DNA of 35,666 bases from Phycisphaerae bacterium (GTDB taxonomy: Bacteria; Planctomycetota; Phycisphaerae; UBA1845). Made by a program: the position numbers and the translations under genes. Location: contig JAJDDX010000189.1 in assembly GCA_029260055.1 (NCBI GenBank), positions 1 through 35,666 on the forward strand, read 5' to 3'. A model generated the notes under the pieces. The model was not told the DNA's origin, made no database searches, and saw only the letters and a list, made by a program, of their open reading frames with translations. Below are positions 1-35,666 of this stretch, piece by piece; within the stretch, counting starts at the first letter, position 1; the number at the start of each line of letters is the position of its first letter.

Positions 1-1
1 G

Positions 2-304
2 CACGCCATGGGGCCCGACGAGAAGATGTCCTACACCGAGCACTGGCTGTGGGACGCCAAGGCCGGGAAGTTCCGCACGTGGTACTTCACGGACTGGGGT
101 GAAGTCGGCAACGGCTGGGCCACGGTGAGCGAAGACGGCAAGACATTCACCGTCAAGGCCACCGGGCGCAACCACGAGGGCAAGCCCAGCAAGGGTGAGG
201 GCACCCTTACTTTTACCGACGCCAACACCATGGCATGGAGTTGGGCCGAAACGGGACCGATGGGCAGAATGGAATTCAAGGGTACGTCCAAAAAGGTGAA
301 CTGA
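2..304 (+). CDS. C-terminal fragment of a small beta-rich protein (DUF1579/lipocalin-like?)
   Basis: The reading frame is open from the window edge and stops with TGA at 302-304, so only about the last 100 residues are seen. An ATG at 8 exists, but the frame continues upstream of it (His-Ala before the Met), so this is probably the tail of a longer gene. The sequence alternates Trp/aromatic residues with Gly-Asp turns (YTEHWLWDAKAGKFRTW, MAWSWAE), a pattern typical of small lipocalin-like or DUF1579-type beta-barrels whose substrate is unknown. No catalytic motif is visible. It is followed after 80 bases by an exported protein gene on the same strand. That it is coding is fairly safe; the family name is a guess. 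Confidence 0.6.
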   Translation, partial: HAMGPDEKMSYTEHWLWDAKAGKFRTWYFTDWGEVGNGWATVSEDGKTFTVKATGRNHEGKPSKGEGTLTFTDANTMAWSWAETGPMGRMEFKGTSKKVN

Positions 305-384
305 CGTCGGGCAATCGGAAAAGGATTGCGTATCGATGCGGCGCCGGGCTCGGCTCCGGCGCCGCGAGTCGGGGGTGCATTCGG

Positions 385-1236
385 ATGAGTAAGGGTATGA
401 CGGCACAGATTTCGGACCGGTTCACAAGACACGCCGCGCGCGACCGTACGACCCGCACGAGGTCGCCGCGCTCGGCGCTGGCACGCGCCGTCATAGCGAC
501 GGCCGTGCTTGTCGCGTCATCGGCACCGTTGTGGGCGGAAAGCGTAGCTGGGCAGAGTGACCTGCGCCCGCTCCGGAAAGTCGATTTCGACCTGGACAAG
601 CTGAAGAGTTGGGGCACACGTACGTTCACCTATACCATCGAGGACGATGGGCAGATGCACGAACTCGGCACCGTCACGCTCGAGACGAAGGTGGCCGAAA
701 AGCGTGTCACGCATCACGACGTGTGGAAGCTGCGATGGAAAGAGAAGGACATCGCCCTCGATGTCGAGATGGACTGCGCGGCGGACATCTTCATGCGGCC
801 GGCCACCATCGTGGCTAAAGGGCACGGCTCGGGTGATTCCGGCACGTTCACTGCGAAGATAGGCGACGAGGCCGGTGACGTGACGTTCACGGACGACACG
901 AAGAAGCGTTTCGACTTGCCGCCCAACACACTGACGGACATGGCGCTGTTCCGCGTCTTCACTCTGCTTCCGCGCGTCGAGGGCGCGGAATTCCTTGTTG
1001 CGCGGTTGCTGGAAGCGTCGGAACTCAGAATGAAGGGGCCCGGCTTCATCAAGGCCGTCGGCACCGACAAGATCAACGTGGGCGGCAAGCCGAAGACGAT
1101 GTTCAAGTTCACCTATTCCCGCGGCGATCGCGTGATCATCGAGGCATGGGTGGACAATGCGGGTGCATGCCGACAACTCCGCCTCGACCGGCGAAAGACC
1201 CTGACGGAAAAGCCGCCGGCCACGACCGACGAATAG
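385..1236 (+). CDS. exported protein of unknown function (DUF3108-like?)
   Basis: Predicted 283 residues. I chose the ATG at 385, with a G-rich stretch (371-375) about nine bases upstream; an in-frame ATG at 397 is an alternative, and the frame stays open further upstream without a better site. The N-terminus is unusually long and Arg-rich before a hydrophobic segment (ALARAVIATAVLVASSAPLWAES), consistent with a signal peptide cleaved after an Ala, so the product is probably periplasmic or lipid-anchored elsewhere. The mature part is beta-rich (FTYTIEDDG, GTVTLET, FKFTYSRGDRV) and ends in a 'D..G.crqLRLdrr' segment like the last strand of DUF3108-type proteins that refold a lipid or metabolite sensor fold. 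No enzyme motif is seen. Function unknown. Confidence 0.72.
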   Translation: MSKGMTAQISDRFTRHAARDRTTRTRSPRSALARAVIATAVLVASSAPLWAESVAGQSDLRPLRKVDFDLDKLKSWGTRTFTYTIEDDGQMHELGTVTLETKVAEKRVTHHDVWKLRWKEKDIALDVEMDCAADIFMRPATIVAKGHGSGDSGTFTAKIGDEAGDVTFTDDTKKRFDLPPNTLTDMALFRVFTLLPRVEGAEFLVARLLEASELRMKGPGFIKAVGTDKINVGGKPKTMFKFTYSRGDRVIIEAWVDNAGACRQLRLDRRKTLTEKPPATTDE

Positions 1237-1330
1237 TGCCTGCATTCCCCGTAGGTGCGACGACGCCCCAAACGCGCGGTTGCCGGCGGCGCAGCCCGCG
1301 GATTATCACGACCGGAGGACACACACATAG

Positions 1331-2023
1331 ATGGCTGACGAGACGCACGACACCCTTACGCCCACGGCCCGCACAACGCTCAAACGCCAGCCCGGCAAGG
1401 GCTCCTATGACCGCAAGCTCATCTACTCTATCCTCGATGAGGCGCTGATTAGCCATATCGGGTTCATCGACGATGGCGTGCCGTTCGTGCTACCGACGAA
1501 CCACGTGCGCATCGGCGACCGCTTGTGTTTCCACAGCGCTATCGCGGCAAGAAGACGGGTGTGTCTTCTGGGCGGCTCACCGGCCTGCGTGACGGTGACT
1601 TTGGTGGATGGCCTGGTACTGGCTCGCTCGGCGCTGCACCATTCCATGAACTTCCGATCCGTCGTCATTCTCGGGCAGGTGTCGGAAGTGACGGACACTC
1701 AGGAGAAGACGCGCATCCTCGAAGCGCTGGTCGACCATGTCGTACCGGGCCGCTCCGGCGAGGTGCGCAGCCCGAGCGTGAAGGAAGCTCGTGCGACGGC
1801 TGTCCTCTCAATCCCGATCAACGAGGCTTCAGCCAAGGTCCGGACCGGACCGCCCAACGAAGAGGAGCGAGACTACGCACTACCCGTGTGGGCGGGCGTG
1901 ATCCCGACGGCGTTGACCGCCGGCACCCCGGTGCCTGATCCCAAGCTCGCGCCCGGCATTGATCCGCCCGCCTACGTGACGCACTACCAACGTCCCTCAC
2001 CCTCATCCACAAGCCAATCCTGA
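1331..2023 (+). CDS. pyridoxamine 5'-phosphate oxidase-like flavin-binding protein
   Basis: Predicted 230 residues, the usual length for the Pyridox_ox_2/NimA-like group of FMN- or flavin-nucleotide-binding split barrels. Recognisable segments in order are: YDRKLIYSILDEALISHIGF near residue 25, a strand reading DDGVPFVLPTNHVRIGDRL, CVTVTLVDGLVLARSALHHS with the paired His residues and NFRSVVILG near residues 95-120, a VDHVVPGR segment, and a C-terminal SAKVRTGPP...YALPVWAGVIP block highly typical of the family. These proteins are cytosolic, bind FMN and probably reduce or sequester small substrates; the substrate is unknown. The start is well supported by GGAGG at about 1315-1319 upstream of ATG 1331. 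It converges on the metalloprotease gene, with terminator hairpins between them. Confidence 0.9.
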   Translation: MADETHDTLTPTARTTLKRQPGKGSYDRKLIYSILDEALISHIGFIDDGVPFVLPTNHVRIGDRLCFHSAIAARRRVCLLGGSPACVTVTLVDGLVLARSALHHSMNFRSVVILGQVSEVTDTQEKTRILEALVDHVVPGRSGEVRSPSVKEARATAVLSIPINEASAKVRTGPPNEEERDYALPVWAGVIPTALTAGTPVPDPKLAPGIDPPAYVTHYQRPSPSSTSQS

Positions 2024-2037
2024 GCGACCGGCTTCCC

Positions 2038-2082
2038 AAAAAAAGACGCGTTGCACAGGCCGAATAGCCCGTGCAACGCGTC
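2038..2082 (-). terminator. intrinsic terminator of the metalloprotease gene
   Basis: A perfect 12-bp inverted repeat (2045-2056 with 2071-2082, 14-base loop) is followed, reading the minus strand, by seven T residues (the A run at 2038-2044). It lies about 50 bases beyond the stop codon of the minus-strand protease gene. The T run is only on the minus-strand side, so it serves that gene rather than the convergent flavoprotein gene. Confidence 0.85.
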
Positions 2083-2098
2083 GCTTGTGGCCGCATGT

Positions 2099-2123
2099 CG
2101 CCGGACCGCCTTACGGTCCGGCG
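2099..2123 (-). other. hairpin in the 3' untranslated region of the metalloprotease gene
   Basis: A perfect 10-bp inverted repeat (2099-2108 with 2114-2123) with a 5-base loop sits between the protease stop codon (2131-2133) and the T-tailed terminator. It lacks a T run of its own. It could protect the transcript 3' end or act as a second termination element. Confidence 0.6.
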
Positions 2124-2130
2124 TAAGCCG

Positions 2131-5100
2131 TTACGGACAAGGCGTCGGACAGCCGGTCGCCGAGTACGGCTGCTGCTGGAACGCCGCGACACCCTGATTG
2201 ATGTCGTTGAAGTTGATCTCCCCGTTCGGGATACACGGATCCAAGTTCGCAGCCTCGAACGTCACCAGCGTGAAATCGCCCTGGAACGCCTGAACGATCA
2301 GGTTGATGTCCACGAAGTTGACCAAGCCGCTGTTGTCCACATCACCCCAGGCCCAAGTCGCCGCGGACGATGTGGCCGAGCTCGCGCCGCCGGCCAGCTC
2401 GACGCTGGCGGTATACGTCGACTCGGGGATGATCTCCTCGCCGCGCACGTGGACGGTCGCCCACGTAGCCGGCGTCAGGTAGACCGGCGTATCGGTCAGG
2501 TACCCGTCGGCATCGGCGTACTTATCGAGGCACGTGTGATCCGGCGACGTGATGCGGATCGCCACCGTATCGCTGCATGCTTCCGGCACGACGGCGATAC
2601 TCTTCGGCGATTCGTCGGTCGCTTGCGGCGTCGCGGCGACGTGCGTCACGAAACCGGTTCCGGGATCACAGGCGTCAGCCGTGCAGTCGCTGCCGTCGTC
2701 GATGGCTTCGATCGCACCGTCGGCCGGGTTGCAGCACTCCGTGCCCGCATCGAAGTTGTCGGTGTGGCTCACGCTGCCGTCGGGATTGCAGGCGTCGTCC
2801 GTGCACTCGTTGCCGTCCGCGATCTGCGTGACCGCACCGGTGTCCGAAGCACAACACTGCGTGGCCGGATCGTAGTTGTCGGTATGACCGACCGTGCCGT
2901 CCGGGTTGCAGGTGTCGTTGGTACACGCATCACCGTCGTCGATCGGCGTCAAGCCGCCCGCGACCGGATCACAGCACTGGCCACCCGGCGTCGTGTCGGT
3001 GTTGATGCAGGTGCCGAGTGCGCAACTGTCCGCCGTGCAGGCGTTCGTGTCGTCGCACGCCGCCACGGTCACGATCGAGAGGAATGCGTCGGCACTTACC
3101 GTCGTGCCGAACACGTTGGTGATCTCGACGGAGTAGGCCGCGACATCCGCCGCGCCGGCGCCGACGATGCTGTAGCTCGACGAGACGGCTCCGGGGATGG
3201 AGACCGCGTCCTTGAACCACTGATAGTCGAACGGAGGCGTACCGCCGACCGACACGCTGAAGTTCGCCGTCTCACCGTCGCACACCGTTTGATCCTGCGG
3301 ATCAGCCGTCACGAACGGCGGCGAATCGACCGGCATGCACTCGATCGCTTCGATTCGAAGCGCGTCGAGGCCTGCCTCGTTGATACTCTGCGTGCCGGAA
3401 TCGTTGGCGGTGAAGCGGAACATCATGTTCGTGCCCAGCGTCACGCCGGCGGCATCCAAGTCCGCTTGCGTAATCTCGTGCGATCGCCACGCGAGACCGC
3501 CGTCAGTATCATGCCTGGCGATCTCGCTCCAAGGCCCCACGGCGCCGTTGCTACTGATCTCGACCAACAGGCGGTCCTGTCCGTCCTCGTTCGTGAGCCG
3601 GAGGAAGTAGTCGTAGCTGATCCTGAGCCCGCCGTCGGAAAGGTCGAAGATCGACGACAGGAGCAGGACGGCACCGTTGTCCACGTCGGTGTTGCCCACC
3701 ACATTCTCCGTCAAATAACACTGTCCGCTGCCATCTGAGTCCGAGGTCGGATCATACTGCCAGCCGGGATCGTTGACGGGTACGCCACGCTGCCACCACC
3801 CGTTGGTTGCGCCGGCGTTCTGCTCGGTCCACCCTGGAGCGGACTCGAAGTCGAAGGCTGCCACCTCGATGGTGCCAGCGCCGGCAAACGCCGTGAAGGC
3901 GGTCGTCGGAGCATCGGCAGGATCGGACACGCTCCCGCCACCCTGAGCGTTGGCGCTGAAGTAGTATGAAACCGCCGAGCCGCAAGGCGCTCCCGGCAGG
4001 GTCGCTTCATACTGGTTCGGAGCAACTTCGTTCATCGGCTCGGTCGTGTACGCGCCGGCACCGATTCGGTAGCTCACCGTACCCGAGCCGGGCACCGGAT
4101 CGCCCACAAGGGCGACGGCGTTGACGGCGATCACCGTCGGCTGATCGGGCGTGATGAACTCGGGGCGTCCGGTCGGATACTCGAACATGAAGGCCGCCAG
4201 CGGCGGGCAATCCATGTTGTGAGCGCCGAAGCCCGTGCAAATCTGATTGTAATGAGGCGTTCCGTTGTCGATCGTCCCATCGTCGTCATCGAGCACCAGG
4301 AAGTCGATGGTGATCTGCGGCGTGATCGTGTTGCCGCTGTGCATCGGGATCGAGTTCACGGCGAGGTAGGAGAGAACCTCCAGGTAGTCACTGGGGTTCG
4401 TGACGACCAACTCGTTGCGCGTGTCCCATACACATCCGGAGAGCAACTGACCACACGTATGAATGGTTCCGGAGCACGGGTATTGCATCGTGTTGTCGGC
4501 GTTCCGAAGCGGCGTGTCGCAGTCCGAGACATCCGTGCCGTAGAAACCGTATCCGAGCCCCGGATCGTCCTGCATCAGGACGGAGATGACATCGCCCATA
4601 CCCTCGCCGTACTGGCCCTGGCCGCTGCCGCCGGCTTCGATGAGATGGTGACCATACTCGTGGAAGATGACGCTGGACCACGCCGTGTTCGGCGCTCCGC
4701 CGCCACGTGCGCAGAAGTTGATGGATCGCTCTCCGGGGGAATACCAGGCGTTCTGCGGGCAATACCCGTCCGTCCGGTTCACGGACACGGGGAACTGCGG
4801 ACGGTTCGCCACTTCCGGATAGGTCGGATGGTTGGCGACGACCCAGTCTCGCACCAGGTTGGCGTTGTAGTACCCGTTGACCTCGGCCAGCGTATGCTCG
4901 GTGTTCGGCACGTTGTGCGTGAAGTTCGCCGGGCCGGGAGGCGTCACGGTCTCGGCGAAACTCGACTCGGCGCCCAGATAGTTGGTCACCACGAACCAGA
5001 GCCCCGAAAGCGTCGAGCGGACCGTCACGTCCGTCGAGCCAGCATTCGGTATCACGAAACTGCCGTTGCTGTCGGTGTGGGCATCATTCCCGCCGTCGAT

Positions 5101-5919
5101 GGTCACGCGGGCGTAGGGCATCGGAACGGGGAACGCAAAGCCGCACTGTTCCGCGCCGACACCGGTCGTCGCCGCCCCGGTCACGGCACCGTTCACGTCA
5201 ACGTGCACGGTAAGCATCACCTTATGCAGAATCTCACCCGTAACCGCATCAGCGACGAAGAGCCACTCATCCGGATGGTCCTGAACCGACGCGATGAACT
5301 CGACCGCCAGCTTTGGCGCGGCCAACACGTCAGCCGTGCCGGCGAAAACGACCTGCCTGGGCTCGCTGAAATCCGTAATCGTCGGCTCATCCTCGAGCGC
5401 CGCGTCGAACGCGCGCTCGGCGTCGATATCGGCGGCAACCGGAAGGACCAGGGCGCTGACATCACGCAGCGTGGACTTGGCCATCACAGCCGGGTAGCCC
5501 GCCTCGTTGCGCACGAGCACGCGGAACTCGCTCTCGAACACCGGAAGGTCGCCCACGAACTGCGAGAAGTAGACCAGCGTGAACTTGTACTGCCCCGTGG
5601 CCTTGTCATACCCCAGTTGCATCGTTCGGCGCGTCGCGTCGAAGTAGGCTTGGGGCTCCAAATCTTCCGGAGCCACGCCCCAGACGTGCGCCTCGCCCAT
5701 GCGAACGCGCTCAGCCGACTCGATCGCCGAACGCCCCGTCGCGATGGCACGCCCGTAGACCGAGCGCAACTGCCCGTTCTCCACGTGTGCGCGGAGGCCG
5801 GGATAACGCTCGAGCATCTGCCGCGCGCCGGCTGACAACTCGCTGTTGTCCGCCGCCATGCCCGGCGTAGCTACCACCAATAAACAAACGATAAGAAGTA
5901 TGCCCGGTAGGTGCTTCAC
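2131..5919 (-). CDS. secreted M36-like zinc metalloprotease with Ig-like, Cys-rich and dockerin modules
   Basis: Predicted 1262 residues. I chose the GTG at 5919-5917 because GGGAGG lies six bases upstream (5926-5931) and a good signal peptide follows (VKHLPGILLIVCLLVVATPGMAA). Residues about 85-240 look like an FTP/PepSY-type inhibitory propeptide. The catalytic region carries HEYGHH (H420, E421, H424) and GEGMGD (E439), the two zinc-ligand motifs of gluzincins, and GEGMGD closely resembles GEGWSD of M36 fungalysins. A jelly-roll-like domain follows around 685-860, then an Ig-like domain (about 870-960), four Cys-rich 'DDG..CT.D.C..DG...HTDN' repeats, and a C-terminal dockerin-like pair beginning WGDVDNSGLVNFVDIN. 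It probably digests proteins or glycoproteins outside the cell. The gene stands alone, with its own terminator. Confidence 0.9.
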   Translation of the reverse strand: MKHLPGILLIVCLLVVATPGMAADNSELSAGARQMLERYPGLRAHVENGQLRSVYGRAIATGRSAIESAERVRMGEAHVWGVAPEDLEPQAYFDATRRTMQLGYDKATGQYKFTLVYFSQFVGDLPVFESEFRVLVRNEAGYPAVMAKSTLRDVSALVLPVAADIDAERAFDAALEDEPTITDFSEPRQVVFAGTADVLAAPKLAVEFIASVQDHPDEWLFVADAVTGEILHKVMLTVHVDVNGAVTGAATTGVGAEQCGFAFPVPMPYARVTIDGGNDAHTDSNGSFVIPNAGSTDVTVRSTLSGLWFVVTNYLGAESSFAETVTPPGPANFTHNVPNTEHTLAEVNGYYNANLVRDWVVANHPTYPEVANRPQFPVSVNRTDGYCPQNAWYSPGERSINFCARGGGAPNTAWSSVIFHEYGHHLIEAGGSGQGQYGEGMGDVISVLMQDDPGLGYGFYGTDVSDCDTPLRNADNTMQYPCSGTIHTCGQLLSGCVWDTRNELVVTNPSDYLEVLSYLAVNSIPMHSGNTITPQITIDFLVLDDDDGTIDNGTPHYNQICTGFGAHNMDCPPLAAFMFEYPTGRPEFITPDQPTVIAVNAVALVGDPVPGSGTVSYRIGAGAYTTEPMNEVAPNQYEATLPGAPCGSAVSYYFSANAQGGGSVSDPADAPTTAFTAFAGAGTIEVAAFDFESAPGWTEQNAGATNGWWQRGVPVNDPGWQYDPTSDSDGSGQCYLTENVVGNTDVDNGAVLLLSSIFDLSDGGLRISYDYFLRLTNEDGQDRLLVEISSNGAVGPWSEIARHDTDGGLAWRSHEITQADLDAAGVTLGTNMMFRFTANDSGTQSINEAGLDALRIEAIECMPVDSPPFVTADPQDQTVCDGETANFSVSVGGTPPFDYQWFKDAVSIPGAVSSSYSIVGAGAADVAAYSVEITNVFGTTVSADAFLSIVTVAACDDTNACTADSCALGTCINTDTTPGGQCCDPVAGGLTPIDDGDACTNDTCNPDGTVGHTDNYDPATQCCASDTGAVTQIADGNECTDDACNPDGSVSHTDNFDAGTECCNPADGAIEAIDDGSDCTADACDPGTGFVTHVAATPQATDESPKSIAVVPEACSDTVAIRITSPDHTCLDKYADADGYLTDTPVYLTPATWATVHVRGEEIIPESTYTASVELAGGASSATSSAATWAWGDVDNSGLVNFVDINLIVQAFQGDFTLVTFEAANLDPCIPNGEINFNDINQGVAAFQQQPYSATGCPTPCP
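2630..3062 (-). repeat. four Cys-rich repeats coded in the metalloprotease gene
   Basis: The encoded protein repeats a unit of roughly 40 residues: Asp-Asp/Ala-Asp-Gly, then CT.D.C..DG, then a HTDN or HTD-like strand, then a CC pair. Two central copies are almost identical (CTNDTCNPDG versus CTDDACNPDG); the first and last are more diverged. The same style occurs in secreted proteins of myxobacteria and planctomycetes. Repeat boundaries are approximate. Confidence 0.8.
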
Positions 5920-6182
5920 TTTCGGCCTCCCGCAACTAAGACCAGGTTTAAGATTCCCAGGGACCACCCTAGGTTACTTATAACGAAAACAGGAGCCGAA
6001 TTAAAGGACCTAGATCAGGACGCTCGACGAATCCGATCAAGCCCTTATCGGCTCCCTCGGATCAATAGGCATGCCCCGAGAACCTTTGCCATGTAATGGC
6101 ACCGGCATAAGGCGGAACGTCCGAAAATCCGCGACAAGTCGCAGATGAGCGGAATTCTGACAGCCTGACCGTGCGGATAGGC

Positions 6183-7670
6183 TCATTCGAAGGAGTACAT
6201 GTTCCGTTTCGCGGGGTCGACGAGGCCGGCGACGTTGTATCGCTCTGCGGCACGTGCCAGATCGTTCTGGAAAACCCGAACCTCGCTGGGTGCGGCCTCG
6301 CCGGCCGCCAAACCCACGGCCGCGTCGTGAATTGACTCGACGAACGCCCGAAACTCCGGGTCATGGCTCAGCAGAAAGCCGTCATCGGGACGCCGCAGAC
6401 CCCGCCGGTTCCGGTGCTCGCTGAACGTCGCGCCGAGGAAGTACAACATGGCACAGCCGGTCATCAGATCGAAACGGCGGTTCGATCGGTAGCACGCGTG
6501 GATCATCAGATCCAGAAGGCCCGCTTCACGGTGGATGGCCTCGCCGTAGGCTCCGAGGCGCGCGGTACGCTCAGGACCGGGATCTGTCGATGCCAGGATC
6601 GCCGCGATCCGCTCGATGCCCGACAGCGCGTGAGCATTGCCCGCACTGTGCAGCGGGTCGATGAAGCACGCGGTGTGAGGCAACATCGCCCAATCATCTC
6701 CGGCCACACGTGAATAACGGCGCTGAAGCCGGTCTGTCGAAACCAGCGGAGTCACCGGCTCGGCCTCCGCGAATTGCGCGGCGATGGATGGGTATCGCGC
6801 GATGAGGTCCGCCCACTCGTCGGCCGGCAGCAGCGAGGCGTCCCGTGGATACCGATCACAATCGAGGACGAGACCCGCGCTCGTGACTCCGTTGTCGAAA
6901 CGAAGGACCCACATCCAGCCGCCGTCAATGATGTGATGCAAGGCTGCGTCATCGCAAGGGAACGGATGAGCGTCGATTCGACCTCCACGCTCGGTGTAGA
7001 CTTGGTGCCACGGCTTGACGCCACGGAAGTGCGCGAACACCGAGCGGCTGTTCGTCTTGATGGCAGACACGTCGTTCGCGATCCCGAGCGCCCGCGCGAG
7101 GGCGCCACCGCCTCCCGACGCATCGACCACAAAGGACGCCTTCAGTTCGACAGTCTGCCCTCTCCGGATCCCGCCGAGTCGCCATGGCCCAGCCTGTTCG
7201 ATCGCCGTAAGTTCCGTGCGATCCAGAAACTCGATTCCCGCCTCCCGGACCTCGCCGGCGAGAAAGGCATCGAAGTCGGCACGAAGCCAGTGCGTGTCGG
7301 CATGCTCAGTGTCCGGATTGGCGGCGACGAGAAGTTCGGTTTGGTGTTCCGGGCTCGTGCGATAGACCTCGCCCTCAGTGTGATGGAAGTAGCTGAAACC
7401 GCGCTTGCAGCCGCAAGTAAGCGCAGGATACGCCCTCTTCCACGAACCGTAATTACAGAGCGGCAAGAGGCGAGGAAGATCGTAGCGCTGAGCCAGGTCC
7501 GCGAGAACGAGGTTGGCGAGCGGCGTGGACGATTCACCGATGGCGAAACGCGGATGCGCCCCGCGTTCGATCACGATCGGGCGCATCCCGACGCGCTGCA
7601 TCAGGAGTGCTGTGAGGCTCCCGCCGAATCCGCCGCCGATGATGGCTACATCGTACACAGTGTCTGACAT
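6183..7670 (-). CDS. flavin-dependent halogenase-like FAD oxidoreductase
   Basis: Predicted 495 residues, the usual size for FADH2-dependent halogenases. Features in order: a Rossmann FAD loop GGGFGG (residues 12-17), GESSTP near 45-50, a conserved Lys in CKRGFSYF (K89) at the place of the lysine that carries or guides hypohalous acid in known halogenases, VVDASGGGG (181-189), GWMWVLRF (251-258) where classical enzymes have GWxWxIP, and FIDPLHSAGNAHAL (336-349). This sets it in the tryptophan-halogenase/geranylgeranyl-reductase superfamily; because the IP part is changed, it could be a non-halogenating reductase or monooxygenase. It is the third gene of an operon: its ATG comes two bases after the radical SAM stop codon, which implies translational coupling. 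Substrate unknown. Confidence 0.85.
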   Translation of the reverse strand: MSDTVYDVAIIGGGFGGSLTALLMQRVGMRPIVIERGAHPRFAIGESSTPLANLVLADLAQRYDLPRLLPLCNYGSWKRAYPALTCGCKRGFSYFHHTEGEVYRTSPEHQTELLVAANPDTEHADTHWLRADFDAFLAGEVREAGIEFLDRTELTAIEQAGPWRLGGIRRGQTVELKASFVVDASGGGGALARALGIANDVSAIKTNSRSVFAHFRGVKPWHQVYTERGGRIDAHPFPCDDAALHHIIDGGWMWVLRFDNGVTSAGLVLDCDRYPRDASLLPADEWADLIARYPSIAAQFAEAEPVTPLVSTDRLQRRYSRVAGDDWAMLPHTACFIDPLHSAGNAHALSGIERIAAILASTDPGPERTARLGAYGEAIHREAGLLDLMIHACYRSNRRFDLMTGCAMLYFLGATFSEHRNRRGLRRPDDGFLLSHDPEFRAFVESIHDAAVGLAAGEAAPSEVRVFQNDLARAAERYNVAGLVDPAKRNMYSFE

Positions 7671-7672
7671 CG

Positions 7673-8626
7673 CTACCCATCACAGACACAGCTCACCGCG
7701 CTGTCGACTTGCTGTGTCAAGTTCATTCCGGTCAAGCGTTGAACACGCGCCAACGAGCAGCGCGAACACGTCGCAAGCTGCTGGATATCCCAGAGATCGG
7801 AGAAGACGCGGCCGCCGCCAAGCGATAGGCCGTGTTCGACCACGGTTTCGAGCGACTGAAGCGTCGGCGGTGAGAAGAGCCCTTCGGACGCCAGCGCCTC
7901 CATAGCGCCATTGCCCGCCCGCGTCGGGATGACCACGCAGCACTCGACGCCAATCGAAAAGGCATATTCGATCGAACGCGTCGCCCACGTGACGCCCTGC
8001 GACTCACCTTGGAACGGCGTCCGAAGAAGGATGAACGCCCGGACGCCGATTCCGTGGTCGACAAGGAACGTGGTCGCTCGCTCGAAGTCGGCCAGGGCCA
8101 TGCGTTTGTTCAGCCGTGGAAGAACCTCTGGGTCGACCGTCTCGAGTCCCATGGCCACTTCAAGCCGCGGTCTCAACCGCTCGCTGAACTCGACACAGCG
8201 CCGATTGATCAGATTGGGGTGGCTCTCGACAATGACGGTCTCAAAACTCGAAAGCAGGTCGGCTACCTGCGGCAGTTCCTCCCGCGGGACGGCCAGGCCG
8301 TCGAAGAAGCTCCCGGCGTTATAGAGCTTGATGTGCCTGGCGGGCGCTACACGCGGAAGGGCCCACCGCACCTGCTCCGCGACGGCGCCGGTCGGCGTGC
8401 GCTGCAAGGTCGTGTTCTTCCAGAGATCACACATCAAGCAGCGGAACGGGCACTCCTTGTTCGTGATCAGGACCGTCGCCACATCCTCAACGGACCCGTC
8501 GGGCATGAACTCGGGCTCGACGAGGCAGGCGTAGGGCCGGAGCGGATCGACCACGTTCCGCGAGCCGCGCCGCGCGAGCACCCATGCATCATCGATGGCC
8601 GGACCGTCAGGAGGCGAAGGCGGCAT
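7673..8626 (-). CDS. radical SAM enzyme (RaSEA/TIGR01210-like)
   Basis: Predicted 317 residues from the ATG at 8626-8624; an earlier in-frame start at 8671 lies deep inside the upstream gene. The [4Fe-4S] motif CPFRCLMC (C59, C63, C66) follows the strand ATVLITNKE, and the sequence LYNAGSFFD around residue 100, with a later ESHPNLI, recalls the SGSFLD and IES strands of the archaeosine enzyme RaSEA and relatives. GLETVDPEVLPRLNKRM is a typical S-adenosylmethionine-barrel stretch. A C-terminal TCSRCS and a final SCVCDG add four cysteines that might bind a second cluster. Its start overlaps the end of the ligase gene by 20 bases, and the halogenase-like gene begins two bases after its stop. The radical chemistry and substrate are unknown. 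Confidence 0.88.
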   Translation of the reverse strand: MPPSPPDGPAIDDAWVLARRGSRNVVDPLRPYACLVEPEFMPDGSVEDVATVLITNKECPFRCLMCDLWKNTTLQRTPTGAVAEQVRWALPRVAPARHIKLYNAGSFFDGLAVPREELPQVADLLSSFETVIVESHPNLINRRCVEFSERLRPRLEVAMGLETVDPEVLPRLNKRMALADFERATTFLVDHGIGVRAFILLRTPFQGESQGVTWATRSIEYAFSIGVECCVVIPTRAGNGAMEALASEGLFSPPTLQSLETVVEHGLSLGGGRVFSDLWDIQQLATCSRCSLARVQRLTGMNLTQQVDSAVSCVCDG

Positions 8627-9941
8627 TGAATTCCCGCCGGTACGCCCACGGCGATTCGGGGAAGCGATCATCGAAGCCTCGCGCCTCGATCGCGCCGCGC
8701 TGGAAGCGGCGCTTCTCGAACACGGGCATGGTAAGACCGGTGATAGCCTCCACGCCGCGCGACACGATATCGCCCTTCAGGGCGTACAATCGATCATGGT
8801 GCCAATCCGTCAGCTCGATGAAGGGAATTCCCTCGGCCACGCGAACGACGTTCGGCAGCATGTACGGGCTGAAGCCGGTAAACCCGAAAGCGGACACCGG
8901 CGCAAACGTGCGCGTGCAGCCCCGGCTAAGCCCACCGGAATAAGTGAGCGAATGCTTGATCGCCTCGACCCCCCATCCCTCGTGATAGAGAAGTGGGTTG
9001 TTCAGCACGCTGCGGATCGTCAGCTCCGGATTCTCCTCGATGGGGTAATCCTTGAGGTTCTCGTCGCCGCCGTCGCCGTCCACCAGGTAGGTCCATTCCG
9101 GATAGCGCTCACGAATCCCCTGACACATCGCGTAGGTCATCGCGCCCGCCTGAATATCCAGCGGCTTGTAGTCCTCGGTGACGCGCACGGCTTGCTTGTA
9201 GTCGATCGCGTCGGCTGACACCTCGACCGGCTCATGGAACAGTTGGAGGTCGACCGCTTCGAGGAAGCGCCTGGCTTGATCGAGGTCCGCCCCGCCGCCA
9301 TCCACGCTGAGCGTGAACGCCTTGAGCCGCGCCGGGCTCTCGCCGCGGCTCACGAGAGCGTGATAGGTCAACAGGAATACAGCCCCGCTGTCGATCCCGC
9401 CCGAGAAGCTTACGCCGATCGGCGCATCCTTCGGGACGCGGTCGAGCCAACGGTTGATCTCGTCGGCTAGCACGCCCATATACGCGCGCCCTATTTTGTA
9501 GAGATCGGCGGGCAAGGCGTTGCGCTGCGGGGTCAGGAAACGTGTGTAGGTCGGGCTCGGATCGGGACAACCGACCAGGGCGACCTCGGTGATATAGTGA
9601 GCGGGTACCATCCGCGTATAGCTCGGGTGAAACTGATCCGCCAACCCTTGCTCGGTAAGCCACTGGCGGATCGTGTCAATTCGGTGCGCCGCGACCAGTG
9701 CCGGGCCCTCCGCCCGCTTCGCCACGAAGTAGCGCAACGGAACGCCGAGCGACCGAGCCATGCGAACGATGTGGTCCCGCTTGGCCATCAAGGCGAATTG
9801 CCCGTCGATGGCGTCGACATCCTCGGACACACCGGCCAAAACGCGTGCCCTCGCGTCTTCGACGGTCATGTTGAAGATCGTGTTACGATCGGGTTCGGTC
9901 AGATCAACCACTTCGCGCAGAGGCTGTTGCTGGATCATCAT
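8607..9941 (-). CDS. asparagine-synthetase-like ATP-dependent amide ligase lacking the glutaminase Cys
   Basis: Predicted 444 residues from ATG 9941 (an adjacent ATG at 9938 lies six bases from the GGGAG at 9945-9949 and is equally possible). The C-terminal half is a complete asparagine-synthetase domain: PP-loop SFSGGIDSG (residues 178-186), DGDGGDEN (288-295), and PYMLPNVVRVAEGIPF near 380. This domain activates a carboxylate as an acyl-adenylate and joins it to an amine. The N-terminal 150 residues keep only the later strands of a class II glutamine amidotransferase (IDGQFALMAKRDHIVRMARSLGVPLRYF) and there is no Cys at position 2, so ammonia from glutamine is unlikely. Beta-lactam synthetase-type cyclisation is the nearest known precedent. 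It is the first gene of the three-gene operon. Confidence 0.88.
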   Translation of the reverse strand: MMIQQQPLREVVDLTEPDRNTIFNMTVEDARARVLAGVSEDVDAIDGQFALMAKRDHIVRMARSLGVPLRYFVAKRAEGPALVAAHRIDTIRQWLTEQGLADQFHPSYTRMVPAHYITEVALVGCPDPSPTYTRFLTPQRNALPADLYKIGRAYMGVLADEINRWLDRVPKDAPIGVSFSGGIDSGAVFLLTYHALVSRGESPARLKAFTLSVDGGGADLDQARRFLEAVDLQLFHEPVEVSADAIDYKQAVRVTEDYKPLDIQAGAMTYAMCQGIRERYPEWTYLVDGDGGDENLKDYPIEENPELTIRSVLNNPLLYHEGWGVEAIKHSLTYSGGLSRGCTRTFAPVSAFGFTGFSPYMLPNVVRVAEGIPFIELTDWHHDRLYALKGDIVSRGVEAITGLTMPVFEKRRFQRGAIEARGFDDRFPESPWAYRREFNAAFAS

Positions 9942-10173
9942 CTGCTCCCGTTTCATGTGGCCGTAGCGTGGCGTCGTGAGAACTCGTGTGTCGCAGCATA
10001 ACGCTATCCCCGGAGACCCGCCAGGGGGTCCGGCGACCCGCGGTTGGCGCGAGGGCGTCCCGCAAGACCTGTAGCGAAGACGCTGAGAAGCGCTCCTGCG
10101 CACGACTGGACAAGCGGCCCACAGTCCCGATGATATACGGCGTTCAGGACGAGTAGGTGCAGGGGAGAGAAGC

Positions 10174-11682
10174 ATGACGACGAAAGTGCAAACCGTAACC
10201 CTAGAAAGCCTAGAGCCCGCTTCGGTGTGGCGCTTCTTCGCCGGCATGTCGAACGTGCCGCGACCGTCGAAGAAAGAGGAACGCATTCGCAAGCACATCC
10301 TTGACGTGGCCAAAGAGCACGGCCTCGCCGCGCGGGAGGACCAGGTCGGCAACGTCATTGTCGATGTCCCCGCGACGAAGGGGCACGAGGGTGCGCCCAT
10401 CACCGTCCTGCAAGGCCACCTGGACATGGTCTGCGAGAAGAACAGCGGCACCACGCACGACTTCGACTCCGAACCCATCCACCTCGTCATCGACGAGGAC
10501 CCCAAAGGCGGCGAGATCATCGTCAGAGCGGACGGCACGACGCTCGGCGCCGACAATGGAATCGGCGTAGCCCTGGCGTTGGCGGCTGCCATCTCACCGG
10601 AAGTGACGCACGGCCCACTCGAACTGTTGTTCACGCTTGACGAAGAATCGGGCATGACGGGAGCCAAGGGCTTGACGCCGGAGAGCTTCAAAGGGCGGCG
10701 GCTGCTCAACCTCGATTCCGAAGAAGATGACGCGCTGTACATCGGGTGCGCCGGCGGGAGCGACATCAATCTCACTTGGCGATTCAAAGCCGTAGCGCCG
10801 TGCGAGAAGTGCGAGTGCTGCCGAGTCGTCATTTCCGGCCTGCGCGGCGGGCACTCCGGTTGCGATATTCACGAAGGGCGCGGCAGCGCGATCAAGCTCC
10901 TCACCAGAGCGCTGCGCCGTGTGGATCGCGGTGGGATGCAGATCGGCATGCTCTCGGGCGGCAGCATGAGAAACGCCATTCCGCGTGAGGCCGAGGCGAT
11001 CATCTGCGGACCGGCTGACACGCTCTTCGAGTTAGAAGAAGCGGCCAACCGCACCCGCAAGGAAGCGATCCGGGAATCCGGCGAAAACGACATCACGCTT
11101 CGCATCGAGCCCGCCGCCCACCTGATGCCAGAGCAGGTTCTGAGCACTGAAGACACGCAAAGGTTGATCGCCGCCTTGGCAAGCCTGCCACACGGCGTGC
11201 TCGGCATGCACCCCAAGGTGACGGAACTCGTGGAAACGTCCAACAACATCGCCACGTTGAAGACGGATCGCATCGCGGATGACGGCGTGATACAGATCGA
11301 TGTAGGCGCACTGGCGCGAAGCTCCTCGTCTTCACGTTTGCATGCGGTACTCACACAGATCACGGCCATCGGAAAACTCTCCGGCGCCTCGGTCAACACC
11401 GGCAACGAATATCCCGGCTGGGACCCGAACCCCGACTCGTCGACGCTGGCGACCTGCCGGCGACTCTACTCGAAACTCTTCGAGGCGGAACCGACGGTCA
11501 TGGCTATCCACGCGGGCCTCGAATGCGGACTGATCGGTGAGCGTGTCGGCGATATGGACATGATCTCGTTCGGGCCGCGCATCGAAGGCGCGCACAGCCC
11601 CGACGAGCGAGTTTACGTAGCTTCCGTGCTAAAGACCTGGGGATATCTCAAAGCAGTCCTGGCGGAACTCGCTCGAACCTAG
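10174..11682 (+). CDS. pepD: aminoacyl-histidine dipeptidase (M20 family)
   Basis: Predicted 502 residues, normal for PepD, which hydrolyses Xaa-His dipeptides such as carnosine and other short peptides in the cytosol with two bound zinc or cobalt ions. The metal-binding and catalytic residues are visible: GHLDMV (H82, and D84 as the general catalytic support), GADNG (D127), LDEESG (E157 as base and E158 as ligand) and NLDSEE (D181). The lid domain carries GGHSG near residue 230, and a C-terminal GAHSPDERV supplies the last His ligand. The start at ATG 10174 follows AGGGGAGAGAAGC. It diverges from the three-gene ligase operon, and the 232-base gap holds both promoters. I see no sign of regulation beyond that. 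Identification is confident. Confidence 0.94.
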   Translation: MTTKVQTVTLESLEPASVWRFFAGMSNVPRPSKKEERIRKHILDVAKEHGLAAREDQVGNVIVDVPATKGHEGAPITVLQGHLDMVCEKNSGTTHDFDSEPIHLVIDEDPKGGEIIVRADGTTLGADNGIGVALALAAAISPEVTHGPLELLFTLDEESGMTGAKGLTPESFKGRRLLNLDSEEDDALYIGCAGGSDINLTWRFKAVAPCEKCECCRVVISGLRGGHSGCDIHEGRGSAIKLLTRALRRVDRGGMQIGMLSGGSMRNAIPREAEAIICGPADTLFELEEAANRTRKEAIRESGENDITLRIEPAAHLMPEQVLSTEDTQRLIAALASLPHGVLGMHPKVTELVETSNNIATLKTDRIADDGVIQIDVGALARSSSSSRLHAVLTQITAIGKLSGASVNTGNEYPGWDPNPDSSTLATCRRLYSKLFEAEPTVMAIHAGLECGLIGERVGDMDMISFGPRIEGAHSPDERVYVASVLKTWGYLKAVLAELART

Positions 11683-11750
11683 CTCCCCGCCCCGCCACTT
11701 TTTGCCGTAGGCGACCTTCGGGCGGTTGCCGATGCGGCTGGAGGAACATC

Positions 11751-13061
11751 TTGGGAAGAATTCGTATCGGCACCGTGGCCATGGTGATCGCACTGGCTAC
11801 CTGCGCTCATGGGCAAGAAGCACCCCGCGCCTTCGTCAACGCGTCGCTCATACCAATCCAAGGCGATGAAATCGCAGACGGCACGATGGTCGTACTCGGG
11901 GGCAAGATCATTGCGGTCGGACCGAGCGTGAGCATCGCAATTCCCGAAGGCACCGAGGTCATCGACGTAGCCGGCAAGGTGCTCATGCCCGGCCTGATCT
12001 GCACCCACAATCACATCGGCGGCATCGGCGGCGCCGACTCCTCCGGGCCCATTCAACCCGACGTGCGCATCTACGATTCAATCAACATCCACGATTCGGG
12101 CTTTCGCCGGGCCGTCGCCGGTGGACTCACAACGCTCAACCTCATGCCCGGCTCGGGCCATCTCAACAGCGGCCAGACCGTCTACGTGAAGCTCCGCAAG
12201 GCGCGCACGATCGAGGACATGGCTATCCGCGACGACACAGGCTGGATCATGGGCGGGCTCAAGATGGCCAACGGCACCAATTCGCAACGAGCAGCCCCCT
12301 TCCCCGGCACGCGAGGCAAGTCCGCCGCGCTCGTGCGCGAGCGATTCGTCAAAGCCATCGAATATCGCGAGAAACTGGCCAAGGCCGCCGGCGACGCAGA
12401 GAAGACCCCGGCCCGCGACATCGGGCTCGAGGCACTCGTCGAGGTGCTTCAGCACAAGCGCATCGTACACCATCACACGCACCGCCACGACGACATCATG
12501 ACGGTCCTTCGGCTGGCCAAGGAGTTCGACTTCCGCGTCGTGCTACACCACGTCAGCGAGGGCTGGAAGGTGGCCGACGAGATCGCAGCCGCCGGCGTGC
12601 CCTGTTCGGCGATCGTAATCGACAGCCCCGGCGGGAAGCTGGAAGCCCGCGAGCTGTTCCTCGAAACGGGCGGCATCCTAGAGCGAGCCGGCGTGCTGAC
12701 GGCCTTCCACACCGACGACTGGATCACCGACTCCCGCGTCTTCTTGCGAAGTGCGGCGCTGGCTGTGCGTGCCGGTATGTCGCGGGAAGGCGGCTTGAAA
12801 GCTCTCACGCTCGCCGGCGCTGAGATGCTGGACCTCGACGACAGAATCGGATCGCTCGAAGTCGGAAAAGACGCGGACTTCATCATCCTCAGCGGCGATC
12901 CACTCAGCGTATACACCAAGGTACTCGAAACGTGGATCGAAGGCCGGCGTGTCTTTGATCGTAGCGATGCCAAGGACCGCCTCTACGCCGTCGGCGGCTA
13001 CGGAGCGGGACACAACCAAGTGCCCTACATGTGCTGCTTCGAACACGCGGAGACAAACTGA
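11751..13061 (+). CDS. secreted amidohydrolase, imidazolonepropionase-like, with intact metal site
   Basis: Predicted 436 residues. The start is TTG at 11751, with GGAGG at 11740-11744 and a six-base spacer; the first in-frame ATG would cut into the signal peptide (IGTVAMVIALATCAHG). The mature part is an amidohydrolase barrel: the HNH pair (H86, H88) in PGLICTHNH, HHHTHRHDD (about 240-248), LHHVSEGW (266-267) and FHTDDW (H320, D322), followed by the C-terminal beta-sandwich strand GSLEVGKDADFIIL. The set of ligands is complete, so it should hydrolyse an amide or lactam bond outside the cytoplasm; the substrate is unknown. Its stop codon overlaps the ATG of the next gene by one base (TGATG), so the two amidohydrolases are translationally coupled. 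Confidence 0.88.
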   Translation: MGRIRIGTVAMVIALATCAHGQEAPRAFVNASLIPIQGDEIADGTMVVLGGKIIAVGPSVSIAIPEGTEVIDVAGKVLMPGLICTHNHIGGIGGADSSGPIQPDVRIYDSINIHDSGFRRAVAGGLTTLNLMPGSGHLNSGQTVYVKLRKARTIEDMAIRDDTGWIMGGLKMANGTNSQRAAPFPGTRGKSAALVRERFVKAIEYREKLAKAAGDAEKTPARDIGLEALVEVLQHKRIVHHHTHRHDDIMTVLRLAKEFDFRVVLHHVSEGWKVADEIAAAGVPCSAIVIDSPGGKLEARELFLETGGILERAGVLTAFHTDDWITDSRVFLRSAALAVRAGMSREGGLKALTLAGAEMLDLDDRIGSLEVGKDADFIILSGDPLSVYTKVLETWIEGRRVFDRSDAKDRLYAVGGYGAGHNQVPYMCCFEHAETN

Positions 13062-14290
13062 TGAACACCCACTTCACCCGCATCGGTGCCATGGCGCTGC
13101 TTGCCGCGCTCACCTGGACATCGACTGCATCGGCCCAGATAGCGGTCAAAGGCAAGGTCGTCCACACCATGGCGGGCGAGCCCATCCGCAACGGTGTGGT
13201 CGTGATCGCCGATGGGAAGATTACCGCGGTTGGCCCGGCTGCGACGACGCCGATCCCCGACGGGATGCGCGTCCTCGAAGCCGAAGTAGTCACGCCCGGA
13301 TTGATCGACGCGCACAGCACCGTAGGACTCAGCGGCATTCTCAACTACGCCCACGACCAGGACCAGCTCGAGCGTTCAGCGCCCGTGCAGCCGGAGCTGC
13401 GCGCCATCGATGCGTACAACGCGCAAGAGGCGCTGGTGGATTGGGTCCGGAGCTTCGGCATCACGACGGTCCACACCGGCCACGCGCCGGGCGAGCTCAT
13501 CTCCGGCCAGACCATGATCGTCAAGACGTTCGGAAAGACGGTCGAGGACGCGGTCATCGTCGAAACCGCCACCGTCGCCGCCACGCTCAACTCGACGGCG
13601 CGGAAGACTGGCAAGGGCAAGTCACCCGGCACGCGCGGCAAGATGATGGCGATGCTCCGGCAGGAGTTCATCAAGGCCGGCGAGTACGTGAAGAAACGCG
13701 AAGCCGCCGAGGCGGACAAGAAGCCCGATCGCAATCTGAAACTCGACGTACTGAGTCGCGTGCTCGCACGCGAGCTGCCTCTGATGATCACCGTGAACCG
13801 TGCGCAGGATATCGCCAGCGCGCTGCGCCTGGCTCGTGAGTTCAACCTGAAGATCATCCTCGACTCGGCGGCTGAGAGCTATCTGCTGATCGACGAGATC
13901 AAGCAAGCCGGCGTGCCGGTGCTCGTACACCCGCCGATGATGCGCGCCTTCGGCGAACTCGAGAACATGACATTCGAGACGGCCGCCAAGCTCAAGAAGG
14001 CGGGCATTCCGGTCGCCTTACAGAGCGGATACGAGAGCTACGTGCCCAAGACGCGCGTGGTGCTCTTCGAAGCGGGCATCGCGGCCGCCAACGGCCTGTC
14101 GTTCGGTGAAGCCCTCGGCCTCATCACGATCGACGCAGCCGGTATCCTCGGCGTGGCTGATCGCGTCGGTTCGCTCGAAGTCGGCAAGGACGGTGATGTC
14201 GCCCTCTTCGACGGCGACCCCTTCGAGTACACCTCCCACTGCATCGGCGTAATCGGCGAAGGACAAATCGTCAGCGACATCAAACGCTAG
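13061..14290 (+). CDS. secreted amidohydrolase-like protein with degenerate metal site
   Basis: Predicted 409 residues with a signal peptide (IGAMALLAALTWTSTASAQ). It is a paralogue of the preceding protein: VVTPGLIDAHST at 77-87, the GKT-like SGQTMIVK near 155, and GSLEVGKDGDVALF near the end. However, the second His of HxH is Thr (H85-S-T87), the HHHTHRHDD segment becomes ITVNRAQDI, LHHVSEGW becomes LDSAAESY, and FHTDDW becomes LQSGYESY. At least four metal ligands are therefore missing, so hydrolytic activity in the usual way is unlikely. It may form a heteromer with, or present substrate to, the active partner, to which it is coupled by a one-base stop/start overlap. The pair ends at a structured intergenic repeat block. 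Confidence 0.87.
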   Translation: MNTHFTRIGAMALLAALTWTSTASAQIAVKGKVVHTMAGEPIRNGVVVIADGKITAVGPAATTPIPDGMRVLEAEVVTPGLIDAHSTVGLSGILNYAHDQDQLERSAPVQPELRAIDAYNAQEALVDWVRSFGITTVHTGHAPGELISGQTMIVKTFGKTVEDAVIVETATVAATLNSTARKTGKGKSPGTRGKMMAMLRQEFIKAGEYVKKREAAEADKKPDRNLKLDVLSRVLARELPLMITVNRAQDIASALRLAREFNLKIILDSAAESYLLIDEIKQAGVPVLVHPPMMRAFGELENMTFETAAKLKKAGIPVALQSGYESYVPKTRVVLFEAGIAAANGLSFGEALGLITIDAAGILGVADRVGSLEVGKDGDVALFDGDPFEYTSHCIGVIGEGQIVSDIKR

Positions 14291-14294
14291 CACG

Positions 14295-14340
14295 CCAGAC
14301 GACCACTGATGGGTGGCCCATGTCCTTTGGGACATGGGGG
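14295..14340. repeat. hairpin repeat, copy A
   Basis: The lead sequence ccagacgacc (14295-14304) and gggtgg (14311-14316) is followed by a perfect 9-bp stem (14317-14325 with 14330-14338) and a TTTG loop. It lies 20 bases after the amidohydrolase stop codon and could act in termination, though there is no T run. Confidence 0.75.
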
Positions 14341-14440
14341 AGACGATGACAGGTATTCCAGGGTCCTGCCATCTTCCGTCGTCAACGCTTACTGGACGCC
14401 GCCTCCCCAACCTCTGGAGGTGGCGGGCCACCCGCTCTCG

Positions 14441-14542
14441 ACCGACCGATGAAGGGTGGCATGGGCAAGCAGCAGCTTGCCCGTGTCCGTCGATGGCCAA
14501 GGCACACGGGCAAATCCCGGCGCGCCGGGACCCATGCCACCC
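14441..14542. repeat. hairpin repeat, copy B, with nested inverted repeats
   Basis: The core is an 11-bp stem (14460-14470 with 14475-14485, one G-T pair) and an AGCA loop. It is nested in a larger structure: an outer perfect 12-bp inverted repeat (14454-14465 with 14531-14542), an alternative 10-bp pairing (14477-14486 with 14504-14513) and a 16-bp palindrome (14515-14530). The outer and inner pairings share bases, so alternative folds exist. Confidence 0.8.
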
Positions 14543-14573
14543 GCCGTCTGCGACAGCAAGCTATAGTGCTCGC

Positions 14574-14621
14574 CCAGACGACCGATGACGGGTGCCACGG
14601 ACAAGCAGCAGCTTGTCCGTG
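14574..14621. repeat. hairpin repeat, copy C
   Basis: After ccagacgacc (14574-14583) and gggtgc comes a perfect 11-bp stem (14596-14606 with 14611-14621) with the same AGCA loop as copy B. Compared with B, one base pair is changed on both arms (G-C to A-T) and one G-T wobble becomes C-G, so the pairing, not just the sequence, is kept. Confidence 0.82.
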
Positions 14622-14807
14622 CTATCGTGCGATTGCCCCTGATCCGAAGGCCGAGCCAAACAACGACACACGCTCGCCTTGTGCGAATTTGTCGATTCCA
14701 GCCGATCCGCCGCCTACCCACAGCCGACGCCACACTCAAACTGTGGTACGATGCCCACCAGTCCGACCTCGGTGTCGGCGCAATCATCTATGACTGGAGA
14801 CCACGCG

Positions 14808-15935
14808 ATGTCACATCGGCACACGACCTGCGGCGCGGCGCTCGCCCTCGTGGCGTTCTTTTATGCAATGCCCGCCATCTGCCTCGCGGGCGAGACGGTC
14901 GATCTGCGACCCAAGCTCGAGCCCGGCAGCACCTACTACATGGAAATGGTCCGCGACAACGAACAGACGAGAGGTGAAGGTCCCTTCGGCCCGGCACGCA
15001 CCTCGAAGTCGCAGCAGATTCGCGGCTTCATGCGGAAGATCGAGTCGCGCTCTCCGGATGGCGGCGCGCGAGCCGTCTTCACTTATGATCGAGCCAAAAT
15101 GGAGCAGGAGTCGTTCCGCGGGCCCGTCGGATTCGACACCGACAAGGACCCCGGCGGCGAGACGCCAAACCCGATGGCAAACATCGGCCGGCCCATGATG
15201 GGCAAGTCGTTTACGCTCTACCTCGACAAGACCGGCCACGTCACGAGCGTCACCGGCATGGAAGAGATCTACGAAGCGATCGAGGAGCTGGCGGCCGGCG
15301 CCTTCATCTTCGAGGGTATGCAGGACGAATTCACCGCCGAGGCAGTCAGCTTCGTCCTGGGTGACGACCGGATGGCCCTCTATCCCCTCAAGACCGTCTC
15401 GACCGGCGATACGTGGACCAAAACCGTCCGCTTCGAGAACATGTACATGGGCAGCCTCGACTTCAAGTACAAGTGCAGCCTGGTGTCGGTCAGCGAAGTA
15501 GGCGGCCGAAAGGTCGCAGAGGTAGCGTACAAGGGCTCGATCACCCAACCGGACGATGCCAAGCCCGGCATTCGAGTCTTCAACATGAAGATGGACTTCG
15601 AAAGCGGCAGCTTCACCGGCACCGCGACCTTCGACGTGCAGCGCGGCCACTTCACCAAGCAGGTCACCAACAGCGAGATGGCCACCAACGCCTCGATGGT
15701 GCTCGGCTCGATCGACAAGCCGATGGCCTTCAAGCAGAGCTACAAGGTCGCAGAGACGATCCGGTTCATGTCCCCGGCCGCACGTGCGAAGCAGAAGGCC
15801 GAAAACGAGAAGCTCGGCGTAACCGAACGAGCCGAAGCAGAGAAGGCCGCGGCAGAAGCCAAGGCCAAAGCGGAAGCGGAGAAGGCCGAAGCAGAGGCCA
15901 AGGCGAAACCGGACGCGCCGTCCGAGGGCGAGTAG
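14808..15935 (+). CDS. secreted protein of unknown function with Ala/Glu/Lys tail (DUF6263-like)
   Basis: Predicted 375 residues from ATG 14808; GGAG lies about ten bases upstream, and an in-frame ATG at 14790 is less well placed. A signal peptide (CGAALALVAFFYAMPAICLAGE) is followed by VDLRPKLEPGSTYYMEM, a 'K.G..Y.y.m' opening common in the planctomycete DUF6263-type proteins, and then a beta-rich body with repeated charged strands. From about residue 335 to the end the sequence is low-complexity Ala-Glu-Lys with heptad-like spacing, probably a helix or coiled coil that may span the periplasm or bind a partner. No catalytic motif is visible. It stands alone and converges with the PQQ-repeat gene. 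Confidence 0.82.
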   Translation: MSHRHTTCGAALALVAFFYAMPAICLAGETVDLRPKLEPGSTYYMEMVRDNEQTRGEGPFGPARTSKSQQIRGFMRKIESRSPDGGARAVFTYDRAKMEQESFRGPVGFDTDKDPGGETPNPMANIGRPMMGKSFTLYLDKTGHVTSVTGMEEIYEAIEELAAGAFIFEGMQDEFTAEAVSFVLGDDRMALYPLKTVSTGDTWTKTVRFENMYMGSLDFKYKCSLVSVSEVGGRKVAEVAYKGSITQPDDAKPGIRVFNMKMDFESGSFTGTATFDVQRGHFTKQVTNSEMATNASMVLGSIDKPMAFKQSYKVAETIRFMSPAARAKQKAENEKLGVTERAEAEKAAAEAKAKAEAEKAEAEAKAKPDAPSEGE

Positions 15936-15952
15936 GTCCGCCGCGCAAAGAA

Positions 15953-15974
15953 GCGGGCGCCGCGAGGCGCCCGC
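15953..15974. terminator. bidirectional terminator-like hairpin between convergent genes
   Basis: A perfect 9-bp GC-rich stem (15953-15961 with 15966-15974) closes a GCGA tetraloop of the stable GNRA class. It lies 17 bases after one stop codon and 43 bases from the convergent one. No T run follows on either strand, so its use as a terminator is likely but not certain. Confidence 0.6.
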
Positions 15975-16017
15975 CATACGCATTTCCAGACTGAAAGGAC
16001 CCGTCAGAGAGGTCCGC

Positions 16018-17382
16018 CTACCCCAGATCAAACGCCATAATATGCTTGCGGTCACGGACGTAGAGCGTCTTGCCGACCAACGTCGGCGCGGCCCAGGCGT
16101 AGCGCTCAGCCACCGTACACTTCGAGATCACCTCGAGCCCTTCGGGTGACAACTTGGCCAGTGCCAACTGCCCGTCCTCGTCCAGGATGATCGCCTTGCC
16201 GTCGCCGTAGGAGAACGTCGATTTCGCGAAGCCCCGCTTGCGCCAGACAACCTTGCCGGTGTGAATATTCACCGCGCCGACAAACGCCGGGCCGAAGTCG
16301 CCGGTGGAGGCATAGACATAATCGCCGATGCGGATCGCGTTGCCGTGATGAATACGAATCTTGCGGCCGTACCAGACCTCCTCGGCCTTGGTCTTCCCGC
16401 CCTCCATCGTCAGCTTGATACCGTGGCTCCCGCCGCCGTACGCGGAGGAGCAAAAGAACATCCCGTCCCCGGACCAAAGCGGCGAACTCAGGTACGCACC
16501 GTCGAACTTCAACTCGGTCTGCCAGAGCACTTCGCCGTTACCGGGATTGACGCCGACGAGGTTATGTCGCGCGGCCAAGACGAGTTGCTCCTGTCCGCCG
16601 AACTCGATCAGGATCGGCGATGAGTGGGTCACGTCGAAACCCTTGTTCTTCCAAACGACCTTGCCGTCGGCTTGGTTGAACGCGACGAGCGTCTGCCGCT
16701 TCGCCTCAGCCTCACGGAATTCGTCGGTGAGCTGCTGACCCATCGCTTCTTCACCGGGGGCCGGTGCACCGACCGGCACGATGATCGTGTCTTTGTACGC
16801 AATGGCGCTGGCGCAGAAGCCTCGCCCGGGCACCGTGCCGCCTTCGTCCTTGGCCAGGTCGTGTTTCCAGAGCACTTCGCCCGTCCCCTTGTCGAAGGCG
16901 TGCAGCACCGCGTTGGCCCCGATGGAAAAGAGCCGATTGCCGGCGATCAACGGCGTCGACGACGGGCCGGGGCCGAACTGCGCCATGTTCGGCGTGAACG
17001 GCGAGACGTTCTTGTGTTCCCACCGCGTCTCGCCGGTCGCGGCATCGAGGGCAACGGTGAACTCGTTCTCCGTCTCGCCATCGCGATACATCGTGTACAG
17101 CGTGTCGCCGTCGACAAGGATGGTCGAGTAGCCATCGCCCAACTCACGATGCCAGAGTTTCTTGGGGCCCTCTTCGGGCCATGTCTCGGCAAGCCCGGTG
17201 GAGGACGAAAGAGAGTCGCGGTTCGGGCCGCCGAACTGGGGCCACTGTGGGGCTGACTTGACCGCCGCCGCCTTCGCCGACTGCGGGCTCGAACAGCCCG
17301 TCACCGACATCGTCGCCAGTGTCATCGCCACGGCCATGCACCCGGGCACAAGCAGCCGGCTCAGTTGATTCTCGCGTTTCAT
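16018..17382 (-). CDS. PQQ-like beta-propeller lipoprotein
   Basis: Predicted 454 residues from ATG 17382, with AAAGGCGAG just upstream. It has a signal peptide and lipobox (MSVTGC, C30), so it is probably anchored to a membrane. The opening WPQFGGPNRDSLSSSTGL is the hallmark of planctomycete PQQ-repeat proteins, followed by at least six blades with the pattern 'A.D..TGe..W...' (ALDAATGETRWEH, AFDKGTGEVLWKH, AFNQADGKVVWKN, GVNPGNGEVLWQT, AVNIHTGKVVWRK). The fold is an eight-bladed propeller that can scaffold protein complexes, as BamB does, or, if cofactor residues were kept, bind PQQ; dehydrogenase catalytic residues are not apparent. It is the last of the minus-strand genes before the convergent hairpin. 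Confidence 0.88.
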   Translation of the reverse strand: MKRENQLSRLLVPGCMAVAMTLATMSVTGCSSPQSAKAAAVKSAPQWPQFGGPNRDSLSSSTGLAETWPEEGPKKLWHRELGDGYSTILVDGDTLYTMYRDGETENEFTVALDAATGETRWEHKNVSPFTPNMAQFGPGPSSTPLIAGNRLFSIGANAVLHAFDKGTGEVLWKHDLAKDEGGTVPGRGFCASAIAYKDTIIVPVGAPAPGEEAMGQQLTDEFREAEAKRQTLVAFNQADGKVVWKNKGFDVTHSSPILIEFGGQEQLVLAARHNLVGVNPGNGEVLWQTELKFDGAYLSSPLWSGDGMFFCSSAYGGGSHGIKLTMEGGKTKAEEVWYGRKIRIHHGNAIRIGDYVYASTGDFGPAFVGAVNIHTGKVVWRKRGFAKSTFSYGDGKAIILDEDGQLALAKLSPEGLEVISKCTVAERYAWAAPTLVGKTLYVRDRKHIMAFDLG

Positions 17383-17498
17383 CGATTCTCGCCTTTCTTT
17401 CGAATAATACGTCATAGCCGGGTCTCGACCCTCCGCAGTCCCTCGTCCACGCGTCCCGAACGCTCGCAGCAGCGCCATCACGCGATGCTGGCAAAGCC

Positions 17499-17554
17499 GG
17501 GTGCCACTGGTGGCTTGCCACCAGTGCTGTAGCGCCGCCCCTTGTGGGCGGCGC
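17499..17554. repeat. two tandem hairpin repeats between PQQ genes
   Basis: The motif gggtgcc (17499-17505) leads into a perfect 9-bp stem (17505-17513 with 17518-17526, loop CTTG), directly followed by a second perfect 9-bp GC stem (17532-17540 with 17546-17554, loop CTTGT). The lead resembles that of the hairpin repeats at 14295-14621, while the stem sequences differ. They lie 27 bases after the stop codon of the upstream minus-strand PQQ gene and may terminate it. Confidence 0.72.
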
Positions 17555-17581
17555 CCGATGCTCCTAGACGTCCGGCACCGC

Positions 17582-18751
17582 TTAGTCTCCGCGTGCAGTC
17601 TTGGCGCCGAAGCAGTAAAGCATGCCATCGAGCGTACCGATCACCAACCGCCCACGCGCAACGGCCGGCGAAGCGGAAATCGCGGAGCCCGTTTCGAAAC
17701 GCCACGTCTCCTTCCCGTCTTCCAACCCAACGGCGTAGACGTTCCCATCGGCCGAGCCGATGAACACTCTCTTGCCCACAATCACCGGTGAGGAGTCGAT
17801 CCTCCCCTTCGATGCAAAGACCCACCGCTCCTTACCGCTATCCATATCGAGCGTGTGAAGCCGCTTGTCGCGTCCGCCCACGACGGCAAGCTTGTCAGTC
17901 ACGGCGGCCGACGACATAAACGGGAATTCCCTCTCGGCGTCCTCGAACACCCACAGCAGCTTGCCCCGCGCACGGTCGATCCCAAGCACCTTGCCGCCAT
18001 ACGTACCGACAATCGCGCGGGAGCCGCGGACCGCCGACGACGCCCCGGACACCGAACGCATACTGACCTTGGTCAGACTCTTGCCGTCAGCCAGGCGCAC
18101 GATGTGAAGGAACTCATCACAGCCGGCCGCCACCACGGTGCCGTCCGCAATCGCCGGCGTGCCGTGTACTCGTCCGCCCGTCTCGAACTTCCACAGAAGC
18201 TTGCCGTCGGTCGCGCCGAGGCAGTAGATGAGTCCGTCGTACGACCCAAGGACGAGTTTGCCGCCGTCGTGGTTTACCGATGAGATGATCTCGCCGCCGG
18301 TCTCGAAGGTCCATTTGCGCTTGCCGGTTCTCGCATCGACGGCATGCACGATGCCCTCGCTATCACCGAAATAGACAGCACCATCGATCACGGTCGGGGA
18401 TGACTGGATCAGGTCGGCTGCGGCGTACTTCCACTTCTTCTTGCCGCCTACAAGTTCTAGCGCGTAGAGATTGCCGTCCTCGCACCCGACATACACCGAG
18501 TCGCCGACAATCGCGGCGGTAGAAGAAATCGCTTCGGGCGCTTCGAACTTCCAAAGCACGTCCAAGCGATCGGGAAGCAGGCAGCGAGCCACGCCGGTCT
18601 GCCGCGAATCGCCGCGGAACATCGGCCAATCGGCGCCGGCAAGGTCATCCAAAGCGAGAGTCGGAGCCGCGAGCAAGACCGAGCCGACAAGCAGCACGAT
18701 CACTCGTATAGCCCATACGGGGCGGCGGATTCGTCGCGTCACTCTCTTCAA
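17582..18751 (-). CDS. PQQ-like beta-propeller protein, signal-peptide bearing
   Basis: Predicted 389 residues. The start is TTG at 18751, with GGAGG at 18761-18765 and a nine-base spacer; no in-frame ATG gives a complete signal peptide. An Arg-rich N-terminus precedes a hydrophobic stretch (VIVLLVGSVLLAAPTLALDD), so the product is exported. The mature protein starts with the typical DWPMFRGDSRQTG and has about seven blades, each repeating 'vyvGs.DG.lYal...tGk..W.f.tgg' very regularly, as in BamB-like and PQQ-repeat proteins. No dehydrogenase active-site residues are seen, so a structural or binding role is likely. It is separated from the downstream PQQ lipoprotein gene by 199 bases with two tandem hairpins. 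Confidence 0.87.
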   Translation of the reverse strand: MKRVTRRIRRPVWAIRVIVLLVGSVLLAAPTLALDDLAGADWPMFRGDSRQTGVARCLLPDRLDVLWKFEAPEAISSTAAIVGDSVYVGCEDGNLYALELVGGKKKWKYAAADLIQSSPTVIDGAVYFGDSEGIVHAVDARTGKRKWTFETGGEIISSVNHDGGKLVLGSYDGLIYCLGATDGKLLWKFETGGRVHGTPAIADGTVVAAGCDEFLHIVRLADGKSLTKVSMRSVSGASSAVRGSRAIVGTYGGKVLGIDRARGKLLWVFEDAEREFPFMSSAAVTDKLAVVGGRDKRLHTLDMDSGKERWVFASKGRIDSSPVIVGKRVFIGSADGNVYAVGLEDGKETWRFETGSAISASPAVARGRLVIGTLDGMLYCFGAKTARGD

Positions 18752-18873
18752 GACTCGTCGCCTCCGGGCGGCTGTGCGCCCCTCGTCTGCGTGCGCGTTC
18801 CCTCGGCGATCAGCTTACCATGCCCGCCCCGCGGCGCCGCTTTCCACGGCGCGCTAAAGCTTGTCCAAAATTG

Positions 18874-19290
18874 TCAGGCGGCGGGTTCCGTGAGTGCTCG
18901 CCGGATGGGGACGGGGATGGCGATCGACACGAACGAGCCCTCGCCCCATGCGCAGCAGACGGTCTTCATCGTACCCACGGCCAGGCGCCGCCCATCGCGA
19001 GTAAACTCGATCTCGTAGATGACGGACTTCTCGCCCACCTCGGTTACGCAAAGCCGGAGCATCACCTCATCCTCGAATCGGATCGACTCGAAATACTCGC
19101 AGTTGACGGAAACCCTGGGCCAGATGATGGTCCGCTCGCTCTCGCACGTCAGCACACTCATCTCACGCGACCGCCAGAACGCGTGCTCGCACTCCTCCAT
19201 GATCCGGAGGTAGTTCGAGAAGTGCAGCACGCCGGCAAGATCGACTTCGGCGAACTGCACGCGCCGCGCCATCGTGAATTCGACAGCCAT
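18874..19290 (-). CDS. hotdog-fold acyl-CoA thioesterase (4HBT/YbgC-like)
   Basis: Predicted 138 residues, the usual size of a single hotdog domain. The N-terminal motif RVQFAEVDLAGVLHFSNYLRIMEEC matches the 4-hydroxybenzoyl-CoA thioesterase pattern 'V...etD.aGvvy..nYl...E', with the catalytic Asp at residue 17. It should hydrolyse an acyl-CoA thioester in the cytosol; the acyl chain is not predictable from sequence. The start at ATG 19290 follows a weak AGGG seven bases upstream. It lies 51 bases downstream of the DUF6159-like membrane protein gene on the same strand and may share its transcript. Confidence 0.88.
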   Translation of the reverse strand: MAVEFTMARRVQFAEVDLAGVLHFSNYLRIMEECEHAFWRSREMSVLTCESERTIIWPRVSVNCEYFESIRFEDEVMLRLCVTEVGEKSVIYEIEFTRDGRRLAVGTMKTVCCAWGEGSFVSIAIPVPIRRALTEPAA

Positions 19291-19341
19291 ATCTTGACCC
19301 TGCGACTCCGACTCCGCTGGAAGGAGCGCGGTGGTAGCTAA

Positions 19342-20202
19342 TCAGCGTACGACGAAAGCTCCTCGGAGCATGTCCTGATCGAACTGCGGCGGCGCTTGCC
19401 CCTGCGAGGCATATTCGTACAGCGCCGCAAGCAGGATGACCTTGGCCGCCGAGGATGCCACTGCCAACAGGATGAGCAACAGAACCGTCACCGCGATCCC
19501 GATGATCAAGCCGGCCTGCCCGACAACGATGCCGACCACGGTGGGAATCAGCGCAGCGAGGAATAGCAGGAAGCCGATGAGACCGAGCCCGAAGTTCGCA
19601 ACGATCGCCTCTCCCCACGCCTCTCGGAGAATCGCGAGCGATCGCTTGATCGCGTCAACCGGCCCGACCTTCTCGACCACGAGGACCGGCACGACGAAGT
19701 ATGTGGTCACCGTCCAGGCCATCCCGAGCAAGCCGGCCACCCATCGCCCGACTCGCTGGGAGCGGTCTTCGATCATTTTCAAGGCCGTACCAACCGTGGC
19801 TGCCACCAAGGCCCAGGCGAGAATCTGCGGCGCACGTGAGAACGCAGCGCCGAATCCGTCCGCCAGCGTCGGATTGCCGCCGCGAAAACGAATGACCGCG
19901 CACGCGACCATCGCCGAGTTGAAGAACGTGATCACGAAGTAGTTCACGAAGTAGAACGCAAAGAGAACCAGATAGGCCAGTGGATCCTCCGACGTGGTTT
20001 CTAAGTTCTCCGTCGCGGCCCCGGCCCCTTCAGTCACGGCCTCCAGTTGCCCCGTGAAGTAGAGCGGAAGAGCGAAGCTCCCCAGCACGAGCAGGCAACA
20101 GACACCGCTTAGAAGCGGAAAAACAAGTAGCTCCTTGTCGAGCAGCAAGACGCGATAGCTCTGCTTCGCGAGTGCCCAGCCGTTTGAGATGCGTTCGAAC
20201 AT
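19342..20202 (-). CDS. polytopic membrane protein (DUF6159-like)
   Basis: Predicted 286 residues from ATG 20202, chosen because GGAGGT lies six bases upstream; the frame remains open further but without a better site. The opening MFERISNGWALAKQSYRVLLLDKELLVFPLLSG and the six or so hydrophobic segments (about 28-50, 80-105, 130-150, 165-185, 210-235, 240-270) match DUF6159, a family of integral membrane proteins of unknown function. A central amphipathic stretch, VGPVDAIKRSLAILREAWGEAI, is also typical of it. It follows the third PQQ-propeller gene by 49 bases and precedes the thioesterase gene by 51, so the three may form one operon. Confidence 0.87.
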   Translation of the reverse strand: MFERISNGWALAKQSYRVLLLDKELLVFPLLSGVCCLLVLGSFALPLYFTGQLEAVTEGAGAATENLETTSEDPLAYLVLFAFYFVNYFVITFFNSAMVACAVIRFRGGNPTLADGFGAAFSRAPQILAWALVAATVGTALKMIEDRSQRVGRWVAGLLGMAWTVTTYFVVPVLVVEKVGPVDAIKRSLAILREAWGEAIVANFGLGLIGFLLFLAALIPTVVGIVVGQAGLIIGIAVTVLLLILLAVASSAAKVILLAALYEYASQGQAPPQFDQDMLRGAFVVR

Positions 20203-20251
20203 GCGCTGACCTCCAAATCTCGCCGAATGGCGCTGCGTCGCCCCCTTGGAC

Positions 20252-21718
20252 TCACTGCCCACCTTCGCCGCAAATCGCGAAGAGCTTCCTGCGGTTCGCG
20301 ATGTACAACACGCCGTTAACCGCTACGGGCGTGCTGTAGATCGAGTTGCCCATGTCGTTTTCGGCAAGTACTTTCATCTTCGTGCCGTGCGCAAGCACCG
20401 CCATCTCGCCGTCCTCGTCGCCGATCATTACCTTACCATCCACGATGTAGGGTGAACCCCAGACAGCCGCGAACGTGTCGTACTGCCAGTGCCGCTTGCC
20501 CGTCTTCACGTCGAAGCAATTGAGAAAGCCGGTCAAGTCAGCCGCGTAGAGAAGGCCGTCGGCGATGGCGACCGTCGAGAGCGTCCGGTTGAACGCCTTG
20601 CCTCCGACGTGCCAGACCTTACCGCTCTCGGTGATGTCACCGCGTTTGGTGGCATCAATCGCGTAGAGGTGACCCGGTCCGTCTCCGTACTCCGGATCCT
20701 GCCCTGACGCCAGGAACACTTTGTTGTCGTAAACGACCGGCGTGGCGATGATGCTGTTTCGCGTGCCTCGACCGCCGGGCACCCACTTCGAATCCTTCGG
20801 GTTGAGGTCGAACTTCCACAGCGGTTTGCCGGTCTTGGGTTCGTAGCCGTAGCACCAGCCGTCGCCACCGGCAAAGACCACCTGAGGCTGCCCGCCGATC
20901 ACGCCGACAGCCGGCGAAGACCATTGCCCGTGAAGGACCTTGTCACCCGGATCGCTCCGCTGCCACAGCACCTTGCCGGTCTTGGCGTCGACGGCGATCA
21001 GGTCGGGCGCGTTCGGCGACGGCAGCTTCTTGTGCCCGTCGTCCACACCGTTCGACGTCGACACGAATAGCACGCCTTTGAACGGCACGGGTGAGCAGGT
21101 CGCGAGGTTGTGCGGAAAGACCTTCAGGTCGTCGAACATGTTCAAGATCCAGACGAAGTCCGCGTCCTGCTTGTCCTTGTACTTCTCCCCTTTGAACGGA
21201 CCGTCGTTCTTGCCGTCGAGGAAGCCGTCGGCGTCCGCGCAGACCAACTCACAGCGGTTGCTGACGTAGTAGATGCGGTCGCCGTCGACCACCGGGTTCG
21301 AACAAATACCTTGATCCGGCCAATCGTTCACCGAGCCGGAAGGAAGTTTGTCGTGCGTCGCCTGCCAGAGGAACTTACCCGTCTTCTCGTCCAGGCAGAC
21401 CATCACGCCCTTGTCGCCCTCGATACCGGGCCGAAGACTGCCGCCGTTGTTCGTTCCGATGAAGACGCGGCCATCGACGACCACAGGTACACCGTACGTT
21501 TGCGTCCCGAGCGGGGCGACCCATTTGACGTGCTTGCCGCTCTTGATGTCCCATTCGGCGGGAATGCCCGTCTCGCCCGAGACCATGTTCCGATCGGGCG
21601 ACCCACCCCACATCGGCCAATCGCGTGTGCTCGTTTTGGCGAGCGGCTCGGCGTGCGCTGCGGCACCGACAAGAAGAAGAACCAGGGAAGCCAGAACCGG
21701 TAGCGATCTGCTGTTCAT
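20252..21718 (-). CDS. large exported PQQ-like beta-propeller protein
   Basis: Predicted 488 residues from ATG 21718, which gives a good signal peptide (SLPVLASLVLLLVGAAAHAEP). The Shine-Dalgarno is weak. After cleavage the protein starts DWPMWGGSPDRNMVSGETGIPAEWD, the planctomycete PQQ-repeat signature, and then runs through blades such as CLDEKTGKFLWQA, AVDAKTGKVLWQR, EPKTGKPLWKF and FDVKTGKRHWQY. The domain is longer than in the other two propeller proteins here because of insertions (for example about residues 135-180, rich in Lys and Asp). No dehydrogenase catalytic residues stand out. Likely role: an exported scaffold or binding protein. It is the first gene of a likely run with the DUF6159-like membrane protein. 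Confidence 0.88.
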   Translation of the reverse strand: MNSRSLPVLASLVLLLVGAAAHAEPLAKTSTRDWPMWGGSPDRNMVSGETGIPAEWDIKSGKHVKWVAPLGTQTYGVPVVVDGRVFIGTNNGGSLRPGIEGDKGVMVCLDEKTGKFLWQATHDKLPSGSVNDWPDQGICSNPVVDGDRIYYVSNRCELVCADADGFLDGKNDGPFKGEKYKDKQDADFVWILNMFDDLKVFPHNLATCSPVPFKGVLFVSTSNGVDDGHKKLPSPNAPDLIAVDAKTGKVLWQRSDPGDKVLHGQWSSPAVGVIGGQPQVVFAGGDGWCYGYEPKTGKPLWKFDLNPKDSKWVPGGRGTRNSIIATPVVYDNKVFLASGQDPEYGDGPGHLYAIDATKRGDITESGKVWHVGGKAFNRTLSTVAIADGLLYAADLTGFLNCFDVKTGKRHWQYDTFAAVWGSPYIVDGKVMIGDEDGEMAVLAHGTKMKVLAENDMGNSIYSTPVAVNGVLYIANRRKLFAICGEGGQ

Positions 21719-21816
21719 GCTGAGAATCCCGACAATTTCGGTTACAACCGGCACATCATCCGCCTTGCCCAGCGGCGCCGCAAGCGAACGCCTTGGCAAT
21801 CCGCGCAAAGCCCCGG

Positions 21817-21864
21817 CATCAAAGAACGTGCCCTGGCAGCCGGTCCGAAGGCCGCCAGGGCACG
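21817..21864 (-). terminator. intrinsic terminator of the dockerin protein gene
   Basis: A perfect 11-bp inverted repeat (21827-21837 with 21854-21864) has a 16-base loop and, reading the minus strand, is followed by TTCTTT. It lies 46 bases after the stop of the dockerin gene. Confidence 0.75.
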
Positions 21865-21909
21865 CGATAACTCTTCATCTATCGAGCCGCACGCCGTTCG
21901 CCGGCGATC

Positions 21910-23022
21910 TTAGCCGCCCGCGCAAGGCGACTGACCCAGCGTGGCTCCCATCCACGCGTCAAACGCGCCCGCACCGTTCAGCAGATCGACCACGACGAGA
22001 ATGTCCTCAGGTGACAGGTCGCCGCTTCGATCCGCATCGGCCCGCGGCAGTTCGCACGAGTGCCCCGCAGCGCCGTTGATGCAGTCGATAACGCCGAGGA
22101 TGTCGGCGGGATCGGTCGTTCCGTCGCCGTTCACGTCACCAGGTAGCGACCCGATGCAAACGCTCGTCCCGCTGTCGAGGTGCGTGAACGTGGTCCATGC
22201 ACCGGGAGCGATGGGCTGATCCAGGTTGATACGAACCGTGTCATCCGCGAGCACGTCGATTCCCGTAATCGTCGGCGCAACGCCGTCTGATCCCCACTCG
22301 GTTACCAGCAGGTCGTCGGGCGTCACCGCGGTCGTCGGGGCCGCGTTGAACCCCACCACGATCGAGTCCCACCCTTGCGTCTGGGCGGCGTCGTACATCG
22401 CGTGTGGCTGACGGGCGTCCACGGCTCCGTTGGCAGGCTCCGTCGCCGCCACGTAGGCCGAGGTATTGCTGGAGGTGAAGCTGCCGTTGACGGTGCACTC
22501 ATAGGCAAAGACCATGCCGCCGAGCAATCCCGCGCCGCGCCATTCCTGGATCGTCGTGCCTTCGTTCACGCTCACAAACTGGACCGTTGCGGTCGAGCTG
22601 CTCGGCAGGATGAACGGCGACTCGATACCGAACGGGCTCAGGTCACCGGTGAAGTGAACCGCGTAGACATCGTTCGTCGTGAACTCGCCGGTCGTCCGGT
22701 CAAACGTCCCGCCAAGGGAGGCGACGATCTCGACCGTGATATCGCCCGTACTCACGCCACCCGGCAGGCTGAGCGGTGCGACGTTCTGAGTATAACTGAG
22801 GAACCGTGCGCTACCGGCCGACGGATCGACCTCCAACTCGAAGGTGGTGTCAGCCACCTGAGCGCTGCTGGCTCCACCCGGAAAACCGAAATCGAGCGTG
22901 AAGTAACTCTGCATCGCGGCATCCTGCGTGGCACTAACGACCATCGGCGCGGCGAGCGCCGAGGTTCCGACCAGCATCGACACCACTGCGGCGGCCAGCA
23001 TCAGTTGACGTGTGTTTTTCAT
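21910..23022 (-). CDS. secreted dockerin-domain protein of unknown function
   Basis: Predicted 370 residues from ATG 23022 (MKNTRQLMLAAAVVSMLVGTSALA, a clean signal peptide), with GGAG four bases upstream; ATG 23058 is an alternative that would add twelve residues. The mature part is beta-rich, with no recognised catalytic domain, and contains low-complexity Ser/Thr strands and Ala/Asp turns. It ends in two Ca-binding dockerin type I-like loops, GDVNGDGTTDPADILGVID (about residue 305) and ADADRSGDLSPEDILVVVD (about 340). Dockerins normally bind cohesins, but many planctomycete proteins carry them without cohesins. The gene is monocistronic, with a terminator at 21817-21864, and diverges from the glycosyltransferase operon. 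Confidence 0.87.
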   Translation of the reverse strand: MKNTRQLMLAAAVVSMLVGTSALAAPMVVSATQDAAMQSYFTLDFGFPGGASSAQVADTTFELEVDPSAGSARFLSYTQNVAPLSLPGGVSTGDITVEIVASLGGTFDRTTGEFTTNDVYAVHFTGDLSPFGIESPFILPSSSTATVQFVSVNEGTTIQEWRGAGLLGGMVFAYECTVNGSFTSSNTSAYVAATEPANGAVDARQPHAMYDAAQTQGWDSIVVGFNAAPTTAVTPDDLLVTEWGSDGVAPTITGIDVLADDTVRINLDQPIAPGAWTTFTHLDSGTSVCIGSLPGDVNGDGTTDPADILGVIDCINGAAGHSCELPRADADRSGDLSPEDILVVVDLLNGAGAFDAWMGATLGQSPCAGG

Positions 23023-23484
23023 GATTCTCCAACCCGTATAGCGAAAGTTCCTGTTCATCGGACCGTGTTCCTTTCGAAAGTGGAGGCTGCTGCTCGTCGA
23101 GCATCGTCGTGCAGCGCAGCGCCGTTCGCGCCACCGCGCCCGACATACCAAGTCACGCCCCAAGCACTGTGCGAAGACGAATACTAACGTCGACACCGCG
23201 CCTCGGCAAAGACCGCCGTGGCATCCGCGGTGCGCGTCGCCTTGCCAGGGAAAAAGCCTAGAGATTTCCCACGGCGCACGCAACCGGTCGCCACCGGTTA
23301 GACATCTTCCGACAACTGTGAATTCCCTGAACAAGGACTGCCGCCCAAAAAACGACCACACGCCGACGTACAGCCCACACTTGCCGACATGTTGCCCCAC
23401 GGGGCGCCAGGGCGTAGGGTGAAGCCGTTGCGGCCGCCACGCCGCAAGTCCGTCGCCGTCGAAACACCGGGAGGCCGCCCAGGG
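23023..23484. other. divergent intergenic region
   Basis: These 462 bases separate the dockerin gene (minus) and the glycosyltransferase operon (plus) and must hold both promoters. The only structure I can point to is a 7-bp inverted repeat with a four-base loop (23282-23288 with 23293-23299), a possible operator. No confident -35/-10 pair was found. Confidence 0.5.
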
Positions 23485-24777
23485 ATGAGGGTTGTTTACC
23501 TTGCCGCCGGAGCGGGAGGCATGTACTGCGGGAGTTGCCTCCGTGACCACGCTCTAGCGCGTGCCCTGATCGCCCAAGGCCGCGACCTGACCCTCATCCC
23601 CCTCTACACGCCGCTACGGACCGACGGGCGGGATGTCAGCGTAAACCGGGTCTATTACGGCGGCCTCAGTGTCGCGTTGCGACAGCACTTCGGATATCGA
23701 AACGAGCCGCCGCGCTTCCTCCGAAGCATCCTCGATTCCCCTGCGTTGCTACGCGCCGTATCACGCTTCGCGGTTGACACGGACCCGAGTCTCGTCGGCG
23801 AACTGACGCTGTCCGTCTTGCGCGGGCCGGACGGCCTGCTAAGCGGCGAACTCGACGAACTCATCGACGCACTTCGCGAGATGAAGCCCGACGCAGTAAA
23901 CATCCCCAACCTGATGTTCGTTGGCGCCGCCGGCCCCATCAAGGCCGCCCTCGGCGTGCCCATCGTCTGCACACTTGGAGGCGAGGACCTGTTCCTCGAC
24001 GGGCTCGAAGAGCCGTACCGCGATGAGGCGTACCGCTTGATCCGCTTGCATAGCGGCGACATCGACGGATTCATCGCGGTCACGCAGTACTATGCGGGCC
24101 ACGCGGCCGATTGCTTCGATCTTCCCGACAACCGCACTCGAGTGGTTCCCATGGGCATCGACGCGACCGGCTTTGAGGCTTCGACCAACAGGCCCAATCG
24201 CCCGTTTACGATCGGCTATCTGGCTCGTATCTGCCCCGAGAAGGGACTCGCCAACCTGGCTGAGGCCGTCATCAGCCTTCTACAGCGCGGCCACGGTTGC
24301 CGCTTGCTGGCCGCCGGGTATCTCGCTAAGTCGGATCGGAGTTACCTCAAAACCGTTCGGGAGACCTTCATCGCCCACGGTCTGCCCGATTCGTTCGACT
24401 ACGTGGGCGAGGTGTCGCGGGAGGCGAAGAGCGAGTTCCTGCGGACAATCGACCTGCTATCCGTGCCGACGGTCTACCATGAAGCCAAGGGGCTCTACCT
24501 TCTGGAGGCAATGGCCGCGGGTGTGCCGGCGGTTCAGCCCGCGCACGGCTCGTTCCCGGAGTTAATCAAGGAAACCGGCGGCGGAGTGTTGTATGATCCG
24601 TCCGAGCCCGGGGCACTACCCGGCGTCATCGAGCACCTGATGGGTGACGACACGCTTCGAGCCGAACTCGGAGCCGCGGGACGCGAGGCCGTTCGCACGA
24701 AGTTCACCGACGCTCTGATGGCACAGCGAACGTGGTCAGTATATGAAGAGTGTGCGGCGCGATCCGAACAGGGATGA
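23485..24777 (+). CDS. glycosyltransferase, GT4 family type
   Basis: Predicted 430 residues from ATG 23485 (GGGAGG about nine bases upstream). N-terminal Rossmann segment: MRVVYLAAGAGGMYCGSCLRDHALARAL, with the GGM loop expected in the GT-B fold for nucleotide-sugar acceptor binding. The C-terminal domain starts at FTIGYLARICPEKGL (about 241) and carries E333 and E341 in an EX7E motif (HEAKGLYLLEAMAAGVP), which binds the donor sugar nucleotide in GT4 enzymes. It therefore transfers a sugar to a lipid, glycan or metabolite in the cytosol. It is the first gene of an operon with an ABC ATPase (gap six bases) and a large permease, so its product may be what the transporter handles. Confidence 0.9.
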   Translation: MRVVYLAAGAGGMYCGSCLRDHALARALIAQGRDLTLIPLYTPLRTDGRDVSVNRVYYGGLSVALRQHFGYRNEPPRFLRSILDSPALLRAVSRFAVDTDPSLVGELTLSVLRGPDGLLSGELDELIDALREMKPDAVNIPNLMFVGAAGPIKAALGVPIVCTLGGEDLFLDGLEEPYRDEAYRLIRLHSGDIDGFIAVTQYYAGHAADCFDLPDNRTRVVPMGIDATGFEASTNRPNRPFTIGYLARICPEKGLANLAEAVISLLQRGHGCRLLAAGYLAKSDRSYLKTVRETFIAHGLPDSFDYVGEVSREAKSEFLRTIDLLSVPTVYHEAKGLYLLEAMAAGVPAVQPAHGSFPELIKETGGGVLYDPSEPGALPGVIEHLMGDDTLRAELGAAGREAVRTKFTDALMAQRTWSVYEECAARSEQG

Positions 24778-24783
24778 TTCGAC

Positions 24784-25458
24784 ATGTTGCAGATACGCTC
24801 GGTTGGAAAGAGCTATCCGACACGTAGCGGTGGTATCGACGTGCTGCGCGGCGTGGAGCTAACGCTCAACGCGGGTGAGTCCTTGGCTGTCATGGGACCA
24901 TCCGGATCGGGCAAGAGCACCCTGCTCAACATCATCGGCACGCTCGAACCGCCCACGACCGGGACGGTCATGATCGGCAGCAGCGATCCGTTCGCCCTGC
25001 CGGCTGATCAACTCGCCCGCTTCCGCAGCGAGCAGATCGGCTTCATCTTCCAGGAACACCACTTGCTACCACAGTGCTCGGCTCTGGAAAACGTGCTGTT
25101 GCCGACGTTGGCGACGTCTGCAAAGGGGGATCGGTCCGCGCGCGCTCGTGAACTGCTTCAGCGCGTCGGTCTGAACGATCGCCTGGAACATCGACCGGCG
25201 GAACTCTCAGGCGGAGAGCGGCAGCGCGTGGCCATGGCTCGCGCGCTGATCAATGAACCCGCGGTCATCCTCGCCGACGAGCCGACGGGCAACCTCGATG
25301 AGGCCACAGCCGAGCGCGTCGTCGATCTGTTGCTCGAACTCCATCGCGGCGCACAGCGCGTGCTTATCACGGTCACACACAGTGAGGCCGTCGCTTCGCG
25401 GTTCGATCGCCGTGTGGTACTCCGCGACGGGGCACTTCAAGAGGCGCCGGGAGGCTAG
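24784..25458 (+). CDS. ABC transporter ATP-binding protein (LolD/MacB type)
   Basis: Predicted 224 residues, exactly the size of LolD-type ATPases. Walker A GPSGSGKST (residues 38-46), Q-loop FIFQEHHLLP (about 88), signature LSGGERQRVAMARAL (141-155), Walker B VILADEPTGNLD (161-172) and the switch His in ITVTHSEAV are all intact, so it should hydrolyse ATP. The closest groups are those that pair with FtsX-like permeases: LolD, MacB, FtsE. The start at ATG 24784 follows GGATGATTCGAC. It is six bases downstream of the glycosyltransferase and two bases upstream of the permease GTG. Confidence 0.94.
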   Translation: MLQIRSVGKSYPTRSGGIDVLRGVELTLNAGESLAVMGPSGSGKSTLLNIIGTLEPPTTGTVMIGSSDPFALPADQLARFRSEQIGFIFQEHHLLPQCSALENVLLPTLATSAKGDRSARARELLQRVGLNDRLEHRPAELSGGERQRVAMARALINEPAVILADEPTGNLDEATAERVVDLLLELHRGAQRVLITVTHSEAVASRFDRRVVLRDGALQEAPGG

Positions 25459-25460
25459 CC

Positions 25461-28400
25461 GTGCGACCCATCGCCCTTTCCTTCAAGAGCCTCTGGCATT
25501 ACCGGCGCACGAACCTCGCCGTGTCGGTGGGAGTGGTCACCGGAGCAGCCGTCCTGACGGGCGCGCTCCTGGTCGGCGATTCGATGCGCGGCAGCCTAAG
25601 GGACACGGCGCTCGACCGACTCGGGAATGTCGACTTCGCCATTCGCTCTCCCCATTTCTTCCGCGCGAACCTCGGCTCGGATATCCAATCGGGATCGCAG
25701 GGCGATGCGGCCAAGGCGATTGCACCGGTCATCCTGCTTCGAGGCGGAGCCACCCACATCGAGTCCCGTGCCCGCGCCGAGCGGATCGACGTGCTTGGTG
25801 TCGACCAGCGCTACTGGGCTCTCGATTCCGCCGAACGGGACGGCGAGTTGACGGAACTCGCCGGGCGGACCGCCTTCTTGAACGAGAGGCTCGCCCGGCA
25901 GATCGGCGCTACCAAGGGTGATGATATCCTCGTCCGCATGGGCAAGCAGGACCCAATCGCCACGGACAGCGTACTGGGGCGTAAAGACGCCACGAGCGCC
26001 ACGCTTCGCGTGACCGTTGCGGGGGTGACTTCGGACAGCGGGCTCGGCGGCTTCTCGCTCAACCCGCAGCACCATGCGCCCATGAGCCTCTTCATTCCCT
26101 TGTCAACGCTCCAGCGGGTGCTCGACAAACAAGAACGAGCCAACCTGTTGCTGGTGCAAAGCGGCACGGAGTCCGCAACTGATGACGACCCGCTCGAACG
26201 CCTGACCGGTGATACGTCACGCGCGATCAAGCTGGAGGACCTGGGCCTTCAGATCAGAAGCAACGACGATCTCGCGCACATAGCACTCGAATCCGATGCG
26301 ATGCTGCTGCCATCCGCCGTCGAGGATGCGGCCCTCGCCGCCGCTCGCACGATCAACGCACGCGCCACACGCATCCTGACCCATCTCGCAAACAGCATCA
26401 CTCTGGACACCGCGGGCGGGTCTTCCGCGGCCGCGAGGACCACGCCCTACTCGACCGTCGCAGCCATCGAGCCCGGCTTCAATGATCCGCAAGCCTGGCT
26501 CACCATCGATGGCACGCCGGCCGCCATGCCGCAGACCGGCGAAATCGTCCTGAACGAATGGGCTGCTGACGACTTGGCTGCCAAGCCCGGTGATAGAGTC
26601 AAATTGAGCTACTACGTCACCGACGAGGCCGGCCGGCTCGGTACTGCTACGACTGTTTTGACTCTCCGCGGCATCGTCGAACTCTCCGGCGCCGCGAGTG
26701 ACCCAAACCTGACGCCGCAGTACCCCGGCATCACCGACGTGCGCAACATCGCCGACTGGGACCCGCCCTTCCCGGTCGACCTCGAGAAGATCCGCGACAA
26801 GGACGAAGCATACTGGGATGCACACCAGGCCACGCCGAAGGCTTTCGTCTCACTTCAGGACGGGCGGCGCCTCTGGGCATCGCAGGGCGAACGCTTCGGA
26901 TCGATCACGTCATTGCACATCCACCCGCAGCCGGGCGTCCCACTCTCCACGCTCGTCGAGCAGTTCCGAAACGAGTTACTCGCCCAACTCGATGTCGGCC
27001 GCGTCGGCATCACGGTCGATCCCGTTCGCCGCCGTGCGCTCGATGCCGGCGCCGGAACCACCGATTTCGGCGGGCTCTTCATCGGCTTCAGCTTCTTCCT
27101 GATTCTCTCGGCGTTCATGCTCATCGCACTTCTGTTTCGCCTTGGCGCCGAACGACGCGCGAAGCAGATCGGCCTTCTACTCGCTGTCGGTATGACGCCA
27201 CGGCAGACTGCGAACGTACTTCTGATCGAAGGGGTGCTGGTAGCGGCGCTCGCTTCGGGGATCGGACTTCTACTCGCCGGTGGTTACGCCTGGCTCATGC
27301 TCGCGGGGCTGCGCACGTGGTGGGCTAGCGCCGTGAACGCACCGTTCTTGACGCTCCATGGCACCATCACGAGCTACGCCGTCGGCTACGTAGCGAGCGT
27401 GGCCGCCGGCACGCTGTCCGTAGCCTGGGCGGTCCGCGGGCTCACACGGCAGCCGCCGAACGTCCTGCTATCCGGCGCAACCCAGGCCGACTCCGCCATC
27501 ACCGTCGATCGACAATCCTCCCGCGCCCTTCCAGTCGCTTCTCTCTTCATCGTGGTCGCTCTGGCACTCGTCGCGCTCCACCTCGCGACCGAGCGCCCGT
27601 CACAGCAGATCGCCTTCTTCGGTAGTGGCGGTGCGTCGCTGGTGGCGGCTCTAGCCCTCACGACTTGGATGCTACGAAGCCGACCAACCGAACTCACCTT
27701 GAGACCGGGACCGTGGACGCTGGCTCGATTCGGTATGCGAAACGCCCGTCGCCACCCCACAAGAAGCCTACTCACCGTCGGGCTTATCGCGTCCGCCACC
27801 TTCCTGATCGTGTCGCTCGAGGCCTTCCGCGTCGACATCGACCCGGCTGCCGGCGATCGAGAAAGCGGCACCGGTGGCTTCACGCTCTACGCTGAGTCGG
27901 CCGTCGGTCTGCCGTACGATCTGAACGACCCGCAAGGCCGGGAGCGGCTCGGCATCGCGCCTGAAACCGCGACGCTCCTCGATGATGCCGTGATCGTACC
28001 CTTCCGCCTCCGCGCCGGGGACGAGACGAGTTGCCTGAACCTCTACAAGCCCGCTCAGCCGCGCATTCTCGGCGCGACCGATGCCATGATCAAGCGCGGC
28101 GGCTTTGCGTTCGCGTCAACGCTCAGGGAAGGCGACGACGAGCAGCGGAACCCGTGGCTCTCGCTGGAGCAGACCCTTGACGACGGCGCGGCCCCCGCCA
28201 TCGGCGATGAAGCCGCGGTCAAATGGCAACTCCACCTCGGCCTCGGAAAGGACCTGCCCGTCATCGGTCAACGCGATCAGGAGACACCACTCCGGTTCGT
28301 TGCGTTGCTCCAGGGCAGCGCTCTGCAGGGTGAACTCGTCGTACCTGAGGCTCGATTCCTCGAACTCTTCCCACACACGAGCGGCTACGCCTTCTTCTTG

Positions 28401-28904
28401 ATCGATGCACCGCCTGACCGCGCAGCCGCCTTGAGCCTGGCACTCGAGCGCGATCTCGAACGCTACGGGTTCGACGCCGGCTTCACCGCTGCTCGCCTCC
28501 GCGACTACACGGCCGTTCAGAACACGTACATCGGGACGTTCCAAACGCTCGGCGGGCTTGGACTCGTGCTCGGCACGCTCGGGTCGGCGGCTGTGCTTCT
28601 GCGAAACGTCTGGGAACGGCGGTCCGAACTCGCTTTGATGCAGGCGCTGGGCTTCACGCGACGATCCTTGGGTGTGGTGATCATGGCCGAGAATGCCACG
28701 TTGGTCGCAGTCGGCCTCCTCGCCGGGATCATGCCGGCGCTCATCGCCGTCGCCCCCTACATCGCCCGGCGCCCCGACTCGTTGCCTTGGGCATCGATCG
28801 GGATGACGCTGGCAGCCGTATGCGTCGTGGGTATGACAGCCGGCGTAGCGGCGTTGGCGTCCGCGCTTCGCGCTCCGCTGCTCAGCGCGCTGCGCAGCGA
28901 GTAG
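25461..28904 (+). CDS. large ABC transporter permease with two FtsX-like halves
   Basis: Predicted 1147 residues from GTG 25461, preceded by GGGAGG with a six-base spacer. The N-terminus has a transmembrane helix (about 17-40), then a long extracytoplasmic domain. The first FtsX-type membrane bundle runs about 530-680 and contains the motif LGAERRAKQIGLLLAVGMTPRQ; two more helices lie about 690-740. A second large soluble region follows GMRNARRHPTRSLLTVGL near 760, and the last FtsX bundle spans about 1015-1145 (WERRSELALMQALGFTRRSLG). The duplicated MacB/LolC-like layout means it probably works as a complete pump from one polypeptide with the adjacent ATPase. These transporters move lipoproteins, lipids or peptides, or transmit force. 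Substrate unknown. Confidence 0.9.
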   Translation: MRPIALSFKSLWHYRRTNLAVSVGVVTGAAVLTGALLVGDSMRGSLRDTALDRLGNVDFAIRSPHFFRANLGSDIQSGSQGDAAKAIAPVILLRGGATHIESRARAERIDVLGVDQRYWALDSAERDGELTELAGRTAFLNERLARQIGATKGDDILVRMGKQDPIATDSVLGRKDATSATLRVTVAGVTSDSGLGGFSLNPQHHAPMSLFIPLSTLQRVLDKQERANLLLVQSGTESATDDDPLERLTGDTSRAIKLEDLGLQIRSNDDLAHIALESDAMLLPSAVEDAALAAARTINARATRILTHLANSITLDTAGGSSAAARTTPYSTVAAIEPGFNDPQAWLTIDGTPAAMPQTGEIVLNEWAADDLAAKPGDRVKLSYYVTDEAGRLGTATTVLTLRGIVELSGAASDPNLTPQYPGITDVRNIADWDPPFPVDLEKIRDKDEAYWDAHQATPKAFVSLQDGRRLWASQGERFGSITSLHIHPQPGVPLSTLVEQFRNELLAQLDVGRVGITVDPVRRRALDAGAGTTDFGGLFIGFSFFLILSAFMLIALLFRLGAERRAKQIGLLLAVGMTPRQTANVLLIEGVLVAALASGIGLLLAGGYAWLMLAGLRTWWASAVNAPFLTLHGTITSYAVGYVASVAAGTLSVAWAVRGLTRQPPNVLLSGATQADSAITVDRQSSRALPVASLFIVVALALVALHLATERPSQQIAFFGSGGASLVAALALTTWMLRSRPTELTLRPGPWTLARFGMRNARRHPTRSLLTVGLIASATFLIVSLEAFRVDIDPAAGDRESGTGGFTLYAESAVGLPYDLNDPQGRERLGIAPETATLLDDAVIVPFRLRAGDETSCLNLYKPAQPRILGATDAMIKRGGFAFASTLREGDDEQRNPWLSLEQTLDDGAAPAIGDEAAVKWQLHLGLGKDLPVIGQRDQETPLRFVALLQGSALQGELVVPEARFLELFPHTSGYAFFLIDAPPDRAAALSLALERDLERYGFDAGFTAARLRDYTAVQNTYIGTFQTLGGLGLVLGTLGSAAVLLRNVWERRSELALMQALGFTRRSLGVVIMAENATLVAVGLLAGIMPALIAVAPYIARRPDSLPWASIGMTLAAVCVVGMTAGVAALASALRAPLLSALRSE

Positions 28905-28988
28905 GCCGGCTTCACCCGCCTTCCATCTGCTGCGACAGGCACCCGCAGAATGCCGGCGTCATCTCGCCCATGATACGCCGCCGCATCC

Positions 28989-29018
28989 TTGCATTGCACA
29001 AGCCCAACTTGCTACACT
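28989..29018 (+). promoter_or_regulatory. possible promoter of the DNRLRE-like gene
   Basis: TTGCAT (28989-28994), an 18-base spacer and TACACT (29013-29018) resemble a housekeeping promoter with four matches in each hexamer, about 50 bases before the ATG at 29066. Weak match, no experimental support. Confidence 0.35.
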
Positions 29019-29065
29019 CGCGTGCGTCGTTCTAGACAGGAATCGAGACTGAGGAGGAAGAAGCC

Positions 29066-29875
29066 ATGCAACGTAGGTCGATCCGCGCGCTCGTCACAGT
29101 CGTGCTGGTTGCCGGAGCCGCGTCAGGAGCCCACGCAGCCACGGTGACTCTCGACCCGGTCAAGGACAACACCCTCTACCAAGATGCTCTAGGCGCAACA
29201 AGCAACGGCGCGGGCGCTCACTTCTTTACCGGGCAGGTCTTCAGCGGCGATCTTCGACGCGGAGTCATCGCTTTCGATATCGCCGGCAGCCTCCCTAGCG
29301 GCGCGGACATCACCGGCGTAACCCTGACCCTCTACATGTCGAAGACTCACGCGTCATCAGGCGTGACCGAGATCAGCCTGCATCGTGCGTTCCGCGATTG
29401 GGGCGAGGCTGCCTCGGATGCACCACAAGAAGAGGGCGAGGGTGCGGCCGCGCTGGCAGGTGACGCCACATGGCTCCATGCCTTCTACGACACCGACTTC
29501 TGGGAGACACCCGGCGGAGAATTCGCTCCTGTTCCCAGCGCAACTCAGGCCGTTGACGCCATCGGCTTCTATACCTGGGGCTCGAACGAAGGCATGGAGA
29601 CCGATGTGCAAAGCTGGCTTGACGAACCGGCGTCCAACTTCGGCTGGGCCGTCGTCGGTGACGAGAGCGGCGAGCCGCCTACATCCAAGCGCTTCGACAC
29701 GAGAGAAGAACCCATCGCCGGCTATCGTCCACAGCTTACCGTGGAATACACGCTCGGGATTCCGGTTGTCTCCACGTGGGGCATGATCGTGTCCGCACTG
29801 CTCACGCTCGTGGCCGGGGCGGTGCTCTTTGGACGCGCACGCCCGGCGCCGGCCACGCTGCGCGATGCTGGTTGA
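29066..29875 (+). CDS. secreted DNRLRE-like protein with IPTL-CTERM-type sorting tail
   Basis: Predicted 269 residues from ATG 29066, preceded by GAGGAGGAAGAAGCC. A signal peptide (ALVTVVLVAGAASGAHA) is followed by DNTLYQDALG...SNGAGAHFF and RRGVIAFDIAGSLP, the opening of a DNRLRE-like beta-sandwich of unknown function common on secreted proteins. The C-terminus IPVVSTWGMIVSALLTLVAG, followed by a basic segment (FGRARP), has the layout of an IPTL-CTERM tail: short motif, hydrophobic helix, basic end. These tails are thought to be recognised by a sorting enzyme at the envelope and cleaved. The protein should thus be surface attached or released. Its promoter may be at 28989-29018. Confidence 0.86.
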   Translation: MQRRSIRALVTVVLVAGAASGAHAATVTLDPVKDNTLYQDALGATSNGAGAHFFTGQVFSGDLRRGVIAFDIAGSLPSGADITGVTLTLYMSKTHASSGVTEISLHRAFRDWGEAASDAPQEEGEGAAALAGDATWLHAFYDTDFWETPGGEFAPVPSATQAVDAIGFYTWGSNEGMETDVQSWLDEPASNFGWAVVGDESGEPPTSKRFDTREEPIAGYRPQLTVEYTLGIPVVSTWGMIVSALLTLVAGAVLFGRARPAPATLRDAG

Positions 29876-30222
29876 GGCCTTCTTCCAATGAGTCGGCGCA
29901 CAGTACTACTTGGCGCCGCGGCTTGCCGTGAATCGGTAACTCGTTAAGCACCCATCACTTACTGCATGCTGTTCTCCGGACTCCATGAAGACACCCCAAT
30001 CCCCCATGCCATCCTCACCCCTTTGAACACACACCTCCAAGTGAGAGCAGTGCCAGCGCGCGGCATGGGCGCGCCGTACAGTACTAGTGCATCCGGAATC
30101 ACAGAGGAGGAAGTGTCAAAACAAGCGTGACGCTGGCGCTCGCAGTTGATATAATGCCGCGCTGGCCAATCGACGTCCGTCGCCGTCGTGGCAACCGAAA
30201 GACGACCCTGAGCTTCGGGCCG
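29876..30222. other. intergenic region before the Lnt-like gene
   Basis: Non-coding stretch of 347 bases. It contains the promoter at 30127-30155 and two near-copies of cagtacta (29901 and 30079). An imperfect 6-bp stem with a 13-base loop near 29893-29917 might terminate the upstream gene, but there is no T run. Confidence 0.5.
30127..30155 (+). promoter_or_regulatory. sigma70-like promoter
   Basis: GTGACG (30127-30132; four of six matches to TTGACA), a 17-base spacer and a perfect TATAAT (30150-30155). It lies within an apparent open frame, so the true start of the downstream gene must be after about 30162. Confidence 0.6.
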
Positions 30223-30987
30223 ATGGGTTCTTCAAGTCGCTCCAAAAAGTCTGACGAATCCGTATTCGGGTTTGCAGCCCCTGTGCCCGGCATGTCGAGC
30301 TGCACCAACGCACTCCGTAGCTCTCTGCTCGTCGTTGCTCTGGCGAGCGGCGCTTGCTTGATGACGGCGGCCGCGGTGAGTGGGCGAGCGCATCCATGGC
30401 TCACGCTCGTGGCCCTTCTGCCGCTGTTCCGTGCCATCCAGGTACTGCGCCCCTCGGCGGCGACTCTCGCCGGCGCTTTCTTCGGAGCGTCGCTGTGCGC
30501 CTTCCTCCTCGCCGGCGGGGTCATGCACGCATCCGGCGTGCAGCCGTGGCTGCTCTTGGTGGCAGCCCCGGCGCTGTATGCCGGGCTCGGCGCCGCCCTG
30601 ACGCGTCGAATCGGCTTCAAGCCGTTCGTGCTTGCCGTGGGTTGGATGCCGATCGAGTTGGCACTTCGGCCGCTAGCCCTGCGCTACGGCCTGCTTCCCG
30701 GCGCTGCGGCGGATGGACTATTGCACGTCGTCGTCGGCCGGGCCTTCGGCTACGTCCTGGTTGCCTTTCTGCTCGCGTACGCCAGCGCGTTTCTTCTGGC
30801 TATCTTGACTCGCTTCCGGTGGCAACTACGCCGGAACTTCGCGCGCCCGTGGACCCTCGACTTTACGTGCCCCCTGTTCTGGCACGTCACACGCGTCTGG
30901 CACGGTCGCGATGCCGTCAGCCCGGCACACGCACGAGCCCCCCCGACACTTCGCCTCCATCGATTCGCTTCGCCTTTAACTCGATGA
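30223..30987 (+). CDS. integral membrane protein resembling the transmembrane half of apolipoprotein N-acyltransferase
   Basis: Predicted 254 residues from ATG 30223; the start is uncertain (ATG 30292 is possible, and no strong Shine-Dalgarno is seen), but it must be downstream of the promoter at 30127-30155. Five or six hydrophobic segments follow, with motifs HPWLTLVALLPLFRAIQVLRP and AGAFFGASLCAFLLAGG, then GVQPWLLLVAAPALYAGLGAAL, in the same order as the N-terminal membrane bundle of Lnt. Lnt has a C-terminal nitrilase domain with a Glu-Lys-Cys triad; this protein ends at residue 254 without it. It may be a membrane partner of a separate enzyme or a degenerate relative. The C-terminal 50 residues are Arg/Pro-rich and probably cytosolic. 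Confidence 0.7.
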   Translation: MGSSSRSKKSDESVFGFAAPVPGMSSCTNALRSSLLVVALASGACLMTAAAVSGRAHPWLTLVALLPLFRAIQVLRPSAATLAGAFFGASLCAFLLAGGVMHASGVQPWLLLVAAPALYAGLGAALTRRIGFKPFVLAVGWMPIELALRPLALRYGLLPGAAADGLLHVVVGRAFGYVLVAFLLAYASAFLLAILTRFRWQLRRNFARPWTLDFTCPLFWHVTRVWHGRDAVSPAHARAPPTLRLHRFASPLTR

Positions 30988-31085
30988 CCTGTTGAGTCAG
31001 TACAGATTCGCACGTCGCGTCGAGGGCGGGAGTACGTCCCGCGGCTACCGACGCGTCGAGAGACCCTTTCAGAAGGCTGCAAGAC

Positions 31086-31964
31086 ATGAACTACCACAAA
31101 CGCAACTTGCTCGTCACGGCGTGTTGCGCCGCGGTTCTCATCTTGACCGCCGCAACCGCCGCCGGCCAAGACATCATTCCACTGGGACAAGACTGCTTCA
31201 CTACGCCAAGCGACGGCAGTACGCAGTTCAATTTCGGCGGAGCCGGCACGCCGATCCCGGCCGATTTCTTCGGACCCGGCAGCGACCCGTTCGACGGCCA
31301 GGTCTGCTTCCAGGGACCCGGCGGATTTCCGGGCGACACTCTTGTTGATCGCTTGGCCGACGCCGACGTCACGTCCGGGAGCGCCACGATTGACATTCAG
31401 CTCGTGCAACTCACCTTGCTGAGTTGCCAGCCCATTACGGTCACCTACAACGGCGGGCAAGATCCCGAGCAGTGGGACGTGACCGTCAGCTTGGTCAACC
31501 CGCAAGCAATCGGCCAAATGACGATCTACAAAACGGTGCCGGAGGGCGGCACCTTTGATTCGGATCTTCCTGTCGACCCGTTCTTCACCTTCACGTTGGT
31601 CGGCCCGCCCGGAACTCAGTGGACCATGCCCGGGATCCCGACCATAATGCAAGCCCGCGGCGTACCGTGGCGAACGGAGGACTTGCCGGGAGTCACGTGC
31701 ACACCCGGGTTCAGCCCGACGCTGTGCCACGTCCCGGACACTATTGACCCGTGCTGCGTAATCAGTTGCCACGCGAACCCGGACGACCCGCTCCATCCGC
31801 ACTGCATCATCATGCCCGACTGCGAGCCGTGCCCGCCCGACCCGGATTGCACGCCCGGACCCGGCGACCCGATCCCCGCCGTCTCCGAGTGGGGCTTGGT
31901 GGCCATGGTGCTGCTAGTCCTCGGAGCCGCAACCGTCGCCTTCAGGCGACGACTGGCCGGTTAA
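31086..31964 (+). CDS. secreted protein with IPTL-CTERM-type sorting tail
   Basis: Predicted 292 residues from ATG 31086; AGAAGG lies about nine bases upstream. A signal peptide (LLVTACCAAVLILTAATAAG) precedes a beta-rich, Cys-containing body: CFTTPSDGSTQFNFGG near 36, a long strand region around 80-160, then a Cys/Pro-rich segment (CCVISCHANPDDPLHPHC, CEPCPPDPDCTPGPGD). The last 30 residues, IPAVSEWGLVAMVLLVLGAA followed by FRRR, are a good match to the IPTL-CTERM protein-sorting tail. It should be processed at the outer surface. Function unknown. A strong terminator at 32017-32056 ends this transcript. Confidence 0.86.
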   Translation: MNYHKRNLLVTACCAAVLILTAATAAGQDIIPLGQDCFTTPSDGSTQFNFGGAGTPIPADFFGPGSDPFDGQVCFQGPGGFPGDTLVDRLADADVTSGSATIDIQLVQLTLLSCQPITVTYNGGQDPEQWDVTVSLVNPQAIGQMTIYKTVPEGGTFDSDLPVDPFFTFTLVGPPGTQWTMPGIPTIMQARGVPWRTEDLPGVTCTPGFSPTLCHVPDTIDPCCVISCHANPDDPLHPHCIIMPDCEPCPPDPDCTPGPGDPIPAVSEWGLVAMVLLVLGAATVAFRRRLAG

Positions 31965-32016
31965 CGGATACACAACGCCCCGAACGAGAGATTCCTGACA
32001 CTACCGAATCCACAAC

Positions 32017-32056
32017 CGCCCGCCGGCTCTCGAGTGAGCCGGCGGGCGTCTTCTTG
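32017..32056 (+). terminator. intrinsic terminator of the IPTL-CTERM gene
   Basis: A perfect 12-bp GC-rich inverted repeat (32017-32028 with 32037-32048; eight-base loop) is followed by TCTTCTT. It is 52 bases past the stop codon. Confidence 0.8.
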
Positions 32057-32238
32057 TGACGTCCATCCACACATCCTTCCAGGCCGAACGGCAGACCGGG
32101 CTTGGAGCGCTTCGATCAGCAGGGCGGGAAGCCGCCCCGAAGAAGTGCAGGCGATGACAAATCCCGCATCAGACTGCCGCTCCCGCCGTGTAACCAATGC
32201 AAAGGCGGAACAACTGTCACAAGAAAAGGAGCAGAAAC

Positions 32239-34050
32239 ATGGCAAGAGAAAAACTGCCCGGATTGCGCACGCTCGGGTTCGTACTCATCGCTGCGGGGGC
32301 GATCTGGATCGCCGGATGCAACGTCGATATAACCGGCGTCGGCAGTCCGTCCGGAAGGATCGACCTGTCCTTCACCATCGCGGGCAAGACCATCACGCTC
32401 AGCCTCGGCTCAGCCGGCATCTTCCCCGTCGGGCCGGGAATGCAAACGACCAACGTCGCGAGCCTCAAACCATTCGACGAAGCGCCCACCGACACGCCAT
32501 CCACGGCGGTAGCGCGCCTGCTCAGCTCCAGCGTCACGATCCTGCCGCCGGATAGCAACGGAGACAAGCGCTACGCCTATCAACTCGCCTCCATAAACGG
32601 AACGGCGAACCTACACGTCCTGATCGCCCCCGGCGACGACGCGCTGCCCTGTAACACCGGGGTCAGTATCGGCACGTGGACGATCACCGCCGAAAACGGA
32701 GCGGTGTCGGACATCAGTGAAGATCTGAACCTCAGCCACGCCGCGATCGGCGCCATGCTCGGCAACGACATCAAGGTATGCATGGAAATGCAGGCTGATT
32801 TCGAAGCGTCCGTCCATGTGGACCGCTTCTTCCTGGAATTCGGACCCGACGATGACGTGGAGCCCCCGATAGGTGGGGCCTGCTGCTACGCAGAAAACGA
32901 TGGCAGCCAGTCCTGTATTGACATCGGCTCGATAGGTATCCTGGACACGGCCGAGGATTGCATTCGCGTCTTCGGCGGCGTACCGCAGGGCGAAGGCACG
33001 TCATGCGCCACCGTAACCTGCGACGATCCGTTTGAGGCATGCTGTTTTGACGACGGCAACTGCCTCCAGATGATGCCCGATCGCTGTCTCGGGTTCTGGC
33101 CTGACCCAGGCACGCCGCAGGGACCGGGAAGCACTTGCGGCAACGTCGAATGCGAGGCAACGCAAGGCCCAGCCGAAACGGAGGCCTGCTGCTATTTCGG
33201 GGACTGCCTGGGAGACCTCCATCCCGACACTTGCAGGATGGGCCGTGGGGAGGCTCGCGGACTCGGCTCCACATGCGCCAATACGGATTGCACCGTAGAC
33301 GCCACGGAAGCCTGCTGCCTCACCGATGGATCATGTGATGACGCCACGCGCGAGGATTGTGGGTCGATGGGCGGCATCCCGCGCGGCGTGGGCACGCGAT
33401 GTGCTGACACCGTTTGCCCTGCCACAACCGTGGCGTGCTGCCTTCCCGATGGATCATGTGCCCAACAGACCAGCACCGCATGCGCCACCGCCGACGGGAC
33501 AGCCGGCGCACTGGGCACCACGTGCGCGGACGTGACGTGTCCCGAGCCTTCCGAACCGAAGTGGGTCCTCGTCGACACGATCACGAATAGCGCGGATGCT
33601 CCCACGGTCTACACGAGAACCGACCGGTACGAGGGAAGCGTGACGACTTACACGATCACGCCGACGAGCATATCAGAGGTGGCCGTCCAGTTTGAGCGAG
33701 GCGTGGAGGAATTCAACACGACGCTCACCTCGACCTTCGACGGCCCGCCGCAAGAGCTCGTCCCGGGTGAGACGGTTCAACTGAACGTCGAGTTCTCGCA
33801 CAGCGGCTGGGCGAACACGGAACTCAGCGGCGCCCCGGCGATCCGGTTCGAGCCCAGGGGTGACGGAATCGCACGCGTCGACGGGGACGGCTCGTACTTC
33901 TACGGACCTTGGGCGGACGGCTTCACGGGCGAAAGCACCTGGACGAACGAGTTTAGTGTGCCCGCTGTCCATGACGGTGAAATCGCAATCATAGCGGGCT
34001 GGTGGAACTGCAGTCCGTGCAACATCGTCTGGGTCTACGAAGCGGAGTAG
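32239..34050 (+). CDS. lipoprotein with five Cys-rich repeats
   Basis: Predicted 603 residues from ATG 32239, because AAAAGGAG precedes it at a good spacing; an in-frame start at 32197 lacks this. The lipobox IAGC (C27) marks it as a lipoprotein. Residues about 30-210 are a beta-rich domain with no recognised family. Residues about 214-434 are five repeats of about 45 residues of the form ACC..DG.C...(8)...C...G...G.GT.C....C, each with six cysteines likely to form disulfides. The C-terminal 170 residues (WVLVDTITNSADAPTVYTRTDRYEG onward) are another beta-rich domain. Its role is probably binding or structural at the cell surface. It stands alone between terminator hairpins. Confidence 0.86.
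   Translation: MAREKLPGLRTLGFVLIAAGAIWIAGCNVDITGVGSPSGRIDLSFTIAGKTITLSLGSAGIFPVGPGMQTTNVASLKPFDEAPTDTPSTAVARLLSSSVTILPPDSNGDKRYAYQLASINGTANLHVLIAPGDDALPCNTGVSIGTWTITAENGAVSDISEDLNLSHAAIGAMLGNDIKVCMEMQADFEASVHVDRFFLEFGPDDDVEPPIGGACCYAENDGSQSCIDIGSIGILDTAEDCIRVFGGVPQGEGTSCATVTCDDPFEACCFDDGNCLQMMPDRCLGFWPDPGTPQGPGSTCGNVECEATQGPAETEACCYFGDCLGDLHPDTCRMGRGEARGLGSTCANTDCTVDATEACCLTDGSCDDATREDCGSMGGIPRGVGTRCADTVCPATTVACCLPDGSCAQQTSTACATADGTAGALGTTCADVTCPEPSEPKWVLVDTITNSADAPTVYTRTDRYEGSVTTYTITPTSISEVAVQFERGVEEFNTTLTSTFDGPPQELVPGETVQLNVEFSHSGWANTELSGAPAIRFEPRGDGIARVDGDGSYFYGPWADGFTGESTWTNEFSVPAVHDGEIAIIAGWWNCSPCNIVWVYEAE
32878..33540 (+). repeat. five tandem Cys-rich repeats in the lipoprotein gene
   Basis: Repeats start at the Ala-Cys-Cys codons at 32878, 33038, 33184, 33310 and 33433. 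Unit lengths range from 41 to 53 codons. Each unit has a CC pair, a DG.C strand, a single Cys, a Gly-rich turn (GVGTRC or GLGSTC) and a terminal Cys. Confidence 0.85.
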
Positions 34051-34564
34051 ATGCGGCATGGCCCCGATCAGTGCGATCGGATGGCACCGTTTTGACTCGT
34101 CATCGAACAGAAAACGAAGGCCAAGGACGTGTTGCGTCAAAGGAGCTGCGCAACACGTCCTTCGGTCGGCGCAGCGCGCGGTACAGCGGCGCCCCGTTCA
34201 CGACCAGGAGCGTCATTTTTCTGAACTCGCCGGCGCAAGGCCATTCCCCGTCGCCGACCAGGGGAAGTCGAGCGCAACTAAAGTAGTTTACTAGATTTAC
34301 ATACTCCTGCTGACGCCGACCCCGAGCTTGCCAAGCACCCGACGCGCAAAGTAGCAATTCACAACACGATTATTGTTTTGACAAACATCCCCAAGGCCCA
34401 CTAACCTACCGGGTGTTGGCGGTTGAGGCGATTCTACCCCGCCGCCTGACGTTCGTTTTCGGCCAGCGTGGGTTTTCCGCGTGACCCTTCGCGGGGGGCC
34501 AACGGACAGCACCTCGCTGACTGACATCTCTAATAGGTCGGTGTTTAGAACAGGAGCGGGAAGG
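34051..34564. other. intergenic region before the NIDO-domain gene
   Basis: These 514 bases hold a strong hairpin (34123-34162) near the lipoprotein 3' end, an AT-rich patch around 34277-34310, and a perfect TTGACA at 34378-34383 without a good -10 at the proper distance. Nothing else is recognised. Confidence 0.5.
34123..34162 (+). terminator. terminator-like hairpin after the lipoprotein gene
   Basis: A perfect 14-bp inverted repeat (34123-34136 with 34149-34162) with a 12-base loop lies 73 bases after the stop codon. There is no clear T run, only TTCGGTC. Its stem resembles that of the hairpin at 2045-2082. Confidence 0.6.
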
Positions 34565-35666
34565 ATGCATGTCTCAAGGACCGTCCAGACTTTCGGCACG
34601 CTGTGTCTCGTACTTGTCACCCTGTTTGCGGTCGGCACGGCGAACGCACAGATGACGGATGAGGAGAAGGAAGCGCTCACTACACCGGGCGCGGAGCAGC
34701 CGGGACTTCCTCTCGGCGTTACGTGCAGCGGCGATGCCGCAGCGCTGTTCTACCCGCTCGACGGGACCTACACCCTCGTCGACTTCTTCGGCGACGGCTG
34801 CACCGGGTCAGGCTGCGCACAGGGTCCGGACCAACACAACGACGACGACTCCGCCGGTGTAGCCATTCCGTTCACGTTCGACCTGTACGGCAGCATGTGG
34901 AACTCGTTGTTCGTGAACAACAACGGTAACCTGTCGTTTGGGACCTACTTCTCGACCTTCACAGCCGAGGGGTTCCCGATCGCCGACTTCCCGATGGTCG
35001 CTCCATTCTGGGGCGATGTCGACACCGGCAACCCGTCGAACTTCATCGGCGACGTATACATGAAGCTCTTCGACGGCAACGGCGACACGAACGATGAAAC
35101 GCTCGTCGTCACATGGGACAACGTGGGCTACTACAACGAGCACGGCGACCTGCTGAGCACGTTCCAGGTGGCGATTTCCGACGGCTCGAACCCCGTCATG
35201 GGGCTCGGTAACAACGTCTGCTTCTCCTGGGACAACATGTGCTGGACGACCGGAGACGCCTCTCAGGGCACCGGTGGATTCGGCGGTGTGCCCGCGACCG
35301 TGGGCGTGAACAAGGGCGACGGCGTCGAGTACATCCAGATCGGTCGGTTCGACCACGAGGGCGTAGACTACGACGGGCCGTTCGGCAACGCCGACGGCGT
35401 CAGCTACCTCGATTACTCGGTGACCTGTTTCAATATCGGGGAATTGACGAACATCGCGCCGATCGCGCAGGGCTTCCCGGCCGGCAACAAAGTCACGGTC
35501 GATGCGTCTCTCAATGAGGTTGTCGATCTCACCCTGCAGTTCATCAGCCCTGAAGCGGGGCAGACCGTCACGGTCGGGATCGCCGACGTGAACGGTGCCC
35601 AGGCGGCCGGCTTGGCCATCGCCAACAATTCGCCGCAACTCGAGGTGGTGACGGTAGACCTCGATT
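34565..35666 (+). CDS. secreted nidogen-like (NIDO) domain protein, cut by the window edge
   Basis: At least 367 residues; the frame is open to the end of the window. ATG 34565 follows CAGGAGCGGGAAGG, and the protein starts with a signal peptide (TVQTFGTLCLVLVTLFAVGTANAQ). About residues 70-260 contain FVNNNGNLSFGTYFSTFT and FPMVAPFWGDVDTG, the characteristic strand pair of the extracellular NIDO domain, followed by DETLVVTWDNVGYY and NVCFSWDNM. NIDO domains are found in secreted adhesive and matrix-like proteins. The C-terminal part seen (about 310-367) looks like another beta-sandwich. The C-terminus, which may carry a sorting tail, is outside the window. Function: probably a surface or exported adhesion-like protein. 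Confidence 0.85.
   Translation, partial: MHVSRTVQTFGTLCLVLVTLFAVGTANAQMTDEEKEALTTPGAEQPGLPLGVTCSGDAAALFYPLDGTYTLVDFFGDGCTGSGCAQGPDQHNDDDSAGVAIPFTFDLYGSMWNSLFVNNNGNLSFGTYFSTFTAEGFPIADFPMVAPFWGDVDTGNPSNFIGDVYMKLFDGNGDTNDETLVVTWDNVGYYNEHGDLLSTFQVAISDGSNPVMGLGNNVCFSWDNMCWTTGDASQGTGGFGGVPATVGVNKGDGVEYIQIGRFDHEGVDYDGPFGNADGVSYLDYSVTCFNIGELTNIAPIAQGFPAGNKVTVDASLNEVVDLTLQFISPEAGQTVTVGIADVNGAQAAGLAIANNSPQLEVVTVDLD

Follow-up and report, generated by a model that had tools for sequence, protein, structure and literature searches.

Three genes lying end to end on the minus strand of a 35,666-nucleotide contig from a Phycisphaerae bacterium (the whole stretch analysed, here called the window) encode an asparagine-synthetase-family ligase (LIG), a RaSEA-like radical SAM enzyme (RSAM) and a halogenase-like FAD enzyme (FLAV), and the conclusion that they form one module is well supported. 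The module apparently marks a biochemical pathway without an earlier description. The first-pass annotation had taken the trio to be one functional unit of tailoring-type enzymes, belonging to a pathway that it did not recognise. Co-occurrence and conserved gene order bear out the unit, and literature searches among open-licence papers found no account of the trio. The earlier list of products (a small molecule, a peptide or a nucleoside) is narrowed only a little.

The open reading frames follow each other tightly in the order LIG, RSAM, FLAV. LIG (8607..9941, minus strand, 444 aa) starts with an ATG at 9941 or 9938, with GGGAG shortly 5' of the start. RSAM (7673..8626, minus strand, 317 aa) has an ATG at 8626, with which the previously noted 20-base overlap between the LIG stop and the RSAM start holds; its first in-frame ATG is at 8671, giving 332 aa and an overlap of 65 bases. 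The RSAM stop (7675-7673) is separated from the FLAV ATG at 7670 by the two bases 7672-7671, again as first described, and FLAV (6183..7670, minus strand, 495 aa) ends with a stop at 6183.

The co-occurrence search proposed in the first-pass annotation finds the homologues together elsewhere. Strong matches to LIG, RSAM (E <1e-120) and FLAV (E <1e-130) mark the identical 13 of 294 planctomycete genomes, counts that are not independent because 11 of the 13 belong to a single family (f31). The order LIG-RSAM-FLAV recurs in several phyla. RSAM directly follows LIG (same strand, gap -120 to 300) at 56 of 79 testable loci in genome contigs and at 10 of 12 planctomycete loci; one locus with <600 bases downstream was excluded from the 79, and L238, the second LIG fragment in G386, was left uncounted. 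FLAV is third in order at 18 of 67 genome-contig loci and 4 of 12 planctomycete loci. A second, Bacteroidota-side sample of 335 genomes, in which RSAM and FLAV were read within 1.5 kb flanks of LIG, contains LIG in 21 genomes, with RSAM adjoining it in 18 of them and FLAV coming next in 16. FLAV is not constant in a hand-picked set of 43 LIG genomes (43 of 80 named loci, comprising most non-planctomycete loci and some planctomycetes), where it is present in 12 and absent from three cultured Flavobacteriaceae that have LIG, Maribacter arenosus, M. luteus and Lutibacter citreus. The pairwise identities of the three proteins are correlated (Spearman 0.59 for LIG/RSAM over 36 loci, 0.50 for LIG/FLAV over 16 and 0.59 for RSAM/FLAV over 19), with none of 500 permutations as high, organism kinship being retained in these values. 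One locus of unstated phylum (L091) was set aside in the correlations and in the flank counts below.

On its AlphaFold model (pLDDT 88), LIG is predicted to be an asparagine-synthetase/beta-lactam-synthetase fold minus about 38 N-terminal residues, including the glutaminase cysteine. Residues 4-444 align with beta-lactam synthetase 1mc1 (Z 25.2, 378 residues, rmsd 4.2) from its residue 40 onwards, and residues 7-444 with AsnB 1ct9 (Z 24.7, 369 residues, rmsd 3.6) from residue 39. The shared fold thus spans the entire protein, with the PP-loop and the DGDGGDE loop in common, at 14-18% identity to these chains, and a conserved lysine near the C-terminus, placed by eye, presumably occupies the place of the AsnB lysine. 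By contrast, LIG starts at about AsnB residue 39 and lacks the glutaminase cysteine and its strand; beta-lactam synthetase retains a full but inactive glutaminase domain. No longer N-terminus appears to be encoded, since the whole open frames of six relatives (L024-L028 and L031), taken from the first start codon, amount to 442-445 aa. The earlier label "glutaminase-less" is therefore right in effect, the nucleophilic cysteine being gone, but overstated in extent, as the glutaminase domain lacks only its initial ~38 residues and keeps the rest. LIG scores as a PF00733 member (52 bits against a gathering cut-off of 21, residues 168-307) and falls below the cut-off of the glutamine-hydrolysing asparagine synthase model TIGR01536 (41.7 vs 267 bits), its N-terminal nucleophile being absent. 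The PP-loop SGGIDS (residues 180-185; 9387..9404, minus strand) has S180, G182, D184 and S185 invariant in 58 aligned proteins, with G in 45 and A in 13 at position 181. The four alignments used (A5-A8) have 58, 54, 23 and 21 rows, a subset of the loci from which translations with internal stops were left out.

Profile searches suggest a distant kinship between RSAM and archaeal RaSEA. TIGR01210/RaSEA is the best family of the window protein (92 bits, E 3e-26), below the equivalog cut-off of 212, and is matched by all 54 aligned RSAM proteins at E 0.001 or better; MnmL/YtqA comes second by members matched (29/54). The score against PF04055 is 21.6 bits, under the cut-off of 29.5, and PDB sequence searches with RSAM gave no meaningful match. 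The three cysteines of the radical SAM motif CX3CX2C, CPFRCLMC in the window (C59, C63 and C66; 8429..8452, minus strand), are invariant in 54/54 aligned proteins.

The pairing of RSAM with LIG recalls that of RaSEA with ArcS, in which the partner likewise couples a group without a glutaminase. RSAM is, however, bacterial, and its partner is an AsnB-type ligase rather than the TGT-like ArcS; a general look at the surroundings of the trio brought up no preQ0 genes. According to the available text of a study on ArcS/RaSEA of three archaea, ArcS attaches lysine, and ammonium, asparagine and glutamine are not nitrogen sources; the Thermococcus ArcS forms complexes with RaSEA, and that of Methanocaldococcus jannaschii does use ammonium, asparagine or glutamine (PMC11298593).

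FLAV belongs to PF04820 (46 bits against a gathering cut-off of 21), and its sequence resembles the halogenases PltM and CtcP but lacks the WxWxIP motif. The best solved relatives by sequence are tetracycline 7-halogenase (CtcP; 7v0b, E 5.6e-48) and PltM (6bza, E 1.5e-40), and a profile built from five FLAV proteins matches PltM at E 3e-64. The FAD motif is shared, and Lys89 (7404..7406, minus strand), K in 23 of 23 FLAV proteins, aligns with the PltM lysine in CGIKLGFSF, which we take to be the catalytic lysine of PltM. WxWxIP is a signature of flavin-dependent halogenases. At its place FLAV has W(M/L/I)(W/Y)x(L/I)(R/H/Q)F instead (WMWVLRF in the window, 6897..6917, minus strand): in the 23-row alignment, position 252 is W in 23, position 254 W in 20 and Y in 3, position 256 L in 20 and I in 3, and position 257 R in 19, H in 3, Q in 1 and P in none. 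FLAV also differs from PltM and CtcP in its surroundings, where neither aromatic polyketide nor phloroglucinol genes were noticed. The ammosamide cluster, too, encodes both a putative asparagine synthetase (Amm20) and a flavin-dependent halogenase (Amm3), but, in its available description, follows a PEARL pathway on a precursor peptide, and its Amm10 is partly similar to radical SAM enzymes without having the cysteine motif (PMC12715798).

LIG genomes are closely tied to a TPR/FG-GAP/UnbV protein, which is found in 13 of 13 such planctomycetes and 21 of 21 in the second sample (34/34), compared with 96 of 294 and 34 of 335 genomes overall (Fisher 3e-7 and 8e-25, kinship ignored); 83 and 13 genomes, respectively, have it without LIG. 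The profile was built from LIG-linked sequences. In the 43-genome set, which partly overlaps the two samples, the protein is present in 41, the two lacking it being MAGs. The copies retrieved from the window's genome and from four close LIG relatives are of a divergent form, those of the window's genome being G/R-type; from G296, one of two domain matches was retrieved. A first comparison had found residues W37/W83/Q161/P192 of the C-terminal domain in 46 of 53 sequences from LIG genomes and 2 of 40 others, yet the same residues occur in 13 of 13 Bacteroidota-side genomes without LIG. Among W-type proteins (67 from LIG genomes, in which one gene appears twice, versus 15 from genomes without LIG), none of the 77 columns conserved to >=90% in LIG genomes drops below 60% in the others. 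The FG-GAP protein as modified substrate was dropped because non-LIG genomes share the residues and no W-type column discriminates. The KGSCPF C-terminal domain (model pLDDT 81) has a best Foldseek match at E 6e-4 with a TM-score of 0.16; VIA-align pairs the model with PAPP-A, GH29 and CBM32/discoidin-like chains (Z 7.9-9.8 over 110-144 residues), similarities that can reflect just a widespread arrangement.

Fifteen LIG-RSAM loci, mostly from Bacteroidota and none planctomycete, lie within hydrazine-synthase-like clusters with alpha-like and beta-gamma-like genes, and most of them also carry FG-GAP/UnbV and substrate-binding proteins. Neither the window nor the planctomycete flanks examined contain a hydrazine-synthase-like gene. 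Such clusters from non-anammox bacteria have been described, some clades likewise with FG-GAP/UnbV and substrate-binding proteins, but the main text of that study does not contain the terms "asparagine" or "radical SAM" (Hagglund et al. 2025, PMC12758564). The RaSEA relationship, the FG-GAP/UnbV link and these clusters were absent from the first-pass annotation. A RiPP pathway would be expected to show a conserved small precursor ORF in the LIG flanks. Small ORFs (20-120 aa) were collected from -2.5 to +5.5 kb around LIG at 92 loci plus the window, excluding any with an overlap of >=40% with the trio or with larger conserved ORFs; the 4063 ORFs from these 93 sources formed no cluster wider than 3-4 Bacteroidota loci, of which there were three, so that the absence of a precursor-peptide gene noted next to the window trio extends to the homologous flanks. 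PADLOC, run at E up to 0.1, gave no match to RSAM or FLAV and marginal DndC matches to LIG (E 0.06-0.07, residues 172-213 only), and a defence system was rejected. Plasmid spread was rejected as well, none of 72,556 plasmid records being matched at E 1e-10.

Several explanations compete for the trio. That three unrelated enzymes are chance neighbours is extremely improbable: the trio is unlinked in some planctomycetes (on different contigs, with all three still present, in G216 and G087), and weak relatives occur without the other two genes (RSAM in three genomes, FLAV in two), but the arrangement is beyond chance because the order recurs in several phyla and the same 13 of 294 genomes are marked. 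A role in RNA or nucleoside modification, as a bacterial equivalent of archaeosine synthesis in which LIG replaces ArcS, is very unlikely. PP-loop ATPases are common in tRNA modification, and RaSEA and MnmL/YtqA, the two leading families of RSAM, are both tRNA-modifying; against this, the full-length match of LIG is to AsnB/beta-lactam synthetase, that to tRNA thiolases such as NcsA being limited to about residues 139-421, the halogenase-like partner and the FG-GAP/UnbV tie fit poorly, and a general look at flanking families turned up neither a tRNA-guanine transglycosylase nor a 7-deazaguanine gene.

The trio might instead mature a large exported protein post-translationally, either the KGSCPF-bearing FG-GAP/UnbV protein or a heme protein encoded in the same cluster. 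QhpG, GoxB and LodB are flavoenzymes that act in the maturation of protein-derived quinone cofactors, and each of the 23 FLAV members is matched by the models for QhpG, CmlS and GoxB. FLAV scores below the equivalog cut-offs of the protein-tryptophan hydroxylases QhpG (68.9 vs 240 bits), GoxB (55.2 vs 400) and LodB (47.3 vs 400). MauG/cytochrome-c-peroxidase-like and hydrazine-synthase-like heme proteins are present in some clusters, and the FG-GAP/UnbV protein, found in nearly all LIG genomes, lies with its KGSCPF domain in the examined LIG flank of 23 of 93 sources. Maturation is nonetheless unlikely, given the undiscriminating W-type columns, the G/R-type copies of the window's genome and the closer similarity of FLAV to PltM and CtcP, halogenases of free substrates. 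That similarity, with the halogenase lysine kept, would fit a free-standing natural-product pathway to a halogenated or hydroxylated amide, a metallophore or a signal, the FG-GAP link then reflecting shared ecology; all three families are typical tailoring enzymes, and 44 of 54 planctomycete loci have no FG-GAP/UnbV protein in the examined flank. It is present, though, in that of 28 of 37 non-planctomycete loci. The recurrent flanking families inspected (part of which are annotated) hold no carrier protein or synthase, although ABC substrate-binding proteins turn up repeatedly, in 14 loci, and the 59-69% identity of LIG relatives to the window's LIG in 57 aligned loci from several phyla is high for a secondary-metabolite enzyme. 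This explanation is somewhat unlikely, a little less so than maturation.

The reading that we tentatively prefer, while giving it rather less than even weight, is a pathway devoted to making or tailoring a small compound that contains nitrogen and is used with the TPR/FG-GAP/UnbV machinery, which is apparently extracytoplasmic. The compound may be a cofactor, ligand or substrate; we infer the substrates, the order of steps, the lysine relay, the product and its use alike. LIG would adenylate a carboxylate with ATP at its PP-loop and couple an amine to it, the amine coming from a source other than its own glutamine hydrolysis because the glutaminase cysteine is gone. A 5'-deoxyadenosyl radical of RSAM would then abstract a hydrogen beside the new amide nitrogen and the C-N bond would break, as in the radical C-N cleavage by RaSEA, so that a primary amide or amidine remains, the outcome of RaSEA action on the lysine adduct made by ArcS. 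Together, LIG and RSAM would achieve amidation without a glutaminase. The lysine relay is an analogy only, since RSAM scores far below the RaSEA cut-off (92 vs 212 bits). Where FLAV is present, it might halogenate or hydroxylate an aromatic ring of the compound, a step that is not universal, as FLAV occurs in 12 of 43 LIG genomes. A bolder and distinctly doubtful version is that LIG and RSAM are a bacterial glutaminase-free amidation pair, attaching an amino acid such as lysine with RaSEA-like cleavage at the nitrogen; their product would be indispensable, as cofactor or substrate, to an undescribed redox machinery of FG-GAP/UnbV and hydrazine-synthase-like proteins outside the cytoplasm, common to Planctomycetota, Bacteroidota, Myxococcota and others.

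The trio thus offers a testable three-gene unit, in which an asparagine-synthetase-type ligase without the glutaminase cysteine is paired with a bacterial relative of RaSEA. The hydrazine-synthase-like clusters of bacteria outside the anammox group gain two enzymes, LIG and RSAM.

The three genes occupy the minus strand of the window in the order LIG (9941-8607), an asparagine-synthetase-family ligase; RSAM (8626-7673), a RaSEA-like radical SAM enzyme; and FLAV (7670-6183), a halogenase-like FAD enzyme. The tight three-gene arrangement described in the first-pass annotation holds, with a 20-base overlap between LIG and RSAM, and FLAV beginning 2 bases after RSAM ends. That annotation saw no precursor-peptide gene beside the trio, and a search for small ORFs in the flanks found none. 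The flanking genes appear not to belong with the trio: the opposite strand carries genes for an M20 peptidase and a pair of amidohydrolases (10174-14290), and a large protein (2131-5967) is encoded downstream of FLAV on the trio strand. This large protein carries an HEYGHH zinc-peptidase-like motif, identified by eye, and has Ig and Dicty_CTDC matches. Elsewhere in the window, a run of PQQ-type beta-propeller genes (16018-21808) is broken by a DUF6159 gene (19342-20262).

The first-pass annotation took the three enzymes to work together, and their distribution in planctomycetes agrees. LIG is present in 13 of 294 planctomycete genomes, 11 of which belong to a single family, f31, and the strong matches to RSAM (E < 1e-120) and FLAV (E < 1e-130) fall in the same 13. 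Outside these, RSAM has three weak matches (1e-17, 4e-13 and 6e-9), and FLAV, searched at a threshold of 1e-60, has two weaker ones (1e-72 and 3e-62). The genes are co-inherited and not merely linked, since two of the genomes (G216 and G087) carry LIG, RSAM and FLAV on separate contigs. Two members of f31, G024 and G266, are without LIG and RSAM; the 1e-72 FLAV match is in G266.

A scan of GTDB contigs yielded at least 295 confirmed LIG stretches, 80 of which were used as loci. By record titles and taxonomy labels, these 80 include Planctomycetota, Bacteroidota, Myxococcota, Rhodothermota, Fidelibacterota, Chlorobiota, Acidobacteriota and Verrucomicrobiota, as well as records with a Deferribacterota or Calditrichota label. 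In this set, LIG has RSAM immediately behind it in 56 of the 79 loci that could be tested, and FLAV is the third gene in 18 of 67. Among 335 Bacteroidota-side genomes sampled around Maribacter, 21 have LIG, with RSAM adjacent in 18 and FLAV next in 16. Among 43 LIG genomes traced from named loci, FLAV was found in 12, with no match in Maribacter or Lutibacter; LIG-RSAM is therefore the core of the set.

The Pfam match of LIG spans residues 168-307. An AlphaFold model built with 58 input sequences (pLDDT 88) aligns with beta-lactam synthetase (1mc1, Z 25.2, LIG residues 4-444) and asparagine synthetase B (1ct9, Z 24.7, LIG residues 7-444). Because these alignments start at target residues 40 and 39, respectively, the model indicates a complete synthetase domain preceded by a glutaminase domain that is missing about its first 38 residues, which in AsnB hold the nucleophilic cysteine. 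In six relatives (L024-L028 and L031) a frame opening at a start codon reaches at most 442-445 aa, leaving no room upstream for the missing part. Judging from the model, LIG's own glutaminase cannot supply the amine from glutamine. The counted residues of the PP-loop and the DGDGGDE loop, together with K410, are identical in 58 LIG rows except at position 181 (G in 45, A in 13). In the LIG tree, the window clusters with 10 other rows, five planctomycete and five myxococcotal (SH-aLRT 98).

Among named families, the window RSAM scores best against TIGR01210, the archaeosine enzyme RaSEA, to which all 54 aligned RSAM sequences also have a match. Since its score of 92 bits is far below the cut-off of 212, RSAM is by sequence a distant relative of RaSEA and not a RaSEA itself. 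Its three cluster cysteines are unchanged across the 54 rows. Additional CxxC and CxC cysteine pairs are found at the C-terminus in the window (7676-7762) and in several aligned relatives, and are absent from L024-L027 and L031; they possibly form a second, dispensable metal site.

By sequence, the solved proteins closest to FLAV are the halogenases CtcP and PltM. The lysine aligned with the halogenase lysine is invariant in 23 rows, and the WxWxIP motif is not retained in them. The closest NCBIfam names are QhpG, CmlS and GoxB, all scoring far below cut-off. FLAV may catalyze either halogenation or hydroxylation.

Apart from the trio itself, no family is more widespread around LIG than the FG-GAP/UnbV proteins, which lie in the examined flanks of 28 of 37 loci outside planctomycetes and of 10 of 54 planctomycete loci; many of these flanks are shortened by contig ends. 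Another flanking family, number 58, occurs at 16 LIG loci, exclusively in planctomycetes. One FG-GAP/UnbV protein, present in the examined LIG flank of 23 of 93 sources, is about 1200 aa long and combines TPR and FG-GAP repeats with an UnbV segment and, at the C-terminus, a domain of about 450 aa with the motif KGSCPFLYTWNG (L112:15930-17288, L061:6942-8297, L155:878-2146 and relatives), here called the KGSCPF domain. A Pfam search with two copies of this domain gave no match. By eye, the N-termini of the proteins resemble signal or lipoprotein sequences. The domain is found in 13 of 13 planctomycete LIG genomes versus 96 of 294 overall, in 21 of 21 versus 34 of 335 in the Bacteroidota-side sample, and in 41 of the 43 LIG genomes traced from named loci (two of the 43 are also part of the 335). 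The profile, having LIG-linked sequences as its source, favours near relatives. It occurs without LIG in 83 of the 294 and 13 of the 335 genomes. There are two subtypes, W37/W83 and mostly G37/R83. The KGSCPF protein was tested as a substrate of the trio, which was not supported. In planctomycetes, a membrane multiheme cytochrome c of about 960 aa with C-terminal TPRs (L150:1140-4025, L154:15270-18152, L036:5636-8527) adjoins the FG-GAP/UnbV and KGSCPF proteins; in a myxococcotal MAG it adjoins LIG-RSAM.

Outside Planctomycetota, some LIG-RSAM clusters also contain hydrazine-synthase-like genes. Alpha-like and beta-gamma-like genes share the cluster in five loci, assigned by model match in L053 and L080 (HZS_alpha PF18582; beta-gamma, 245 bits in L080, far below the 1250-bit cut-off for true hydrazine synthase) and by BLAST family in L083, L097 and L098. 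Both genes were also present just upstream in 10 of 10 further loci (L273-L282), selected for already visible propeller or substrate-binding genes on a continuing contig; the beta-gamma match in L282 is part of a gene that continues in L040. In Maribacter and Lutibacter the order is a 566-581-aa gene, alpha-like, beta-gamma-like, propeller, Rid, two substrate-binding proteins, KGSCPF protein, short FG-GAP protein, LIG and RSAM. Such clusters come from Flavobacteriaceae, Prolixibacteraceae, Chlorobiota and Fidelibacterota records, and Rid-like and substrate-binding proteins are frequent in them. No hydrazine-synthase-like genes were found in the window, in the planctomycete LIG flanks examined, or within 10 kb on each side in L081 and L082. 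Non-anammox hydrazine-synthase-like clusters, as described by Hagglund et al. 2025 (PMC12758564), contain FG-GAP/CRTAC1 proteins, include one clade with two substrate-binding proteins, and do not conserve key residues; neither "asparagine" nor "radical SAM" occurs in the main text.

The trio had not been recognized as a described pathway, and no description of it was found in open-licence PubMed Central; the ammosamide pathway is different. Each of the enzymes represents a variant of a known family, and their combination with each other and with their genomic partners appears undescribed. Among known pairings of a coupling enzyme with a radical enzyme of the RaSEA type, ArcS/RaSEA comes closest. 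According to PMC11298593, ArcS attaches lysine, after which RaSEA converts preQ0-Lys; for the ArcS of M. jannaschii, use of ammonium, Asn or Gln is reported instead. By analogy with this pair, LIG would carry out a coupling step and RSAM a subsequent cleavage, with an amidated carboxylate as the net result; FLAV, where present, would act on an aromatic part of the compound.
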